A stretch of 64,000 nt of DNA from Halomonas sp. Y3 (lineage in GTDB: Bacteria; Pseudomonadota; Gammaproteobacteria; Pseudomonadales; Halomonadaceae). Made by a program: the position numbers and the translations under genes. Positions 1-64,000 of this stretch are shown piece after piece. Where the stretch lies: the NCBI RefSeq assembly GCF_024137965.1, contig NZ_CP099975.1, positions 248,001-312,000 of the forward strand, given 5' to 3'. Every line of letters begins with the position of its first letter. Within the stretch, counting starts at the first letter, position 1. Under the pieces are notes generated by a model. That model saw only the letters and a program-made list of their open reading frames with translations, was not told where the DNA came from and made no database searches.

Positions 1-2
1 AC

Positions 3-122
3 GAGAAGCACCTCAACATGCTCGAGCCGTCGGCCCGGGAGTACCTGATGGAGCAGATGGAGCGCTTCCTGGACAACCGCGAGACCGACCAGGCGGAGGG
101 CTACGTGCCGCGGGAGAGCTGA
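3..122 (+). CDS. C-terminal end of an unidentified chromosomal gene
   Basis: An open frame entering from the left edge gives 39 residues ending in VPRES and a TGA at 120-122. The segment is acidic and looks helical, with a run reading EYLMEQMERFLDNR. Too little remains to name the family. It is followed by a tRNA cluster and lies outside the mobile element, so it belongs to the host chromosome. Confidence 0.55.
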   Translation, partial: EKHLNMLEPSAREYLMEQMERFLDNRETDQAEGYVPRES

Positions 123-168
123 GCCTTGCCCCGGTCCGGCGGCGGCCATCGTTTTGAAACGGAAGGGG

Positions 169-199
169 TTGACGCGGAAAGTCGGTTGGGGTTTAATAC
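169..199 (+). promoter_or_regulatory. Candidate promoter of the tRNA cluster
   Basis: A TTGACG box at 169-174 and a TAATAC box at 194-199 lie upstream of tRNA-Phe, which begins 15 bases after the second box. The 19-base spacer is longer than the usual 17, so this is a plausible but unproven sigma-70 promoter. Confidence 0.45.
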
Positions 200-213
200 G
201 CACCGTTGGCAGC

Positions 214-289
214 GGCCAGATAGCTCAGTTGGTAGAGCAGGGGATTGAAAATCCCCGTGTCGGCGGTTCGATTCCGTCTCTGGCCACCA
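214..289 (+). tRNA. tRNA-Phe (GAA)
   Basis: A full 76-base cloverleaf with encoded CCA. The acceptor arm GGCCAGA pairs with TCTGGCC, the anticodon stem GGGGA/TCCCC encloses the loop TTGAAAA, giving anticodon GAA, and the T-loop reads TTCGATT. First of three tRNA genes read in the same direction. Confidence 0.97.
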
Positions 290-295
290 CACTGC

Positions 296-370
296 TGGGG
301 TATCGCCAAGTGGTAAGGCACCGGTTTTTGGTATCGGCATTCCCAGGTTCGAATCCTGGTACCCCAGCCA
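296..370 (+). tRNA. tRNA-Gln (TTG)
   Basis: A 75-base cloverleaf with encoded CCA. The acceptor arm TGGGGTA pairs with TACCCCA, and the anticodon stem CCGGT/ATCGG encloses the loop TTTTGGT, giving anticodon TTG (glutamine). It lies six bases after tRNA-Phe, so the two are probably co-transcribed. Confidence 0.95.
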
Positions 371-387
371 TCGCCAACCTCGATTCC

Positions 388-419
388 GAAAGACCGTGAA
401 CGTGGGTTCACGGTCTTTC
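388..419 (+). terminator. Perfect 14-bp hairpin between tRNA-Gln and tRNA-Thr
   Basis: Bases 388-401 pair without mismatch with 406-419 around a four-base loop. The outer part of the stem is A-rich on the left and T-rich on the right, so it could terminate transcription from the tRNA-Phe/Gln unit or serve in processing. No separate long T-run follows, hence moderate confidence. Confidence 0.5.
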
Positions 420-466
420 TCGCTCAGAGGATGCTCATCCTCCACGCGAGCCCATCGCGTCGCATT

Positions 467-542
<76 letters not shown>

Positions 543-680
543 TCAAACAGTACGCGAAATCAGCAGCTTACGAGCAAGAGTGGAACCCCCGCCTGGCGTG
601 TCAGTAGACCTGACAGCTTCGTGAAATAGAGACAGATCATCAGCCTCACACTTGTTTCCATCTGGAACCGAGGTGAGGTT

Positions 681-1547
681 ATGCGCGTTGTATCCGTTAT
701 TTCGACCAAGGGCGGGGTCGGCAAGACCACCGTCACTGCCAATCTGGGCGGCCTCCTGGCCGATGCGGGCCTCAGGGTCCTGTTCATCGACCTGGACAGT
801 CAGCCGACGCTCTCCAGTTACTACCCCCTCCGCACCGAAGCCCCCGGCGGCACCTATGAGCTGATCGCGCTTAGCGACACGGCTCCCGACCGCGTCATAT
901 CGCAGACGGCCCATCCCAATCTGGATGTAGTGATCTCCAACGATCATGCCGGCCAGCTTCCTCAGCTGCTGCTCAACGCCCCGGACGGCCGTTTCCGGCT
1001 TGCCCAGCTGCTCTCCAATCTGTCGGGCTATGACCTCATCCTGATCGACACCCAGGGGGCGCGCTCCATCACGCTGGAGATGGCGGTCCTGGCTTCCGAT
1101 CACGCTCTCTCTCCCATCACTCCCGAGCTGCTCTCTGCCCGTGAGTTCGTGCGTGGCACCGTTGGCCTGCTGCGCGATCTCGAGGCGCTCAGCCAGTTCA
1201 CCCACCTCTCCGTTCCCCCCGTTTCCGTACTCGTGAATCGCCTGGATGAAACCGCCGATGCGCGGGGCATCCACCAGACGCTGGCAGAGATGTTCGCCGC
1301 CGGCGAGCAGGGCGTCACCGTCATGCAGAGCACCATCCGCGCCGGTGTCGCCTTCCGACAGGCGGCCAGCGCGGGGTTGCCGGCTCACCAGTTCGAGCCG
1401 CGCAAGCCCGCCGGCCGCAAGTCGCCCGCCGCTGCCGACCAGGTCAAGACGATGGCCTGTGAGCTCAACCCCGACTGGCAGCCGCTGATCGACGCCATGG
1501 TCAGCACCACCGCCATGCAGGGAGGCTGCCACGATGAGTGCCATTGA
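681..1547 (+). CDS. parA: ParA/Soj-family partition ATPase
   Basis: A 288-residue P-loop ATPase with the deviant Walker A motif KGGVGKTT near residues 11-18 and the Walker A' run LFIDLDSQPT. This subfamily (Soj of PFGI-1-class ICEs) is needed in relatives to keep the excised element from being lost. The ATG at 681 is preceded by a GAGGTGAGG stretch. It is the first gene inside the element, next to tRNA-Thr, which is the canonical position. Its end overlaps the next gene by 14 bases, so it heads the replication and partition operon with dnaB and parB. Confidence 0.93.
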   Translation: MRVVSVISTKGGVGKTTVTANLGGLLADAGLRVLFIDLDSQPTLSSYYPLRTEAPGGTYELIALSDTAPDRVISQTAHPNLDVVISNDHAGQLPQLLLNAPDGRFRLAQLLSNLSGYDLILIDTQGARSITLEMAVLASDHALSPITPELLSAREFVRGTVGLLRDLEALSQFTHLSVPPVSVLVNRLDETADARGIHQTLAEMFAAGEQGVTVMQSTIRAGVAFRQAASAGLPAHQFEPRKPAGRKSPAAADQVKTMACELNPDWQPLIDAMVSTTAMQGGCHDECH

Positions 1548-2937
1548 GAACCTGGTCGAGCTTCGGGTGGCCGAGGAGCGCCTGGAAGCCGGTTATCTGC
1601 CTCCCCACAGCCTGGAGGCAGAGCAGTCGGTGCTGGGTGGGCTGCTGCTGGATAACGCCATGTGGGACGAGGTCGCCGACCGCCTGGCCCCTGTCATGTT
1701 CTATCAGCAGGCCCACCGCCTGGTGTTTCAGGCGATCCGGGAGCTGGCAGATCGCGACCAGCCGATGGATGTGGTGACCGTCTCCGAAGCGCTGGAGGAA
1801 GCCCACCAGCTGGAGCAGGTGGGAGGGCTCGCGTTTCTGGCTGAGCTGGCCCGCAATACGCCCAGCGCGGCCAATGTGGCGGCCTATGCCGAGATCGTGA
1901 AGGACCGCCATGCGCTGCGGCAGCTGATCCACACCTGCTTCACGCTGAACCAGCAGGCCCTGAACGCTCAGGGCCGCACGGCCGCCGAGCTGATCGAGGA
2001 GGCCGAGCAGAAGCTCTTCGCCCTGACGGAGGAGCGCCACGACCGGCTGAGCTCCATGAAGGAGATGCTGGGGGAGGCCATCAACGTCATCGATCAGGCC
2101 TTCAATGCGCAGGGTGGGGTGACGGGGATCCCGAGCGGCCTGAGCGAGCTGGACGCCATGACCGCGGGCTGGCAGCCGGGGGATCTCATCATCCTGGCCG
2201 GCCGCCCCTCCATGGGCAAGACCGCCATGGGGCTCGGCTTTGCGGAGCATGCCCTGATGGCAGAGGAGGCTGCCGGTCCGGTCTTTATCTTCTCCCTGGA
2301 GATGCCCGAGTCGCAGCTGATGCTGCGGCTGATCTCCAGCCTGGGCAATGTCTCCCTGCAGAAGCTGCGCACCGGAAAGATGGAAGACGGGGATTGGCCC
2401 AAGGTAACCGCCGCGGTCAGTCGGCTCACCCAGCTGGACGGGAAGCTCTTGATCGATGATGCCTCGGGAATCACCGCTTCCAGCCTGAAGGCCCGCGCTC
2501 GCCGCATGACCCGCCGCTTCGGGCGCCCCTCCATGATCCTGGTGGACTACCTGCAGCTGCTTCAGGAGCCGGGCAGCGAAAACCGCACCCTCGAGGTGGG
2601 CAAGGTCAGCCGCATCCTCAAGGAAACCGCCAAGGAGCTGCGCACCCCGGTGATTGCCCTGTCGCAGCTCAACCGCTCCTTGGAGACCCGCCCCAACAAG
2701 CGCCCCTGCATGGCCGACCTACGTGACAGTGGCGCGCTGGAGCAGGATGCCGACGTCATCGCCTTCATCTACCGCGACGAGGTCTACCACCCCGACAACG
2801 AAGACAGCCACGGCCTGGCCGAGTTGATCCTGGGCAAGCAGCGCAATGGGCCCACCGGCACCGTGCACCTGGCGTTCCAGGGGGAGTCGGCGCGCTTCAA
2901 GCCGTTGGCCTGGCAGCATCAGGAGGTGACCCCATGA
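1534..2937 (+). CDS. dnaB: Replicative DNA helicase, DnaB family
   Basis: A 467-residue hexameric helicase. The N-terminal DnaB domain begins with LPPHSLEAEQSVLGGLLL; the RecA-like domain carries Walker A GRPSMGKTA near residue 223 and a Walker B region VDYLQLL near 336. Length is normal for DnaB. It overlaps parA and precedes an ICE gene with a four-base overlap. An element-encoded DnaB is typical of PFGI-1/SPI-7 elements and probably supports replication of the excised circle independently of host helicase loading. Confidence 0.94.
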   Translation: MSAIENLVELRVAEERLEAGYLPPHSLEAEQSVLGGLLLDNAMWDEVADRLAPVMFYQQAHRLVFQAIRELADRDQPMDVVTVSEALEEAHQLEQVGGLAFLAELARNTPSAANVAAYAEIVKDRHALRQLIHTCFTLNQQALNAQGRTAAELIEEAEQKLFALTEERHDRLSSMKEMLGEAINVIDQAFNAQGGVTGIPSGLSELDAMTAGWQPGDLIILAGRPSMGKTAMGLGFAEHALMAEEAAGPVFIFSLEMPESQLMLRLISSLGNVSLQKLRTGKMEDGDWPKVTAAVSRLTQLDGKLLIDDASGITASSLKARARRMTRRFGRPSMILVDYLQLLQEPGSENRTLEVGKVSRILKETAKELRTPVIALSQLNRSLETRPNKRPCMADLRDSGALEQDADVIAFIYRDEVYHPDNEDSHGLAELILGKQRNGPTGTVHLAFQGESARFKPLAWQHQEVTP

Positions 2938-3314
2938 GCCAGTATCGCGTGCGCACACCCGAACCCCGTTCCCGGCTTTCTCAGGCGTTGGCTCAGGTCA
3001 TGAACGAGACTCGCCAGCGTCAGCTTGAGGCTGAGCAGCAGGGGCTCTCATCTCTCGAGCATCTGATCTGCGTGGCTCAGGGACACAGCGGCCAGTCCCA
3101 TCACCTGCGCCGCCTACTCCTCGCGCTCTACAACGGCGACAGCTGGCCTTTCGAGATGCAGCGGCTGCGCGGGCTCGACCCTGCCCTGCAGGCAGATGCC
3201 CTCGCGGTGATCCAGATGGCCACCTACAGCGGCCACGAGATCCACACCTTCATCGAGGGTGGTGATGCCTTGCTGAAACGCTTCTGGGAGATCGAGGAGG
3301 CCAAGGATGAGTAA
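2934..3314 (+). CDS. Small conserved ICE protein of unknown function
   Basis: A 126-residue mostly helical protein whose ATG overlaps the dnaB stop (ATGA). No membrane segment, signal peptide or catalytic motif is evident. Similar small proteins sit between dnaB and parB in PFGI-1-class elements; I cannot attach a dependable family number. Its end overlaps the next gene by eight bases, so it belongs to the parA-parB operon and may assist replication or partition. Confidence 0.8.
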   Translation: MSQYRVRTPEPRSRLSQALAQVMNETRQRQLEAEQQGLSSLEHLICVAQGHSGQSHHLRRLLLALYNGDSWPFEMQRLRGLDPALQADALAVIQMATYSGHEIHTFIEGGDALLKRFWEIEEAKDE

Positions 3315-3543
3315 GTCGCTGTCGGCAGCACGAGGGTGCAAGGGGATGCAGCGTCTGGTGCGCTATGCCGCCACCCGGGGGTGGGAGGTGCAGCGTACCA
3401 GCGGTGGGCACCTGCGGTTCAGCAAGCCGGGTTGTGCGCCGGTCTTCACCTCCTTTACCACCAAGGACCGCCGCGCCGAGCTCAATGCACGCTCCCAGCT
3501 GCGCCGCGCGGAGGGGCAGCAGAGGGGCCGCCATGAAGAGTGA
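3307..3543 (+). CDS. HicA-like small protein without a HicB partner
   Basis: A 78-residue basic protein. Residues 14-45 (GMQRLVRYAATRGWEV, then RTSGGHLRFSKPG) resemble the double-stranded RNA-binding-like HicA fold: a helix, then a strand pair with a conserved Gly-Gly-His. HicA toxins are mRNA interferases with a catalytic histidine. Here no HicB antitoxin follows; the next genes are a 29-codon frame and parB. It is therefore more likely a domesticated nucleic-acid-binding protein of the ICE core than a working toxin. The family call rests on motif likeness only. Confidence 0.72.
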   Translation: MSKSLSAARGCKGMQRLVRYAATRGWEVQRTSGGHLRFSKPGCAPVFTSFTTKDRRAELNARSQLRRAEGQQRGRHEE

Positions 3544-3622
3544 TTCCACTGTCATCAGCACCCAGGCGCCGCATGGCGGTGCCGCCTCCGTCCGCTTCGT
3601 CACCGAGGAATACCGCCGATGA
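3533..3622 (+). CDS. Possible 29-residue leader peptide before parB
   Basis: An ATG at 3533 opens a frame that starts inside the preceding gene and whose TGA overlaps the parB ATG (ATGA at 3619-3622). This gives an unbroken chain of overlapping frames into parB, so translation could couple parB to the upstream gene. A GAGGGG-like stretch lies upstream. The peptide has no recognisable domain, and its first codons overlap a palindrome-like DNA site, so selection might act on the DNA instead. Confidence 0.35.
   Translation: MKSDSTVISTQAPHGGAASVRFVTEEYRR
3540..3558 (+). promoter_or_regulatory. Degenerate copy of the array palindrome upstream of parB
   Basis: GTGATTCCACTGTCATCAG matches the first unit of the 8309-9017 array (GTGATTCCACTGGAATCAC) at 16 of 19 positions; the left half is identical. 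It ends 60 bases before the parB start. Such an isolated degenerate site near parB would fit autoregulation by whatever protein binds the array. Confidence 0.4.
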
Positions 3623-5523
3623 AACGCCCGAGCGACCAGCAGCTTCGTGAGCGCTTGATGCAGCCCAGCCCCAAGCGTCAGGGGCAGCCCGTGGATGCCA
3701 TGACACCGCCCGACCAGGAGATGGCCGTCTGGGTCACCCTGGACATGCTCAAGCCCTACGAGCACAACCCCCGGCAGGTCCAGAACCCCAAGTACGAGGA
3801 GATCAAGGCGTCGATCCGTGCCGCGGGCCTCAAGCACAAGCCCCCGGTCACCCAGCGGCCGGGCGAGAAGCACTACACCATCTGCGACGGTGGCAATACC
3901 CGCCTGCAGATCCTGCGCGAGCTCTATGAAGAGACCGGTGAGTCGCGCTTCCACGCCTTCTATGCCCTGTACCGACCCTGGCAGTCGGAAGTGAAGATGC
4001 TGACGGGGCACCTCAGCGAGAACGACAACCGCGGCCAGCTGCTCTGGATCGAGCGCGCCAAGGGTGTGGTGGACGCCAAGGCAATGTATGAGGAGGAGAG
4101 CGGCAACACGCTCTCGCAGCGCGAGCTGGTCAAGCGCCTGGCCGAGGATGGCTACCAGGTCGCCCAGAGCCATATCAGCAGGATGCTCTATACCGTCGAG
4201 CACCTGCTGCCCACCCTGCCCAACAGCCTCTACAGCGGGCTTGGCCGCTCTCAGGTCGAGCAGTTGATCAGCTACCGGGAAGCCTGCCGGCTGCTCTGGG
4301 AGCGCTGCACCGAAGAGGTCGCGCCCGAGGGTTTTGGCGAGGCCTGGCACCAGACCATGGCCTGGTTCGATGACGAGGGCCAGACCGAGATGAACTGGAG
4401 CATCGTGGTGGATCGGCTGTGCGGCATGCTGTCGGACCATACCGGCGTGCACTTCAACGTCTGCGAGCTGACCCTCGATAACATCGTCACCTACCGCAAG
4501 CGCCGCTGGGACCTGGAAGAGCATCAGGCTTTTGAGGCCCTGGACGTGGAGCTGCAGCAGATGCGCGACCCCAACGCCCAGCCGCCCTCGCTCTATCCGC
4601 CGCTGCCCGAGCCCGCCACGGGCGGTGCGCCGGTGGTGAAGGTACCCGCTTCAGATCCTGGCCGTGAACCTCAATCTCAGCCGCAGACCGACCCTCAGGC
4701 CGAGCAGCTGCCGTCGCCTCGGACCCTTAGCCGAGACGCGCCTACCGACGATGAGAGGGCAGAGAGCGCCGAGCTGCTTCGGCTGCGTGAGCAGGTTGCC
4801 GCTCTGGAGCGCGAAAAACAGCAGCTGAGCGAGTCACCGTCTCCCTCGGTGTCGGTATTCAGCGAGCCGGCATCGGAGGCTGACCCAGTGCCCATGGCGG
4901 CACCCGCAGAGGAGGCGGATGACTGGCCAGAGGGTGCAGCGCGGACGGAGGCCGAGCGGGCTGCCCGCCTCGAGGGGCTGACCCAGTCCCGCTGGGAAGA
5001 GACTCCAGGGAAGCGCGGCTACCGTCACCATCTGGCCAGCGAGCTCGGCGTGCCCAGCTTCGACTTCGAGCAGCTGGCTCCCCTGGCGGCACCGGTGCTC
5101 TCCGGTGAGACCACCCCGCCCATTGCCGACGTCTGGTTTATCGAAGGCGTCGAGGATGAGCCTCGCTCACTGCGTATTCGTATCCGTGAACTGGTGCAGG
5201 TCATCGCTCGCTGGGGCGGCTTCGGCGGCAGCGACGTGGTGATCGCCGATGACGACGGCATCGGCTTCGACCTCAACCCACTGCCCGAGGCGGCCGACCG
5301 CCGTGCCCGCTTCGCCTGGCAGGCGCTGGCCAGCCTGCGCGGCGAGCTCAATCCCGAGTACCCCGCCGATGCCACCCTGTGGGGAGCGCTGCTGGGCACC
5401 CATCGGGAAGAGGGCGCTGAGAACGCCTGGGACGATGCGGTACTGCTTCGTTTCTTCCGTCTGGTGCGGCTGATTCGCCGCCTTCGTGAACACCTGCAGG
5501 GACAACAGGAGGCCCAGTCATGA
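3619..5523 (+). CDS. parB: ParB-family protein, PFGI-1 ICE class
   Basis: A 634-residue protein. Residues about 35-125 form a ParB/Srx-like N-terminal domain (LKPYEHNPRQV, then ICDGGNTRLQIL), followed by a helix-turn-helix region around 150-190 (SQRELVKRLAEDGYQVAQSH). A Pro/Glu-rich linker with a short coiled coil lies around 330-430, and a separate C-terminal domain of unknown role fills the remainder. This length and architecture match the TIGR03764 family, much longer than chromosomal ParB. It should bind centromere-like sites and work with ParA. The 19-bp palindrome array at 8309-9017 is an obvious candidate target, which is inference. Confidence 0.9.
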   Translation: MKRPSDQQLRERLMQPSPKRQGQPVDAMTPPDQEMAVWVTLDMLKPYEHNPRQVQNPKYEEIKASIRAAGLKHKPPVTQRPGEKHYTICDGGNTRLQILRELYEETGESRFHAFYALYRPWQSEVKMLTGHLSENDNRGQLLWIERAKGVVDAKAMYEEESGNTLSQRELVKRLAEDGYQVAQSHISRMLYTVEHLLPTLPNSLYSGLGRSQVEQLISYREACRLLWERCTEEVAPEGFGEAWHQTMAWFDDEGQTEMNWSIVVDRLCGMLSDHTGVHFNVCELTLDNIVTYRKRRWDLEEHQAFEALDVELQQMRDPNAQPPSLYPPLPEPATGGAPVVKVPASDPGREPQSQPQTDPQAEQLPSPRTLSRDAPTDDERAESAELLRLREQVAALEREKQQLSESPSPSVSVFSEPASEADPVPMAAPAEEADDWPEGAARTEAERAARLEGLTQSRWEETPGKRGYRHHLASELGVPSFDFEQLAPLAAPVLSGETTPPIADVWFIEGVEDEPRSLRIRIRELVQVIARWGGFGGSDVVIADDDGIGFDLNPLPEAADRRARFAWQALASLRGELNPEYPADATLWGALLGTHREEGAENAWDDAVLLRFFRLVRLIRRLREHLQGQQEAQS

Positions 5524-6122
5524 GCTCTTCATCCGCCAACCTGAATCAGGCGCTGCTCAGCCAGGTCATGGGGTTTCTTCGTGAGGGCAACATGCGCCGT
5601 GCGCTGGCCCTCGGCTTCAGTGAGGATGAGCTGCGCACCCTGCGGCGACTGAGAGCGAGCGATATCGACTCGCTGGCCTGCGCAGGACCGGTGGTAGCGC
5701 GCTTCTCGGTGGATCACGCCGCACTGCGCGGCGTCCTGGCGCGCATCGATCGTGACCAGGACCGTGAGACCTTGATCGACCGCTGCCTGAGGCTGGGGGC
5801 CAGCGTCAGCATGATGGGCGCCTTCTTCGGCCTGACCGGCAACGACTGCTCGACGCGCCGTCAGCTGTTGGGCATCGCGCCGCGCCAGGGGCGGCTGGCG
5901 ATGCCGCCGGAGCAGGCTGAGCACGATGCCTGGGAGCGCTGGCAGCATATCGCCCTGGACCCCAAAGCGACCGATGACCTGCAGGGTATGGTGACCCTCG
6001 CCGAGGAGACCGATATCCCGCTGGCGGTGGTGTGGCACCTGGTCAAGCAGTGGGTCGACCCCGGCCAGCCGCGCACGGCGCCGCCGGCCGAAGAGTGGGC
6101 GTCACCTGAAGGAGAGCGGTGA
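5520..6122 (+). CDS. DUF2857 domain protein
   Basis: A 200-residue cytoplasmic protein of the DUF2857 family, a fixed member of the replication block of these ICEs. It overlaps parB by four bases and its stop overlaps the next start. The middle part (CLRLGASVSMMGAFFGLTGN) looks like a helix-turn-helix, so DNA binding is possible; no enzymatic motif is visible. In SPI-7-class elements a homologue lies between parB and the STY4528-type gene, as here. Confidence 0.85.
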   Translation: MSSSSANLNQALLSQVMGFLREGNMRRALALGFSEDELRTLRRLRASDIDSLACAGPVVARFSVDHAALRGVLARIDRDQDRETLIDRCLRLGASVSMMGAFFGLTGNDCSTRRQLLGIAPRQGRLAMPPEQAEHDAWERWQHIALDPKATDDLQGMVTLAEETDIPLAVVWHLVKQWVDPGQPRTAPPAEEWASPEGER

Positions 6123-7480
6123 TGGTGCAGCTTCGTGATGCCACTCGGAAGGGGCTGGATCGCCTGATTGGCCAGGCGGCTTCCGAGCTGACCCAGCGCC
6201 GGGGCGAGTCCCCGGCGTCCTCCGTTGTGAACGGTGAGGTTGGGCAGTCTGGAGAAGCCGCATCCTCGGGCCTCGATGGCCTGCTGTTCTTCGGGAACCC
6301 CCATGAGACCGTGCCGCGGTCGTTGCTGCTGGATCCGCGCCTCGGGCACGTTGACAAGCTTGGCTGGCAGATGATGCGCATGCTGGTCAATCCGGACCGA
6401 ACCACCGCGGTGCCGACCTACGACGAACTGCAGCCCTTGCTGCGGGGGGCGCCGGGCCAGAAGGCGTCGCGGGCCACGGTCGCCCGGGTTATCGCTGTGC
6501 TTCGCCTGACCCGCTGGGTCAGCCTCGGGCACCGGGCGCGCAACGCGCAGAACGGCCGAATTATCGGCAACGTCTATATCCTGCACGACGAGCCACTTTC
6601 GCCCGCAGAAGCTTCGGTGCTGGATGCCGACTACGTTGAGTATGTGTGTCGCTGCCTTGATCACCAGAACAAGGTGGTCAAGGCCGTCGCTGCCATGGTG
6701 CTCGAGGAGCTCCAGGAAGCCGGTGCCCTGCATGAGCTGCCGACGCGTCTCGATACCATGGCCTCTCGCTCCCGGCAGGCCCGGAGCCGGTCGCTTGCCA
6801 GGCATGACGCTGCCCAGTTCTCTACCGTGACTGACCAGAAGAACCAGGGCAGGCAGCCGAGTTCTCATCGAGAACCCGGCCGAGTGCATCGAGAGAACTC
6901 CCCTGGTTTTCAGAGAGAACCAAGCCTGAAATCAAAGGCTTATCGGGCTGTCGAGGCAGTTCTCGATGAAAACTCGGGCAGTTCTTCCCGTACAGTACGT
7001 ACTTCACACTGTGTAAAACCTACAGGTACCTCAGCCGTGAACCTGCACTGGCCGGCATGTCTCGCGATGGATGAGAGCGAACGCCAGGCGACTCAGCTGC
7101 TGATGGCGGAGCTGGCCGGCGACACCCAGCAGGCGATTCTCGATGAGGCGGCAGGGCGCGTGAGCAGTGGCTCGGTGCGAAACCCCAAGGGCTTCCTGCG
7201 AGGGCTGATCAAGCGAGCCATCGGCGGCGAGTTCGTGGCGACCGGCTATGCCCAGGCTCAGGCGAAGCGCCGGGTGGGGAGGGCGCCACAGGGGGCTTCC
7301 GCCGCCGCCGAGCGGCCGGCAGCTCGAAGCGTACCGCCGTCCTCCCCCTGGACAGCGGAGCCGCCGATTGCCGAGCCGAGCACCACCTCGCCCGAGGAAG
7401 CCCAAGCCGCCCGAGAGCAGTGTCTGCGCTCGCTGGGGTTGTGGCCATCGGCCGGGAAAAACCCACTCAGCGGCCATTAA
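6122..7480 (+). CDS. STY4528-family ICE replication protein
   Basis: A 452-residue protein from the ATG at 6122 (a GTG one codon earlier is an alternative). The family is annotated as a pathogenicity-island replication protein. Residues 60-160 contain a compact domain with LDPRLGHVDKLGWQMMRML and a likely winged-helix part ending in RATVARVIAVLRL. The middle is polar, and the C-terminal quarter is Ala/Pro-rich and probably disordered. It probably acts at the element's origin; the palindrome array begins about 830 bases downstream. Confidence 0.85.
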   Translation: MVQLRDATRKGLDRLIGQAASELTQRRGESPASSVVNGEVGQSGEAASSGLDGLLFFGNPHETVPRSLLLDPRLGHVDKLGWQMMRMLVNPDRTTAVPTYDELQPLLRGAPGQKASRATVARVIAVLRLTRWVSLGHRARNAQNGRIIGNVYILHDEPLSPAEASVLDADYVEYVCRCLDHQNKVVKAVAAMVLEELQEAGALHELPTRLDTMASRSRQARSRSLARHDAAQFSTVTDQKNQGRQPSSHREPGRVHRENSPGFQREPSLKSKAYRAVEAVLDENSGSSSRTVRTSHCVKPTGTSAVNLHWPACLAMDESERQATQLLMAELAGDTQQAILDEAAGRVSSGSVRNPKGFLRGLIKRAIGGEFVATGYAQAQAKRRVGRAPQGASAAAERPAARSVPPSSPWTAEPPIAEPSTTSPEEAQAAREQCLRSLGLWPSAGKNPLSGH

Positions 7481-7562
7481 CGATTCCCCTGTCTTCCCCG
7501 CATCAACTGATTGACAGTGCCTGCCGTACCGCGGACACACATCAGCATGAGGGCAACGCGAC

Positions 7563-8312
7563 ATGGCCGTTGATCGCCTGGGAGCACTGCGCAGCAAGAT
7601 CGAGCTGACGCTACACACCCATCACGCAGCACGGATCTGGAAGGGGCGAGGCGTCGAGACAGGGCGTCCGCAGATTATCGGCATGCGGCAGTTTCTGCTG
7701 ATCTGCGGTGCGATCAAGCAGAACGCCGCCAAGGATGACCCCTATGCGGATCACTGGCTGCTGCAGCTGGATGCCAAGCTCGCCGAGACGCGAGCTCAGC
7801 TGGACCAGCGCCTTCAGGAGCTGGATAACCTGCTGGCTCAGCTGCCGCCAGAGCTGGACGTGGAAGAGAATCTCAACCAGCAGCCCCTCAAGATTCCCGT
7901 CTATACGGGCGGCCAACACGGCTGGCTCGCTCTGCGCCTGCTGATCGATTTCGACCGCTTCGTCAGGCGCGTCATGCTTGCTCACCATATCGCCCTGATT
8001 GGCCGGCGACAGATGGAGGAATACGTCCGGGTGGGGGGGCACCTCCTGCGCAGCCTGTGCGCGAGCACCCAGAAGTACCCCGGCTTCAGCGGTGCCACCC
8101 GGGATGACTTTGCCGCCAACAATGCCAAGGCTCGAGACGCCATCGAGAAGTTCGGCGCACTCCCTGACGATGTGCTCTCCGGCAAGCGGCGCAGCGAGTT
8201 TGCACCGCCAATTGCCAAGCCAGCTGAGGCCGCGAGGGCCGGCAGCGACGGCGAGTCGAAAGGAGACTCACCGCCTTCCGCTGGGGAGCCAGGAGACGCT
8301 CCCTCGACGTGA
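7563..8312 (+). CDS. TIGR03761-family ICE protein (PFL_4669 type)
   Basis: A 249-residue protein of a family confined to PFGI-1-class elements. It starts with LHTHHAARIWKGR, typical of the family, continues with a helical region, and ends in a hydrophilic tail rich in Glu and Ser. No catalytic motif is evident. An 82-base gap separates it from the replication gene. The first palindrome of the downstream array overlaps its stop codon, which suggests that gene and array are inherited as a unit. Confidence 0.87.
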   Translation: MAVDRLGALRSKIELTLHTHHAARIWKGRGVETGRPQIIGMRQFLLICGAIKQNAAKDDPYADHWLLQLDAKLAETRAQLDQRLQELDNLLAQLPPELDVEENLNQQPLKIPVYTGGQHGWLALRLLIDFDRFVRRVMLAHHIALIGRRQMEEYVRVGGHLLRSLCASTQKYPGFSGATRDDFAANNAKARDAIEKFGALPDDVLSGKRRSEFAPPIAKPAEAARAGSDGESKGDSPPSAGEPGDAPST

Positions 8313-9017
8313 TTCCACTGGAATCACCTGGGCGGCGGTGCCGAGGAGGCCTCCAGGGTGATGCCAGTGGCATCACTTGGTCGGTGGTGCCGGGGAGGCC
8401 TCCAGGGTGATGCCAGTGGCATCACTTGGTCGGTGGTGCCGGAGGAGGCCTTGGGGTGATTCCAGTGTAATCACTTGGGCGGTGGTACCGGGGAGGTCTC
8501 TGGGGTGATTCCACTGGAATCACTTGTTCGGCGGTGCCGAGGAGGCCTCCAGGGTGATGCCAGTGGCATCACCTGGGCGGCGGTGCCGAGGAGGCCTCCA
8601 GGGTGATGCCAGTGGCATCACTTGGGCGGTGGTGCCGAGGAGGTCTCTGGGGTGATGCCAGTGGCATCACTTGGTCGGTGGTGCCGGGGAGGGCCCCGGG
8701 GGTGATTCCAGTGTAATCACCTGGGCGGTGGTACCGGGGAGGTCTCTGGGGTGATTCCACTGGAATCACTTGGGTGGCGGTGCAGGGGAGGCCTCCAGGG
8801 TGATGCCACTGGAATCACCTGGGCGGCGGTGCCGGAGGAGGCCTCCGGGGTGATGCCACTGGAATCACTTGATCGGCGGTGCCGGAGGAGGCCTCCAGGG
8901 TGATGCCAGTGGCATCACTTGGTCGGTGGTGCCGGGGAGGGCCCCGGGGGTGATTCCACTGGAATCACTTGATCGGCGGTGCCGAGGAGGTCTTCGAGGT
9001 GATTCCAGTGGAATCAC
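8309..9017 (+). repeat. Array of fifteen 19-bp palindromes at 49-50 bp period
   Basis: Units start at 8309, 8358, 8407, 8456, 8505, 8554, 8603, 8652, 8702, 8751, 8800, 8850, 8900, 8950 and 8999. The two main forms are GTGATGCCAGTGGCATCAC and GTGATTCCACTGGAATCAC; the arm position that is G in one and T in the other changes together with its partner (C or A), which preserves the inverted repeat. Units at 8456 and 8702 (right arm TAATCAC) and at 8800 and 8850 (mixed arms) are imperfect. The 30-31 bases between palindromes are also conserved and often include GGAGGCCTCC, itself a palindrome. The array fills the gap between the TIGR03761 and DUF3158 genes. It resembles an iteron origin or a partition centromere. 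Confidence 0.95.
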
Positions 9018-9039
9018 GGCAAGTGCATGAGGGGGCAGC

Positions 9040-9495
9040 TTGGATACCGCATCGAACAGCTATGGCAATGATGCATTCAACAGCTACGCAAAGGGTTTTT
9101 TAAAACCCTTTAAGGGTAAGGGGGAGCTGATTCGGCTCCGTGATGAGTTGGAGGAGTCGGCAAGAGCGGCGCGGCAAGAGGCGATCGATATAGCCTCGCA
9201 GGCGAATGGGGGGTTGCTGAAATCGACCGACCTCTGGCTGACCCCATGGGGTAAATCAGGCGTTCCTGCCAGAACGCTGCAGTGGCGCGATAACAGGCAG
9301 AGGAGCATGGGGCTTTGGCTGCTGGAAACGTTCCTGTCTCGCGACGACATATCCGAGGCGATGCGGCAGTCCGTCATCGATCTCGAGGTGCAGCGCTGCG
9401 TGTTCAATGCCAAGGCGGCCACGATCAACTGGTCGATCAAGCGAATCGGCAAGGCGCTGGCCGATATCGAGCATGCCGTCTCATTTCAGCGATAA
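9040..9495 (+). CDS. DUF3158-family ICE protein
   Basis: A 151-residue, mainly helical protein. The TTG at 9040 is preferred because GAGGGGGC lies just upstream; an ATG at 9070 is the alternative. The family is found only in ICEs of this class, between the TIGR03761 and ssb genes, as here. No catalytic residues are evident; the block suggests a role in replication or in single-stranded DNA handling. It begins 22 bases after the palindrome array, so sites in the array could influence its expression. Confidence 0.82.
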   Translation: MDTASNSYGNDAFNSYAKGFLKPFKGKGELIRLRDELEESARAARQEAIDIASQANGGLLKSTDLWLTPWGKSGVPARTLQWRDNRQRSMGLWLLETFLSRDDISEAMRQSVIDLEVQRCVFNAKAATINWSIKRIGKALADIEHAVSFQR

Positions 9496-9513
9496 CGACC
9501 AAGGAGGATACCC

Positions 9514-9948
9514 ATGGGCACCCGCTTTTACGGTGAGGGAAATATCGGCAGCGATCCGGAGGTTCGGACATTCCCCGTGCGTGAGAACCAGCCGCCCCGC
9601 ACGCTGCTCAGGCTCAATGTGCGGTTCGATAACCTGGTCCCCAAGGATGGAGAGGTCGTGGACCGGGGAGGCTTCTGGGCCGATGTGGAGTGGTGGCACC
9701 GGGACGCCGAGCGCTGGTCGCGACTTTACCAGCGGGGCATGCGGGTGGTGGTGGTAGGCAAGATGGTCCAGGACAGCTGGGAGCAGAACGGCGAGACGCG
9801 AACGGCGTTCAAGGTGCAGGCGGACCGGGTCGCTATCTTGCCTCATCGGGTGGGTCAGGTAATCATGGATGCACCCCATAGCCATCAGCAGCCGGCTGAG
9901 CAGTATGCCAGCGGCCCGGGAGCCAGCCAGGAAGGCTACGGGGGCTAG
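9514..9948 (+). CDS. ssb: Single-stranded DNA-binding protein
   Basis: A 144-residue OB-fold protein. The N-terminal half has the SSB pattern (GNIGSDPEVR, ADVEWWHRDAERWSRL, then KVQADRVAIL near residue 110), followed by a short Gly/Gln-rich tail. The tail ends in GYGG, not in the acidic DDDIPF-type tip that recruits host repair proteins, so it probably serves the element's own replication or transferred strand. The ATG at 9514 has AAGGAGG upstream, and the gene follows DUF3158 closely. Confidence 0.9.
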   Translation: MGTRFYGEGNIGSDPEVRTFPVRENQPPRTLLRLNVRFDNLVPKDGEVVDRGGFWADVEWWHRDAERWSRLYQRGMRVVVVGKMVQDSWEQNGETRTAFKVQADRVAILPHRVGQVIMDAPHSHQQPAEQYASGPGASQEGYGG

Positions 9949-9982
9949 CCGCTGAAAGATCATGGATGAATCAAGGAGAAGA

Positions 9983-10573
9983 ATGATGAAGGGAGCCAAG
10001 AGGGTGCTGTGCTGGATGGGCCTGGGCGTTGCTGTGACGCTGGTAGCGGGCTGTGCCACACAGGACCATCTCTACTCTCAAGGACGCTGCCTGACCTGCA
10101 TCAACAATCCGGTGACCGGGGAACCAGTCAATTACGACCCCGAGCAGCAGCCTGCTATCGAAAAGGATGCTGTGGCAGCCAGCGGTGACCAAGAGGTATC
10201 GGCAAGCAGCCGGCATGGGCGCTTCAGCATGGCATCGCCGCTTGATGTGGATACGGCCTATGCTCGGGTGCGTTCCGAGTTCGGATTCCGCTCCGATGCG
10301 GACTTCAACCCGAACAGCAACTCTGACCAGTGGGCGATGATGGACAACGCCTGGCACTTCGATGCCACGCCCGGCGCTTTCTACCAGATGAGTGACTATG
10401 CCAGGCAGGCCGTCAACGGTGCCGAGCACTCCCTGGTGCTGAAGACTCAAATCCAGCGCGACGGCAGCGGCTCTCGCATCAACGTTGAGTATCTGCCAAC
10501 GACCAGTGCCGGGTACGATGGAGATGCCATGGGTGAGGCGCTTGAGGAGCGTTTCCGTATGGCGCTCCGTTAG
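9983..10573 (+). CDS. Predicted lipoprotein
   Basis: A 196-residue protein starting MMKGAKRVLC. A hydrophobic signal ends in a clear lipobox LVAGC near residue 22, so the mature protein should be lipid-anchored. The mature part has conserved-looking acidic and aromatic residues (YARVRSEFGFRSDAD) but no family I can name. AAGGAG at 9973 supports the ATG at 9983 over an upstream in-frame start. It follows ssb and precedes a small DNA-binding-like gene. Confidence 0.8.
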   Translation: MMKGAKRVLCWMGLGVAVTLVAGCATQDHLYSQGRCLTCINNPVTGEPVNYDPEQQPAIEKDAVAASGDQEVSASSRHGRFSMASPLDVDTAYARVRSEFGFRSDADFNPNSNSDQWAMMDNAWHFDATPGAFYQMSDYARQAVNGAEHSLVLKTQIQRDGSGSRINVEYLPTTSAGYDGDAMGEALEERFRMALR

Positions 10574-10593
10574 CGCAGACAGGAGGGCATTCG

Positions 10594-10818
10594 GTGACAT
10601 CGCCAGCACTGAGAAAAGAGCGGATCGGCATCACCCATGCGGCGCAGCTGCTGGGTGTTCGTGTCACCGATCTCAAGGATGCCCTTCGGCATGGACGCGA
10701 CCTTCGCGGCCATGCGCCACCCCAGCCCATTGTCAGAGGTGCCGGCTCGTCCGGCACCCAGATGCTGTTCCTCCTGGGCGAGGTGATGGACGTCGCCGAG
10801 CTGATGGCCAGCTCTTGA
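10594..10818 (+). CDS. Small helix-turn-helix-like protein
   Basis: A 74-residue protein from a GTG with AGGAGG upstream. Residues 10-35 (RIGITHAAQLLGVRVTDLKD) look like a helix-turn-helix of the excisionase or MerR-like sort. It may be a local regulator or an architectural protein of the element; no close family is recognised. It lies between the lipoprotein gene and topB. Confidence 0.6.
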   Translation: MTSPALRKERIGITHAAQLLGVRVTDLKDALRHGRDLRGHAPPQPIVRGAGSSGTQMLFLLGEVMDVAELMASS

Positions 10819-10920
10819 AGGCGTCGGTGCAAAGCCGTTTCGCTGTCGTTCCCTTTCTTGCTTCGCTCCCTCCCACTGCCTTGCCATGCTGCCCTCCATG
10901 CTTATGAGGGAGGTGTGTCA

Positions 10921-12813
10921 ATGCGTCTATTCCTGTGCGAGAAGCCTTCGCAGGCCCGAGATATTGCCCGTGTGATCGGTGCCGGCCAGCGCAGCGAGGG
11001 CTTCCTGAAGGGCGAGGGGTGTGTCGTGACCTGGGGGTTCGGGCATCTGCTCGAGCAGGCCCCGCCGGAGCAGTACGACCCGGCGCTCAAGCGCTGGTCG
11101 CTGGAGGCGCTGCCGATTCTGCCTTCGATCTGGAAGATGGAGATCAAGAAGAGCGGCCGCAAGCAGTTCGGTGTCGTGAAGAAGCTGCTGGGCCAGGCGA
11201 CCGAGGTGGTAGTGGCCACCGATGCCGACCGGGAAGGGGAAACCATCGCCCGCGAAATCTTGGATCACTGCGGCTATCGGGGGAAGGTCTCCCGCCTGTG
11301 GCTCTCGGCCCTGGATGATGCCTCGATCCGCAAGGCCCTGGCCGGCATCAGGCCCGGCGAGGCGACCTACCCGCTATATCTGGCTGGGCTCGGGCGTAGC
11401 CGGGCCGATTGGCTGGTCGGGATGAACCTGACCCGGGCCTATACGGTGCTGGCCCAGCGACAGGGCCATCAGGGAGTACTCTCGGTGGGGCGTGTGCAGA
11501 CGCCTGCGCTGCGCCTGGTTGTGGATCGCGACCGGGAGATTGCCAACTTCGTTCCCCTGCCCTTCTGGGAAGTCGTGGCGCATCTGCAGGCGTCGGGCGG
11601 GACCTTTCAGGCGAAGTGGCAACCGAGTGATGCCTCGATCCAGGATGCCGCGGGGCGCTGCGTCAGCGAGGAAGCCGCCCGGTCATTGGCTCAGCGAGTC
11701 ACCGGGCAGCAGGGGCGTGTCAGCCACCTCGAGACGAGCCGCAAGAAGGAGGCGGCGCCACTGGTGATGGATCTCTCATCGCTGCAGCAGGAGGCGTCGC
11801 GCCGCTTTGGTTACGGTGCCCAGCAGGTATTGGATATCGCCCAGGCGCTCTACGAAGTCCACAAGGCGACCAGCTACCCGCGAACCGACTGTCGGTATCT
11901 GCCGGAGTCGCAGCGCGATGATGCCGAGCGCATCGTGACGATGCTGCTGCACTCGGATGAGGTGCTGTCACCGCTTCGCCAGCGGCTGGACACGAGCCGC
12001 AAGAGCCGTGTCTGGAACGACAGCAAGATTACCGCCCACCACGGCATCATCCCGACCGCGGCCTGCGACCTGGCCAAGTTGAGCGATGACGAGCGCAACG
12101 TCTACGACCTGATTCGTCGCCACTACCTGGCCCAGTTTCTGCCGGCTCACGAGTACGATCGGACCGAGGTGCGGGTAGACCTGGAGGGCGAAGCGTTTGT
12201 GGCCTCAGGGCGGCAGGTGCGTGTGGAAGGGTGGCGCGAACTCTTTCCCCGGGCGGCGGTTGGAGATGGCGGCGACGAGGAGCGGGAAGCGCCCCCGCTG
12301 CCGTCGCTGAGCGAGGGGGAGTGCTGCCAGGCCCGTCAGCTTGAGGTGCTGGCCAAACAAACGACACCGCCCAAGCCCTTCACCGAGGGCACCCTGGTCG
12401 CCGCCATGAAGCATGCCGCTCGGTTCGTGACAGACGAGCGCCTGAAGGCGCGCCTCAAGGAGACGGCAGGGATCGGCACCGAGGCAACGCGAGCCGGCAT
12501 CATCGAGACGCTGCTGAAGCGGGGCTTCATCAAGCGGCAGAAGCGTGCCCTGGTTTCGACGCCGACCGGCCAGCAGCTGATCGATGCGCTGCCTACCGTC
12601 ATCACCAATCCCGGCATGACGGCGCTCTGGGAACAGGCGTTGGATGACGTCGCGGCAGGGCGCCTGGCGCTGCAAGAGTTCATGGGCCGTCAGGCCGGCA
12701 TGGTGGAGAAGCTGGTGCAGCATGCGCGAGAGTCCACGGTGACGATGCCTCAGCCAAAGAGCAAGACGCCAGGAAAAGGCGCCGGCAGCCGGCGCAAGGC
12801 GCCATCATCTTGA
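10921..12813 (+). CDS. topB: DNA topoisomerase III
   Basis: A 630-residue type IA topoisomerase. The TOPRIM domain begins MRLFLCEKPSQARDIA and holds ATDADREGET near residue 98. The active tyrosine lies in TSYPRTDCRYLP near residue 316. The basic tail ends without the zinc-ribbon cysteines of topoisomerase I. An ICE-borne topB is a hallmark of PFGI-1/SPI-7 elements and should decatenate the replicating or transferring circle. The ATG at 10921 follows GAGGGAGGTG; the in-frame GTG-led extension upstream is not supported. Confidence 0.95.
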   Translation: MRLFLCEKPSQARDIARVIGAGQRSEGFLKGEGCVVTWGFGHLLEQAPPEQYDPALKRWSLEALPILPSIWKMEIKKSGRKQFGVVKKLLGQATEVVVATDADREGETIAREILDHCGYRGKVSRLWLSALDDASIRKALAGIRPGEATYPLYLAGLGRSRADWLVGMNLTRAYTVLAQRQGHQGVLSVGRVQTPALRLVVDRDREIANFVPLPFWEVVAHLQASGGTFQAKWQPSDASIQDAAGRCVSEEAARSLAQRVTGQQGRVSHLETSRKKEAAPLVMDLSSLQQEASRRFGYGAQQVLDIAQALYEVHKATSYPRTDCRYLPESQRDDAERIVTMLLHSDEVLSPLRQRLDTSRKSRVWNDSKITAHHGIIPTAACDLAKLSDDERNVYDLIRRHYLAQFLPAHEYDRTEVRVDLEGEAFVASGRQVRVEGWRELFPRAAVGDGGDEEREAPPLPSLSEGECCQARQLEVLAKQTTPPKPFTEGTLVAAMKHAARFVTDERLKARLKETAGIGTEATRAGIIETLLKRGFIKRQKRALVSTPTGQQLIDALPTVITNPGMTALWEQALDDVAAGRLALQEFMGRQAGMVEKLVQHARESTVTMPQPKSKTPGKGAGSRRKAPSS

Positions 12814-13575
12814 CCCTAAGAGGGGTAGGCTCAATAATGAGGGCTGTACCCCGTTGGTTGCTGACGGTCATCACGCAACGCCCTTTGAGCGCCAACGCTC
12901 AATCCCCCAAAGCGACAGCGCCTCGCGAGACTGTCACGTCCCACTCCCTACCTTTGAAGCCAGAGCCACTGACTTCATTGCTTCCACCGGGATACGAGGC
13001 TCCTTTATCTCAGGCCAACTTGGTTGGTTGGCCACCTATCTCATACGACGACCGGCCTGCCGGCTGCCTTGATCCAGGGTAGCGGTCAGGCCGGTTGACG
13101 TTTCCACGCTGGAAACGCCTGCCCTTCTGCGGAGCCCGCCGCATCACCAACGGGAGCCCTTTGTGCAGGGATCTGTGCTTGATCGACCGAATGCGTCCGC
13201 GAAGAGATTCGGGTGCCACCGTGAGCGAAGCATGACAACGAGGGACATGCCTTGGCTCCAGTTGCATGGCGGACATCCTGGTACTTGTCGATACGGCGAC
13301 GACCCTGTTGATGCCCTCTATGGTCTTCAATCCCAAGACGTGGCGTGCCGCGTCTTGCGAGTGGGGATATCGAGGAGACGCTGCCCAAGCAATGAGCAGC
13401 CTTCCAGTGGGCAAGTGCCGCCGCTGGCGGCCCGGTGGTCTCGACCGGTTCCAACCGAGACACCCCAGGCACCCGGGCGTTTCAAGGGTGCGCCGCTTGG
13501 CGGTACGCCATCACCCAAGGCCTCGCGCATCCCGAGACGAGGCCGCCCATTCGGGCTGGATGCCACTGCGATTAC
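12814..13575. other. 762-bp gene-free, hairpin-rich region
   Basis: No open frame here has convincing protein character. Several perfect stem-loops are present: 12885-12891 with 12896-12902 (TTGAGCG/CGCTCAA), 13099-13106 with 13110-13117 (CGTTTCCA/TGGAAACG), and a bulged hairpin around 13438-13463 (GTCT...AGAC). It separates topB from the block of four small genes. It could hold a regulatory RNA or a promoter region, or be the decayed remains of genes. Confidence 0.5.
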
Positions 13576-13628
13576 CACCCATTCGGGGAGATGCCTCCCC
13601 AGGGGGCGGACCCCCTGGAACCTGGAGG
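13576..13628 (+). ncRNA. Hairpin leader A before the 91-residue gene
   Basis: CACCCATTCGGGGAG starts at 13576 and is followed by two adjacent stems: GGGGAG 13585-13590 with CTCCCC 13595-13600, and AGGGGG 13601-13606 with CCCCCT 13611-13616. The 5' half shares the pattern CACCCA, two bases, CGGGGA, then TGCCTCCCC with leader D, and a near match with leader C. The next ATG is at 13637 with GGAGGA upstream. A structured 5' leader is the simplest reading. Confidence 0.5.
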
Positions 13629-13636
13629 AAGACCCC

Positions 13637-13912
13637 ATGGCCACGATTGTCGACGACCATGTCATGGTCTGTGACGACTGCCTGATGATCATCGCCAATG
13701 ACGATGCCACCGGGCTGGATCACTTCCTGGATGAGGAGAGCGCTGCCGCCCGCGAAAGGGAAGTGCGTGAGTCCATCTACGCAGCGCAGCGTGACGGGAA
13801 CACCCTCGTCGTCGGCGATAGCGAGCACGACGAAGCATTCTCGACATCATCCTGCGACTGCTGCCACACCAACCTGGCGGGCGCTCGGCACCACTGCGTG
13901 CTGATGGGCTGA
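13637..13912 (+). CDS. Small Cys-rich ICE protein
   Basis: A 91-residue protein beginning MATIVDDHVMVCDDCLMIIA. The N-terminal pair CDDC and the C-terminal CDCC (with a further Cys in RHHC) look like a split zinc-binding site. The centre is acidic. Similar small proteins with terminal CxxC pairs occur in ICEs and phages; the function is unknown. The ATG at 13637 is preferred because it follows GGAGGA and the hairpin leader; the longer upstream frame has no protein-like character. Confidence 0.72.
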   Translation: MATIVDDHVMVCDDCLMIIANDDATGLDHFLDEESAAAREREVRESIYAAQRDGNTLVVGDSEHDEAFSTSSCDCCHTNLAGARHHCVLMG

Positions 13913-13924
13913 GCCAGCGTCTGA

Positions 13925-13990
13925 AACCACCCATTGCCCACCCGGGAAGCCACTCGACTTCCCAGAGGGGGCGAGTGTCTTCCGGGCGCA
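13925..13990 (+). ncRNA. Hairpin leader B before the DUF3577 gene
   Basis: An outer stem CCCGGGAAG 13941-13949 pairs with CTTCCGGG 13979-13986 with one bulged G. It encloses an inner stem CACTCG 13951-13956 with CGAGTG 13972-13977. The upstream CCACCCATT repeats the start of leader A. The overall form, an outer stem with a nested inner stem before a small gene, is the same as in leaders C and D. Confidence 0.5.
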
Positions 13991-14017
13991 CACCGCAACC
14001 CACCGAGGAGACACTCC

Positions 14018-14551
14018 ATGACGAACTCCACTCACCAGAGTGCCACCACTGGCTTCTTCGATCTGCATATCACCGGCCTTGGCTATCTCAACCGCATCCG
14101 AGAGGTCAGGCCGAAGCGTGGAGACGCGTTCTGGGCATGCGATATCGCCGCCCTGAATGGCCCCGCGGACGATGTGGGCTATACCCGCTTCGACTGTCGG
14201 ATCAGCGGCCGTGAGGCCGAAGCGCTCGTCAAACGCTGCCGCCAGGCGGTGTATCAGGGCCGCAAGGTGCTGGTGGGCTTCAAGCTTGGCGACCTCTGGA
14301 CGGACACCTTCGTCTACTCCAGAGGCGACAAGGCGGGCCAGACCGGCGTCAGTCTCAAGGCGCGCCTTCTGTTCATCAGCTGGATCAAGGTGAACGGCGA
14401 GATGGTTTACCAGGCGCCCCGCCGCGAAGAGCAGACTGCCGGCAACGACAGATCCGCTGCCTCAGCGGAGCCGTCTGAAACCGGCAATGGCTACGCCGCT
14501 GCCCATGCGGGAGAAGCGGCCGGCTCCTTCGATTCGCCGGCTATGCACTGA
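14018..14551 (+). CDS. DUF3577 / STY4534-family ICE replication protein
   Basis: A 177-residue protein of the DUF3577 family. Residues 10-130 (FFDLHITGLGYLNRIREV, then FWACDIAALNGP and DCRISGREAEALV) resemble an OB-like nucleic-acid-binding fold, which is inference; the tail is polar and Ala-rich. STY4534-family genes belong to the accessory replication set of SPI-7-class elements. The ATG at 14018 follows GAGGAGAC and the hairpin leader. Confidence 0.85.
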   Translation: MTNSTHQSATTGFFDLHITGLGYLNRIREVRPKRGDAFWACDIAALNGPADDVGYTRFDCRISGREAEALVKRCRQAVYQGRKVLVGFKLGDLWTDTFVYSRGDKAGQTGVSLKARLLFISWIKVNGEMVYQAPRREEQTAGNDRSAASAEPSETGNGYAAAHAGEAAGSFDSPAMH

Positions 14552-14578
14552 TCCACAGCGCTTCCATCAACCTACCCA

Positions 14579-14618
14579 GCCGGGGATTTACCTCCCCGTC
14601 GGGGAGGTTCTTCTCGGC
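14579..14618 (+). ncRNA. Hairpin leader C before the 78-residue gene
   Basis: The outer stem GCCGGGGA 14579-14586 pairs with TTCTCGGC 14611-14618 using two G-T wobbles. The inner stem CCTCCCC 14591-14597 pairs perfectly with GGGGAGG 14601-14607 around a three-base loop. Compared with leader D, several paired bases differ while pairing is kept, as expected of a selected RNA structure. Confidence 0.6.
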
Positions 14619-14642
14619 GATGACAGTCCGCTGGAGAAGACA

Positions 14643-14879
14643 ATGCGAGTGGAAGTTAACCAACTGCTCTACGATCCGCGAGATCCGACCTGCTTCTACA
14701 TCCTGAGCGAGAGTGCCGGAAGGCTGTACGCCTTCGTGCAGTGCATCGATCGCGGCATGGATCTCAAGGCTCACTACCGCGCCCGCTATTGGGGCGAGTA
14801 TAGCCACGACGACCCGGATGGCAGCATCCGGCTCATCCTGACTCAAGGGGGTAAATGGCCAGGCCTGCCCCTCGACTAA
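14643..14879 (+). CDS. Small ICE protein of unknown function
   Basis: A 78-residue soluble protein starting MRVEVNQLLYDPRDPTCFYI, with a mixed strand-helix pattern and many aromatic residues. No family is recognised. The ATG at 14643 is chosen because it lies just after the hairpin leader and a GGAGAAGA stretch; an extension upstream would read through the leader and the end of the preceding gene. It lies in the four-gene block with repeated leaders. Confidence 0.65.
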   Translation: MRVEVNQLLYDPRDPTCFYILSESAGRLYAFVQCIDRGMDLKAHYRARYWGEYSHDDPDGSIRLILTQGGKWPGLPLD

Positions 14880-14895
14880 CCACATTACTCATCGC

Positions 14896-14941
14896 CACCC
14901 AGCCGGGGAAATGCCTCCCCGCTGGGAAGGTTCTCCCCGGC
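14896..14941 (+). ncRNA. Hairpin leader D before the 178-residue gene
   Basis: The outer stem GCCGGGGA 14902-14909 pairs perfectly with TCCCCGGC 14934-14941. The inner stem CCTCCCC 14914-14920 pairs with GGGAAGG 14924-14930 with one C-A mismatch. The CACCCA lead-in at 14896 is shared with leader A. The structure matches leader C with compensating changes in the outer stem. An ATG at 14966 follows. Confidence 0.6.
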
Positions 14942-14965
14942 GCTGTTATGAACGGGAGAACCACG

Positions 14966-15502
14966 ATGGAACACTTTGTCCCTAATCCCTATGCGGTCGA
15001 AGGTGCGCTGATTCGGGAGGCGGTGCTGCGCGAGCAGTTTCGTCTCACGGTGCATGGCACGCGCTGGGAGTATGACGATACCGCTCCCTCGGACCCCTGG
15101 TTCGAGGAGACAACCGTCATCGACGCTGGCAGCTTTGCGACGGTCACCGAGATCGTCCATGCAGAGCCCGACCTTCTGGCGCATATCGGCCCGGAGGTCA
15201 TGCTGTCTCACGCCGAGGTGCGAGACCGGTACGGTCGCCTTGTGGCAGCAGCACGCTTTACGACGGGTGCCTTCGAGTGGCTCATGCCGCCCACCGTTCA
15301 GGAAGCGTCTGCGCTACGCGAGCGCGAGCAGGCACTGGAGCAGCGGGCCAGGGAGGAGATTGCCCTGGCAGACAACGTCAGCGCAGCGCGCTGGCTTCGC
15401 GAGCAGGCGGCAGGCGTGCGGCTGCAGCTGGCTCTGGACCACTACTATCGACCCTATGTGCGCCGAGAGCTCGAGGCGCTCAGCGTCATGCCAAGGCACT
15501 GA
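14966..15502 (+). CDS. ICE accessory protein of unknown function
   Basis: A 178-residue soluble protein, starting MEHFVPNPYAVEGALIREAV. The N-terminal part is mixed strand and helix; residues about 110-178 are strongly helical and charged (REREQALEQRAREEIALADN), suggesting a coiled coil. No family is recognised. The ATG at 14966 follows GGGAGAACC and leader D. It is the last gene of the block and is followed by a strong terminator. Confidence 0.7.
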   Translation: MEHFVPNPYAVEGALIREAVLREQFRLTVHGTRWEYDDTAPSDPWFEETTVIDAGSFATVTEIVHAEPDLLAHIGPEVMLSHAEVRDRYGRLVAAARFTTGAFEWLMPPTVQEASALREREQALEQRAREEIALADNVSAARWLREQAAGVRLQLALDHYYRPYVRRELEALSVMPRH

Positions 15503-15531
15503 CGATTCCCAACCTGCGAAGAACGCCCCAT

Positions 15532-15556
15532 TCCGGGGCGTTTTTCCTTTCCCCGC
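15532..15556 (+). terminator. Rho-independent terminator
   Basis: AACGCCCC at 15532-15539 pairs perfectly with GGGGCGTT at 15545-15552 around a five-base loop, and a T-run follows. It closes the four-gene block and separates the maintenance region from the type IV secretion genes. Confidence 0.88.
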
Positions 15557-15621
15557 CTGATTACGCTTTCCAATCGACCCGCCCCCGCAAACCCGAGAAC
15601 CTCCTGCCTCAACGCCATTGA

Positions 15622-16287
15622 ATGGACTCCTTGAGGCAACGCATGCTCAACCTTCCCACCCTCTCGATCGCTGCGCTGATCGCCACCACGCTGCTGGCGG
15701 GCTGTGCGCATCAGCCGCAACAGGCTCCTGAACCCTCGAACGCCGACTCTCTGGTGCTTTCGCTGCCGTACTTCGACGTGGACGGCGAGCGGCATCGGGC
15801 CGTGGTCACCGGCCCCAACCCGCCGACGACCGAGGCCGTGACTCCGGACATTTACAGCGACGAACTGCCCTCCGTTGAGGTCATTCGCACCGGGCGTTAC
15901 CAGCTGGTGGCCACTCAGGCCTCGCTGGGTCAGCGCTACCTCCTGGAGCAGACCATCGACGTGCGCATTCCGGCATCCATGACCACCACTGTGGAGGATG
16001 CGCTGCATCACACCCTGCGCCATACCGGCTATTCGCTCTGCCCCGCGCCCGGCCCCGCTCAGCGCACCCTCTACCGCAAGCCGCTGCCGGCGGCCCACTA
16101 CCGGCTGGGCCCGATGCCGCTGCGCGAAGCCCTTCAGGTGCTGGGCGGCGACGCCTGGGAGCTGGAGGTCGACCCTGTCGCCAGAGAGGTCTGCTACCAG
16201 GTGCGGGATATCCGCTATGCGCCGGGGCACGGCGACGACAGCCGTGACGAGCGCAACGAAGCAGTGGCGGAGGTGAGCGATGCGTGA
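15622..16287 (+). CDS. PilL-like lipoprotein of the conjugation system (TIGR03748 type)
   Basis: A 221-residue protein (or 214 residues from the in-frame ATG at 15643). A signal ends in the lipobox LLAGC, after which the mature protein should be lipid-anchored. The middle (ALHHTLRHTGYSLCP, then YRLGPMPLREALQVLGGDAW) is the PilL N-terminal-type, secretin-like domain. In PFGI-1-class ICEs this protein starts the transfer gene cluster, as here. It overlaps the next gene by eight bases. Confidence 0.85.
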   Translation: MDSLRQRMLNLPTLSIAALIATTLLAGCAHQPQQAPEPSNADSLVLSLPYFDVDGERHRAVVTGPNPPTTEAVTPDIYSDELPSVEVIRTGRYQLVATQASLGQRYLLEQTIDVRIPASMTTTVEDALHHTLRHTGYSLCPAPGPAQRTLYRKPLPAAHYRLGPMPLREALQVLGGDAWELEVDPVAREVCYQVRDIRYAPGHGDDSRDERNEAVAEVSDA

Positions 16288-17041
16288 GCCTACCGAGCTG
16301 TCGCCCAACCACAAGCCGACGGAGCCGCAGCGTCGCCGCAAGTTCGGGGCAGGGAAGGGCAGCAGGAAGACCCTCTACGGTCTGCTGACGGTCAGCCTGG
16401 CCGGTGCTGTGGTGTCGGGGGCTCTGCTGTTGAGGCCGGCGCCTGAGGAGGTGCCGGTGGAATCTCTGGTGCAGTCCCAGGTGCAGCAGGCGTTGGTACC
16501 GCTGGAGGAGGCGCTCGCCCGAGTGGAATCGCAGCAGACGGTGCTGGAGCAGCACCTGGCGGAGCTGGACCAGCGTCTCGAGCGAGCCGAGCAGCGCGGG
16601 CTGGAGAATGCCGCCGATATCACCGCCGCACAGGCGCAGCTGGAACAGCGGGATCCGCTTGAGCCCCGCCTGGCCGAGCTATCCGAGACGCTGAGCCACC
16701 TGGATAGCGAGCTCAACCTGCGCGTCACCGCCCAGAACGAGCAGATCCAGACGCTGGAGAAGCGCCTCGAGCAGAGCCGGCAGGCGGCACCACGCCCGGC
16801 ACCTTCCCGCCAGGCGCCGCGGCCAGCGGCCCCGCCGTCGCCCCCGTTCCAGGTCACCGGCGTCGAGTCCCGGGGCGGGCGCCCCTACGTTGGCGTTTCG
16901 CCCAACGGCCTGTCGAGCCTGCGGGATATCCGGCTGCTGGGCGTCGGGGATCGCCAGGATGGCTGGGAGCTGACCAGTATCCGCGGCACCCACGCCGTCT
17001 TCAGCCGCAACGGCCGCTCCGTCGACGTCCAGATTCCCTGA
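16280..17041 (+). CDS. Membrane-anchored coiled-coil protein of the transfer cluster
   Basis: A 253-residue bitopic protein. A basic N-terminal region is followed by one membrane segment around residues 33-52 (LLTVSLAGAVVSGALLL) and a long coiled coil from about 60 to 165 (heptads rich in Leu, Gln, Glu). A Pro/Ala linker leads to a small C-terminal domain (FQVTGVESRGGRPYVGV). The form suggests a periplasmic spacer or scaffold of the secretion apparatus. It lies between the PilL-like and TIGR03759 genes, the usual place for a poorly named ICE protein. Confidence 0.8.
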   Translation: MREPTELSPNHKPTEPQRRRKFGAGKGSRKTLYGLLTVSLAGAVVSGALLLRPAPEEVPVESLVQSQVQQALVPLEEALARVESQQTVLEQHLAELDQRLERAEQRGLENAADITAAQAQLEQRDPLEPRLAELSETLSHLDSELNLRVTAQNEQIQTLEKRLEQSRQAAPRPAPSRQAPRPAAPPSPPFQVTGVESRGGRPYVGVSPNGLSSLRDIRLLGVGDRQDGWELTSIRGTHAVFSRNGRSVDVQIP

Positions 17042-17060
17042 GCCCACCGGAGATCCTGCG

Positions 17061-17816
17061 ATGACAAACCCGAAACCTGCTGTGCTTGCCGCGATGACCG
17101 TTGCCGTGGCGCTGCTGGCCAGCCAGGCCGCTGCCCAGTCCACTGCCCAGTCCACCATGGAGCATCGCCCCGATGCCTCCGCCGTGATTCAGGAGGCCCA
17201 GCGGCTGCTCGAGAGCGAGCGCACCACCACGCGCACGCAGCGGGCCGAGGCCTGGAGGCTGACCGAGCGCGACTGGGAGCGCTACGAGACGCTGATGGAG
17301 GGGCCGCGAGGGATCTGGTCGCCCAACCTCGATCCCATCACCGCCCTGGGCGTGGAGGCGCGCAGCGCCGAGGAGCGCCGCCGCTATGCGGAGCTGCTGG
17401 TGGCCGTGGAGCGCGAGCGCACCGAGCGGGAGCTGGCGTTCCAGCGGGCCTACGACGAGGCTTGGCAGCGCCTCTATCCCGACGAGATGCCGGTGGATGA
17501 GTTCACCTTGCGGCCGCGCAACGCCTTTCACTTCACCGACGAGGGTGCGCTGCAGGCGCGCCTGACGGTGTATGTGGCAGTAGAGGCGTGCGAGCGCTGC
17601 GACAGCACCGTCAGCGAGCTGCTGGCCCAGGGCGCCCAGATGGACATCTTCGTGCTCGACAGCGACGGCGACGACGCCGTGATACGCGACTGGGCCCGCC
17701 GCGCGGGCGTGCCGGCGGATCGCGTGCGGGCGCGGGACATCACCCTCAACCACGGCCAGCCGGACCCCGAGCACGGCATCACCATGGGGTCGCTGCCGCA
17801 GGTCTACCCGAGGTGA
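17061..17816 (+). CDS. TIGR03759-family ICE protein
   Basis: A 251-residue exported protein. A signal peptide (MTNPKPAVLAAMTVAVALLA) probably ends in AAAQS near residue 26. A helical charged middle is followed by a C-terminal thioredoxin-like part, with CERC near residue 177 and DIFVLDSD. The family is restricted to integrating elements and sits upstream of the transglycosylase, as here. CERC hints at thiol chemistry in the periplasm, which is inference. Confidence 0.87.
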   Translation: MTNPKPAVLAAMTVAVALLASQAAAQSTAQSTMEHRPDASAVIQEAQRLLESERTTTRTQRAEAWRLTERDWERYETLMEGPRGIWSPNLDPITALGVEARSAEERRRYAELLVAVERERTERELAFQRAYDEAWQRLYPDEMPVDEFTLRPRNAFHFTDEGALQARLTVYVAVEACERCDSTVSELLAQGAQMDIFVLDSDGDDAVIRDWARRAGVPADRVRARDITLNHGQPDPEHGITMGSLPQVYPR

Positions 17817-17825
17817 GGAGGGGGT

Positions 17826-18410
17826 ATGAGGCTGACAGCATGCCGACGCCTGGTGATGGGCTGCGCGCTTGGCTGTGGTCTGGCGGTGGTGTCATCGCTG
17901 GCGAATGCCACCGTAGTACCGCCTGCGTACTTCGACGCCGCAAGCCTGCACCAGGTCCCGCCAGAAGTGCTCTATGCAGTGGCCACGGCGGAATCGGTAG
18001 TCAGCTTGAAGGTGGGGCGCCGGCCCTGGCCCTGGACCCTGAACGTGGCGGGGGAGGGCTTCCACTTTGCGACTCGCCAGGCGGCCTGCGATGCCCTGGT
18101 GCTGGCCCTTCAGGAAACCCGCGTCGTGGACGTGGGCATCGCCCAGCTCAACGTGCGCTGGCAGCCGCAGCTGTTCGGCGCTGGCAAACGCTTTCCCCAC
18201 CCCTGCGATGCCCTGGACCCCTACGCCAACCTGGAGGAGGCGGCCCGCCTGCTGCGCGGCCACTTCGAGGTCACCGGCGACTGGGTGCAGGCGGCCGGGC
18301 GCTACCACCGTCCCGCTGGCGGAGAGCCGGCGGCCCGCTACCGCCGCCTCGTCGCCGCCGAGCTCGAGCGGCTGCAAGCGTCTCGCCAGCGGCAGCTGGC
18401 AGCCAACTAA
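17826..18410 (+). CDS. Lytic transglycosylase, SLT domain
   Basis: A 194-residue exported enzyme. A signal peptide covers about the first 28 residues. The SLT domain follows with LYAVATAES near residues 47-55 (catalytic Glu in the AES triplet), VDVGIAQLNVRW near 107 and DPYANLEEAARLL near 132. It cuts peptidoglycan so that the conjugation channel can cross the wall, the same role as VirB1. Start ATG 17826 lies nine bases after the previous gene. Confidence 0.92.
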   Translation: MRLTACRRLVMGCALGCGLAVVSSLANATVVPPAYFDAASLHQVPPEVLYAVATAESVVSLKVGRRPWPWTLNVAGEGFHFATRQAACDALVLALQETRVVDVGIAQLNVRWQPQLFGAGKRFPHPCDALDPYANLEEAARLLRGHFEVTGDWVQAAGRYHRPAGGEPAARYRRLVAAELERLQASRQRQLAAN

Positions 18411-18424
18411 GGGAGAGTCGACCG

Positions 18425-19000
18425 ATGATGAAATGTAATCTCTGCCGCTGGACGTTACCCGCTCTGATGGGTGGGCTCCTTGGGCTGCTTGCCGCCATTG
18501 CCCAGGCGGAGACGATGCCCGAAATGTCCCTAGCCGAGCGGCCTGCCCTGGAGGTGCTTGCCGACCATGGCGGGGAGCCGGCCCGCCCCTACTTCGTTGC
18601 CATCGGCATGGCCGACGTGCCGGAGGAGGAGGGCTATGCCCCGGATACGCGTGCGCCGGTGGCGTTCAGCGAGGCGGATATGCTGCCGGTGACCAGCGAG
18701 CGGCTGTCGCCCGGCGAGGTGCGCTTTCGACCGCTGGAGCTGCCGAGCCACATGACGCCCTTCTTCCTGGTCGGCGACGATGCGCTGTCGCTTCGCTGGC
18801 TGGAGGCCCGCGGGGAGACCCTGCGCGAGCTCAACGCGGTGGGGCTGATCGTCGAGGTGGCCACACCCGAGGGGCTTGAGCGCCTGCGCGAGGCGGCGCC
18901 GGGGCTCGAGCTGCGCCCCACGCCGGGGGACGACCTGGCCGGTCGGCTGGGCCTGGCCCACTACCCGGTGCTGGTGACGTCTCAGGGGCTGGAGCAGTAG
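18425..19000 (+). CDS. TIGR03765-family ICE protein (PFL_4695 type)
   Basis: A 191-residue exported protein with a signal peptide ending in AIAQA near residue 28. The mature part matches the PFL_4695 type, with FFLVGDDALSLRWLEARGE followed by LNAVGLIVEV. The ATG at 18425 follows GGGAGAG; the open frame extending far upstream is a shadow of the neighbouring genes. It lies directly before traD, the conserved place in this ICE class. Confidence 0.87.
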   Translation: MMKCNLCRWTLPALMGGLLGLLAAIAQAETMPEMSLAERPALEVLADHGGEPARPYFVAIGMADVPEEEGYAPDTRAPVAFSEADMLPVTSERLSPGEVRFRPLELPSHMTPFFLVGDDALSLRWLEARGETLRELNAVGLIVEVATPEGLERLREAAPGLELRPTPGDDLAGRLGLAHYPVLVTSQGLEQ

Positions 19001-19009
19001 GAGCGCGCG

Positions 19010-21304
19010 ATGAACCAGACACACCCCCTGGAGGCGCTGCTGCGCCCGGCGGTAGAGCTCAACACCGCCCTGGTCTGCCTGGCCTGTGCGGTGCTCTGCA
19101 TCATGGCACCCTGGTCGCTGGCCCTGTCGCCCAGCGTGGGCTACGGCATGGCGGCGGGCTTTGCCGCCTTCGGGCTGTTGCGGGCTCGGCAGGCCTGGGT
19201 GGTGCTGCGCTACCGCCGCAATATGAAGCGCCTGCCGCGCTTCGCGCTGCGCAGCCGGCAGATCCCGGTCAGCCAGCGGCTGCTGTGGATGGGCAAGGGC
19301 TTCAAGTGGGAGGCGCGCCACACCCAGCGGCTGCATGAGAGCCAGCAGCCCCACGTGCAGCGCTATCTGCGCCCGGGGCCCGCCTACCGCGTCGCCCGGG
19401 AGCTGGAGAACCGGTTGGAGCGCTATGGGGCCGGTCGGCCGCTGGTGAAGCTGCTCGCCGCGGATGTGCCCTGGAATCCTGTGCGCCCGCTGCCGCCGGT
19501 GGGCGGCATGGCGGCACTGCACGCCGTGGAGTGGAAGGAGCGCGACGTCTACCTGCCCCTGGGGGAACGGGTGGGTCACACCCTGGTGGAGGGCACCACC
19601 CGGGTCGGCAAGACCCGGCTCGCCGAGATCCTGATCACTCAGGACATCCATCGCGGCGACGTGGTGATCGCCTTCGACCCCAAGGGCGACGCCGACCTGA
19701 TGATCCGCATGTATGCCGAGGCGCAGCGGGCGGGCCGTGGCGATTCATTCTACGTCTTCCACCTGGGCTGGCCGGATATCTCCGCGCGCTACAACGCCGT
19801 GGGCCGCTTCGGGCGCATCTCCGAGGTGGCCACCCGGCTCGCCGGCCAGCTCTCCGGGGAGGGCAATAGCGCCGCCTTCCGCGAGTTCGCCTGGCGCTTC
19901 GTCAACATCGTGGCCCGGGCCCGTCATGCCCTGGGGCAGCGTCCCACCTACGAGCAGATCCTCTCGGACGTGGTGAACATCGACGGCCTGATGATCGAGT
20001 ACGCCCAGCAGACCCTGACCCGCCACGACCAGCACGCCTGGGAGCGTATCACCACCATCGAGGGCAAGCTCAACGACAAGAACATCCCCCGCCAGTTTCA
20101 GGGCCGCGACAAGCGGGTGGTGGCCATCGAGCAGTACCTGCAGCAGGTCAAGGTGGTGGACGCCGTGCTCGAGGGGCTGCGCAGCGCCGTGCGCTACGAT
20201 AAGACCTACTTCGACAAGATCGTGGCGAGCCTGCTGCCGCTGCTGGAGAAGCTGACCACCGGACGCATCGCCGAGCTGCTCTCGCCGGACTACGACGACA
20301 TCGAAGACCCTCGGCCGATCATCGATTGGCAGCAGATCATCCGCAAACGCGGCATCGTCTACGTGGGCCTGGATGCCATGTCTGATTTCGAGGTGGCCCA
20401 GGCGGTGGGCAACTCCATGTTCGCCGACCTGGTCTCGGTGGCCGGCCATATCTACAAGCACGGCATCGATGACGGCCTGCCGGCGGTGAACGGCAAGCGC
20501 ATGGGCAAGGTGCCGATCAACCTGCACTGCGACGAGTTCAACGAGCTGATGGGCGACGAGTTCATCCCGCTCATCAACAAGGGGGGCGGTGCCGGCATCC
20601 AGGTCACCGCCTACACCCAGACCCTCTCCGACATCGAGGCGCGCATCGGCAACGCCGCCAAGGCTGGCCAGGTGGTGGGCAACTTCAACAACCTGGTGAT
20701 GCTGCGGGTGCGCGAGGAGAAGACCGCCGAGCTGCTGACCCGGCAGCTGCGCCAGGTCAACGTGGCCACCCGCATGCTGGTCAGCATGGCCTCCGACTCC
20801 AGCGACATCGCCAACGATATCGACTTCACCAGCTCCGGCGGCGACCGCATCAGCACCGTGCAGGTGCCGATGATCGAGCCTGCCGACGTGGTATCGCTGC
20901 CCAAGGGGCAGGCCTTCGCCCTGCTCGAGGGTGGCCAGCTCTGGAAGGTGCGCATGCCGCTGCCGCTACCCGACAGGCACGAGGACATCCCCGGCAGCAT
21001 CGCCGAGCTCGCCGAGCGCATGAAGCGCGACTACACCACCGGCGAGCAGTGGTGGACCGCGGTGATGCCGCCGCCGGTGAACCTGGAGCTGGGCGAGCTA
21101 GGGGCCGAGCTCCCGGTGCGGGCCCGCGATGCCCAGGAGCCGCCGCCTGCGCAGGCAGAAGCCCGAAGGGAGGAGCATGACAAGGACGAGGCCAAGGTGC
21201 GCCGGCAGGGGGAGGAGGCCGAGGATCAGCTGCTCGACGAGTGGCCGTTGGCCCAAGAGAGGGAGAACCGTGATGAACATCGAGACAACGCCCATGACGC
21301 CTGA
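19010..21304 (+). CDS. traD: Type IV coupling protein TraD
   Basis: A 764-residue ATPase that links the relaxase-DNA complex to the secretion channel. Two N-terminal membrane segments (residues about 20-65) precede the RecA-like domain, with Walker A GTTRVGKTR near residue 195, FDPKGDAD near 223 and Walker B LHCDEFNEL near 504. The tail is acidic and charged. Length and context match the TIGR03743 SXT-TraD type. Its end overlaps the next small gene. Confidence 0.95.
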   Translation: MNQTHPLEALLRPAVELNTALVCLACAVLCIMAPWSLALSPSVGYGMAAGFAAFGLLRARQAWVVLRYRRNMKRLPRFALRSRQIPVSQRLLWMGKGFKWEARHTQRLHESQQPHVQRYLRPGPAYRVARELENRLERYGAGRPLVKLLAADVPWNPVRPLPPVGGMAALHAVEWKERDVYLPLGERVGHTLVEGTTRVGKTRLAEILITQDIHRGDVVIAFDPKGDADLMIRMYAEAQRAGRGDSFYVFHLGWPDISARYNAVGRFGRISEVATRLAGQLSGEGNSAAFREFAWRFVNIVARARHALGQRPTYEQILSDVVNIDGLMIEYAQQTLTRHDQHAWERITTIEGKLNDKNIPRQFQGRDKRVVAIEQYLQQVKVVDAVLEGLRSAVRYDKTYFDKIVASLLPLLEKLTTGRIAELLSPDYDDIEDPRPIIDWQQIIRKRGIVYVGLDAMSDFEVAQAVGNSMFADLVSVAGHIYKHGIDDGLPAVNGKRMGKVPINLHCDEFNELMGDEFIPLINKGGGAGIQVTAYTQTLSDIEARIGNAAKAGQVVGNFNNLVMLRVREEKTAELLTRQLRQVNVATRMLVSMASDSSDIANDIDFTSSGGDRISTVQVPMIEPADVVSLPKGQAFALLEGGQLWKVRMPLPLPDRHEDIPGSIAELAERMKRDYTTGEQWWTAVMPPPVNLELGELGAELPVRARDAQEPPPAQAEARREEHDKDEAKVRRQGEEAEDQLLDEWPLAQERENRDEHRDNAHDA

Positions 21305-21563
21305 TACCGCGGCAACCGCCATCGTCTCCAGCGTCGCCCTGGAGAGCGGCTCTTTGAGTGAGCTGCCGCCGGCCCTGTACGGGCTGCTCGACTACGTGGT
21401 CATTGGCATCGACCGCATCGAGCTGACCCAGCGCGCCTATCGCAAGGGGCTCTCGCCGGTGTGGGAGCAGGGCGAGCACCCCCATGAGGGGCGACTGATC
21501 CTGCACTACCACGACCGCCGCTGGTCGCTGCTCTGCTCGCTGACGCCGGTGAGGGTGCACTGA
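21273..21563 (+). CDS. Small ICE protein overlapping the end of traD
   Basis: A 96-residue protein whose ATG lies 32 bases inside the traD 3' end, with GGGAG upstream. It has no membrane segment. The C-terminal half reads as strands (GRLILHYHDRRWSLLCSLTP). A small protein at this site is usual in PFGI-1-class elements but has no established role. The longer upstream frame overlaps traD more and looks like a shadow. Confidence 0.7.
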   Translation: MNIETTPMTPDTAATAIVSSVALESGSLSELPPALYGLLDYVVIGIDRIELTQRAYRKGLSPVWEQGEHPHEGRLILHYHDRRWSLLCSLTPVRVH

Positions 21564-21564
21564 G

Positions 21565-22257
21565 ATGGCCACGGCAGAGCGCGCCCAGGAAACCCGACGC
21601 GGCTGGCTCTCCACGCTGTTCGGCCTGCCGTTTCAGATCATGGCGGTGCTGGTGGTCTCGCTGCTGATGTCGGTGCTGATCGAGTGGGCGGGGATCTACT
21701 GGCAGTGGTGGAGCCAGCCCGGGGCCCAGCACGCCCTGGAGACCCTGGAAGCGGAGGTGGCCCGGCTGGATACTACCTTCACCCGCTCGCTGCTGGTCTC
21801 GGACCCGGTCGCCCTGGCGACGGGGGCGGTCAGCCGAGCCTATGACTGGCTGTTCGTGAGGAGCGGGATCTCGGCTTGGCTCGAGACCAGCGCCCATCAC
21901 GGCGGCTGGCTCGGCACCCTGCATGTCTACGTGCAGGCGGCGCTCTACGTCACGCTGATGACCCTGACCCGGGTGGTCATCCTGCTGCTGACCTCGCCGC
22001 TCTTCGCCCTGGCGGCCCTGGTCGGCTTCGTCGACGGCCTGGTGCGCCGCGACCTGCGCCGCTTCGGTGCGGGGCGCGAGTCCGCCTTCATCTACCACCA
22101 TGCCAAGCGAGCCATCACACCGGTCTTCGTGGTGGGCTGGCTGCTCTACCTGAGCGTGCCCTTCGCCATCCACCCCAACGCCTTCCTGCTGCCCTGCGCA
22201 GCGCTCTTCGGCCTGCTGGTCAGCATCGCCACGGGGAGCTTCAAGAAGTACCTCTGA
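21565..22257 (+). CDS. TIGR03747-family ICE membrane protein
   Basis: A 230-residue inner-membrane protein with about four hydrophobic segments: residues 15-40 (IMAVLVVSLLMSVLIEWAGI), about 120-150, and two near 185-225. It contains GFVDGLVRRDLRRFGAGRES, characteristic of the family. It follows the small gene after traD by one base and belongs to the channel-assembly set. Confidence 0.9.
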   Translation: MATAERAQETRRGWLSTLFGLPFQIMAVLVVSLLMSVLIEWAGIYWQWWSQPGAQHALETLEAEVARLDTTFTRSLLVSDPVALATGAVSRAYDWLFVRSGISAWLETSAHHGGWLGTLHVYVQAALYVTLMTLTRVVILLLTSPLFALAALVGFVDGLVRRDLRRFGAGRESAFIYHHAKRAITPVFVVGWLLYLSVPFAIHPNAFLLPCAALFGLLVSIATGSFKKYL

Positions 22258-22298
22258 GGCCCCACGTCGCGGACCTTCCGCGGCCTCTCGGTTATCGT

Positions 22299-22320
22299 CC
22301 GGAGCCTTCACGGGCTCCGG
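22299..22320 (+). other. Perfect 8-bp hairpin in the gap before the RAQPRD gene
   Basis: CCGGAGCC 22299-22306 pairs with GGCTCCGG 22313-22320 around a six-base loop. No T-run follows, so termination is uncertain; partial termination or RNA stabilisation inside the transfer operon is possible. A second small stem (CGCGG/CCGCG) lies just upstream. The 194-base gap holds no gene. Confidence 0.5.
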
Positions 22321-22451
22321 TGCTTGCGTGTCCAGGGTGTTGAGCGGGCAGAGATAAACGTCGTGTGCGGCGCTTATGGTTTCCTGCTGCGCTGCACCCC
22401 GGCGGGCGACAGGATGACGGCAATGCCAGCCAACGGATGGACTGTCTTGCC

Positions 22452-22805
22452 ATGACGCTTCGCCGCCTGCCACGGGCCCTGACGCCCCTGCTCCTGACGC
22501 TGCTGACCGCCCATTTCGGTATCGCACATGCCGCCGAGCGCGATGGCCTGCGCGATGAGATCGCCCGCCAGGATCTGGCCCTGATCCAGGACCAGCTGGC
22601 CCAGATCCAGCGCATTGTGGACCGGCTCGAGGGCCGCGTCGGGGAGTTCGACCCCCACACCACCCGCGTCTTCCTGGACGTGCCGCGCCTGCGCCGTGAC
22701 CTCGAGGCGGTGGCCGAGGGCATTGATGACGTGCTCGAGCCGCCTCGCTTGCCGCCTCGGCAGCCTGCGCCGCTCGCCGGCGACTACCTGCGGGAGCGGT
22801 ACTGA
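22452..22805 (+). CDS. RAQPRD-family ICE protein
   Basis: A 117-residue exported protein with a signal peptide ending near residue 27 (GIAHA). The mature part is helical (QDQLAQIQRIVDRLEGRV), followed by RVFLDVPRLRRDLEAV. The family is named after a C-terminal RAQPRD stretch; here the equivalent reads RLPPRQPAP, a divergent form. The ATG at 22452 gives a clean signal peptide. It is directly before the TIGR03758 gene with a one-base overlap. Confidence 0.83.
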   Translation: MTLRRLPRALTPLLLTLLTAHFGIAHAAERDGLRDEIARQDLALIQDQLAQIQRIVDRLEGRVGEFDPHTTRVFLDVPRLRRDLEAVAEGIDDVLEPPRLPPRQPAPLAGDYLRERY

Positions 22806-23020
22806 TGGAGGCCTTCGCCGCCGGTGCCGGCTTCGAGGCGCCGCCTCTGGGCATCCTGATTGCCGGGGTGGGCTGCACCGTGGTGCTGCTCTGGGCGTGC
22901 TGGAGCGCCATCTCCTCCTACCGAGGCTATGCCAAGGGGCGCGTCAGCGGCGACGACTTCGGCTTTGCCGCCCTGCGCGCCGTCTTTCTGGTCGTGGTGA
23001 TGTTCTGGATTTTCCTATGA
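22805..23020 (+). CDS. TIGR03758 / DUF3262-family ICE membrane protein
   Basis: A 71-residue protein with two membrane helices, at about residues 16-38 and 52-71, joined by a short loop with GYAKGRVS. Size and order match the TIGR03758 family. Small two-helix proteins at this place are thought to be pilin-like or channel components. It overlaps the RAQPRD gene by one base (TGATG). Confidence 0.88.
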   Translation: MEAFAAGAGFEAPPLGILIAGVGCTVVLLWACWSAISSYRGYAKGRVSGDDFGFAALRAVFLVVVMFWIFL

Positions 23021-23079
23021 GGTCACCGGCCTCGAACCCTGCGTCATTCAGCAATTCGTTACTCAAGAAGGAGCTCGTT

Positions 23080-23460
23080 ATGACTACCGTGCGTTCACTC
23101 TTCTCTCGTGCTCGTGCTCGTGCTCATGCCCAGCCCCGGGGCTTTGCCGCGCTTGCTGCGGCGGGGCTCTTGCCGGCCCAGGCCATGGCGCAGGGGCTGC
23201 CCTCCATGGAGGCACCGTCGCGAGGGGAGGGGGATGGCCTGCTCACCACTCTGCAGAACTACCTGTTCGACTTCGGCGCCTTGGGCGGCCTGATCCTGGC
23301 CACGGTGGCCTTCCTGATCGTCGCCATCGCCGCCATTGCCACCTTCAACGAGGCCCGGGTGCGCGGCGAATGGTCGAAGTTCGGCGTGGTGGTTGTGGTG
23401 GGGGTGGTGCTGATCATCGCCATCATCTGGCTGGCCACCAAGGCGTCGGAGATCCTCTGA
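23080..23460 (+). CDS. TIGR03745 / DUF2976-family ICE membrane protein
   Basis: A 126-residue protein with a long signal-like N-terminus cleaved probably after AQAMAQ near residue 38, then two membrane helices around 60-85 and 100-120. Family members resemble TraA/VirB2-type pilins in size and topology, so it may be the pilin subunit (inference). The ATG at 23080 follows AAGGAG. It ends one base into the next gene. Confidence 0.88.
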   Translation: MTTVRSLFSRARARAHAQPRGFAALAAAGLLPAQAMAQGLPSMEAPSRGEGDGLLTTLQNYLFDFGALGGLILATVAFLIVAIAAIATFNEARVRGEWSKFGVVVVVGVVLIIAIIWLATKASEIL

Positions 23461-23843
23461 TGGCCAACCGTCTCGACTTTCTGCCGACCCGCCTCAACGC
23501 CGCGCCGGTGGTGTTCCGGGGCATGACTGGGCATGAGGTTGGGATGATGGCCCTGGGCGGCCTGGCCGCGGGCCTGCTGCCGGGCGCGATCGGCGCCTGG
23601 CTGCTGGAGGCCATCGCCATGGTGCCCACTGTGGCCTTCGCCTGTGCCGGCATGGCGCTCTACTTCGGTGGCGCCGTCATGCGGCGGCTGCGTCGCGGCC
23701 GTCCCGCCTCCTGGCTCTATCGCAGCCTTCAGTTCCGCCTGGCCCGGCAAGGCATACGGCTATGGGGCGGCGAGACCCTGATCACCCGCTCCGGCCCCTA
23801 CTCGCGGCGGCGGATGCGCTACCAGCCGGGAGGACGGCCATGA
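23460..23843 (+). CDS. TIGR03750 / DUF3487-family ICE membrane protein
   Basis: A 127-residue inner-membrane protein with two helices around residues 28-70, followed by a basic cytoplasmic tail (RRLRRGRPASWLYRSLQFRL). Size and topology recall VirB3/TraL-type proteins that dock on the VirB4 ATPase. It begins with MANRLDFLPTRLNAAPVVFR, typical of the family, and overlaps both neighbours. Confidence 0.88.
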   Translation: MANRLDFLPTRLNAAPVVFRGMTGHEVGMMALGGLAAGLLPGAIGAWLLEAIAMVPTVAFACAGMALYFGGAVMRRLRRGRPASWLYRSLQFRLARQGIRLWGGETLITRSGPYSRRRMRYQPGGRP

Positions 23844-24487
23844 GTCGCTTTCGTCACGCCCTGAGCGCCCGGGATGCTCATATCACCACCCTGCGCCTGG
23901 TCATCGCGGTGCTGGCCCTGCTGAGCGCCGGCCTGTGGTGGGGCTGGAAGTCGGCCCCGGAGAACCTAACCATCCACAATCCGCCCGACCTGCGCTCCGG
24001 CAGCACCCGCGCCTGGTGGGAGGTCGACCCCTCGAGCGTCTACGCCTTCGGGTTCTACGTCTGGCAGCAGATCAACCGCTGGCCCTCCGACGGCCAGAGC
24101 GACTATCAACGCAACCTGCAGGCCTACTCGCCCTTTCTCACCCCCTCCTGCCAGCGCTACCTGGACAACGACTACGAGACCCGCAACCGCCGTCAAGAGC
24201 TCTCCGGGCGCGTGCGCGGCATCTACGAGATCCCCGGGCGCGGCTATCGCGCCAGTGCCGTCGAGGTGCTGAGCCGCGATGCCTGGGTGGTGACCCTGGA
24301 TATGGCCATCGACGAGCAGTACGCCGGCACGCCGGTGCGCGACCTGTTCATTCGCTATCCGCTGCGCATCGTGCGCGCCGACGTGGATCCCCAGCGCAAC
24401 CCCTGGGGCCTGCAGGTGGACTGCTTCGAGGGCACCCCGCAGCGCCTGGCGGTGCCCGGCCGTGAGGAGGAAGGAGACCCGCTATGA
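23840..24487 (+). CDS. TIGR03746 / DUF2895-family ICE protein
   Basis: A 215-residue bitopic protein with one membrane helix near residues 20-40 and a periplasmic domain. Family and position match the VirB8/TraE-like component of the channel: it follows the VirB3-like gene and precedes the VirB9-like one. The sequence FGFYVWQQINRWPSDG is characteristic. The ATG at 23840 overlaps the previous stop (ATGA). Confidence 0.88.
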   Translation: MSRFRHALSARDAHITTLRLVIAVLALLSAGLWWGWKSAPENLTIHNPPDLRSGSTRAWWEVDPSSVYAFGFYVWQQINRWPSDGQSDYQRNLQAYSPFLTPSCQRYLDNDYETRNRRQELSGRVRGIYEIPGRGYRASAVEVLSRDAWVVTLDMAIDEQYAGTPVRDLFIRYPLRIVRADVDPQRNPWGLQVDCFEGTPQRLAVPGREEEGDPL

Positions 24488-25374
24488 AGCGCGTGATACT
24501 GGCCTGCCTGGCGAGTGCGATGCTGGCCGGCGACGCCCTGGCGGTGGAGATCATGCACTGGGAGCGCCGTCCCCTGGAGATCCCGCTGCCGGTCGATGAG
24601 GAGCGCATCGTCACCCTGGACCGCAACGTGCGGGTGGGGCTGCCGCCGGCCCTGGCCAACCCCGAGGTGCTGCGCGTCCAGAGTGCCGGGGGCGTGCTCT
24701 ACCTGAAGGCCTTCGAGGCATTCGAGACCCAGCGCGTGCGGGTACAGGACGTGGAGAGCGGGGATGTGCTGCTGCTGGACCTCTCGGCCCGCGAAGGGGC
24801 CAGCGGCGAGGAGATCCTGGTAGTGGACAGCCGCGAGGCGTCGCCGGCCAGTGGAAATGCTTCATCGGGTTCGTCCACGGGAAGCAGCGGGGCGCAGGCG
24901 TCAGAGGCGTCACGGCCTTCGGCTCAGGCGTCAGGCGGTGACGCTCAGCGGGCCACCGCCACGCCGGTGCCCGTGCTGCTGACCCGGCATGCCGCCCAGT
25001 CTCTCTACGCGCCACAGCGGACCATCGAGCCTCTGCGCGGCGTCTCGCGCGTGCCCATGCGGCTGCCCGAGTCGCTCGGCACCCTGCTGCCGTCGCTGCC
25101 GGTGACCGCCACGCCCCTGGGCGCCTGGCGGCTCGATGGCTGGACGGTCACCGCGGTGAAGCTCGAGAACAACGACCGGCGACGCGCCTTCGAGCTCGAC
25201 CCGCGCTGGCTGCAGGGAGACTTCTACTCCGCGACCTTCATGCACCCCTACCTGGCCCCGCGGGGCTCCGTGGAGGACACCACCACGGTCTTCCTGGTCA
25301 CCCGGCGCGGCGGCCTGGACAGGGCGCTGATACCGCTGGAGGAGATGGATCAGGCCGAGGAGGGCACCTCATGA
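24484..25374 (+). CDS. TIGR03749 / DUF3438-family ICE protein
   Basis: A 296-residue exported protein. The signal peptide ends near residue 21 (GDALA). The N-terminal domain (PLEIPLPVDEERIVTLDRNV) has the strand-rich pattern of VirB9/TraK-like proteins, followed by a Ser/Ala-rich linker around 115-160 and a C-terminal domain. It probably belongs to the outer-membrane core complex. It overlaps both neighbours by four bases. Confidence 0.88.
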   Translation: MKRVILACLASAMLAGDALAVEIMHWERRPLEIPLPVDEERIVTLDRNVRVGLPPALANPEVLRVQSAGGVLYLKAFEAFETQRVRVQDVESGDVLLLDLSAREGASGEEILVVDSREASPASGNASSGSSTGSSGAQASEASRPSAQASGGDAQRATATPVPVLLTRHAAQSLYAPQRTIEPLRGVSRVPMRLPESLGTLLPSLPVTATPLGAWRLDGWTVTAVKLENNDRRRAFELDPRWLQGDFYSATFMHPYLAPRGSVEDTTTVFLVTRRGGLDRALIPLEEMDQAEEGTS

Positions 25375-26816
25375 CCCTGCGCAGCAACACCCTGCTGAAG
25401 GTGCTGGTCCCGGCGCTGCTGGTGATCGTGCTGCTGATCGTGGTGCGCGGCCTGAGCGGCGGCGGCGATGCCGGCACGGACGCCGAGACCGCCGAGGCAG
25501 ACCCCACGCTGACCCTGAGCGACGACGAGCTGCAGGCGCTCGGCATCGAGGGGGATACCCCGCGGGACACCGTGGCCACATTGGTCGGCCACGTGCAGGC
25601 TATGCGTCGCGACCTGGAGCAGGCCCAGGCGGAAACCCAGGCGCTGCGCGACCAGAACGAGCGGCTGATGACCCGCAACCAGGACGTGGACGGCGCCATC
25701 GACGAGGCGCTGCGCCGCGAGCGCGAACGGCTGCGCCAGGAGATTGGCCAGTCCCAGCCGGATAGCTCCATGCTGGGCACCCTGCAGCGTCAGCTGGACC
25801 AGCTGCGCCGCCAGGTGGACGGGCAGCGCGACGACGACCTGCCCATCGGCCTGGGCCTGGAGGGCGGCGGCGGCCCCAGCGGAACGGCCTACTCGGGCCC
25901 CGGCTCGGCGCAGGCGCTGACCTGGGTCGAGCCCCTGGACGCCCAGGAGGACGAACGTGGGCGCGGCGAGACCACCTTCCCGACCCGCTTCGGTGAGGCC
26001 GCCGGTGAGCTGGGCGAGGCGGCCCGGCGCGGCTCCAGTGCGGTGGAGAGCCGGGTGACCGGACGCCCCGATGAAGCTAGCGTAGAGCCCGTCTACACCC
26101 TGCCGGAGAACTCCACCCTGATGGGCTCGGTGGCCATGACGGCGCTGCTGGGCCGGGTGCCCATCGATGGCACCGTCAACGACCCCTATCCGTTCAAGGT
26201 GGTGATCGGCCGCGAGAACCTCACCGCCAACGGCATCACCCTGCCTGAGGTGGAGAGCGCCATTGTCAGCGGCACGGCGACAGGGGATTGGACGCTCTCC
26301 TGCGTGCGCGGCCAGGTCAACTCGATGACCTTCGTCTTCGAGGACGGCACCGTGCGCACCCTACCGGCCCCGGAGGACGTCAATTCCGGCGACGGCTCCG
26401 GACGCACCACCATCGGTTGGCTGTCCGACCCGCGGGGCCTGCCATGCATCCCCGGGGATCGCAAGACCAATGCCCAGCAGTTCCTGTTGACCAGCTTCAT
26501 CCTCGGCGCCGCCGAGCAGAGCGCCAATGCCGTCGCCATGGGCGAGGTCACCACCAGCGTGGACAGCGGCGGCGTGGTCAGCGGCCTCACCGGCAGCTCC
26601 GGCCGCTATGCGGCCAGCCAGGCCCTGGCCGGTGGCGTCTCCGACGTGCGCCAGTGGGTGCAGGAGCGCTTCGGCCAGACCTTCGATGCCGTGTACGTGC
26701 CGCCCGGCCAGCCGGTGGCCATCCATATCGAGCGTGAGCTGCCCATCGACTACGAGACACAAGGAAGGAGGGTGCGATATGACCGCACGGGCGCGGATGT
26801 CCTCGATCTGCCGTAG
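25371..26816 (+). CDS. TIGR03752-family ICE protein (TraB/VirB10-like)
   Basis: A 481-residue protein with one membrane helix near residues 9-27 and a coiled coil around 70-155 (ATLVGHVQAMRRDLEQAQAE). A Gly-rich linker leads to a C-terminal barrel-like domain from about 245 (NSTLMGSVAMTALLGRVPID). This is the layout of TraB/VirB10 proteins, which span from the inner to the outer membrane. It overlaps the previous gene by four bases, and the next lipoprotein gene starts inside its end. Confidence 0.9.
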   Translation: MTLRSNTLLKVLVPALLVIVLLIVVRGLSGGGDAGTDAETAEADPTLTLSDDELQALGIEGDTPRDTVATLVGHVQAMRRDLEQAQAETQALRDQNERLMTRNQDVDGAIDEALRRERERLRQEIGQSQPDSSMLGTLQRQLDQLRRQVDGQRDDDLPIGLGLEGGGGPSGTAYSGPGSAQALTWVEPLDAQEDERGRGETTFPTRFGEAAGELGEAARRGSSAVESRVTGRPDEASVEPVYTLPENSTLMGSVAMTALLGRVPIDGTVNDPYPFKVVIGRENLTANGITLPEVESAIVSGTATGDWTLSCVRGQVNSMTFVFEDGTVRTLPAPEDVNSGDGSGRTTIGWLSDPRGLPCIPGDRKTNAQQFLLTSFILGAAEQSANAVAMGEVTTSVDSGGVVSGLTGSSGRYAASQALAGGVSDVRQWVQERFGQTFDAVYVPPGQPVAIHIERELPIDYETQGRRVRYDRTGADVLDLP

Positions 26817-27294
26817 TGGCGTAAATCGTTCTGCGAGAAGTGCTGCAAAAAGCTCCGCCAGGCCGCTGGCGGCGCTGATGACCATCCTGCTGGTGACGGG
26901 CTGCGCCACCTCCCAGGAAGAGCTGATGCCGGTGGGCGATACCACCATGATGGAGATCTGGCAGAACCAGGCCGGCCACAGCACCGGCGAACGCCGCCTG
27001 CTGGACGTGCGCAGCGAGCTGCGCCGCCCTCTGGAGAGCCCGGAGCTGGTCAGCGAGCAGCTGCGCTACAGCCGCGACGCCAGCAACGAGATCTATAGCC
27101 AGTTTCGTCGCCTGCCCAACCCGGATCTGGTGATGTACGTCTTCCCCCACCTGGCCGGGTCCGAGCAGGTGCCGGTACCCGGCTACTCCACGGTGTTTCC
27201 CCTCTACCAGCGCGCCCAGTACGCCATGCCCGGCGAGAGCGCTCGCCCGAGCGCAACGCTGGAGAGCCGGGGTGACGAGGGGAGGGCGCGCTGA
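26779..27294 (+). CDS. TIGR03751-family ICE lipoprotein
   Basis: A 171-residue lipoprotein. The start at 26779 follows AAGGAAGGAGGG and gives a basic N-terminus, then a hydrophobic stretch ending in the lipobox LVTGC near residue 42. The mature protein includes RRLPNPDLVMYVFPHLA, typical of the family, comparable to TraV/VirB7 lipoproteins of the outer-membrane core. Its first 38 bases overlap the preceding gene and its stop overlaps the VirB4 start. Confidence 0.87.
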   Translation: MTARARMSSICRSGVNRSARSAAKSSARPLAALMTILLVTGCATSQEELMPVGDTTMMEIWQNQAGHSTGERRLLDVRSELRRPLESPELVSEQLRYSRDASNEIYSQFRRLPNPDLVMYVFPHLAGSEQVPVPGYSTVFPLYQRAQYAMPGESARPSATLESRGDEGRAR

Positions 27295-30221
27295 TGTCAA
27301 AGTTCGACGACCTGATGAACCGGCTGTTTGGCAGCGCCCCGGCCGGCGACAGCAATCCGGGCCAGACGCAGGAAGCCGTGCTTTCATACCGGGATAAGGC
27401 CGAACGGGACGATACGTCAGCGGCCGAGCCCGAAGCGCTGGCCGCGCTCAGCAGCGACGTTCACGGCCGGCCGCTGGCCCTACCCCGGGGCAAGGCGCCC
27501 TCGGTGGCTGAGCTGCGCGCGCACTTTCGCCGGGCGCCCTCGTTCAGCAACTACCTGCCCTGGGTGGAGTACCTGCCCGAGTCGAGCTGCTTTCTGCTGG
27601 AAGATGGCGTCTCAGTGGGGGTGGTGGCCGAGGTCTTCCCCATCGCCACCGAGGGCCGCGCCCCGGAGTCTCTGGAGGCGATTCGCGACCAGATCGAGGC
27701 CGCCTTTCAGGACAGCCTGCCGGAGTATGAGCAGCACCCCTGGGTGGTGCAGCTCTTCGTCAAGGATGAGGTCGACGCCCGCCCCGACCTGGAGCGCATG
27801 CGCGACTATGTGCGACCCCGGGCCCGGGAGACCGAGTTCACCCAGGACTGGCTGGCGAGCATGGGCGCCCACCTCAAGGCGATCTCCAAGCCGGGCGGGC
27901 TGTTCCAGGATGACGGGGTGACCCAGACCCGCTGGCGGGGCCAGACCCGCCGCACGCGCCTGGTGCTCTACCGCTGGCTCGGCAAGAAGCGCCAGGCGGG
28001 AGAGCGTCAGCGGGGGCTCTCCCCCGAGCAGGCCGCCAATCAGGTCTACGAACGGCTGGCCGCCGCGCTGCACGGCGTGGGACTGCGTCTGGAGCGCTAC
28101 GACGGGCGCGCTTTTCACCGCTGGCTGCTGCCGCGCTTCAACCCGCGGCCGCGGCTGGCCCCCGATGACCCGGCACGCTTCTACGCCCTCTGCGACTACC
28201 CCGAGGACGCCGGTGACGTGGCCTGGAACTACGACCTGGCCGAGGGAATGCTCTTCAACTCGCCCCGGGGCGATGTGGAGACGGGGCTCTGGTGGTTCGA
28301 TGGGCTGCCCCAGTGCTGCGTGGTGGTGGAGGAGATGCGCCGGGCCCCGGTGGTGGGCCATCTCACCGGCGAGGTGCGCCGCTCCGACGGCCAGGCGAGC
28401 AACGCCCTGATGGACAAGCTGCCCGAGGGCACCGAGGCGGTGCTGACCATCGTGGCGACGCCCCAGGAGCCTCTGGAGGACCATATCAACCGCCTGCACA
28501 GCAAGGCGGTGGGTGACAGCGTGCTGGCTCGCCAGGTGCGCGAAGACTGCGACACCGCCCGCCGCTACCTGGGTCAGAACCACAAGCTCTACCAGAGCAC
28601 TCTTGCCTTCACCCTGATGGGCGAGGACGAGCGGGACCTTCAGCAGCGCAGCATGGAGCTGGCGACTCAGCTGCTGCAGGTCAACCTCTCGCCGGTCGAC
28701 CCGGAGGACGAAGTCGCCGGCCTGAACACCTACCTGCGCTGGCTGCCGATGAACTTTGACCCGGAGCAGGATCGCAAGAACCGCTGGTACACCCAGTTCA
28801 ATTACGTCCACCACCTGGCCAATCTGGCGCCGGTGTTCGGGCGCGGCCGCGGGACCGGCCACCCCGGCGTGACCTTCTTCAACCGCGGCGGCGAGACCTT
28901 CAGCTTCGACCCGCTGAACCTCGAGGACCGCTCGGCCAATGCCCATATGCTGGTGTTCGGCCCCACCGGGGCCGGCAAGTCGGCCACCCTGAACGGCGTG
29001 CTGAGCCAGGTCATGGCCATGCACCGCCCACGGCTCTTCATCATCGAGGTGGGCAACAGCTTCGGGCTGCTGTGCCAGTATTTCGAGCGCAAGGGGATGA
29101 GCGTCAACCAGGTCAAGCTGTCGCCGGGCTGCGGGGCCCGGCTGCCGCCGTTCGCGGCGGCCACGCGGCTGCTGGAGAACGAGGTGGAGGAGCGGCGCCT
29201 GGCTCGAGACGCCGAGGACGCCAACCCCTTCGAGGAGGCGCCCCTGGAGGAGGAAGAGGAGCAGCCCGACGAGGAGCGCGACCTGCTGGGGGAGATGGAG
29301 ATCACCGCCCGGCTGATGATCACCGGCGGCGATCCCAAGGAGGAGCGGGAGTTTCGCCGCGCCGACCGGCGCATGGTGCGCGACGCCATCTACCGGGCGG
29401 CGGAGCGCTGCCGGGCAGAGGGCCGCGACTGCATGACCCAGGACGTGCGTGAGGCGCTCTATGCGATCTCACGCGACACGGGGATCCCCGAGGAACGGCA
29501 GCGCCGCGCCTATGATATGGGCGAGGCCATGGGGCTGTTCTGCGACGGCTTCGACGGCGAGGTGTTCAACCGCCCTGGCACTGCCTGGCCCGAGTGCGAC
29601 GTGACCATCATCGACCTGGCCCACTTCGCCCGGGAGGGGTACGAAGCCCAGCTCGCCCTGGCGGTGATCAGCGTGACCAACATGATCACCAACCTGGCCG
29701 AGCGCGATCAGTACAGCGGGCGGCCCATCGTCCAGGTCATCGACGAGTGCCACCTGCTCACCGTCAACCCGTTGCTCAGCCCCTACCTGGTCAAGGTGGG
29801 CAAGATGGGCCGTAAGCTCTCCCACTGGATCTGGATGGCCACCCAGAACCTCGAGGACTTCCCGGACGCGGCGCGCAAGCTGCTCAACATGATCGAGTTC
29901 TGGCTGTGCCTCTACATGCCGCCGGACGAGATCGAGCAGGTAAGCCGCTTCAAGGAGCTCACCGCCACCCAGCGCAAGCTGATGGCCTCCGCCACCAAGG
30001 TCTCCAAGAAATACACCGAGGGGGTGGTGCTGTCAGGTCGTCTGGAAGCGCTGTTCCGGGTGGTGCCCCCCAGCCTCTACCTGGCCCTGGCCGGCACGGA
30101 AGGCGAGGAGAAGGCCGAGCGCATGCGGGTGATGCGCGAGCAGTGCTGCTCGGAGCTTGAGGCGGTGCTGCACATCACCCAGCGGTTGGACGAGGCCCGG
30201 GGTATGGGGTCCGCGACGTAG
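27294..30221 (+). CDS. traC: Conjugative transfer ATPase, TraC/VirB4 type (TIGR03744)
   Basis: A 975-residue ATPase that powers assembly of the channel and pilus. The N-terminal TraC domain spans about residues 60-450. The motor has Walker A GPTGAGKSA near residue 556 and Walker B QVIDECHLL near 813, plus MATQNLEDF near 850. Between them, residues about 640-665 form a very acidic insertion (EEAPLEEEEEQPDEERD). It ends the first half of the transfer genes; a cargo block separates it from the TIGR03757-03755/traG set. Confidence 0.95.
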   Translation: MSKFDDLMNRLFGSAPAGDSNPGQTQEAVLSYRDKAERDDTSAAEPEALAALSSDVHGRPLALPRGKAPSVAELRAHFRRAPSFSNYLPWVEYLPESSCFLLEDGVSVGVVAEVFPIATEGRAPESLEAIRDQIEAAFQDSLPEYEQHPWVVQLFVKDEVDARPDLERMRDYVRPRARETEFTQDWLASMGAHLKAISKPGGLFQDDGVTQTRWRGQTRRTRLVLYRWLGKKRQAGERQRGLSPEQAANQVYERLAAALHGVGLRLERYDGRAFHRWLLPRFNPRPRLAPDDPARFYALCDYPEDAGDVAWNYDLAEGMLFNSPRGDVETGLWWFDGLPQCCVVVEEMRRAPVVGHLTGEVRRSDGQASNALMDKLPEGTEAVLTIVATPQEPLEDHINRLHSKAVGDSVLARQVREDCDTARRYLGQNHKLYQSTLAFTLMGEDERDLQQRSMELATQLLQVNLSPVDPEDEVAGLNTYLRWLPMNFDPEQDRKNRWYTQFNYVHHLANLAPVFGRGRGTGHPGVTFFNRGGETFSFDPLNLEDRSANAHMLVFGPTGAGKSATLNGVLSQVMAMHRPRLFIIEVGNSFGLLCQYFERKGMSVNQVKLSPGCGARLPPFAAATRLLENEVEERRLARDAEDANPFEEAPLEEEEEQPDEERDLLGEMEITARLMITGGDPKEEREFRRADRRMVRDAIYRAAERCRAEGRDCMTQDVREALYAISRDTGIPEERQRRAYDMGEAMGLFCDGFDGEVFNRPGTAWPECDVTIIDLAHFAREGYEAQLALAVISVTNMITNLAERDQYSGRPIVQVIDECHLLTVNPLLSPYLVKVGKMGRKLSHWIWMATQNLEDFPDAARKLLNMIEFWLCLYMPPDEIEQVSRFKELTATQRKLMASATKVSKKYTEGVVLSGRLEALFRVVPPSLYLALAGTEGEEKAERMRVMREQCCSELEAVLHITQRLDEARGMGSAT

Positions 30222-30267
30222 GCACGGGTTTAGAAAATTCGCTGAGGTTGGCCTAATATTCCAATTC

Positions 30268-30308
30268 TGATGCTCAAATTAAACTGCTTTGGTTTATGAT
30301 GAGCATCA
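30268..30308 (+). promoter_or_regulatory. Inverted repeat upstream of abiEi, probable autoregulatory operator
   Basis: TGATGCTC at 30268-30275 and GAGCATCA at 30301-30308 form a perfect 8-bp inverted repeat with 25 bases between. It lies 22 bases before the antitoxin ATG in an AT-rich stretch suited to a promoter. AbiEi proteins of studied AbiE systems repress their own promoter by binding inverted repeats, which supports this reading. Confidence 0.6.
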
Positions 30309-30330
30309 CAGTTAGCTGATTGGGCAATCT

Positions 30331-31116
30331 ATGGCGACGAAAGTAAACCGGCTGTGGCAGCAGATCCCCCATGGCGCCGTGGTCACCACGGCGTGGCTGG
30401 AGACCCACGGCATCAGCGCCAACCATGCTGCCAAGCTCACAGAGGCCGGCTGGTTGAGGCGCCTTGGGCGCGGCGCTTACTGCCGGGCAGGCGACCCGCT
30501 GACCTGGGAGAGCGGGGTCTTTGCGCTGCAGGCACTGAGCGACCCCGCTGCACCGCCGTTCTGGCCGGGCGGCCAGACAGCCCTGGCTCTGCAGGGCTTT
30601 GCCCACTACCTGCCCATGGGGCACGACACCACTCACTTGTATGGGGCGGGGCGCCGCTTGCAGCTGCCGCTGTGGCTGAGCTCAGCCGACTGGGCCGGGG
30701 CGATCGATCTGCATCAGGACAAGGGGCTGCCGGAGGATCTTTCCGGCAGCCTCATGGACTACAACCCGCCCGGGGTGGGGTTTGCCCTGCGGATCTCGAC
30801 GCCGGAGCGCGCTATCCTCGAGTGGATCGCCATTACGCCCAACGACCTGCTGTTCAGCAGCGAGCTGGTGGACACCTTCACCGGGCTCAATACGCTGCGC
30901 CCGCGCCGGCTGCAGGCGCTGCTGGCAGGGTGCCGCTCGGTGAAGACCAAGCGCGCTTTCCTGGTGCTGGCTCGTCATGCCGGCCACGCCTGGTACCATC
31001 GACTTGAAACCCACAGCCTCGACCTGGGGAAGGGCAAGCGGCAGCTCTGCAAGGGAGGGCGGTTGGACAAGGAATATCAGGTCACGGTCCCGGAGGCGTT
31101 CACGGATGAGCATTGA
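30331..31116 (+). CDS. abiEi: AbiEi-family type IV antitoxin
   Basis: A 261-residue protein. The N-terminal winged-helix domain (VVTTAWLETHGISANHAAKL, then RLGRGAYCRAGDPLTW near residue 45) is followed by the AbiEi C-terminal antitoxin region. In AbiE systems this protein represses the operon and counteracts the AbiEii nucleotidyltransferase without a stable complex (type IV). It overlaps abiEii by 11 bases. It is the first gene of the cargo inserted after traC. Confidence 0.9.
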   Translation: MATKVNRLWQQIPHGAVVTTAWLETHGISANHAAKLTEAGWLRRLGRGAYCRAGDPLTWESGVFALQALSDPAAPPFWPGGQTALALQGFAHYLPMGHDTTHLYGAGRRLQLPLWLSSADWAGAIDLHQDKGLPEDLSGSLMDYNPPGVGFALRISTPERAILEWIAITPNDLLFSSELVDTFTGLNTLRPRRLQALLAGCRSVKTKRAFLVLARHAGHAWYHRLETHSLDLGKGKRQLCKGGRLDKEYQVTVPEAFTDEH

Positions 31117-32026
31117 GGCCCGCTATCACGAACAGGTGCGCCTGTTGGTCGCGCTGTTGCCCTTTCTGAATGACGAGCCCTGCTTTGCCCTCAAGGGCGG
31201 CACGGCCATCAACCTTTTCGTCCAGCCCTTCCCGCGGTTGTCCGTCGATATCGACCTCGCCTACCTGCCGCTGGAGCCGCGTGACGAGGCCCTGCACCGC
31301 TGCCGCAAAGCGCTGCAGCGGCTGGCACAGGCCATCGGCACCCAACTGCCCGGGGTAAAGGCCGAGCTCCAGGATAACCGCCGCGATGAGCTGAGAATCC
31401 TGGTGCGCCGAGGCCGGAGCCAGGTGAAGGTCGAAGTCTCACCGGTGCTGCGCGGCACCGTGCATCCGCCCCAGTTGCTTGACGTGGTCGAGGCCGTGGA
31501 AGACGAGTACGGCTTTGCCTCGGTGCAGGTTGTGTCGCTGCCGGACCTCTACGGCGGCAAGCTCTGTGCCGCGCTGGATCGTCAGCATCCTCGCGATCTC
31601 TTCGATGTGAAGCTGTTGCTGGACCAAGGCGGCCTGGATCGCAGTGTCTTCGAGGGCTTTCTGGTCTACCTGCTCGGCCACCCCAGGCCAATAAACGAAG
31701 TCATCAACCCAAGGATGAAGCCGCTCGAGCCCATCTACCGCAAGGAGTTTGTCGGCATGGCCATAACCAACATCCCGCTGCCGCAGCTGGAGGAAGTGCG
31801 CCCTAGGCTGCTGGAACGGCTGGCCCAGCTGATTACCGACGATGATGCTCGCTTTCTACTTTCGTTCAAGCAAGGTATGCCTGATTGGTCGTTATTCCCT
31901 GTTCAGGGTGTTGGCCAGCTGCCCGCTGTGATGTGGAAGCTTGCCAATATCAGTAAGATGGGGGAAAAGAAAAATAATCAAGCACTGAGGGCGCTTAACG
32001 AGGCTCTGAGCAGTCTGAGGCCATAG
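31106..32026 (+). CDS. abiEii: AbiEii-family nucleotidyltransferase toxin
   Basis: A 306-residue DNA-polymerase-beta-like nucleotidyltransferase. The active-site motif GGTA is at residues 31-34, followed by RLSVDIDLAY with the metal-binding Asp48 and Asp50. A second motif, YGGKLCAALDRQHPRDLFDV, lies near 150-170. Toxins of this family add nucleotides to tRNA 3' ends and stop translation, giving abortive infection. All expected catalytic residues are present, so it looks functional. The last 40 codons are noticeably more AT-rich than the rest. Confidence 0.92.
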   Translation: MSIEARYHEQVRLLVALLPFLNDEPCFALKGGTAINLFVQPFPRLSVDIDLAYLPLEPRDEALHRCRKALQRLAQAIGTQLPGVKAELQDNRRDELRILVRRGRSQVKVEVSPVLRGTVHPPQLLDVVEAVEDEYGFASVQVVSLPDLYGGKLCAALDRQHPRDLFDVKLLLDQGGLDRSVFEGFLVYLLGHPRPINEVINPRMKPLEPIYRKEFVGMAITNIPLPQLEEVRPRLLERLAQLITDDDARFLLSFKQGMPDWSLFPVQGVGQLPAVMWKLANISKMGEKKNNQALRALNEALSSLRP

Positions 32027-32341
32027 AAGAGCCATCTGTTCTGGACAAACCATTATCTGAACAACTAGGGTTGATTAGATGTTTTTCAAAGGCTGCTGTC
32101 GACCCAAAGCAGACATGCCGTCAAAGGCAGCAGGCACGTTCATTGGGGATATGCAGCATGCATGGTGATTGGTATTATGCTGCCGAGTTATGCTTAATCC
32201 ATAGTTTTTTCAATAGGGTAAGAGGTGAGCGAGCGCGCAGCATAACATTATTGAACGCGCGTGCGCGTTCAAGTGGAATATCAAGCGTGCGGTTTAATAC
32301 CTGTTCAGCAGTCACGAGCGGAAGTGTGGAAGGAGGTTTGA
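32027..32341. other. 315-bp spacer with a 22-bp palindrome
   Basis: No convincing gene. Bases 32251-32260 (TTGAACGCGC) and 32263-32272 (GCGCGTTCAA) form a perfect 10-bp inverted repeat with two central bases, suited to binding a dimeric regulator. The region marks the switch from GC-rich to AT-rich sequence and precedes the first cassette gene. I saw no clear attI or integron integrase site here. Confidence 0.5.
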
Positions 32342-33262
32342 ATGCCAGAGAAATTTGTCAACATCAACGACAGATCACTTTGGAGTGAGTCAGCTGGCTC
32401 GAATCAAGCAGACACGATCCTTTTGGTTTCTGGTGCCAACGCATCGGCTCTGATGTGGCCGGGTGAGTTTGTCGAGCTGCTAATTTCGAGGGGTTATCGC
32501 GTGATTCGATATGATCATCGGGATACCGGGCGCTCCACCTTCATGGAATTTGATGAGGCTCCTTATACTGTTGAGAATTTGGCAGCAGATGCGATATCCG
32601 TCCTTGATGCGTGGCAAGTGGATAAAGCCCATGTTGTCGGCCTGTCGATAGGTGCGACTTTGGGCCAAGTTCTGGCGCTTGATCATCCTGAGCGACTTTA
32701 TAGTCTCACGCTCATGTGTGGAGCTGCATTGGACGTAGACTTTGTTGGAAATATGAACCGTGCATTTTCAGGTGAGAGTTCTCTCGATGGCTTACCTCTA
32801 CCCAAAAAGGAAGTGCTAGAAGCACTTTCACAGCGTGCCACGCCATCCAGAACTAAAGAAGAAGAGCTTGATCGACGTGTAAATGAATGGAGGCTGCTGT
32901 CAGGAAACAAGTTCGAGTTTGATGAGTCAGATTTCCGACAGCGCGAACAGCGTTGCATAGAGCACGCTGGAACTTGGGCGCAGCCCGGAAATCATGCCAT
33001 AGCCACCCCGGTGTCGCTGTCGCGGGGCAAGGAGTTAAAAGATGTGTATGTGCCGACTCTGGTGATTCAGGGTTCTGAGGATCCGCTCAACCCGCCACCC
33101 CATGGCAAGCATATTGCCGATTTGCTGCCAAATGGCCGATTGGTAGAGATTGACGGGCTTGGGCATTGTCTACCAAAAGCGCTTCTATCTCGGCTAGCAG
33201 ATGAAATCGGCAACCACGCTGAACAAAGCCATACAGGCGACGCTCGTACCTCGCGCGCCTGA
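32342..33262 (+). CDS. Alpha/beta-fold hydrolase, first integron-type cassette
   Basis: A 306-residue enzyme. The nucleophile elbow GLSIGA near residues 99-104 supplies the catalytic Ser; the acid is in QGSEDPL near 245 and the His in GLGHCLPKALL near 275. The oxyanion region reads LLVSGANASALMWP near 30. The substrate cannot be told. AAGGAGG lies just before the ATG. Its 3' end runs into an attC site, so the stop codon is inside the recombination site, a common arrangement in gene cassettes. Base composition is lower in GC than the ICE core. Confidence 0.88.
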   Translation: MPEKFVNINDRSLWSESAGSNQADTILLVSGANASALMWPGEFVELLISRGYRVIRYDHRDTGRSTFMEFDEAPYTVENLAADAISVLDAWQVDKAHVVGLSIGATLGQVLALDHPERLYSLTLMCGAALDVDFVGNMNRAFSGESSLDGLPLPKKEVLEALSQRATPSRTKEEELDRRVNEWRLLSGNKFEFDESDFRQREQRCIEHAGTWAQPGNHAIATPVSLSRGKELKDVYVPTLVIQGSEDPLNPPPHGKHIADLLPNGRLVEIDGLGHCLPKALLSRLADEIGNHAEQSHTGDARTSRA

Positions 33263-33276
33263 TGGCGGCGTTAGGT
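33217..33276 (+). other. Integron attC site 1
   Basis: A folding recombination site of 60 bases. The 5' arm GCCAT 33228-33232, CAGGCG 33234-33239 and CGC 33241-33243 pairs with GCG 33253-33255, CGCCTG 33256-33261 and ATGGC 33262-33266. A233 and A240 are left unpaired, as in the extrahelical bases that direct strand choice by integron integrases. The R'' box is GCTGAAC (33218-33224) and R' is GTTAGGT (33270-33276). Confidence 0.85.
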
Positions 33277-33319
33277 CATGAGGGCTTGGTCAGTATCATC
33301 TTGATTTTAAGGAAATATA

Positions 33320-35986
33320 ATGATTGGATCAATTTGGAATAAATGGGATTTGCATATTCATTCTCCCTATACTCATCAAGCAAATGAGTTTGGCAACACC
33401 ACTATTGATAATTATGTGGATAAGTTAATCTCATCAGAGATAAGTTTGATTGGCGTCACAAATTATTTCTTTTTTAAAGATGGTGAGCTGGATGAAGTCA
33501 GGGAAAAAATAAGAGAAAAGGGCGCCGAAATAACAGTTTTAGGGAATCTTGAATTCCGTATCGATCAGCAAAACAAAGACGGCGAGTGGATCAATATACA
33601 TTGTATCTTCTCGGAGGAGCTTAGTACCCAGAAGATAAATGATATTCTGTCGACACTACCATTCTCTAATACTACTGCTGACAGGAAGAGTATATATTGC
33701 TCTCAACAATCTGTTGCTGATTCTAAAGCTAAGTTGTCTGAAATAGTAGTGAAATTTGATTCTTTGATTGAGCATCTGAACAAAAATCTAAAATTTGGAG
33801 TGGACTTTCTAATTGCTGCTTGTCCCAATGGCTATGGCGGATTTAGGCCTGATATGACAGAGGGGCGCTCATACGCTGTTGCTTTAGAAATAGAGAAAAG
33901 GTGCCAAATAATACTTGGTAGACCTCAGGACCGAGACTTTTTCTTAAATGAAGATAGATATTCCTTTGCGAAACAAAAACCCGTTTTCTATGCTTCCGAC
34001 TCTCATGATATAGAAACGGTCGGATCAATATACTCTTGGGTTAAGGCTAAGCCGACTTTCGAGGGGTTGAGGCAATCTATTATTGAGCCAGATCTTAGAG
34101 TGCAACAAACAGATGATTTTGTGGAAAAGCAATACATAAAGCCATGGTTTAAATCTGTTGAATTAGGCGGAAAGGTATTTTCAGGAGAGGAGATTACTTT
34201 CTTTAGTCAAACGATTCCACTAAACCCAAGCCTAGTCACGATAATTGGCGGGAGAGGAACTGGCAAGAGCCTTTTTTTAGACGCAATGCATTCAAGATTT
34301 AATCATAAAGCTGAGCGCTCTAACGCTCGTAAAGTGAGCGGTGAAGGGCTTTGTGTTGAACTGGATCAAGGGGATGGAACAGTATTAAAGTTTAATTCTT
34401 CATCTAATACTTATTCATATTTACATGTATCTCAAGGCGATGTTCAACATTTTAGCCAGATTCCTGATGATCTGAGTGACGAAATAAAGAGAATGCTTGG
34501 AATTTATGGGGTTGATTTTGACTCTGTTAGTAGCTCGGAAATATCAAGAAATTTGAGCAAGTATCGAGCATTTGTTGAATACTGGGAAGATGTTGATCCT
34601 CAAGGGCAGCGTATTAATACGCAGCAATATCAGCAAGATGTTATTGAAAGCAACACCCAGCTAATCGGTACACTTACTAATCCGCAGAACAAGTTGCTAA
34701 TTGAGCAGTATCAGAATAACTCCAAAAGTATTAACGAGAAAAGTAACTACATTCATGAGGCAAGAGGTTCGTTAGCGCTCATAAATCGTTACGTGAAAGA
34801 GATCAATCAAAGCGTCACAAAGTTAAACGAAAATATTTTCTCTCTAGAGAAATCAGCTTTAATTGATGAGTCTGTGCTAAAAGATCCAATTGATAAAAAC
34901 ATAGAATCTTGTAATGTCGAGATTGAAAAATTAAAAGATAGTAATGGTGATATTGCTGGCCAGTTTCGGCAGCAAGGTATCAATCAAGACATATCATCTT
35001 TGCTTAATAAAGTGACTGAGTATCAAAAATCTATAGACCAGGCGTCAGCGAAGTTAGAAGAAATAAATAAAAAGACCTCTGACTACCATGAGTATGTCAA
35101 AAAGCGTGGTGAGCTGGCCTTGTTATACAAGCAGTATTTGGATATCCAAAAAGAGAATATAGATCAAGCCTTTAAAAACCTTAAAGCTAAGCAGACGGGC
35201 TGGAATGATGAGCAGAATGAACTTGTCCAAAGCATGCTTTCTGATATACATATTAATGGGCGTATAATTTTTAATGTAGATCGTTTTTATCAAGGTATCG
35301 AAGAATGCGTAAATAGAGGTAAATTCAGGGGTACAAGTGAAAGGTCGACTCTTGAAAGATTACAAGAAACATTTTGCGTAAGTTCAGAGGAAGATTTCTT
35401 TAATCTCTTGGCTGGTGAGAAAATAATTAATTATGATGGCGAGCCAATTAACATAGAGGATTTCTTTTGGAAGTCTGAGTTTTTCAATAAGGGTGGGCGG
35501 TTCGAGTTATTAAACTACCTCTTTTCACCTGCAAATATTAAAAATTATCTTTATACTAATGCTGATTTTCAGTACAAGGGGAAAGCGGTCAATAAACTGT
35601 CAGTTGGTCAGCGAGGTACATTCTACGTCTGTTTGAAGTTAGCGACAGATCCATTTGGTAGTCCTTTTGTGTTTGACCAGCCAGAAGATGATTTAGATAA
35701 TGATTTCATAATGTCGCAGCTTGTGCCTCTTTTTAGGAAAATAAAAAAGTACCGTCAAGTAATAATTGTAACTCACAATGCTAATTTGGTGGTTAATACA
35801 GATGCAGAGCAAGTGATTGTTGCTGTAAATCAAGGGGAGAATATTCATTACATGGCTGGCTCTGTTGAAGATGGTAATGTTAAAACGAATACAGGAATAA
35901 GGGCTGATATATGCAACATTTTAGAGGGTGGTAGCTATGCTTTTGAGAAAAGAGAGCGCAAATATGGCATACAGGAATTAGCCTAA
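33320..35986 (+). CDS. TrlF-like PHP-domain and ABC-type ATPase, probable defence protein
   Basis: An 888-residue fusion. The N-terminal PHP phosphoesterase domain has LHIHSPYTH at residues 11-19 and ASDSHDIETVG near 225, supplying metal-binding His and Asp residues. An SMC/Rad50-like ATPase follows, with Walker A IGGRGTGKS near 308, coiled coil about 440-650, signature LSVGQRGTF near 760, Walker B FVFDQPEDDLD near 787 and an H-loop THNANL near 818. NCBI-style naming calls this type TrlF. A nuclease-like head controlled by an ATPase suggests phage sensing, which is inference. The coding DNA is very AT-rich, and attC sites flank the gene on both sides. Confidence 0.9.
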   Translation: MIGSIWNKWDLHIHSPYTHQANEFGNTTIDNYVDKLISSEISLIGVTNYFFFKDGELDEVREKIREKGAEITVLGNLEFRIDQQNKDGEWINIHCIFSEELSTQKINDILSTLPFSNTTADRKSIYCSQQSVADSKAKLSEIVVKFDSLIEHLNKNLKFGVDFLIAACPNGYGGFRPDMTEGRSYAVALEIEKRCQIILGRPQDRDFFLNEDRYSFAKQKPVFYASDSHDIETVGSIYSWVKAKPTFEGLRQSIIEPDLRVQQTDDFVEKQYIKPWFKSVELGGKVFSGEEITFFSQTIPLNPSLVTIIGGRGTGKSLFLDAMHSRFNHKAERSNARKVSGEGLCVELDQGDGTVLKFNSSSNTYSYLHVSQGDVQHFSQIPDDLSDEIKRMLGIYGVDFDSVSSSEISRNLSKYRAFVEYWEDVDPQGQRINTQQYQQDVIESNTQLIGTLTNPQNKLLIEQYQNNSKSINEKSNYIHEARGSLALINRYVKEINQSVTKLNENIFSLEKSALIDESVLKDPIDKNIESCNVEIEKLKDSNGDIAGQFRQQGINQDISSLLNKVTEYQKSIDQASAKLEEINKKTSDYHEYVKKRGELALLYKQYLDIQKENIDQAFKNLKAKQTGWNDEQNELVQSMLSDIHINGRIIFNVDRFYQGIEECVNRGKFRGTSERSTLERLQETFCVSSEEDFFNLLAGEKIINYDGEPINIEDFFWKSEFFNKGGRFELLNYLFSPANIKNYLYTNADFQYKGKAVNKLSVGQRGTFYVCLKLATDPFGSPFVFDQPEDDLDNDFIMSQLVPLFRKIKKYRQVIIVTHNANLVVNTDAEQVIVAVNQGENIHYMAGSVEDGNVKTNTGIRADICNILEGGSYAFEKRERKYGIQELA

Positions 35987-36052
35987 CAAGTCACTGCACT
36001 CGGAAATTTTACTCGCTTAGCTCTCAAAATTCCGGTGAGTGGGGCGTTAGCG
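35981..36052 (+). other. Integron attC site 2
   Basis: R'' GCCTAAC (35981-35987) contains the TAA stop of the preceding gene, and R' is GTTAGCG (36046-36052). The arms pair as CACT 35992-35995 with AGTG 36038-36041, CAC 35997-35999 with GTG 36035-36037, CGG 36001-36003 with CCG 36032-36034, and TTTT 36007-36010 with AAAA 36026-36029. G35996, T36000 and one A are extrahelical. This is the standard attC form. Confidence 0.85.
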
Positions 36053-36074
36053 ACTGGTGCGGCAGCAGTCGCAA

Positions 36075-36764
36075 ATGGGTAGCGCAGACATAATGATTCC
36101 AAAAAACCAAATCTCAGTACAAAGGCGAATTGCCGAGGCTGTTGCCGCGAAAATGAACTACGACTTCCTCTGTTTTCGCGGGTCTATAATGGGTGAGGCG
36201 TATCTTTGTCACAGTATTTCGGAGATTCTCGCGTCTTTCTTCGACCAGACGGCCTATAGGGCTAGGAATAACTTCGCGCATCCGGTGCTCTCTTCGGTGA
36301 AGCGGGGACGAAAACCGGAGATTGACTACGTCGTCGAGGATCTAGCTAAGAATCGGGTTGTGCTTGCAGCAGAAGCGAAGTGGGCTGGTAGCTCTCATTG
36401 TTCTGCAGAAAACATCCTCTGGGATCTTGTTCGCCTAAAAGCACTAAAGGATTCAGTCGATCACGAATGTGGAACCTACTTTCTTGTCGCAGGAAATAGG
36501 GAAGATGTTGATAAATTGTTTCGGGCGAAGCTGTTTCGGCAGGGGTCACATTCTCCGCTGATTGTCGGTAGTCGGCGAAAAAAAAGCTTTAGCCTTTCAG
36601 ATAATCGGGATCATCAAAAGCTAATTGATAAGCAAAAGAAGAAGTGGTTGGAAGCTTATTCAAATTTTTCTATCCCCGAATGCTTGGAAACTAAACTAGA
36701 AGATGATTCGCGATCGGCGGCCAATAATATGCGATTTGTCGCGCGGGTTTGGGAGGTCCTATGA
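36075..36764 (+). CDS. PD-(D/E)XK nuclease-like cassette protein
   Basis: A 229-residue protein from the ATG at 36075; a GTG at 36057 and an ATG at 36093 are alternatives, and none has a strong ribosome site. Around residues 85-110 it reads RGRKPEIDYVVEDL and then LAAEAKWAG. The Asp followed by Glu-x-Lys is the PD-(D/E)XK nuclease core pattern. An upstream helix contains a conserved-looking Glu. The C-terminus is basic and polar. It sits alone between attC sites 2 and 3, so it forms a one-gene cassette. A restriction- or repair-type nuclease is likely; the family is not identified. Confidence 0.75.
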   Translation: MGSADIMIPKNQISVQRRIAEAVAAKMNYDFLCFRGSIMGEAYLCHSISEILASFFDQTAYRARNNFAHPVLSSVKRGRKPEIDYVVEDLAKNRVVLAAEAKWAGSSHCSAENILWDLVRLKALKDSVDHECGTYFLVAGNREDVDKLFRAKLFRQGSHSPLIVGSRRKKSFSLSDNRDHQKLIDKQKKKWLEAYSNFSIPECLETKLEDDSRSAANNMRFVARVWEVL

Positions 36765-36780
36765 ATCAAAGTATCGTGGC

Positions 36781-36855
36781 CGCTAACAATAGTGTGAGCT
36801 TGGACGCCCAACTGTGGTACGCTCCGTTGGGCTCCGGTTACGCTGTTCGTTAACC
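36781..36855 (+). other. Integron attC site 3
   Basis: R'' is CGCTAAC (36781-36787) and R' is GTTAACC (36849-36855). The central arm GCCCAAC 36806-36812 pairs with GTTGGGC 36826-36832, and GGA 36802-36804 with TCC 36833-36835, leaving C36805 extrahelical. The outer arms pair less perfectly. It lies just after the PD-(D/E)XK-like gene. Confidence 0.78.
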
Positions 36856-36873
36856 AAATTAAAGGATTCTCGT

Positions 36874-37257
36874 ATGTTGCGAAGCCTTCGGAAAGGTAAG
36901 TCTAGCGTCTATTTTCAGCATGAGAATACCGGTCACAGCATCGGCGCTGAGAAATTTGAGTCAGCTGTAGACGATGGTGCTGCAGTGTTGAGGTTCATTC
37001 TTAAGCCCGTGGACGAAAATCAGCGGCAAGATGAAAGCTACTTACACGAGGAAGATCTCGTATCTATCACCATTGATGATGAAAGGATAGTGGATGGTTT
37101 CGTATCTCACGTAAAGGCGAGCGGGTCAAAAATTTCCAACTGTAAAATAGAAGTGCTTTCTCGTAACAAGATGCTTGTCTTTGAGGTCCAGCCGCAGTTT
37201 GTAGATCATGGTGCCGTCAAGTATCTGGAATTTCAGGTTGCATCGCAGTATTGTTAA
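36874..37257 (+). CDS. Cassette protein of unknown function
   Basis: A 127-residue soluble protein, starting MLRSLRKGKSSVYFQHENTG. The central part alternates charged and hydrophobic residues in a strand-like pattern (DLVSITIDDERIVDGFVSHV). No family is recognised. The ATG is 18 bases after attC site 3, typical of cassette genes, which often lack long leaders. AT-rich composition agrees with its neighbours and not with the ICE core. Confidence 0.68.
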   Translation: MLRSLRKGKSSVYFQHENTGHSIGAEKFESAVDDGAAVLRFILKPVDENQRQDESYLHEEDLVSITIDDERIVDGFVSHVKASGSKISNCKIEVLSRNKMLVFEVQPQFVDHGAVKYLEFQVASQYC

Positions 37258-37448
37258 TAATTCACGTCACACGGATGTTCTTTACACGGCTTCGCTCTGT
37301 ACAGGTCACCAGTACGCTCCGCATTATGTGTCGAGAACTCCTAATCAAGAAAAATATGCCGTTTAAGTCATGGGATAGCTTTAGAGGGGTAATCGGGGAC
37401 GTGCCCCTATTTCTTCTGCTCACCGCGATTTTACTTTCAATTTAAGGC

Positions 37449-37455
37449 GTTATGC
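37449..37455 (+). other. Lone attC-type core site
   Basis: GTTATGC in the context GGCGTTATGC fits the R' box pattern GTTRRRY and is followed four bases later by the ATG of the next gene, as at other cassette junctions. I could not find a matching R'' arm in the 190 bases upstream, so this may be a damaged or fused attC. A 29-codon frame (starting MPFKSWDSFRG) lies just upstream. Confidence 0.4.
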
Positions 37456-37458
37456 GTT

Positions 37459-38097
37459 ATGAAAGACAGTGCCAAGGGGCGGTTCCTTCGCCGGTACACG
37501 GAGCTACCGTTTCTGATCGATTTTCTTGAAACAAAAAAGATCACACTTCTCAATCCGAAGTCTTGGGATGATCGTAATGACTCATATTACTTGCAGCAAT
37601 ATGGGGCAGCTACCGGGCTAAGGTCAATCTATTCACTGTGCCTAACCGAAACTAACGAAACCTATCATCACTGGAGGGTTTTTTCACATGGAGCCAGTGG
37701 TGTTTGCATTGAGTTTCATAAAGGAATGTTTTTGGATCGCGTGAAGCGAGTGGAAGGCTTACGAGCAGGACCAGTCATATACAGAACGTTGGATGATATG
37801 CGTTCGAAGCCGCCAGAAATCGAGGAGCTGCCATTTATTAAGCGACACGCATTCGGCGACGAAATGGAGTATCGGCTTTTCGTCGCTCGCACCAATCACG
37901 AGACGATCACACTCAAGGTTCCAGTTAGTCTCGATACAATCAGTCGAATCATGCTAAGCCCTTGGCTCCCTAAGGAGGTCGCAAACCAGGTCAAGTCGGC
38001 CCTTCGAGCCATTCGAGGATGCAGCAAGCTAAAGATCTACAGGTCTACTTTAGTGGAGAATGAAGCTTGGAAGAAGTTCGCTAAAAACGAACTATAA
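37459..38097 (+). CDS. DUF2971-like cassette protein
   Basis: A 212-residue soluble protein. The N-terminal region (FLETKKITLLNPKSWDDRND) and the middle (CLTETNETYHHWRVFSHGAS, then GVCIEFHKG) match the pattern of DUF2971 proteins, which are frequent in mobile and defence-rich regions and have no settled biochemical role. A later segment FGDEMEYRLFVAR fits the same family. The ATG is only four bases after an attC-like core, so translation probably starts without a strong ribosome site or depends on upstream readthrough. Confidence 0.75.
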   Translation: MKDSAKGRFLRRYTELPFLIDFLETKKITLLNPKSWDDRNDSYYLQQYGAATGLRSIYSLCLTETNETYHHWRVFSHGASGVCIEFHKGMFLDRVKRVEGLRAGPVIYRTLDDMRSKPPEIEELPFIKRHAFGDEMEYRLFVARTNHETITLKVPVSLDTISRIMLSPWLPKEVANQVKSALRAIRGCSKLKIYRSTLVENEAWKKFAKNEL

Positions 38098-38220
38098 TAA
38101 TTGAAAAGTGGTTATTATTCGATTCGAACTTATATTTCCGTAAAGCTCTATACTTCGTAAAAAGCACCTGGGTATAGCGTTATATTAGAACTGGCTTAAA
38201 GACAGCTTCTGGCCGAAAGC

Positions 38221-38251
38221 AGCCGGCCTGCCAACTACTGTCAGGCCGGCT
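38221..38251 (-). terminator. Terminator-like hairpin at the end of mvaT
   Basis: AGCCGGCCTG 38221-38230 pairs perfectly with CAGGCCGGCT 38242-38251 around an 11-base loop. It lies nine bases beyond the stop of the mvaT-like gene on the minus strand; a short pyrimidine stretch follows on that strand. It may also block transcription arriving from the cassette side. Confidence 0.6.
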
Positions 38252-38260
38252 ACGAGAGTA

Positions 38261-38632
38261 TTAGTCCTCAGTCCTGACGAGCCAGCTTTCTACGGTCTCG
38301 GCACCATACTCCTCCTTCCACGCCTTCAGCGTCTTCTGATTGCCGCCGCGGGTCTCGATGACCTCGCCGGTGTTGGGGTTCTTGTAGATCTTCAGCTTGC
38401 GCTTGGCGCGGCCGGTGCTCGTGGTGCTGGCGGCCTTGGCGGTGGCCGGCTTTGGGTCCAGCAGTTTGATGACGTCAGCGGCTGACTTGTCGAACTCACG
38501 CATCAGCGCCTCAAGCTTGTCCTTGAACTCCAACTCGGCCTTGAGGCGGTCGTCGTTCTTCAGCTTGTCGAGCTCTTCCTGGAGCTGCTTGAGCTGCTGT
38601 TCCTTCTGGATATAGGTGTTGAGAATGGACAT
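38261..38632 (-). CDS. mvaT: MvaT-type H-NS family nucleoid silencer
   Basis: A 123-residue protein. The N-terminal coiled-coil oligomerisation part (MSILNTYIQKEQQLKQLQEE, then LKAELEFKDKLEALMREFDK) and the C-terminal DNA-binding domain (YKNPNTGEVIETRGGNQKTL) match MvaT of pseudomonads and related bacteria. Such proteins coat AT-rich foreign DNA and silence it. The start at 38632 follows GAGGAGACGC. It is transcribed against the rest of the ICE and abuts the AT-rich cassette block, so it may keep the cargo or the element quiet. Confidence 0.92.
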   Translation of the reverse strand: MSILNTYIQKEQQLKQLQEELDKLKNDDRLKAELEFKDKLEALMREFDKSAADVIKLLDPKPATAKAASTTSTGRAKRKLKIYKNPNTGEVIETRGGNQKTLKAWKEEYGAETVESWLVRTED

Positions 38633-38870
38633 GCGTCTCCTCGCATTGGGTGAGTGTTGGAGGCAAGTATGGTGGCTTCCGTGATTTGAATCAATGGATC
38701 TCTTCAATTAACCGTGGCAGTGACGGTTGCCAGCAGGGTAGTGGGTGCGCTGAGATATTGATGGGTGCTGCTTAAGAAAACACCCCGCGGCCGAGTTAAC
38801 ATTTCCTGATGCAGCTCAAAGCTGACTTCGTAATGCTGTGCCAGTTCCTTGTTCTACTGGAGTGGCAAGC

Positions 38871-39305
38871 ATGGAGAGACACCACCCGCGCCGCTGGCTG
38901 GCCGCCTTTGGCCTATCTGCCTGCCTGGTAGGCCCCGTACTCGCTGAGCCAGCCATCGAAGTCTTTACCACCGCTGGTGAGCCGGTCGTCAACGTGCCCT
39001 CGGGCGTAGCGGTCATCGAACTCGATGTGCCTGGACGACTGGATGCCCTGCTGTCTCAGCAGTTGCCCGCGGATCCTGACGTTGCTGCAGCCTTGATGCG
39101 CGAGCGCATGACCACGCCCGCGTGGCAGGAAACTGCTGACCGCTATGCCGATAGCTATCTCGGGCTGGCCAGGGCCTGGCAGCTGGGCGTGGAGAAAGTC
39201 CCCGCCGTGGTGATCGATGGCCGCCAGGTGATCTACGGCCAGCCGGACGTAGCCGAGGCGCTGAGAGAAGCCGAGCGGCTAATGGGGCAGGAGGGCCGCC
39301 GATGA
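38871..39305 (+). CDS. TIGR03757-family ICE protein
   Basis: A 144-residue exported protein with a signal peptide ending in VLAEP near residue 25. The mature part is thioredoxin-like in pattern (AIEVFTTAGEPVVNV, then KVPAVVIDGRQVIYGQPDV near residue 110), as for the family, but the N-terminal CxxC is absent. It restarts the transfer operon after the cargo block and overlaps the next gene by four bases. Confidence 0.87.
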   Translation: MERHHPRRWLAAFGLSACLVGPVLAEPAIEVFTTAGEPVVNVPSGVAVIELDVPGRLDALLSQQLPADPDVAAALMRERMTTPAWQETADRYADSYLGLARAWQLGVEKVPAVVIDGRQVIYGQPDVAEALREAERLMGQEGRR

Positions 39306-40252
39306 AGCCCTTCAAGACGGCAGGGGCCGTGCTGGGCGGGGCGCTGCTGAGCCTGGGCGTGGTTCAGAAGCCGGCCCAGGCGCTGACCACGCCGCAGATC
39401 GTTGCCTCGTCGCTCTCCACCCAGTGCCTGGACTACCAGGTCATCGGTATCTGTGTCTGGCTCAACTGCTCCTGGTCGGGCTGCTCGATCCGCACTTCGG
39501 TGCAGGTGCGCCACTATATTCCCGAGCTGGTGGTCTCCAGCTACGAGAACACCGGTGATAACCCCTGGTGGGAGGTGGCGGCGCTGTCGCCGCCGCTGGG
39601 CGAGGCGCTGGCCGGAGGGCAGAGCACGTCCGATGTCAGCCGGGCTCAGCACGAGCACCTGCGCTTCAAGAATGTGGATGCCATCGGCCACCCGGCCGGC
39701 GAGGCCTTCAGCAGCTTCGCCAGCGCCTTCGGCATGACCTGCGCCGGGGCAGCGACGCCCTTCCAGCCCTACCACCTCTCGACCCTGGACGCCCTGGCGT
39801 GGCGCAGCGGCATTCCCGAGTCGCTCTACCCCGAGGCACTCACGCCCGGCATGCGTGAGCTGGGCCAGCCCGGCGACCTGTGGGGCAACATCTACCCGCG
39901 CAGCGGCTTCCTGACTCAGGTACACGACTACAAGACCGCGGCGACCACCGCCCAGCGCTCTGCCGATGTCGTCACCCGCACGGGGCAGCCCCACGTCTAC
40001 ACGCCGCTGGTGGCCGCCAGCCGCGACGGCTACTGGCCGCCCGGGCCGGTCAAGGAGGGCGATGCCTCGACCCACCGCTGGCAGCGCCTCACGCCCGGCA
40101 TGAGCAAATCCTGTCGGGTGTGGCCGGACCGTGGCGTCACCGACACTTACGGTGACCGCCTGGATACCGGCGGTGACTACGCCTGGTCGTTGTGGCGCCC
40201 CTATCGTTGCTGCAAGCGTCGCGGCCAGACCCTGCTGTATGCAGTCCCCTGA
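39302..40252 (+). CDS. TIGR03756-family ICE protein (TraU-like)
   Basis: A 316-residue exported protein. The signal peptide ends near residue 24 (AQALT). The mature protein has repeated Cys (QCLDYQVIGICVWLNCSWSG) and Trp-rich segments like TraU of F-type systems, which act in pilus assembly and mating-pair stabilisation. The C-terminus (WRPYRCCKRRGQTLLY) is typical of the family. It overlaps the previous gene by four bases. Confidence 0.9.
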   Translation: MKPFKTAGAVLGGALLSLGVVQKPAQALTTPQIVASSLSTQCLDYQVIGICVWLNCSWSGCSIRTSVQVRHYIPELVVSSYENTGDNPWWEVAALSPPLGEALAGGQSTSDVSRAQHEHLRFKNVDAIGHPAGEAFSSFASAFGMTCAGAATPFQPYHLSTLDALAWRSGIPESLYPEALTPGMRELGQPGDLWGNIYPRSGFLTQVHDYKTAATTAQRSADVVTRTGQPHVYTPLVAASRDGYWPPGPVKEGDASTHRWQRLTPGMSKSCRVWPDRGVTDTYGDRLDTGGDYAWSLWRPYRCCKRRGQTLLYAVP

Positions 40253-40265
40253 AGGAGAGAAGCCG

Positions 40266-41750
40266 ATGAAAGGAATTCGTATGCGACGCTTCGCCCTTGC
40301 GCCGCTGGCCGGCGCCCTGGTGGTGGGGCTGCTGTCTACCCATGCTGCCCAGGCTCAGGCGCAATCCGCCGATGCCCTTTACTACCAGATCGGCGGCGCC
40401 TCGCCTTTCAGCGTCTCCGCCGGACGGGGCTACAACCCCAACGTTCGCGGTATCGGCATCAGCTGGAACATGAATGCCACATGCGGCAACTTTGATATTG
40501 GCGCCACGGTCTCCAACCAGCTCAACGGCGTCACCGACGGCTTCCAGAACCTGATGGGGACGGTGGTTCAGAACGCCCAGGGTGCCGTGGCCTCGCTGCC
40601 CGCCATGGTCATCCAGCGGGCCAACCCGGGGCTCTATGACCTGCTAAGCAACGGCGTGCTGCAGGGGCGTGTCGACTTCGACCGGGCGTCGATGTCCTGC
40701 CGCCAGATGTCCGAGCGCATGGCCGACATGGTCACCGGGCAGGGGTGGCAGCAGATGGCCGCGGCCGAGAGCTGGCAGAGCGCGGCCCAGTCCAACGCCG
40801 ACGTCGTCGCGGCTCAGGAGCAGGTCGACCAGTCGGGCGGCAACCAGGGCGTGACCTGGGTGGGAGGCCAGCGCCGCGGCGGCCAGGATCAGGCACCGAT
40901 TCGCGTGGTGCAGGACACCGCTCGCGCCGGCTACAACCTGCTGCACGGCCGTGACGACACCACCAGCACGGCCCCCATTGCCGGTGGCGGTGGCGGCTGG
41001 GGATCGGTAGCCACCAACGAGGGCACCTGGATTGGCGGCGGCGGGCTGGCCGGTGCTTCCGGTGGGAGCGGTGGCGGCGCAGGGTCAGGCAGCGGGGCAG
41101 GGAGCTGCCTGGGCGGCATGTGCACGGTCTGGCAGAGCCCGGAGGAGGCCGCCGAGTGGACCCAGACGGTGATCGGTGAGCAGTCGATTCGCACCTGCGA
41201 CGGCTGCGAGCGCAGCGAGACCCAGGCCGGCAGTGGCCTGGTCCGCGAGCTGGAGCGTGAGCAGCAGGAGGTCTACGGGCTGCTGCAGGGGCTGGTCGAC
41301 GGCAGCGAGCCGCTGACCCCGGAGAACCTGCGCCAGGTCTCCGCCGGCGACGGCCTGACCGTCTCCAGAGGAGTGATCGAGGCGCTGCGCAGCGACCCCG
41401 AAGCCTCGCTGCTGATCCACCGCCTGAGCGGTGAGATGGCCCTGGCCAGGACACTGACCAAGGCGCTGTGGGCGCGCCGGCTGCTGCTGGCCGGCAGCAG
41501 TGACCCGGGCATCGCCGACAACGAGCAGGGCATGTCGGCGCTGGATCGCAAGCTGGTGGCTCTGGATCGGGATATCGAGTCGCTGCGCTCCGAGATGGAG
41601 ATCCGCCAGGCGCTGGGCAACAGCGCTGCCGGCATTGCCCTGGAGCGCGCTTCACGGCGCAGCCAGGGCGCCTCTCAGGGCGAGACCTTCCGGCCGGATG
41701 CCGCCCTGGACGGCCGCGGCCGTCCAGCCGGCGAGGAGGGCGGCGACTGA
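40266..41750 (+). CDS. TIGR03755-family ICE protein
   Basis: A 494-residue exported protein. The start at 40266 follows AAGGAGAGAA and yields a signal peptide ending near AAQAQAQS; an earlier in-frame start would lie inside the preceding gene. The N-terminal domain (ADALYYQIGGASPFSVSAGR, then NATCGNFDIGATV) resembles TraH-like mating-pair proteins. The middle, about 210-280, is Gly/Ser-rich and probably flexible; the C-terminal third is helical. It overlaps the next gene by one base. Confidence 0.9.
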   Translation: MKGIRMRRFALAPLAGALVVGLLSTHAAQAQAQSADALYYQIGGASPFSVSAGRGYNPNVRGIGISWNMNATCGNFDIGATVSNQLNGVTDGFQNLMGTVVQNAQGAVASLPAMVIQRANPGLYDLLSNGVLQGRVDFDRASMSCRQMSERMADMVTGQGWQQMAAAESWQSAAQSNADVVAAQEQVDQSGGNQGVTWVGGQRRGGQDQAPIRVVQDTARAGYNLLHGRDDTTSTAPIAGGGGGWGSVATNEGTWIGGGGLAGASGGSGGGAGSGSGAGSCLGGMCTVWQSPEEAAEWTQTVIGEQSIRTCDGCERSETQAGSGLVRELEREQQEVYGLLQGLVDGSEPLTPENLRQVSAGDGLTVSRGVIEALRSDPEASLLIHRLSGEMALARTLTKALWARRLLLAGSSDPGIADNEQGMSALDRKLVALDRDIESLRSEMEIRQALGNSAAGIALERASRRSQGASQGETFRPDAALDGRGRPAGEEGGD

Positions 41751-42130
41751 TGACGCGACGTGCTTTCTCCTGGATAAATCCGACCCGCTGGCCGTCGCTG
41801 CTGGTCGCCATGGCGGTGCTGGTCGTCATGTTCCTGCTGAGCGGCGCCATTCTCGCCGTCAGCGTGCGGCTGCTGGGCGGGCTCGAGGCCCACCATAGCG
41901 CCTGGCAGGCCGCCTGGCCGTGGCTGCTGGCCTGCCGGCTGAGCCTCTACGCCGCGCTGGCCCTGGTCTGGTGGCGTAAGGTGCGCCCCCGGGCGGTGGC
42001 GCGGCTACGCCGGGACCGCGACGATGGCCAACAGGCGCTCGCCAAGCTCCGCCGGCTCGAGCTGATGGCACTGGGCATCCTGGTCCTGTTGGAAGCCACC
42101 AACCTGATCAACCAGCTGGGAGGTGCCTGA
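41750..42130 (+). CDS. Three-helix membrane protein of the transfer cluster
   Basis: A 126-residue protein with hydrophobic segments near residues 14-42, 55-75 and 105-125, separated by a basic loop (RKVRPRAVARLRRDRDD). It lies between the TIGR03755 and traG genes with overlaps at both ends, the usual place for an unnamed small membrane protein of this ICE class. It probably helps traG in mating-pair stabilisation. Confidence 0.8.
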   Translation: MTRRAFSWINPTRWPSLLVAMAVLVVMFLLSGAILAVSVRLLGGLEAHHSAWQAAWPWLLACRLSLYAALALVWWRKVRPRAVARLRRDRDDGQQALAKLRRLELMALGILVLLEATNLINQLGGA

Positions 42131-43674
42131 TGGGAGGCCTGCTGACCGCGCCGCTGGTGGTGTTCGACTACTTCGCCAACGCCATGACGCTATTGGGTTG
42201 GATCATCAACAACGCAATCTGGAACGTCATGGTCGGCACCGGCATCGCCGCGGTGCCGTTCATCACACTGGTGCTCTCCGAGTGGTTCAAGGCCCGGCAG
42301 GAGGGCGACGAGGCGGGGACCAAGGGCATCCTCACGGTCAACCGTATCGAGACCCGGCTCTACGCCATGATCCTGGCCTACGCCTTCACTTGCCTGCCGC
42401 TGCTCCAGGTCCAGCTGGCTACCGCCGATATCGACGAGAGCCGCTCGCTGGAGTGTGGAACCCGCCAGTTTGCCGCTGGCGGCTGGTCCGAGGGGGCGTT
42501 CGGCGCGACCGAGAGCTCGATCGGTGGCCAGCAGGCCAGGATTCCGCTGTGGTGGGCGGGGGTGCATGCGGTGTCCCACGGGCTCACCGCCGCAGCAATC
42601 CACGCTATTCCCTGCTCGACGGACTTTGAATCCGTCCGCATGGAGCTGGACCTACACAGCGTCGAAGATCCGGGGCTGCAACAGGAGGTCGGCGAGTTCC
42701 AGCGCCAGTGCTTCGGGCCGGCGCGCAACCGGCTGCTGCAGGAGGGCGGGACCATCGAGTCCACCCGCGCCATGGATGTGGACTGGATCGGCTCGAACTA
42801 CTTCCAGGCCACGCCCGGCTACTACGACAGCTTCTACGCCGGGCGGCCCATCGCCGGCTTCCCCTACGATGCCGATCGGGACGTCTCCCGGCCCAATACC
42901 GGCCCGGGAATGCCGGGCTACCCCTCCTGTCGGGAGTGGTGGTCCGCCGAGAGCGTTGGACTGCGGGCCCGGCTGCACGAAGAGGTCAGCCCCAGGTTCT
43001 GGGACGACTTCCGCAGCATCTTCACCAGCAGCGACGCCGAGGACTACGTGATCCGTCGCCTGGTCAGCCCCCGCTCGGGTGCTGCCAGCGGCAACCTGGA
43101 TCAGGCGGTGGTGGGCTTTCGTGGGTTGGACGGCGGAGGCTTCTGGGATGCTACCGTCACCGCCGGTGCCATGGTGGGCGGCACCCTGTCGATCCTGCCC
43201 TTCCAGGCCGGCATGGATATGCTCAAGCAGGCGCTGCCCATGGTGCAGGGCATCCTGGTGATGGCCATCATCATCTGCCTGCCGTTCGTGATGGTCATCT
43301 CCAGCTACAGCTTCAAGGTCGCCGGCATGGCCACCTTCGGGCTCTTCGCCATGTGGTTCCTGACCTTCTGGTGGGAGCTCGCCCGCTGGATCAACGCCAA
43401 CCTGGTGGATCTGCTCTACCGCAGCGACGCCGCCAAGCTGAGCTGGCTCTCCGCCGCTAACAACCTCTACGACCGCATGGTGCTGCAGTTCGTGGAGGGA
43501 ATGATGTTCCTGGTGCTGCCGACGATCTGGGTGGCCGTGCTGGGATGGGCTGGCCTGAAGTCTGGTGCTGCTGTGGCCAAGGGCATCGGCGATGGCGGTA
43601 ATCCATCACGACAGTCGGGAGAGAAAGGCGGCGGGCAGATACAGTCTTCGGGTTCTGGAGGGAGGCTCAAGTGA
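42130..43674 (+). CDS. traG: TraG N-terminal-domain mating-pair protein
   Basis: A 514-residue inner-membrane protein. Membrane segments lie near residues 12-55, 75-95, 340-420 and 455-475. The sequence matches the TraG N-terminal family (LTLVLSEWFKARQEG-type start, here FITLVLSEWFKARQEGDEAG). F-type TraG has a long C-terminal part for entry exclusion that is absent, as usual in PFGI-1-class elements. It closes the transfer operon; an oppositely oriented gene follows 29 bases later. Confidence 0.9.
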   Translation: MGGLLTAPLVVFDYFANAMTLLGWIINNAIWNVMVGTGIAAVPFITLVLSEWFKARQEGDEAGTKGILTVNRIETRLYAMILAYAFTCLPLLQVQLATADIDESRSLECGTRQFAAGGWSEGAFGATESSIGGQQARIPLWWAGVHAVSHGLTAAAIHAIPCSTDFESVRMELDLHSVEDPGLQQEVGEFQRQCFGPARNRLLQEGGTIESTRAMDVDWIGSNYFQATPGYYDSFYAGRPIAGFPYDADRDVSRPNTGPGMPGYPSCREWWSAESVGLRARLHEEVSPRFWDDFRSIFTSSDAEDYVIRRLVSPRSGAASGNLDQAVVGFRGLDGGGFWDATVTAGAMVGGTLSILPFQAGMDMLKQALPMVQGILVMAIIICLPFVMVISSYSFKVAGMATFGLFAMWFLTFWWELARWINANLVDLLYRSDAAKLSWLSAANNLYDRMVLQFVEGMMFLVLPTIWVAVLGWAGLKSGAAVAKGIGDGGNPSRQSGEKGGGQIQSSGSGGRLK

Positions 43675-43703
43675 TGAGAGCGAGCCAGCTCAGCTGGCTC
43701 GGC

Positions 43704-44084
43704 TCAGTACATCCACTCGCCATCCTGATCGTAGACGGTGCCATAGCCGTCATCGTTGAGGCTAGCTGAGGCTTCTTGGGCTGCTTTGTCATCTATGCTG
43801 GCCGATAGCCCCTGAGCCACACCGCCTGCTACTACGGCCGCTCCTCCGGCTACCTTGCCGGCTCCCCGGGCGATACGCCGCCACCCCTCCTGGGTGGTGG
43901 CCGTTTGGGCAGTGGACTTGGCCATGCCAGCGGCGGAGTCGCGCAGCACGCGCAGCGACTCTGTCGTGCTCGCCCGGGTGTGCCAGCCGTCAGACCAGCC
44001 TTCCTGCTGTCCACCGTCGAGAGCCTTCCGCGCTGCCTGGCGGCCAGCGCTGGCGGCTCGGGTGAGAAGTGATTTCAGCGCCAT
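43704..44084 (-). CDS. Small protein with a glycine-zipper segment
   Basis: A 126-residue protein, starting MALKSLLTRAASAGRQAARK. Residues about 82-104 (GAGKVAGGAAVVAGGVAQGL) form a glycine-zipper-like hydrophobic stretch that could enter a membrane; the acidic tail ends in DQDGEWMY. AGGGAGGG lies before the ATG. A minus-strand gene just after traG is common in this ICE class, often DUF3742, but I do not see enough to claim that family. Confidence 0.7.
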   Translation of the reverse strand: MALKSLLTRAASAGRQAARKALDGGQQEGWSDGWHTRASTTESLRVLRDSAAGMAKSTAQTATTQEGWRRIARGAGKVAGGAAVVAGGVAQGLSASIDDKAAQEASASLNDDGYGTVYDQDGEWMY

Positions 44085-44150
44085 GGGCGTCCCTCCCTGG
44101 GTACATCAGCCTTTTAGCATAGACGTAGCGCGAGGGAAGCTCCAGTGGGC

Positions 44151-44465
44151 TTAGCCGAGGGATGCGAGGTGCTCGATGGTCTCGGGGTACTTCTGGACCA
44201 GCCGGATGAGGGTCTTGGCTTGGGCGTTGGGCTTGGCGCGGCCCTGTTCCCAGTTCTCCAGCGTCCTGGGGTTGGTGCGCAGGTACATGGCAAACACCGG
44301 TCGCGACATATGCAGCTTCTCGCGCAGCGCGATGAGCTCATCGGCAGTGACGTCAGGGACCTCATCCAGAGCGACAGGATGCGAGCGCAGCGTGCGCTTG
44401 CCTTGGCGCTCCTCCGCCAAAGCGTCGAAGCCCTCGACGAGCTCGTCAAAGATGTTGCGGTCCAT
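44151..44465 (-). CDS. Orphan antitoxin-like XRE regulator
   Basis: A 104-residue helix-turn-helix protein. The start at 44465 (MDRNIFDELVEGFDALAEER) has GAGG eight bases upstream; an ATG two codons earlier is the alternative. The C-terminal XRE domain reads LREKLHMSRPVFAMYLRTNP and then TLENWEQGRAKPNAQAKTLI. This is the form of HigA/NadS-type antitoxins, which normally follow a RelE/HigB toxin gene. No toxin frame lies upstream or downstream on this strand, so it is an orphan, perhaps now a repressor of itself or of other loci. Confidence 0.88.
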   Translation of the reverse strand: MDRNIFDELVEGFDALAEERQGKRTLRSHPVALDEVPDVTADELIALREKLHMSRPVFAMYLRTNPRTLENWEQGRAKPNAQAKTLIRLVQKYPETIEHLASLG

Positions 44466-44495
44466 GGTCATGTCCTCGTAACGACACCAAAAAGT

Positions 44496-44512
44496 ATACG
44501 CAATTTGCGTAT
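44496..44512 (-). promoter_or_regulatory. 17-bp palindromic operator before the XRE gene
   Basis: ATACGCAATTTGCGTAT is an exact palindrome around one central base. It ends 31 bases upstream of the regulator start, in an otherwise AT-rich promoter-like stretch. XRE antitoxins of this type bind such palindromes to repress their own operon, so this is the likely operator. Confidence 0.75.
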
Positions 44513-44531
44513 GAATTTCGCTGCTGATCAT

Positions 44532-44780
44532 TGCCGCCTTCGCTCGTTGCCAAGAGCCTTAGCAGGAGCGGAGCGGCAAAGGCTGAAAGGCAAAAAAGCC
44601 GGAAGGGAAGGGGGCTCAAGGGGAAGGGGCTTGCCCCTAAAGGCCGGGGAGAGTGCGGACGACAAAGGGAAAGGGCAAAGGCAAAGGGTTGCTGCCGGCG
44701 CTGGTCGTTTCTCACCCTGTCGTGGCGCCGCTTGCTTGAAGCGGCGCTGCAGAAAGAAACCGCAGCTTTTGCAGAAAGCC
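44532..44780. other. 249-bp gap with a purine-rich low-complexity tract
   Basis: No credible gene on either strand. From about 44560 to 44700 the plus strand is a run of short A- and G-rich words (AAAGGC, GGGAAGGGG and variants). It lies where the toxin partner of the adjacent antitoxin gene would be expected and may be eroded sequence. Confidence 0.5.
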
Positions 44781-44888
44781 TCCTACCTAACTCACTGATT
44801 CTGCTGTTTTTGCACTATGCGCTTCCCCTACGTCGGCGCACCTGTGCAGAATGAAGCGCTGTCTGCATCTACCGACAAGGAGGTCGCC

Positions 44889-46118
44889 GTGGGATTTCGC
44901 TTCCAGCGCCGTATCACCCTCGCGCCGGGTATCCGCCTCAATCTGAGCAAGCGGGGCCTCGGGCTTTCGGTGGGCCCGCGGGGCGCGAGCCTCAGCGTGG
45001 GGCCAAGGGGCGTGCACGGCCACGCGGGCATTCCCGGCACCGGGCTCGCCTATCGCCAGAAGCTCAACGCCCGGAGCCGTTCGGCTGGGCGGGGAAGCAG
45101 CGGCGCCGGCCGCGCAAGCCCCGCGGGGAGCCTGGAGGCGCTGCTGGCTCAGGGCGAGTCGCTGCCCATCCGGCTGGATATCGACGGTGATGGCGGCATC
45201 CACTATGCCCACGGTGACGGCACGCCGATGAGCGACGACGAGGCCCGGGTGCTGCGGCGTCATGCCGGAGACTCTCTGCGCGAGCAGCTGGCTCAGCACT
45301 GCGAGCGCCTCAACGCCGACTTGGATCGCCTGGGGCGGCTCCACGAGGAGACGCCCCACCCGGATATCACCGGCTACGTCACCCGAGACTTCGCCGAGGC
45401 GCCGCCGGCGCCACCGGCGCTGCGTCAGCCCGCCGTGTGGCAGCGGCTGTGGCCCCCCGCCAGGCGGCGCGTCGAGGAGGAGAACCTGCGCCGGCAAGCG
45501 GCCTTTGATGAGGCCTATCGTGACTGGGAGTGGCGCAAGGCGACGCACGACGAAGCGGAGTTCGCACGCCACCTTCGTGAGGGAGAAGGCGTGCTTCACG
45601 ACCCGGACGCCATGGAGCAGACGCTGCGTGAACGTCTGGAGGAGATCAACTGGCCCCGTGAAACCGCCATCGACTTCGACCTCGGCAGCGACGTTAGCAC
45701 CATTGCCGTGGATATCGACCTCCCCTGTGAGGACGAGATGCCCGACCGCTACTGGACCATGCCCGCCAAGCAGATCAGGCTCACGCCCCGCCGGCTCAGC
45801 GACACCCGGCAGCGTGAGCTCTATCGAGATCACGTCCACGGCATCGCCTTTCGCGTGCTGGGCGCGGTGTTCGCACGCCTGCCCGCCGTGCAGGAGGCGA
45901 GAATCTCCGGCTATCGCCAGATCACCGACCAGGCCACCGGCGGTGAGCGCGACCAGTACCTGTTCAGCGTGAAGGTTACTCGCGAGCAGTGGAGCAGGAT
46001 CCACTTCGACAGACTGGACCAGGTTGATCCGGTAGCGGCCATGGAGGCCTTTACCCTGCGCCGCGACACGACCAAGACCGGCATCTTCCGCGACATCGAG
46101 CCCTTCAAGCTGGTGTAG
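44889..46118 (+). CDS. DUF4236 domain protein
   Basis: A 409-residue protein from a GTG with AAGGAGG at 44877-44883; an upstream in-frame ATG at 44817 gives a 24-residue extension without family likeness. The N-terminal 60 residues are the DUF4236 motif ([20 protein letters not shown], then [15 protein letters not shown]), a Gly-rich beta repeat whose function is unknown. The rest is charged, with a long helical region and a C-terminal domain beginning around residue 230. It is a single gene between the orphan regulator and the defence operon. Confidence 0.87.
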
Positions 46119-46250
46119 CACCCCGACTCTCAGTTCCCCTTACCCATCCGTCGCGGCTGGCGTAACATGGCGTGCAAAGAGCCATAAACGAGCCGGCCAG
46201 GGCTCCAGGCCTCGTGGAGGCAGCTCTGGCGCCACTGCAGGGAGCAACCG

Positions 46251-49200
46251 ATGCGCGACGTTCTATCCACCTGTCAGCCACGCCCCGAGATCCTGGCGGG
46301 CACCTTCAACCCTGAGATCTTCACCGCCAGCCTGAGCAAGGTGCTGGGTGACTATCGTAAGGGGGAAGCTCGTGAGGGAGCCGTGTCGCTCTACTCCGAT
46401 CCGGTGGCCTTTTTCCGCGATGCCACGCACCCGACCCAGGGGTTGTGCACCATCCTGGACAACGCCTTGGCAAGGCTGACCAACGGTGACCTGTCGCGCC
46501 CGGCCATGCAGCGTCTCGATACCGCCTTCGGGGGCGGCAAGACCCACACCCTGATCGCTCTGGCCCACGCCGCCATGCAGGGGCAGCCGCTGGCTGAGCA
46601 CATGACCGGCATCCTCGCTCCCGAGCGCTTGCCGGCACCGGGCCAGGTGCAGGTGGTCGGCATTATCGGCGACACCGTGGATACCCTGCGAGAAACCGCC
46701 GGTGGCGCTTCGCCCAAGCCCAACACCCTGTGGTGGATGATCGCCCAGCAGACGCTTTCCACCGAGCAGCAGGCCTCCATCCAGTCGCGCCTGGATGACG
46801 CCTCGGCGCCGGCTTCAGATGAGTTCTTCGATACGCTGTTCGGCGACCGGCCGACGCTGATCATCATTGACGAAATCGCCCAGTACCTCTCGCGCATGGA
46901 GGCGGCCTTCCCGGGTGTAGGGGCCGAGCAGTCGGCGGCCTTCCTGATGTCGCTCTCCACCTATGCGGCAGGCAGAGCCAATGTCTCGGTAGTGCTGAGC
47001 CTGGCCTCTGCCACCAATGCCTTCGGCGATTTCAACAAACTGATCCGCAAGCTGCAGTCCACCCACAGCATGAGCTCGGCCGAGGCCGAGGCTGTGGTGC
47101 GCGAGGCGCAGCGTGGCGTGCTGGACGTGGTCAACCGAACCTCGGAGGCCACCACCCCGGTGCAGGAGGGGGATCTCTCTCGCATCATGGCCAAGCGCTT
47201 GTTTGTTTCCGTGGATCATGCGGCAGCTAGTGAAGTGGCCTCGGCATTTATCGAGACCTACCGCCAGGCTGGTACCGATCTTCCTGCCGGTGCCAATGAC
47301 CCGCAGCTGCATGATCGTCTGGTGGCGCACTATCCGTTCCACCCCACGCTGATCGAGTTTCTCTCAGAGGAGCTGGCCCAGGTGGAGAGCTTCCAGGGCA
47401 CCCGCGGCTTGCTGCGTACCCTGGCGCGCGCCGTGCGCCGTATCTGGGAGGCGAAGCTGGCGATTCCGCTGATCCAGACCGGCCATATCGACCTCTCGGA
47501 CAGCACCATCCGCAACGAGCTGCTGGGCAAGACCGAGAACAGCGATCTCGTCCCCGTGCTGGATTCCGACATCAGCAAGGCCTCCGGCACCCAAGCCACC
47601 AGCCGCACTGTGGCTGGCGAGCTGGATGCCGCCAACCCTCATCCGGATGGCTACCCGGTGCATGAGTGGGCCTGGCGTGCGGTTTTCCTGCACAGCCTGA
47701 TCGGCCGCGGCGGAGGCCTGCAAGATGAGAAGTTCGGTATCGACATCACCTCGGCGGTCTATGAAATGGCCTCGCCGGCCATCAAGCCCGCTACCGTGCG
47801 CTCGGCGCTGGAAACCATCGAGCGAGAGGCTAACTACCTGCGTGAGCGCAATGGGCGCCTCTACGCCGATACCGTGCCGACTCTCAACAACATTCTGCGC
47901 CGCATCGAAGGCAACGTCGCTCATGCCGAAGCGATGACGCGGGTCGAGCAGGTGGTGCGCAGCCTGATCAAGGGCTCCTCTGTGTTCGATGTTCACCCCA
48001 ACATCGATGACAGCGAAGGCATCCCCGACAAGACCCCTAAGCCACAGCTGGGCATCCTCGCCTTCGAGGTGGAAGAGATGGACCCGGCGCGCTTCATCGA
48101 GCGGCGCGGTGACGCGGTGCGTCAGTACCAGAACCAGGTCTTCCTGCTGGCCCCCAGCACTACCCACATTGCGGGTACCACCTGGACAGAGTCACGCACC
48201 CACCAGGAGCACCGAACCCGGCAGAACATCCTCACCCTGGCGCGCAAGGCGATTTCCCTGGAGCGCCTCAAGGAGAACCCCGAGAACTGGGGCGTCAGCC
48301 ATGAGCAGCTGCAGAAGGGCGAGTTCAAGGATCGCGCCGCCAAGAGTCCGGCCGAGCTGCGCACCGCCATCGATGAAAGCTACCGCTTCCTGATCTACCC
48401 GGGGCGTGAGGGCGGTCGCGTGGTGGTCCGCGATCTCGGTAAGCGGGGCACGGGCCCGACCGCGGGCGGCTCCGGCGGTATGCACCTGGAGGATGCCATT
48501 CTTAAGCAGCTGGCTGATGAGGGAGAGCTGATCACCGACGAGCGCGCCTCCACGGCAGAGGCCATCACTCTTTTGGGGAAGCTGTTCTTCGATAGCCTCA
48601 AGCAAGTCAACGTCAGCGACTTGATCGAGCGCTTCGCGACTCGCCGGAACTGGCCGATCCTGCAGCGACCGGCGCTATTGGCGACCGTGCTGGTAGAGGG
48701 TGCCAAGCGCAGCAGCTGGTGCCTGGGCCATATGCCCGACAAGAACAGTCACAAACCCGATGACCTTTACCACAAGGACAATCAGCCGCCTCTTACGGTG
48801 GAGCCGCTGGAGAACGGTGGGGAAGGCTGGATCCTCTGCACCAAGGAGCATGCCAAGCAGCTGGGCTGGCTGGAGAGCATTGTCCGCGACCCCAACACCG
48901 TAGGCCCTTGGGTAGAGCAGACCATCGAGAGCCGTGAGCAGGTAGATATCGCTCAATTGGAGCGATATCTGGAGCAGGACCATGACCGAGTCGATGGTCA
49001 AGTGCTTCAGCAACAGCTAAATAACCTGCTCGCTACGAAAAAGCTGGTCGCTTTTCCCAAAGAAGCTTTCGATGAAAATGGGGATGCGGACCCAGAGCAG
49101 GCAATGACCGGCGATACAGTGCCTCTTGGTGGCGTGTCAGACGGGATTGCTGTCACCTACCGATACGCGCAAGAAAGGGGGTGGTTGCTCCAACCCAAGG

Positions 49201-49517
49201 TTGAGGTGCGCAACTTTCTGCTGCGTACGCCCGAGAAAATCAAGCAGCTGTTCAACCTGCTCTCCGGCACTGGACTGGCCCAGTCGAAGACCGAGGTGCA
49301 GACTGTTCAGATCGGCGCGGAAACCCCTGATAAGGGCCGCTTTCAGCTGATCCTCGGCCCGACCACAGTAGGCGCCCTGGTCGAGAGCCGAGCGCTTTTT
49401 TCGGCGTTGAACAGCCGCCTGAAGTTCAACACCGAGCAGCATCAGGTACGCCTGACGCTGGGTGAGCTGGACCCGAACTGCAAGTTCACCAAGATGCTAG
49501 AGCAACTGGAAGGATAA
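46251..49517 (+). CDS. DUF499 ATPase, first gene of an Hma-type defence operon
   Basis: A 1088-residue ATPase. Walker A is in AFGGGKTHTLIALAHAA near residue 90, and Walker B is LIIIDEIAQYL near 203. DUF499 proteins recur in defence islands next to DUF1156 methylases and SNF2-type helicases; the three-part set has been named Hma (helicase, methylase, ATPase). A role in DNA sensing or in driving the complex is inferred. An open 132-base gap precedes it, probably holding the operon promoter. It is nine bases from the next gene. Confidence 0.9.
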   Translation: MRDVLSTCQPRPEILAGTFNPEIFTASLSKVLGDYRKGEAREGAVSLYSDPVAFFRDATHPTQGLCTILDNALARLTNGDLSRPAMQRLDTAFGGGKTHTLIALAHAAMQGQPLAEHMTGILAPERLPAPGQVQVVGIIGDTVDTLRETAGGASPKPNTLWWMIAQQTLSTEQQASIQSRLDDASAPASDEFFDTLFGDRPTLIIIDEIAQYLSRMEAAFPGVGAEQSAAFLMSLSTYAAGRANVSVVLSLASATNAFGDFNKLIRKLQSTHSMSSAEAEAVVREAQRGVLDVVNRTSEATTPVQEGDLSRIMAKRLFVSVDHAAASEVASAFIETYRQAGTDLPAGANDPQLHDRLVAHYPFHPTLIEFLSEELAQVESFQGTRGLLRTLARAVRRIWEAKLAIPLIQTGHIDLSDSTIRNELLGKTENSDLVPVLDSDISKASGTQATSRTVAGELDAANPHPDGYPVHEWAWRAVFLHSLIGRGGGLQDEKFGIDITSAVYEMASPAIKPATVRSALETIEREANYLRERNGRLYADTVPTLNNILRRIEGNVAHAEAMTRVEQVVRSLIKGSSVFDVHPNIDDSEGIPDKTPKPQLGILAFEVEEMDPARFIERRGDAVRQYQNQVFLLAPSTTHIAGTTWTESRTHQEHRTRQNILTLARKAISLERLKENPENWGVSHEQLQKGEFKDRAAKSPAELRTAIDESYRFLIYPGREGGRVVVRDLGKRGTGPTAGGSGGMHLEDAILKQLADEGELITDERASTAEAITLLGKLFFDSLKQVNVSDLIERFATRRNWPILQRPALLATVLVEGAKRSSWCLGHMPDKNSHKPDDLYHKDNQPPLTVEPLENGGEGWILCTKEHAKQLGWLESIVRDPNTVGPWVEQTIESREQVDIAQLERYLEQDHDRVDGQVLQQQLNNLLATKKLVAFPKEAFDENGDADPEQAMTGDTVPLGGVSDGIAVTYRYAQERGWLLQPKVEVRNFLLRTPEKIKQLFNLLSGTGLAQSKTEVQTVQIGAETPDKGRFQLILGPTTVGALVESRALFSALNSRLKFNTEQHQVRLTLGELDPNCKFTKMLEQLEG

Positions 49518-49526
49518 TCACCGCCG

Positions 49527-50159
49527 ATGGCCACTACCGCAAAGAAGGCGGCCCCCCGCGCGCGCCGCAAGAGTCACCAGGCCGATGAGGCGCAGCTGGC
49601 TAAATTGGCCAAACGCTCACCCTATGTGCTGCGCCTGACGCGCCACAAGGACCTGCCGCCGCCGGTGCTGATCATCAAGGAGCGCATCGCCCCGGAGGAC
49701 CGCGACGACATCGAAGGGCTCACCAACCCGCGCGCCAAGCACGTGGAGCGCGGCACCCTGCATGGTGATAGCGTGCGCGCCTGCCTGCCGGTGCTCAAGC
49801 GTATCCTGGAGGAGGTGAAGGATGAGCAAGGAATTCCTCTGGGCCTGGAGAGCTATATGTCTGCCCAGGGGCTCAAACGGAGTGATCTAAACTTCCCCCT
49901 GGATGAGGCCGCCGGCGCCCGCCTGGCGCTATTTTTCCGCCTGCAGAGCAAGGTGAAGGACGTCGACCGCATCGAGCTGATCGGCCGCCGGGTAGCGATG
50001 TTCTCCCGGGAGGAGGCCGTCTACTGGCTGGCCAACGTCACCACCGCCGACCCCGCGCTGCGCAGCTGGGCCACCAGCGGGCTGCGCATGCTGCTGTGTG
50101 GCGAGGCCGGCGACAAGCGGGTGCCACGCATCCTGGAGAAAGTGCGTGCCCGTGGCTGA
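49527..50159 (+). CDS. Small accessory protein of the Hma-type operon
   Basis: A 210-residue basic protein. After a Lys/Arg-rich N-terminus it reads PYVLRLTRHKDLPPPVLIIK and RIELIGRRVAMFSREEAVYW. It matches the small protein regularly found between DUF499 and DUF1156 genes (possibly DUF7680 type; I am unsure of the number). No catalytic motif is visible. It lies between the ATPase and methylase genes, so it is probably a subunit or adaptor of the defence complex. Confidence 0.78.
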   Translation: MATTAKKAAPRARRKSHQADEAQLAKLAKRSPYVLRLTRHKDLPPPVLIIKERIAPEDRDDIEGLTNPRAKHVERGTLHGDSVRACLPVLKRILEEVKDEQGIPLGLESYMSAQGLKRSDLNFPLDEAAGARLALFFRLQSKVKDVDRIELIGRRVAMFSREEAVYWLANVTTADPALRSWATSGLRMLLCGEAGDKRVPRILEKVRARG

Positions 50160-50281
50160 GCACTGACACAGCAGCTGCTTGGCGGGTGTCGCCAGGCAAG
50201 CAAGGTAACTGGGCGCTTTGCGCCGCCGACATCATCAGCCAGGCCAGCCGCCTGGCTGTCGCTTTACAAGGAAGCAGCACC

Positions 50282-53200
50282 ATGGATTTCAGCAACGACC
50301 AGCGCCTGATCGAAGCCGGCTTTCCCTGCCACCAGGTGGGGGCGGAGACGCGCCGTGAGCGCGATACTGGTAAGCAACCACCTACTTCTAGACTACATGT
50401 CTGGTGGGCGCGTCGTCCTTTAACCCCTAGCCGCGCAGCCATCTTGGCGTCCCTGCTGCCTGCCGATGCTGACCCCGAGCAGTTTATTCGTGATTTGGGG
50501 ATCGTGCGGTGGCAGGCAAAGTTAGGCGAGCAGCGCTGGACTCTGGCGAGTGAAACCATAACCACGCGCATCCATCAGGAGGATAATGGCAGTTGGGTAT
50601 TGCCCGTCGACAAGACTGTGCTCAAGGCAGTGGAAAAGGAGCAGCAGCGCCGTGAGGCCTGCCGCGAAATGGTCGATCAGCTGGAGCAGGCTAGCCCCGA
50701 ATTTCAGCAAGACCCCGTGGTACAGGGCTGGAAATTAGATATCCAGGAGCTGCCCACCATGGGCGTCTATGTTGGAGCCAAGCTTGAAGTTTTGCCAGTT
50801 ACAGCTGATCCAGCTGGCGTTACTGAAAAGCTTGAATTTGCCAAGCGAGCTGACGTCAAGAAAGCCCTTGGTAAAGCCATTCGCTGGGACCCGGAAGACT
50901 CCTACGGCTATTCCCGTGCCTTTGCCACGCCGATTCAGCCGCTGCCAGAGAGTGAGCGCAAGGTGGTGCTGGACCCCACCTCGGGTGGGGGGTCCATTCC
51001 CTTCGAGGCACTGCGCCTCGGCCATAAGGTCATCGCCAATGAGCTCAATCCAGTTGCCAGCGTTATTCTCAAGGCTACGTTGGATTACCCTGCTCGCTTT
51101 GGTGAAAGCCTGCTCGGTGATCTTGAGAAGTGGGGAGGCGAGCTGAAAAAAATAGTAGAGTCCAAGATGGCTCCATTTACCCCGTTTGGGAAAATTCCTG
51201 GCAATGAAATCTCCAAGCTGGAAGTGTGTTTGCAAAAAAACCCAGAACTAGTTGGGGAGTATACGGATGAATATGATCAGCAAGGGCTGCTTTATTGCAG
51301 ACAGGTAGCCTGTCCTCACTGCGGAGGTGATGCGCCGCTGCTTAATTCCTTATGGCTGTCCAAGAAAGGGGAGTCATGTGGGGTGGCGATCAAGCCTCAG
51401 CCCGACAAGACAGTGCGCTTCGAGCCCTTTGAGGTGACAGCAGGCAACCGTGGACCCAACGGAGAAGACCTGGATGCTGGTACCGTAACCCGCGGTGTAG
51501 GCCAATGTGTTCACTGTCATCAGGCGATCTCGGGTGATGAAATCAAACGCCAGGCACGTGGCGAGTCTGAACATGGTAAGTGGCAGGATATTCTCTATGC
51601 TGTAGTGGGCGTGCGCATTGAACCTAAGCTGGACAAGCATGGCAATTTGCAGCGCTTTGCCTCAGGCGAGCGTAAGGGAGAGATCAAGACCCAGAAAGTA
51701 CGCTACTTCCGTGCACCGACCGAAATAGATCTACAGGCACTGCAGTCGGCAGAGTGTGAGCTTGAAGAGCGGCGCGTGGATTTTGAGATGAAAGGGCTTG
51801 TGCCTAATGAGCCTTTTCCCCAAGGTAACGATATGCGTCCAATTAACTATGGGATGCCAACATGGGCGGATATGTTTACCCCGCGCCAGCTGCTTGGCCA
51901 TCTGACTGCGATGGAGGCGCTACAGGATGCGAAGCCGAGGATTTTAGAGGAGCTTGGCAAGGAGCGAGGGTGTGCAGTTATTACATATTTGCAGCTCGGT
52001 ATCGACAAGTTTGTTGATTATAATAGCCGGCAGACACGTTGGATTCAGCAGCGCGGCCAGGTCTCCGGGACTTTTGGGCGTCATGACTTTTCACTAAAGT
52101 GGACGTTTGGAGAGATGGTTTTTTCGGGGCCGTCATCGGGTTTTTCTTGGGCGCAGAAATCAGTTTATGAGGCTTTGAGTGAGATAATAAGGCTGGTTGA
52201 TCCTGTCCATAAAATTCATGGTGGCGATACTGCTGGCGGCCTGATACAGTTTAAGGGAACTGCAGCTGACATTAGTGGATTGGAATGCTCTTCAGTCGAT
52301 GCTGTTGTAATGGACCCTCCGTATTATGATAATGTCCAGTATAGTGAGCTTTCCGACTTTTATTATGTTTGGCAGAAGCGCTCACTAGCCGATCTCTACC
52401 CGGAATGGTTCGATGATGAAGTGACCGATAAAGCTTCTGAAGCTGTAGCCAATCCTGCGCGTGATGGTTCAGCCAAAAGTGCCAAGGCTCGCTACGAGGA
52501 GCTGATGCAGGGCATCTTTGCCGAGAGCAAGCGGGTGCTCAAGCAGGATGGCATCATGACGCTGATGTTTACCCACAAGAGCTCCGATGCCTGGGAAACT
52601 CTGACCAACTCCCTGATTCAAGCTGGTTGGGATATCACGGGGACTTATCCTGTCGATTCCGAATTCGGCGCGTCTACTCACCAACTCAATCTCGCCGCTG
52701 CGGCCTCCACCATCTTTATCGCCTGCCGCCCAGCGGATCGCGGTGATCGTGAACCCTCCAGTTGGGCCTACGAGGTCAAGGGCAAGCTGGAAGCTGCGGT
52801 ACGTGAAGGTCTGGGCGAATTCGAGCGCCTCAAGCTCAACCCCGTGGACCGTATGATCGCCTCCTGGGGCCGTGCCCTGCGTGTCTACTCCGCCCACTGG
52901 CCGGTACAGGATGGCGACGATGAGGTGCCGCCCACCCGCGCCATGCAGGAAGCGGCTCGCGTGGTGGCAGAAGAAGAGGTCAGCCGCCTTTCCGGTGGCT
53001 TGGTCACCGTCGACGACCTGGACGCCGAATCTCGCCTGGCTGTGATCGCCCTCGGCATCAACGGCCTCGGCGACTTCGCCTTCGATGACGCGCTGCAGAT
53101 GAGCCGCTCGCTCAACTTCCGCCTGCAGAATCGCAACGGCAACTACCGCGTCAGCGACGACATGGTGGCCTATGCCAACGTCGGCGAAGACGAGCGTGCC

Positions 53201-53473
53201 GCCCCGCTGGCCATCCGCGGCAACAAGTTGCGCTTGCTCAAGCCGGAAGAACGCGCCGCGGCCCGCCTGGAGAGCCCACAGACGCTGTGGGACGTGCTCG
53301 GTGGGCTGATCGTGACGCATCGTGAAGGTGGCATCGTCGCCGCGCGTAACTACCTCAGCGAGCATGGCAAGCGCGATAGCGACGCCCTGCGCGGCCTGCT
53401 CAAGGTGTGGGCCAAGGAGTGCCGCGACGATGAGCTCAAGCGCGAAGCCCAGCTGATCGACTACGAGCTGTAA
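50282..53473 (+). CDS. DUF1156 DNA methylase of the Hma-type operon
   Basis: A 1063-residue DNA methyltransferase. DUF1156 is at the N-terminus (LHVWWARRPLTPSRAAILAS near residue 38). The SAM-binding motif is LDPTSGGGSIPFEALRLG near 229 and the catalytic motif VVMDPPYYDN near 675, so N6-adenine or N4-cytosine methylation is expected. Two Cys pairs (CPHCGG near 343, CVHCHQ near 408) suggest a zinc ribbon. The ATG at 50282 follows AAGGA. The segment 50700-52450 is clearly more AT-rich than its flanks, which suggests exchange of the central, target-recognising part. Confidence 0.93.
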   Translation: MDFSNDQRLIEAGFPCHQVGAETRRERDTGKQPPTSRLHVWWARRPLTPSRAAILASLLPADADPEQFIRDLGIVRWQAKLGEQRWTLASETITTRIHQEDNGSWVLPVDKTVLKAVEKEQQRREACREMVDQLEQASPEFQQDPVVQGWKLDIQELPTMGVYVGAKLEVLPVTADPAGVTEKLEFAKRADVKKALGKAIRWDPEDSYGYSRAFATPIQPLPESERKVVLDPTSGGGSIPFEALRLGHKVIANELNPVASVILKATLDYPARFGESLLGDLEKWGGELKKIVESKMAPFTPFGKIPGNEISKLEVCLQKNPELVGEYTDEYDQQGLLYCRQVACPHCGGDAPLLNSLWLSKKGESCGVAIKPQPDKTVRFEPFEVTAGNRGPNGEDLDAGTVTRGVGQCVHCHQAISGDEIKRQARGESEHGKWQDILYAVVGVRIEPKLDKHGNLQRFASGERKGEIKTQKVRYFRAPTEIDLQALQSAECELEERRVDFEMKGLVPNEPFPQGNDMRPINYGMPTWADMFTPRQLLGHLTAMEALQDAKPRILEELGKERGCAVITYLQLGIDKFVDYNSRQTRWIQQRGQVSGTFGRHDFSLKWTFGEMVFSGPSSGFSWAQKSVYEALSEIIRLVDPVHKIHGGDTAGGLIQFKGTAADISGLECSSVDAVVMDPPYYDNVQYSELSDFYYVWQKRSLADLYPEWFDDEVTDKASEAVANPARDGSAKSAKARYEELMQGIFAESKRVLKQDGIMTLMFTHKSSDAWETLTNSLIQAGWDITGTYPVDSEFGASTHQLNLAAAASTIFIACRPADRGDREPSSWAYEVKGKLEAAVREGLGEFERLKLNPVDRMIASWGRALRVYSAHWPVQDGDDEVPPTRAMQEAARVVAEEEVSRLSGGLVTVDDLDAESRLAVIALGINGLGDFAFDDALQMSRSLNFRLQNRNGNYRVSDDMVAYANVGEDERAAPLAIRGNKLRLLKPEERAAARLESPQTLWDVLGGLIVTHREGGIVAARNYLSEHGKRDSDALRGLLKVWAKECRDDELKREAQLIDYEL

Positions 53474-53485
53474 GGAGAGAGGCCC

Positions 53486-54880
53486 ATGCTCACTGAGCTG
53501 CGACTGCAGAACTTCAAGGCCTGGCGGGATACCGGGCCTATGCGCCTGGCGCCGCTGACGGTCATTTTCGGTACCAATAGCTCAGGCAAGTCGAGCTTGG
53601 GCCATCTGCTGATGGCTCTTAAGCAGACGGCGCTGCTGACCGATCGCAAGCGCTCCCTGCACCTGGGCGACGACAACTCGCTAATCGATCTGGGCACCTT
53701 CGAGGACTGCCTGCATGACCACGATCTGAACCAGGCGCTGGGCTTCTCGCTGAGCTGGAAGAGCCGCAAGCCACTTGAGCTGAACGACATCCTCAATCCT
53801 GACCAGACCTTTTGTGGCGATGAGCTCACACTGGAGGCGGAGATCGCGGCCAGCAAGGCACAGCAGCCCGAGACGCGACAGTTCTCCTACTCCCTGGGCC
53901 AAGGTGATGACGAGGTGCTCAAGGTTCGGCATGGGCGCCGTGACGGCAAGGCATTTCTCAAGTGCGATCCGCTGCGGCTGGTGCATGCCCAGGGCCGGAA
54001 CTGGGGCGTCGAATCGCCGGAGAAGTTCTACCGCTTCTCGGACAAGACGCTGTCGCGTTACCAGAACGCGCACTTCCTGACCGACTTCGTGCTGGAAGCC
54101 GAGCAGCTGCTGGAGAACTTCTACCACCTCGGTCCACTGCGCAGCCCGCCCAAGCGTGTCTACCCCTGGTCGGGTGATACCCCGCCCGATGTGGGGGCCG
54201 AAGGTGAGCTGACCATTCCGGCGATACTGGCCGCCACCCAACAGGGGCGGCAGCTCAACCGCGGGCCCAAGCAGAAGTATCAACCCTTCGACGCCTTTAT
54301 CGCCGGCTGGCTGAAGAACTTGGGCATCATCCATGAGTTCAAGGTCGAGCCCATTGCGAAAGGGCGCAAGGAGTATGAGGTGCTAATCCAGGCCCATGCC
54401 GGTGCGCCCTGGGTGAAGCTGACCGATGTCGGTTTTGGTGTCTCGCAGATCCTGCCGGCCCTGGTGCAGGCCTTCTATGCCCCCCCACACTCGGTGCTGT
54501 GGATGGAACAGCCGGAAATCCACCTCCATCCGCGCGTTCAGGCTAATCTGGCTGATGCTTTCATCAGCGCAATCCATGCGCGAGAGAACGGCGAGAACCG
54601 TAACACCCAGCTGATCATCGAAAGCCACTCCGAGCACTTCCTCAACCGCCTGCAGCGGCGCATCGCCGAAGGTGAGGTGACGCCCGATGAGGTGGCGGTC
54701 TACTTCGTGACGCGCAATCGTCAGGGTGCCCACCTGGAGCCGCTGCGGCTCAACGAGTACGGCGACATCGAGAACTGGCCGGATGACTTCTTCGGCGACG
54801 ACATGGAGGACATCACCCAGCGGGCGCTGGCTGCGGCACGCAAGCGCAAGGCCAGGAAGGCACAGGAGGCCGGTGCATGA
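53486..54880 (+). CDS. DUF3696 AAA-type ATPase, embedded in the Hma-type operon
   Basis: A 464-residue ABC/OLD-like ATPase. Walker A is FGTNSSGKSS near residue 27, the signature region LTDVGFGVSQILPALVQA near 313, Walker B LWMEQPEIHLHP near 337 and the H-loop LIIESHSEHF near 375. DUF3696 occupies the C-terminus (YFVTRNRQGAHLEPL and onward). It overlaps the PIN gene by four bases, so the two are translationally coupled. ATPases of this kind commonly control a partner nuclease in defence systems. It lies between the methylase and helicase genes. Confidence 0.9.
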   Translation: MLTELRLQNFKAWRDTGPMRLAPLTVIFGTNSSGKSSLGHLLMALKQTALLTDRKRSLHLGDDNSLIDLGTFEDCLHDHDLNQALGFSLSWKSRKPLELNDILNPDQTFCGDELTLEAEIAASKAQQPETRQFSYSLGQGDDEVLKVRHGRRDGKAFLKCDPLRLVHAQGRNWGVESPEKFYRFSDKTLSRYQNAHFLTDFVLEAEQLLENFYHLGPLRSPPKRVYPWSGDTPPDVGAEGELTIPAILAATQQGRQLNRGPKQKYQPFDAFIAGWLKNLGIIHEFKVEPIAKGRKEYEVLIQAHAGAPWVKLTDVGFGVSQILPALVQAFYAPPHSVLWMEQPEIHLHPRVQANLADAFISAIHARENGENRNTQLIIESHSEHFLNRLQRRIAEGEVTPDEVAVYFVTRNRQGAHLEPLRLNEYGDIENWPDDFFGDDMEDITQRALAAARKRKARKAQEAGA

Positions 54881-55419
54881 GGCGAGCCGTGGTCGATACC
54901 AACGTGCTGTTGGTCGCGAACAGTGACCATGCGGATATCTCCGAGGAGTGCGTGATCACCTGTATCGAGGCGCTCGATAGCCTACGCCAGGGTGGGGTCA
55001 CGGTGATCGATGACGAGTGGCACATCCTGAGCGAGTACCATCACAAGCTGAACCCGAACCGGGGCCAGCCGGGGCCAGGCGATGTCTTTCTCAAACATCT
55101 GCTACGGCAGCAGGCTAACCCCAAGCACGTCGCCGAGGTGTCGGTTACCGAGAGCGCCGATGACTGGTTCGAAGAATTCCCCGACCATGCGCTGCAGCGC
55201 GAATTCGACCCGCCGGATCGCAAGTTTATCGCCGTGGCGGCGGCCGATGCTGAGAACCCGCCCATCCTCCAGGCCGCGGACTGCAAATGGCTAAACTGGT
55301 GGGAGCCGCTGTCTCAGGCTGGCGTGCACTTTCGCTTCGTCTGTCCCGGTGACGTCGAGCGCTTCTACGCGCAGAAGTTTCCCAACCAGACCATGCCCGA
55401 GTTTCCACCAGATGAATGA
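54877..55419 (+). CDS. PIN-domain nuclease partner of the DUF3696 ATPase
   Basis: A 180-residue protein of PIN-like pattern. The first acid is in AVVDTNVLL (Asp7); further acids lie in VIDDEWHILSEYHHK near residue 45, DRKFIAVAA near 114 and AADCKWLNWW near 134. The spacing agrees with the metal-binding set of PIN RNases. It overlaps the ATPase gene by four bases and the ligase gene by eight. RNA cleavage released by the ATPase on infection is a reasonable inference. Confidence 0.82.
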   Translation: MRRAVVDTNVLLVANSDHADISEECVITCIEALDSLRQGGVTVIDDEWHILSEYHHKLNPNRGQPGPGDVFLKHLLRQQANPKHVAEVSVTESADDWFEEFPDHALQREFDPPDRKFIAVAAADAENPPILQAADCKWLNWWEPLSQAGVHFRFVCPGDVERFYAQKFPNQTMPEFPPDE

Positions 55420-56098
55420 CTTCTTCCGTTTCCCCCACACCCCGCACCTTGCCTGGCTGGGAGAGGGGGAGCCCCGCGACGATAAGCTGCTGGACCCTCC
55501 TGAGGCAGAGGCACTGCTCGCGGGCGAGGTGCTAGTGGAGGAGAAGCTGGATGGCGCCAACCTGGGCATCTCCTGGGGGGATAACGGCCTGCTGCGTGCC
55601 CAGAACCGCGGGGCCTACTTGGAGGCCCCGTTCCGCGGGCAGTTCTCGCGCCTCAACCAGTGGCTCATGCAGCACCTGGCCAGTTTCCAGGCTCACCTGC
55701 CCGAGCATGTCATCCTCTTCGGCGAGTGGTGTGCCGCACGCCACTCCCTCGACTACGCCAGCCTGCCGGACTGGTTCCTGGTCTTCGATGTCTACGACAG
55801 CCAGGCCCGGCGCTTCTGGAACCGGGAGCGGCGCAATGAGCTGGCCGCGCGGCTCGGCCTGGCTACCGTGCCCCTGTTGAAGAGCGGGCGCTTTACTGCC
55901 AGGGAGCTGGAAGCGCTGGTGCGCAATGGCCGCAGCGGTTACCGGGAAGGCAAGCTGGAAGGCATCGTCATCCGTCAGGATGGCCCCGAGTGGTGCGAGC
56001 GCCGCGCGAAGCTGGTGCACCCTGACTTCGTCCAGCAGATCGAGGAGCACTGGCGCTCCCGGGCGCTGGAGTGGAATGAATTGGCAGCACAACAATAG
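55412..56098 (+). CDS. RNA ligase family protein
   Basis: A 228-residue nucleotidyltransferase. Motif I is KLDGAN, with the adenylated Lys45 and Asp47; motif IIIa is ILFGEW (Glu105), motif IV EGIVIR (Glu183) and motif V RAKLVHP (Lys200). This is the complete core of Rnl2-type RNA ligases, shorter than T4 Rnl2. It starts eight bases inside the PIN gene, and both genes follow the ATPase without a gap. An RNA-joining enzyme coupled to an RNase suggests repair or immunity of the RNA that the nuclease cuts. Confidence 0.88.
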   Translation: MNDFFRFPHTPHLAWLGEGEPRDDKLLDPPEAEALLAGEVLVEEKLDGANLGISWGDNGLLRAQNRGAYLEAPFRGQFSRLNQWLMQHLASFQAHLPEHVILFGEWCAARHSLDYASLPDWFLVFDVYDSQARRFWNRERRNELAARLGLATVPLLKSGRFTARELEALVRNGRSGYREGKLEGIVIRQDGPEWCERRAKLVHPDFVQQIEEHWRSRALEWNELAAQQ

Positions 56099-56127
56099 TT
56101 AATAATTGGATAAGGAGTACGCAAGGG

Positions 56128-57828
56128 ATGAGCACAATCAAGGGAAGCGACCTAAAGCTGCACAAGGTCTTGTCTAGTGACTATGAGTTTCATATTCCGG
56201 AGTATCAGCGACCCTATGCCTGGGAAGTAGAGCAGGCAGAGGAGCTTTTCGAGGACCTATGGACCTTCATGGAACAGGAGGACAAGTCAGAAGAGTACTT
56301 CCTGGGTAGCATTGTGCTGGTCAAGGATGACAAGACCAATCGTGCTGATGTTGTCGACGGCCAGCAGCGGCTGACCACGTTGACAATCCTGCTTTCGGCT
56401 ATTCGGGATCGGCTTCAAGGTAATGGTAAGTGGGGAGCCGCCTTCGACAAGTACATCATGGAGCCTGGCGATATTACATTGGATCTCGAAGAGAAGCCTC
56501 GGTTATGCCTGCGTTCCCGGGACAGCGAATTCTTCAGCCGCTATGTGCAAAACCCGGGCGGGATGGCCGAACTGGCCAGTCTTGATGTCAGTCGCTATCA
56601 GGATTCTCAGCTGAACATCATTCAGAACGGTAGCTACTATATTGATCGACTTGCCAACCTCGAGGAGGAGCAGGTGGGTCGCTTTGGTCAGTTTATTATA
56701 AGAAATTGCATCCTTGTCCTCGTCTCAACGGAGAGCTTCAAGTCAGCCTATCGGATCTTCTCCGTAATGAATGATCGAGGGCTGGACCTCGAGCCATCGG
56801 ACATCCTCAAAGCCAATATTATCAGCGGTATCGGGGAGCGTGAGAGAACTCAGTATACCGAGCGCTGGGAAGATGCCGAGATCCGTTTGAGCCGCCGAGG
56901 CTTCAATGACCTGATAGCTCATATTCGAATGATATTCCGAAAAGAGAAATATCGTCGTTCAGTGCTTGATGAATTCAATGACTATGTGGTGAAGGCGGTT
57001 CCTGGCAGCAAGACTCTGATGGATGAAGTCATCCTCCCCTATGCCGATGCTTTCGAGGTGATCAGAAACCAGTCGTTTGTCAGCTCAGAGAGGGCTGAGA
57101 GCATCAATGAGCTGTTCAGTTGGCTTCATCGCGTCAACAACATGGACTGGGTTCCAGTTGCCATGGAATTTGTGCGTCGCTATGAGGGTAATACTGAGGC
57201 TCTAGAAAAGCACTTGGTCATGCTAGAGCGCTTGGCGGCCAGCATGTTCATTCGCGGCGTTTATGTGACTCCCAGGGTTGAACGCTACGGGCGGGTGCTG
57301 ACCGAGTTAGAGGCTGGAGTGAACCTCCTAGATGAAGGCTCTTCCCTTGACCTCACCCCTCAGGCGCAGAGGGAGACCCTTGAGCGGCTGAATGGTAACG
57401 TCTATGACTACCCGGCACTGTTGCGCATGTACATCATGCTGAGGATGGACTCTTTCCTTGCGGCAACGACCGTCAGCTACAAACACAAGACCACGACGAT
57501 CGAGCATGTGTTGCCTCAGAATCCGAGCGAAGGTTCCCAATGGTTGGAGAATTGGCCCGAGGAGGAGCGTGAGGAGTGGACGAACAGGCTGGGAAATCTG
57601 GTTCTTCTGTCACGTCAGAAGAATTCGGAAGCATCGAATTACGACTTTGATCTCAAGAAGCAGAAGTACTTCCAGACGCGCAATGGGGTCTCACTCTATG
57701 CCTGTTCGACGCAGGTCTTGAACCACCAGCGCTGGACTGAAAAAGAAGTGAAGACAAGACAGCACGACTTGCTGAATGTCTTTTCCAGCAACTGGAAGCT
57801 CAAAGGTCTGGATCTCGTCACCCGCTAG
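56128..57828 (+). CDS. DUF262/DUF1524 (GmrSD-like) nuclease
   Basis: A 566-residue protein joining both halves of GmrSD-type restriction enzymes. The N-terminal DUF262 domain has FHIPEYQRPYAWEVEQ near residue 22 and VVDGQQRLTT near 76. The C-terminal DUF1524 HNH-like domain has TTIEHVLPQNPSEG near 456 and LGNLVLLSRQKNSEA near 488. GmrSD enzymes use nucleotides and cut modified phage DNA. The coding DNA is less GC-rich than its neighbours, which points to separate acquisition. It is 29 bases after the ligase gene and 15 before the helicase gene. Confidence 0.92.
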   Translation: MSTIKGSDLKLHKVLSSDYEFHIPEYQRPYAWEVEQAEELFEDLWTFMEQEDKSEEYFLGSIVLVKDDKTNRADVVDGQQRLTTLTILLSAIRDRLQGNGKWGAAFDKYIMEPGDITLDLEEKPRLCLRSRDSEFFSRYVQNPGGMAELASLDVSRYQDSQLNIIQNGSYYIDRLANLEEEQVGRFGQFIIRNCILVLVSTESFKSAYRIFSVMNDRGLDLEPSDILKANIISGIGERERTQYTERWEDAEIRLSRRGFNDLIAHIRMIFRKEKYRRSVLDEFNDYVVKAVPGSKTLMDEVILPYADAFEVIRNQSFVSSERAESINELFSWLHRVNNMDWVPVAMEFVRRYEGNTEALEKHLVMLERLAASMFIRGVYVTPRVERYGRVLTELEAGVNLLDEGSSLDLTPQAQRETLERLNGNVYDYPALLRMYIMLRMDSFLAATTVSYKHKTTTIEHVLPQNPSEGSQWLENWPEEEREEWTNRLGNLVLLSRQKNSEASNYDFDLKKQKYFQTRNGVSLYACSTQVLNHQRWTEKEVKTRQHDLLNVFSSNWKLKGLDLVTR

Positions 57829-57843
57829 CGCAAGGAGGCCACC

Positions 57844-60800
57844 ATGCCATTACGCGACTACCCCTGGGAGCCCAGCTACGCCACCTCTGATATCCGAGAC
57901 GATGGCAAGCAGGTGGATGTGCTGCACGACTTCTATATCCCGGCGCTGAACCGGGCGATGCGCTACGACCGTGTCGCCGGCTACTTCAGCTCTTCGTCAC
58001 TGGCGGCCGCGTCTCAGGGTTTTTCGCGCTTCATCGAGAACGGTGGGGAGGCGCGCTTCGTGGTCGGGATGCAGCTCGATCCCGATGATGCGGCAGCGAT
58101 CCTGCAAGGCGACGAGCAGCGTGCCAGCCAGGCCATGCTGGCAGAGCTGGCATCGAGTCAACAGTGGCCTTCTGCCATGCGACATGGTGTCGAGCTGCTG
58201 GCGTGGATGGTGGCCAATGGCTACCTCAGCATTCGCGTTGGCCTGCGGGTGCATGCCAAGGATGGATCACCGCAACCTCTGGATTACGCCCAGGATGGCT
58301 ACCTCCATGAGAAGTGGGCGATTCTCGGCGATGGCCAGGATGAGCTTTACATTTCCGGCTCGCTCAACGAGTCCAGGACGGCGCTGGCTATCAATGCCGA
58401 GAACATTAATGTGCATCCGTCATGGGAAGACTGGGGGAGAAAGGCGATCCCTCAGAAGCACCGTAACTTCAAGGCGCTGTGGCAGGGCAACCATCCGGCG
58501 ATCAGGACCTTTTCACTGCCCGAGGCGGTCGAGGCCGAACTGGTGAAGATTGCCCGCAACGCCGGCAGCCTGTTTGAGATTGATGGCACGCCGATGAGTA
58601 CTCACCCGAGGCAGGTGAGAGAGAAGGATGAGCTCACACCGAGCTTTGCCGAGAGGCTTCGCTTCGCCATGCTGCGACTCGCGCCCCTGCTGCCGGGCGG
58701 GGAGCGTGTCGCCATCGAAACCACGCCCATCGAGCCCTGGCCGCATCAGCGCTTCGTTGCCAATCGCCTGCTGGAGACCTACCCCCGCAACCATCTGCTG
58801 TGTGACGAGGTAGGCCTTGGCAAGACCATCGAAGCCGGGCTGGCCTTCCGGGCTCTGTGGCTGAGTGGCCGTGCCAGCACCATCCGGGTGTTTGCGCCGG
58901 CCTCGCTGACCTCGCAGTGGCTGGTGGAGATGGCCGAGAAGTTCTATCTGCCTTTTGTCAGGCGCACTAGCCGCAAGGGGCGCTGGGAGCGTATCGACCT
59001 GCTGGATGGCGAGCCGGAGCAAGGGCAGGGCCAGATGTTCGATGCACCGCTGGAGATCATCTCGACTGGATTGGTGATCAACCGCCACGGCGGTAGGCTG
59101 CTGGCCAATCTTCCCGAGACCGACCTGGTGCTGGTGGACGAGGCCCACAAGGCCCGGCGCCAGACGCCTGACAACCAGACCGTCATGCCGCGCTTCAACA
59201 AGCTCTACCAGGAGCTGCAGGGTGCGCTATATGGAAAGTCGCGTACTCTGCTGCTGGCCACCGCCACGCCGATGCAGCTCAACCGCGTGGAAGCCTTCGA
59301 TCTGCTGAAGCTGATGCCTTCCGCCGGGGCTGTCCAGTTCTCCGAGGATCTGTGTGAAATCTTCTACCGGGTGCGCGACAAGCTGATCCACCAGGAGCCG
59401 ATGGCTCATTATGAAGGCGAATGGCTGTGTCGCTACCTGAACAATGTGCGGAGCTCTTCTCCGGAGCAGTGGCACTTCGTCAATGAGCATGTGCTGAGCC
59501 CGTTCGGTAAAACTGGACTGGAGGACTTCACTGATCGTTCATTGGAGCCGATGATCTGGGATGAGGTGCAGCCGGCGCTGAGCCTGTTGGCACCGCTGGG
59601 GCGCAGCATGCTGCGGCACACACGCTCGCTGCTGCGCGCCTATCAGCGTGAGGGGCTGCTTAACGCCAACCTTGCCTGGCGTGAGGTTGCCCCCAGCATC
59701 ATTCCGCTTGGCGGCGTCGAGCGGGAGGTCTACGACCAGCTGCAGGAGTACTGCGCCGACCTGGCAAGTCATATGGCTGCCAACATGGAGGAGGGCCGGC
59801 AGCGCGCCGCCATCGGCTTCTACCTGAGCTTCTTGCGGCTACGCTTCGCCTCGTCCTTCCATGCGCTGCACTGCTCACTGAAGCGACGCCTGGACAAGAT
59901 CCAGCAGACGCTTGACCACAAGGCGCAGCAGGTCGCGACCACGGATGGCTCACGTGAAGAACTCGAAGAGCTGAGAGACGATGAGGTGGAAGGGTTGGTG
60001 CTTAAGCACCGCACAGAGAGTGACCTGACCTGGGAGCAGGGCGCCGTGTCGCGGCTGATTGCCACCATGGACAAGCTACCCGCCACGCCGCGCAAGATGC
60101 GTCAGCTGCTGGAGCATATCGACCAGCGGCGCATCAATAGCAGCGACCGAGTCCGTCAGCTGGTGCTGTTCACGCGCTACACCGACACCATGGATTACTT
60201 GCACGAGGAGCTGCGCCGGCGGCTGCCCGGCTGCCCGATCGGCACCTTCTCCGGCGCCGGTGGCACATTGCGTCGGCCCGGTGAGTTTCGGCCGGAACGG
60301 ATGGACCGAACAACCATCAAGCAGCGCTTCGTGGCGGGCAACATCGATATCCTGCTGTGTACTGATGCGGCCGCCGAGGGTCTCAACCTGCAGAGTGCCG
60401 ATCTGCTGATCAACTTCGACCTGCCCTGGAACCCGATGATGCTGGAACAGCGAATCGGCCGTATCGACCGCATCGGCCAGCATCACACGCAAATCCAGGT
60501 GCTGAACTACCTCTATCAGGGCAGCGTGGAGGAGGTGGTTTACTCACGTTTGGTCAAACGCTTCCGCGAGGCGCTGACCGTCTCGGGTGAGTTGCAATTC
60601 TCGCTTTTGCCCATCCAGCCCGAGGATTTCGAGGACTACGCCAAGGCCGAGGGGGAAGAGGGCAAGATAGACGAGGAGGAGCTGATTCGCCGCGCGCAGG
60701 AGCACGCGAAGCGGATCCAGGAGCGCCAACAGCTCACCGAGTTCAAGGCCGAGGAGCAGAAGGCCGCCTACGAGCACCTGGAGGCACAACAGCGGCGTGA

Positions 60801-61614
60801 GCCGCTGCCGGCTTCACTGGAAAGTATCTGGCGTATCATCAGCGAGAGTGACTACCTGAAGGCATTGGGTGGTGGGATCGAGAGCTTCGCTCATGGTGAT
60901 GCCTTCCGTCTGGTGGACGTTCCAGGCGTACCGCGCGACGTGCTGCTGACTACTTCTCGTGAACTATTCGAGCATGGGCTGGGTGCCGACGACCGGCGAC
61001 GCCTGCATTTCGCCACCTACGGTGACCCCGTCTTCGAGAACTTGCTCGACTACATGTTGCAGCCCTTCGCGGCCGTGCTGGCGGCATGGCATGCGCGCAA
61101 GCCACTCTCGGCACTGCAGCTCGGTGGCCAACGCTGGGCGACCACGGATGACCTTCTGGAGGGCGAGCTGCCTGAGAGTGGCGAGATCGAGCTGGTGCCT
61201 CGGGCGCAGCGGGTGCCGGGGCGTCAGGATGATCGTGTCGGCCGACAGCAGAAGGTGATGCTTGACGCCGCGGCCGCCAGCCTGGCCGAGCAGAAGCTCA
61301 AACCCACCCCGGATACTCCCAATAACCAGATAGCAGAACTGGACCGGTTCCGAGGCGATGTTAGCCAGCGCCATGGCCAACGAGTGCACCTCAAGTTCGA
61401 TGCACCGGATCGCAATGGCATGCTGGCCTTGAAGGACACGTTGCTATGGCCCGTTCGTGAGAAGGCTGCCGGTCTTCAGGTCGATGCCGACCCTCTGCTG
61501 CTCACAGCAACGCGAGACGTGATCTACCGCCAGCTGGGTGATATGAAGAAGGACAGTCGCACGGGACATGAAGTGGCGAGGAGATTGAGAGAGTCGGCTG
61601 CCGGCATGCCGTGA
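57844..61614 (+). CDS. SNF2-type helicase with PLD-like N-terminus, last gene of the Hma-type operon
   Basis: A 1256-residue protein. The N-terminal PLD-like domain has HEKWAILGDG near residue 155 and YISGSLNES near 168. The SF2/SNF2 motor has LLCDEVGLGKTIEAG near 318, LVDEAHKARR near 430, LLATATPMQLN near 470, LVLFTRYTD near 773 and QRIGRIDRIGQH near 868. A long charged C-terminal part follows. A helicase of this type completes the DUF499-DUF1156-helicase trio. The PLD domain may be a nuclease or a DNA clamp; only one HKD-like motif is clear, so nuclease activity is doubtful. Confidence 0.92.
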   Translation: MPLRDYPWEPSYATSDIRDDGKQVDVLHDFYIPALNRAMRYDRVAGYFSSSSLAAASQGFSRFIENGGEARFVVGMQLDPDDAAAILQGDEQRASQAMLAELASSQQWPSAMRHGVELLAWMVANGYLSIRVGLRVHAKDGSPQPLDYAQDGYLHEKWAILGDGQDELYISGSLNESRTALAINAENINVHPSWEDWGRKAIPQKHRNFKALWQGNHPAIRTFSLPEAVEAELVKIARNAGSLFEIDGTPMSTHPRQVREKDELTPSFAERLRFAMLRLAPLLPGGERVAIETTPIEPWPHQRFVANRLLETYPRNHLLCDEVGLGKTIEAGLAFRALWLSGRASTIRVFAPASLTSQWLVEMAEKFYLPFVRRTSRKGRWERIDLLDGEPEQGQGQMFDAPLEIISTGLVINRHGGRLLANLPETDLVLVDEAHKARRQTPDNQTVMPRFNKLYQELQGALYGKSRTLLLATATPMQLNRVEAFDLLKLMPSAGAVQFSEDLCEIFYRVRDKLIHQEPMAHYEGEWLCRYLNNVRSSSPEQWHFVNEHVLSPFGKTGLEDFTDRSLEPMIWDEVQPALSLLAPLGRSMLRHTRSLLRAYQREGLLNANLAWREVAPSIIPLGGVEREVYDQLQEYCADLASHMAANMEEGRQRAAIGFYLSFLRLRFASSFHALHCSLKRRLDKIQQTLDHKAQQVATTDGSREELEELRDDEVEGLVLKHRTESDLTWEQGAVSRLIATMDKLPATPRKMRQLLEHIDQRRINSSDRVRQLVLFTRYTDTMDYLHEELRRRLPGCPIGTFSGAGGTLRRPGEFRPERMDRTTIKQRFVAGNIDILLCTDAAAEGLNLQSADLLINFDLPWNPMMLEQRIGRIDRIGQHHTQIQVLNYLYQGSVEEVVYSRLVKRFREALTVSGELQFSLLPIQPEDFEDYAKAEGEEGKIDEEELIRRAQEHAKRIQERQQLTEFKAEEQKAAYEHLEAQQRREPLPASLESIWRIISESDYLKALGGGIESFAHGDAFRLVDVPGVPRDVLLTTSRELFEHGLGADDRRRLHFATYGDPVFENLLDYMLQPFAAVLAAWHARKPLSALQLGGQRWATTDDLLEGELPESGEIELVPRAQRVPGRQDDRVGRQQKVMLDAAAASLAEQKLKPTPDTPNNQIAELDRFRGDVSQRHGQRVHLKFDAPDRNGMLALKDTLLWPVREKAAGLQVDADPLLLTATRDVIYRQLGDMKKDSRTGHEVARRLRESAAGMP

Positions 61615-61802
61615 GTTGAGGAGCGGTGGCCGATTATGGGTACTAGTATACATGCGAGCTATAGTTCTTCTCAAAATTGAAATATTGGAAGAAATTAATT
61701 GGCGTGATGAGCCATTGGAGGGGTGTAAGGTGTGTAGCGCTACTCCTTAGTTTTTAACTTGTGTGAGAAATCGAGGGTTTGGAAAAATGGAGTTATTTCA
61801 TT
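61615..61802. other. 188-bp AT-rich gap before the LysR gene
   Basis: The GC-rich defence operon ends at 61614 and the sequence turns AT-rich. No gene is seen. A promoter for the regulator is expected here, but I could not point to convincing boxes. Confidence 0.4.
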
Positions 61803-62693
61803 ATGCACTTTGATATTCCTGATCTTAGGCTTTTTATTTTTGTGGCAGAAGAGCTTAGTCTTACTGGTGGAGCTAGGAAGGCTAGTGTTTCCACTGCCGC
61901 TGCAAGTACGCGAATTAAGTCATTAGAAGGCCAGCTTGGTAGCAGGCTTTTTTATAGGGGTAGTCAGGGTGTAGAGCTAACGCCTGCAGGTGAGAAGCTT
62001 CTTAAACATGCTCGAACAATTATGCGGCAAGTGGAGTATGTTAAAAGTGACTTTTCGTCCTATTCTAATTCAAATGTTGGCCATATAAAAATATTTGCCA
62101 ATACAACTGCAGTCACTGATTTTATGCCAGAAGTTTTAGCTAGGTTTTTAGGTGAGCGTCCTGCAATAAGTATCGATCTTCAAGAAAAGCTTACAAATGA
62201 TATATTTAGAGGGGTTCTTGATGGGGCGGCAGACTTTGGGTTAACCTCGGGGGAGATAAAGATAAAGGGCTTAGAGGTTCTGCCATTTAGTTTTGATAGG
62301 CTGGTGGTCGTTGTTCCTTTGGGGCATGAGCTCGCAGGCAATGACATGGTGGATTTTTTTGATACACTCCACCATCCTTATGTGGGCTTGCACGAGGGGA
62401 GTACATTGCTTCAATTTATGAAGGCTCAAGTCAAGGAGGTAGGTGTTTCACTTCCATTAAGAATCCAGGTCTATGGATTTGAGCCGGCTTGCCGGATGAT
62501 TGAGGCTGGTGTGGGCATCGGTATTCTTCCAGAATCAAGCGCAGCTCGCTATCAAAAGACAATGGACGTTCAGATTGTCCACCTAAGCAACGATTGGGCC
62601 TCTAGGGAAAGAGCTATTGTGGTTCGTGAGTATGAGACACTTCCAGAAGCTAGCAAAGAGCTAATTAAAGAGATAAAAGATTATTTTTCATGA
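61803..62693 (+). CDS. LysR-family transcriptional regulator
   Basis: A 296-residue regulator. The N-terminal winged helix-turn-helix reads DLRLFIFVAEELSLTGGARK followed by AAASTRIKSLEGQLGSRLF. The C-terminal effector domain has the usual two-lobed pattern (GHIKIFANTTAVTDFMPEVL and later EAGVGIGILPESSA). The ATG at 61803 follows TGGAG; an upstream in-frame start adds eight residues. LysR regulators usually control an adjacent metabolic operon; here a CoA-hydratase gene starts downstream, after a dead transposase. The gene is AT-rich. Confidence 0.9.
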   Translation: MHFDIPDLRLFIFVAEELSLTGGARKASVSTAAASTRIKSLEGQLGSRLFYRGSQGVELTPAGEKLLKHARTIMRQVEYVKSDFSSYSNSNVGHIKIFANTTAVTDFMPEVLARFLGERPAISIDLQEKLTNDIFRGVLDGAADFGLTSGEIKIKGLEVLPFSFDRLVVVVPLGHELAGNDMVDFFDTLHHPYVGLHEGSTLLQFMKAQVKEVGVSLPLRIQVYGFEPACRMIEAGVGIGILPESSAARYQKTMDVQIVHLSNDWASRERAIVVREYETLPEASKELIKEIKDYFS

Positions 62694-62722
62694 TTTTGGC
62701 TGTTTTTTGGCTCTTCGTCGTT

Positions 62723-63185
62723 TCATGTGGGTTTTGACTGAACGAAAAGGCAGCCCACCGGGCTGCCAGTCAGGTAGATCATAGCGATTAAGTTGGCCTT
62801 TCTCCGGTCGGCGCGTGACCTTACCACTTGGAGCAGGGGGTTCATCCCTTTCAGTCGTGCGCTCGTCAGTCCTGGTATCTAGCGCCTGACCACCGGTCGG
62901 AGTGACGCACCAGTATCTCGATGGCCTTCCCCATCGGCTTCAGGAGAAGCTTCTTAGAGCCCCCGCCTTCATGACATTGAGGTGGTTTTTGATGCGCCAT
63001 TAACAAGCGCTCGTGGCTTGTATCCAGTATAGTTTCTCCTTGATCATCCAGGCATCGGAGTTGGCGCTCTGATCGGTCACAAGGTCCCGCGCTCCTTCTT
63101 GAGCACCTCCTCCAGACGCTTGGTGAAGGCCTACACGATATGGTGATCACGCCGACGACGGAGGAGAACGAGACCTCACACGCCA
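62723..63185 (-). pseudogene. Decayed ISL3-family transposase
   Basis: Read on the minus strand, three frames together spell a transposase C-terminal part. In order: AFTKRLEEVLKKER after an in-frame stop, SANSDAWMIKEKLYWIQA, IKNHLNVMKAGA, LLLKPMGKAIEILVRHSDR, then IAMIYLTGSPVGCL before a final stop at 62723-62725. These match the conserved order of ISL3-family enzymes. At least two frameshifts and two stops interrupt it, and the N-terminal half is missing, so it is inactive. It marks an old insertion between the LysR and hydratase genes. Confidence 0.75.
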
Positions 63186-63521
63186 CTGAACCTGTCCCGA
63201 CGAATACAGACTGGTGGGTCATTTCTGATGGGCATTTACAGCATTGTCCGGGAGCTAAGGGAAAGATCATTACCAGTAATTCTTGACATTTCATGAGCAC
63301 GATTTTTGCTTGAATGCAGGGCTTGTGTCTAGAGGCTGGGTGCTGCCATGGGTAAGCCGTCATCGCATAGGTCATTGATCCGTAAGAATAAAAATTAGGT
63401 TCATGATTGAGGGCAAGGGGGTTAGGGAAATCGGAAAGCCCCGTTACAAATTTATAAATTTACCTCTGTGAAAACTTTTAGCATTCTATACCTCAAGGTG
63501 GTTATAAAAATTGAGGATGTT
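63186..63521. other. 336-bp gap with no gene
   Basis: No frame of protein character was found. The stretch becomes AT-rich towards its right end and should hold the promoter of the hydratase gene. It may also contain the outer end of the insertion-sequence remnant, whose terminal inverted repeats I could not identify. Confidence 0.4.
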
Positions 63522-64000
63522 ATGGAATTGGCTGAAAATAAAGCTTATGAGATGTTTGTGGGTAGAAAAGAAGTTAGTTTCGATGATATTTCTCCTTCGC
63601 TTGTTAAGCGAGTAGAAAAAACCTTTGGTGAGGGAGGTGTTCGTGAAGGGGAGAGTCTACCTTATCTTTGGCATTGGGCATTTTTCCAGGAGCCTGTAGA
63701 AGAAAGCGAATTAAACGTAGATGGTCATCTGTCCAAAGGTCAGCTTTTCCCCGCTGTTACAGGGAAAGTTCGCATGTGGGCAGGCGGAAGAGTGAGTTTT
63801 CTAGAGCCGATAAAGGTAGGCCTGGCTGCAAGACGAAGCTCGACAGTTTTGTCAGTTGAGGAGAAGCGGGGAAAATCTGGCGATCTTCTGTTTGTTACAA
63901 TTGAGCATGTCATATCTCAAGGTGAAAGTGTGTGCGTGCGAGAAGAGCAAGATATTGTTTACAGAAGCCCCAGTCCTCCTAGGTTAAACACCTCTCTTTC
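63522..64000 (+). CDS. MaoC/FAS1-like CoA hydratase, 5' part
   Basis: At least 159 residues from the ATG at 63522 (GAGG upstream), open to the window edge. The sequence follows the N-terminal FAS1-like dehydratase pattern of mesaconyl- or itaconyl-CoA hydratases: LPYLWHWAFFQEPV, DGHLSKGQLFPAV, RMWAGGRVSFLEPIKVG and EEQDIVYRSPSPP. Such enzymes hydrate branched dicarboxylic acyl-CoA esters in itaconate, mesaconate or related pathways. The catalytic hot-dog half would lie beyond 64000. With the LysR gene it suggests a metabolic cargo operon continuing to the right. Confidence 0.8.
   Translation, partial: MELAENKAYEMFVGRKEVSFDDISPSLVKRVEKTFGEGGVREGESLPYLWHWAFFQEPVEESELNVDGHLSKGQLFPAVTGKVRMWAGGRVSFLEPIKVGLAARRSSTVLSVEEKRGKSGDLLFVTIEHVISQGESVCVREEQDIVYRSPSPPRLNTSL

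Follow-up and report, generated by a model that had tools for sequence, protein, structure and literature searches.

The window analysed here is a stretch of 64,000 nucleotides from Halomonas sp. Y3 (NZ_CP099975.1, positions 248,001 to 312,000), in which three overlapping genes for an ATPase, a PIN-like nuclease and an RNA ligase sit inside a larger operon. In positions of the window, the genes are the following.

46251..49517, + strand: DUF499 AAA+ ATPase, HmaC-like, first gene of the operon (PADLOC HmaC E 1e-64; Pfam DUF499)
49527..50159, + strand: DUF7680 protein of the host operon (Pfam DUF7680 E 1e-31)
50276..53473, + strand: DUF1156 DNA methylase, HmaB-like (PADLOC HmaB E 4e-71); start chosen within an open frame beginning at 50096
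53486..54880, + strand: HEC-03B-type ABC/OLD-like ATPase with DUF3696 (PADLOC HEC-03B, Pfam DUF3696, Walker motifs); proposed sensor or gate
54877..55419, + strand: HEC-03A nuclease of PIN/VapC fold (PADLOC HEC-03A, invariant acids, VapC-like predicted fold); proposed RNase effector
55412..56098, + strand: minimal ATP-dependent RNA ligase of 228 amino acids (PF09414, invariant catalytic residues, model match); proposed resealing enzyme
56128..57828, + strand: GmrSD-family (Orf5/HEC-06) protein, second embedded candidate (PADLOC Orf5 E 1e-161; Pfam GmrSD_N/C)
57844..61614, + strand: SNF2-type helicase (HmaA/PLD_Helicase), last gene of the operon (PADLOC PLD_Helicase E 8e-66, HmaA E 3e-54)

The stop/start overlaps of 4 bases (ATPase/PIN) and 8 bases (PIN/ligase) follow from the coordinates of the open reading frames and had been read correctly in the first-pass annotation, as had the Hma type of the operon, which is borne out by the HmaC/DUF499 and HmaB/DUF1156 genes upstream and the SNF2-type helicase downstream (the latter with a sub-threshold PLD-like match, PLDc_2 E 0.025). 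The trio had also been placed between the methylase and the helicase; this order is right, but the GmrSD gene in front of the helicase was overlooked. At two other loci (L009 and L127) the interval from ligase to helicase is without a GmrSD gene.

The ATPase, described from the start as a DUF3696 protein of ABC type, matches AAA_15, AAA_21 and DUF3696 in Pfam and HEC-03B in PADLOC (E 4e-129), with GTNSSGKS as Walker A and a Walker B ending in LWMEQPE. Assignment to PARIS (AriA ATPase and AriB Toprim nuclease) was rejected, as the match of the ATPase to AriA reaches E 1e-21 against 4e-129 for HEC-03B and the effector matches only HEC-03A in PADLOC. For the PIN-like protein the HEC-03A match has E 5e-27, and Pfam gave no match at E 0.1. 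The expected acids are in place, as first claimed: each of the 44 aligned sequences, all of them HEC-03A matches, has D7, D45, E53, D111 and D114. With the AlphaFold model (pLDDT 95.4), Foldseek alone found no match with E below 0.001, the FEN-like nuclease ExoIX being among the weak matches, and comparison of the alignment profile with solved structures gave chance matches only (best E 0.39). A second structure comparison of the model is led by VapC/PIN toxins (Z 9.2 and down) and includes RNase P-type PIN proteins. Judging from predicted fold and conserved acids, it is probable that the PIN-like protein is an RNA-cutting enzyme. From metal-dependent PIN cleavage one would expect ends with a 5'-phosphate and a 3'-hydroxyl. 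A VapBC pair was rejected at this locus: there is no VapB-type antitoxin gene, and the PIN gene is overlapped by its neighbours on both sides with no room between.

The ligase matches Pfam PF09414 (E 2e-34, 120 bits, cutoff 27), and the first matches of its model are nick-sealing RNA ligases (Naegleria 5cou, E 1e-8; T4 Rnl2 2hvr, E 5e-6); the alignment profile gives weak ligase matches among solved structures (best E 0.004). The four catalytic residues named at first, K45, E105, E183 and K200, are present here and invariant in 43 of 43 aligned sequences, but E105 lies within FGEW, which we take to be motif III and not motif IIIa. The type of end-healing gene that was looked for is absent; ATP-dependent Rnl-type ligases join 5'-phosphate and 3'-hydroxyl ends with no need for end healing.

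How tightly the three genes belong together was followed in two kinds of samples. In the GTDB genomes we took the best 80 of at least 552 ligase relatives, picked by ligase similarity, and therefore the rates among these 80 loci describe the near family; some loci from metagenome-assembled genomes may be mis-binned, and two pairs of loci (L014/L126 and L075/L132) may each share one genome. Among these best 80 of at least 552, an intact PIN gene lies directly 5' of the ligase at 74, with a spacing of -8 to +22 bp in 72 of the 74, and a same-strand ATPase precedes the PIN gene at 64. The samples chosen by the PIN gene (369, 398 and 399 genomes, overlapping) are a fairer test than the ligase-chosen 80, and there the ATPase accompanies PIN in 28 of 28 PIN-positive genomes and an adjacent ligase in 22. 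The remaining six (G699, G380, G434, G547, G240, G070) have ATPase and PIN without ligase, so an ATPase-PIN pair, at least, can do without the ligase. In the 398-genome phylum sample, 15 genomes have PIN, 18 have a member of the ligase family, and the two are adjacent in 11, which is far above chance expectation. Viral contigs hold one confirmed PIN relative, in a full ATPase-PIN-ligase trio (L149), as well as six ligases, of which L150 belongs to the close group. Gene order, intact active sites and recurrence are direct observations, as is the switching of partners described below.

The PIN-ligase pair also occurs with the ATPase absent, at ten of the best 80 of at least 552 loci, and all catalytic residues are kept in the seven of these ten pairs that were aligned; as these pairs were found via the ligase, they are silent on whether PIN ever occurs alone. 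Six of the ten (again within the best 80 of at least 552) share one chromosomal site adjoining hrpB. At three of these six, yicC/rph/pyrE lie downstream, and L039 continues with other genes.

The PIN proteins form two clades that are 24% identical. A single branch separates them in the trees of ATPase and PIN, and in the ligase tree 15 switches are required, at least nine of them forced by well-supported branches; the Mantel correlation is 0.84 for ATPase and PIN versus 0.30 for PIN and ligase. When the loci in operons are removed (52-row tree), six PIN-clade changes remain, at least four forced. The trees come partly from a quick method, and the operon-free counts from a careful one. According to these trees, the ATPase and PIN are co-inherited and the ligase swaps partners. 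The pairing has been re-formed many times and is therefore not mere inherited linkage. The same ligase is even found behind a PD-T4-4 pair in place of HEC-03 (L018; E 5e-203 and 2e-93). The trio had first been taken for a self-contained module, and it does recur outside Hma with a strongly coupled PIN and ligase, but it is not a single co-inherited unit. A ligase found mostly apart from the ATPase-PIN pair had been named as the result that would speak against such a module; this is not what the co-occurrence gave, because the trio recurs outside Hma and the ligase-PIN coupling is strong.

More distant ligases of the same Pfam family that lack PIN mostly have different company. In the phylum sample, a gene with HD and AAA_33 domains (phosphatase/kinase-like) adjoins them at all five usable places, and a profile of this gene, built from six loci of the same kinds as those tested, has no match at any of the nearest ligase loci (80 of 80, the best 80 of at least 552). 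This contrast counts as about a single evolutionary event, because it separates two deep ligase clades. One PIN-free ligase, on a Vibrio plasmid (L090), has neither PIN nor a partner of the HD-kinase type.

Among known systems the closest is HEC-03, Hma-embedded candidate 3 of PADLOC, whose HEC-03B and HEC-03A genes lie adjacent here with the 4-base overlap and embedded in Hma (HmaC and HmaB upstream, a PLD/HmaA-type helicase downstream), whereas the relatives are mostly elsewhere. The first-pass annotation knew of no described system with this trio; as the ATPase-PIN pair is already catalogued as HEC-03, the novelty is limited to the ligase link. The ligase has no match in the PADLOC library, and thus the ligase link, the partner switching and the ATPase-free pairs lie outside the HEC-03 model pair. 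Antiviral activity has been reported for several HECs, with HEC-06 but not HEC-03 named in the available part of the paper (PMC12988326), and HEC-03 is merely listed in the seen portion of a survey (PMC13356809). HARP with Rnl3 likewise links a PIN-fold RNase gene to an ATP-dependent RNA ligase, and a toxin-antitoxin reading is discussed for it (PMC12153264, in part). Membership was rejected on the missing Pfam match of our PIN protein at E 0.1 and on 25.3 bits of the ligase to TIGR01209 (Rnl3), cutoff 136.9; as far as the accessible text of that paper goes, HARP-Rnl3 differs in having its own PIN and ligase families, a typically bidirectional gene order and no reported ATPase partner (PMC12153264).

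PD-T4-4 and WonAB resemble our locus as phage-defence pairs of an ABC ATPase and a nuclease; WonAB, which resembles PD-T4-4, acts by abortive infection, with WonB as the inhibitor of translation (PMC12137116, in part). We count WonB as a precedent for our best explanation, as the nuclease of an ABC-ATPase pair that stops translation. The difference lies in the effector, a PD-(D/E)xK nuclease (modelled for PD-T4-4_B) and not PIN, and in the ligase, which goes unmentioned in the excerpt at hand (PMC12137116). The modelled PD-(D/E)xK nature of PD-T4-4_B at L018 was counted against reading the ligase as an antidote (PMC12137116, same excerpt). Cutting of tRNA in defence and its repair by a ligase are known from PARIS (AriA-AriB) and from PrrC with T4 Pnkp-Rnl1, but in the sections available the repair ligase is phage-borne and works with a kinase, whereas here it lies in the operon of the cutter and no kinase was found (PMC12409363, PMC10264068). 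Pnkp1-Rnl-Hen1 also mends ribotoxin-cut RNA by means of a bacterial ligase, but as a three-protein complex for healing, sealing and methylating, and the available text mentions neither a nuclease nor an ABC ATPase as its partner (PMC4411300).

The reading that we prefer, to which we give about an even chance, is a defence module in which the ATPase gates the RNase, and a detachable ligase reseals the 5'-phosphate/3'-hydroxyl cuts of PIN and so acts as an exchangeable enzymatic antidote. The HEC-03B ATPase would sense infection and then license the PIN enzyme, which, by its fold and acids, may cut RNA in the manner of VapC, most likely RNA of the translation machinery. The expected ends could be joined directly by an Rnl-type ligase. 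In uninfected cells the ligase would reseal stray PIN cuts, and it might let cells recover or set a threshold; as an antidote it would reverse the damage and not bind the toxin. Here we infer the trigger, the RNA target and the resealing.

Instead of an antidote, the ligase could be an active arm beside PIN, the two together cutting and rejoining RNA (splicing, circularisation or tagging) to regulate the cell or block phage. The ATPase-free pairs, at ten of the best 80 of at least 552 loci and six times beside hrpB, suggest such a standing role and not defence alone, and HARP-Rnl3, the other pairing of a PIN-fold RNase with an RNA ligase that we met in print, is a proposed maker of circular RNA in the part of the paper available (PMC12153264). 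However, six of the 28 PIN genomes manage without the ligase, most loci have an ATPase of the kind that accompanies defence nucleases and a gene for an RNA substrate was not noticed next to the trio, and we consider this role unlikely. Its fuller form, a cut-and-rejoin machine with RNA splices, circles or reversible nicks as output, the ATPase as a later or optional trigger and the ATPase-free fixed-site pairs as domesticated, appears to us quite unlikely. If DNA or structured nucleic acid were the substrate of the PIN-like protein, as for its FEN-like relatives, the ligase would seal nicks in host nucleic acid and not the RNA products of PIN. Such a role would fit ExoIX among the weak Foldseek matches; against this stand the VapC toxins at the head of the second comparison, the RNase P-type PIN proteins in it and the nick-sealing RNA ligases that head the matches of the ligase model, and we hold it to be very improbable.

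The genomic context bears on two further readings. The trio as a part of Hma was rejected, as only four of the best 80 of at least 552 loci have an Hma context, but 24 of these 80 have a DrmD/DpdE-like helicase, a DrmMI-like methylase and/or an HNH protein of one shared kind, and the ATPase and nuclease are swapped between shared flanks to which the ligase belongs. The ligase might thus be a component of a host operon (Hma or the DISARM-like helicase-methylase-HNH one), linked to PIN by hitchhiking through a recombination slot. However, 52 of the best 80 of at least 552 loci are in neither operon type and 48 of the 52 have an intact PIN-ligase pair, and the switching of PIN clades survives removal of the operon loci, which makes a mere operon component quite unlikely (L053, with an operon label from a distant weak match, is outside the 24 and yet omitted from the 52-row tree). 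The ligase could also be a general guard against foreign or phage-triggered RNA damage that merely neighbours HEC-03 in defence islands. Its relatives are found in phages and away from PIN genes, and in vitro one bacterial RNA ligase, acting together with end-healing partners, mends ribotoxin damage, according to the available part of that work (PMC4411300). Mere neighbourhood leaves unexplained the same partner in tight or overlapping frames, with two PIN clades and in several contexts, and the missing HD-kinase-type gene is equally unexplained, so that a general guard is distinctly improbable.

In titles and the starts of abstracts we found no work on the ATPase-PIN-ligase trio, which does not establish its absence from print, and no text combining DUF3696 with an RNA ligase among those searched. 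Toxin-based immunity usually restrains its effector by binding or gating, and in the contest between host and phage RNA repair is known chiefly from the phage side, as with the T4 ligase that counters PrrC. If the antidote reading is true, a defence encoding the enzyme that reverses the RNA damage it causes would avoid self-harm by a different route, recovery would be possible after a false alarm, and RNA repair would stand also on the host side of the contest with phage. The portable ligase may further serve as a lead, in that nucleases preceding it, PD-T4-4_B included, may be RNA cutters that leave ligatable ends. The adjacency of cutter and sealer in many bacteria, together with a sealer that moves between unrelated cutters, suggests a defence equipped to undo the damage that it does.

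The gene boundaries, overlaps and motifs of the ATPase, the PIN-like RNase and the RNA ligase in the first-pass annotation were confirmed on re-examination of the window sequence. The trio lies between methylase and helicase as stated there, but a GmrSD-family gene between ligase and helicase had been omitted. The features concerned are as follows.

214-542, tRNA-Phe/Gln/Thr
9000-44000, conjugation-type genes (TraG-D, TraC, TraG_N) and topoisomerase
53486-54880, ATPase
54877-55419, PIN-like RNase
55412-56098, RNA ligase
56128-57828, GmrSD-family gene (Orf5/HEC-06), between ligase and helicase

The Hma-like operon runs HmaC/DUF499, a DUF7680 gene, HmaB/DUF1156 methylase, the trio, the GmrSD-family gene and an SNF2-type helicase. 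In the PADLOC search HEC-03B was the match of the ATPase (E 4e-129) and HEC-03A that of the PIN-like protein (E 5e-27), a pair already catalogued as HEC-03, and the ligase had no match. The GmrSD-family gene, a second exchangeable insert of the operon, is absent in the related loci L009 and L127, and in L010 it is just 51% identical to that of the window, compared to 92-99% for the trio. Upstream of the operon are the conjugation-type genes (TraG-D C-terminal, TraC, TraG_N), topoisomerase and DnaB; judging from the conjugation-type genes, the topoisomerase and the three tRNAs, an integrative conjugative element probably carries the island. A tRNA-Ala called by ARAGORN within the TraG_N gene (42442-42518) is probably a false call. 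A DUF4236 protein (44817-46118) that weakly matches type IV restriction enzymes is encoded immediately before the operon.

Recurrence was assessed from both ends of the PIN-ligase pair. A scan of genome contigs gave at least 552 confirmed ligase relatives, of which the best 80 were used (by record title 78 Pseudomonadota, one Verrucomicrobiota and one Chloroflexota MAG). An intact PIN gene with a DTN[VI] motif precedes the ligase in 74 of these best 80, with -8 to +90 bp from PIN end to ligase start and at most +22 bp in 72 of the 74. The other six loci are listed below.

L035, PIN gene interrupted by contig end
L063, PIN tail alone, then contig end
L073, C-terminal PIN piece
L052, by eye just the last PIN residues recognisable
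L074, ligase at the very start of the contig
L018, no PIN at the locus

An HEC-03B-type ATPase (match >90 bits, same strand, upstream), in some cases partial at contig ends, was found in 64 of the best 80. The 16 loci without it comprise three at contig edges (L035, L063, L074), two with damaged PIN (L052, L073), L018 and ten clean PIN-ligase pairs.

Three overlapping samples were searched from the PIN: 369 genomes with family HEC-03A (6 positives), 398 with the PIN alignment A1 (15 positives), and 399 from the order of the sampled genome G547, again with A1 (13 listed, G802 with E 9e-4 set aside). Combined they hold 28 different PIN-positive genomes. A same-strand ATPase adjoins the PIN in all 28, so that no ATPase-free PIN occurs among them, and the ligase adjoins it in 22; G828 was scored as positive for both, with ATPase-PIN and PIN fragment-ligase on separate contigs. 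No ligase stands beside the PIN in the remaining six (G699, G380, G434, G547, G240, G070). Twelve plasmid records carry the PIN and nine of these the ligase, which in NZ_AP022111 is split and about 1.6 kb from the PIN. The three ligase-less records are from Acinetobacter soli, and in the one examined an HNH gene follows the PIN directly; there the ligase slot reads as empty.

L093, Acinetobacter soli plasmid, 3639-6296, HEC-03 pair inside a DISARM-like operon with HNH gene directly behind PIN

D7, T8, N9, D45, E53, D111 and D114 are invariant across 44 aligned PIN sequences, as are K45, E105, E183 and K200 across 43 ligases. The PIN model (pLDDT 95.4) had no match below E 0.001 by Foldseek alone; a second structural alignment placed VapC toxins on top (Z 9.2 and down), followed mostly by PIN proteins. 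The best structural match of the ligase model (pLDDT 86.8) was the Naegleria nick-sealing RNA ligase, with T4 Rnl2 lower in the list, and the 228-residue protein appears to be hardly more than a nucleotidyltransferase domain.

The ligase is distributed loosely over ATPase-PIN pairs. Single linkage at 40% identity divided 75 PIN proteins (74 loci and the window) into two groups with 24% identity between them, while their ligases share 62% between groups and 63-64% within. Identity matrices were compared over 61 rows in which ATPase (at least 350 residues), PIN and ligase are all present, namely the window and 60 loci. The correlation was 0.84 between ATPase and PIN, 0.30 between PIN and ligase and 0.36 between ATPase and ligase, each above every one of 999 permutations, and thus the distribution of the ligase is loose and not random. 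One change each separates the PIN groups in the ATPase and PIN trees, compared to 15 in a careful ligase tree of 75 rows (14-15 across bootstraps, at least nine forced by starred branches) and six (at least four forced) in the 52 rows left when 23 in or near the DISARM-like operon were removed. In the closest cross-group pair, L021 and L071, ligases are 88%, PINs 23% and ATPases 34% identical. Nine chosen locus pairs were compared at the DNA level, and for part of them the comparison reveals the route of the switch. Between L055 and L033 homology restarts in the first ligase codons and continues for 2.4 kb at 88.5%, and the far-upstream DNA is also homologous; between L051 and L050, as in some other pairs, matching DNA is limited to the ligase gene and a short part of the ATPase gene. 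L018 and L027 have a common 164-bp stretch up to the ATPase start, then differ in payload (PD-T4-4 versus HEC-03), and homology restarts within the ligase at 84%.

L018, 7968-8741 and neighbours, ligase directly behind PD-T4-4 ATPase-nuclease pair

Of the two genes preceding the L018 ligase, one matches PD-T4-4_A (E 5e-203) and the other PD-T4-4_B (E 2e-93), which indicates, from one locus in one MAG, that the ligase has been transferred to an ATPase-nuclease pair of another kind. PD-T4-4 is described as recovered when anti-phage genes were selected by function (PMC9519451) and has been compared to WonAB, an ABC ATPase and nuclease whose activation leads to translation inhibition (PMC12137116). 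A DUF3800/PDC-M04A gene lies behind this ligase, and the ligase 3' end is duplicated farther along.

The first-pass annotation proposed that the ATPase senses phage, the PIN cuts RNA and the ligase reseals it. Alternatively, PIN and ligase could form a cut-and-rejoin RNA machine, as might be considered for the ten ATPase-free pairs. In six of these hrpB adjoins the pair (L024, L039, L044, L045, L061, L066); L024, L045 and L066 have in common, downstream, yicC and genes for RNase PH and a phosphoribosyltransferase, in L039 other genes follow, and in L044 and L061 the sequence stops before this region. The hrpB-site pairs look vertically kept. The remaining four (L047, L056, L065, L076) represent a second neighbourhood, all with an upstream GspA-like AAA gene and further genes in common. 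Under the resealing proposal, the ten ATPase-free pairs point to a ligase that is able to replace the ATPase as restraint on the PIN, a weak step because they were found via the ligase and the PIN-first samples contained none. The ligase could also hitchhike in a recombination slot. Among the best 80 of at least 552 relatives, four loci have Hma context, 24 are surrounded by one shared kind of DpdE/DrmD-like helicase, DrmMI-like methylase and/or HNH gene, and 52 are in neither operon type, of which 48 keep an intact PIN-ligase pair, which counts against hitchhiking; a wide variety of genes follows the ligase.

General RNA repair by the ligase, or a substrate different from that proposed, are further alternatives. 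No PIN accompanied seven ligase matches in the phylum sample; G007 is a fragment, G617 a marginal match, and the five usable ones (G224, G547, G572, G683, G139) all adjoin an HD plus AAA_33 type gene (Pfam domains checked in three of these and two plasmid loci). A deeper ligase clade carries this gene in a two-gene cassette (L088, L089, L141, L143, L144, L145), which looks like RNA repair separate from defence ATPases; the Vibrio plasmid locus L090 has neither PIN nor this gene. A search for the gene type gave no match in the best 80 of at least 552 ligase loci. PIN enzymes are expected to produce 5'-phosphate and 3'-hydroxyl ends, making healing unnecessary. The contrast between PIN-linked and PIN-free ligases fits PIN ends that need no healing, though with two deep ligase clades it amounts to hardly more than a single comparison. 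The ends produced by most ribotoxins are 5'-OH and 2',3'-cyclic phosphate (PMC4411300), which require healing before such a ligase acts.

PIN-RNA ligase pairing is known for HARP and Rnl3, whose PIN family and ligase differ from those of the window; a toxin-antitoxin role was suggested for them and, in one species, doubted (PMC12153264). No description of the ATPase-PIN-ligase trio was found in the literature searched, and its novelty is provisional because key surveys lay outside that search. The likeliest reading is that the ligase undoes RNA cuts made by the PIN enzyme. Six ligase-free ATPase-PIN modules count against cut reversal; the strongest point for it is that separate ATPase-PIN lineages repeatedly ended up ahead of this ligase.
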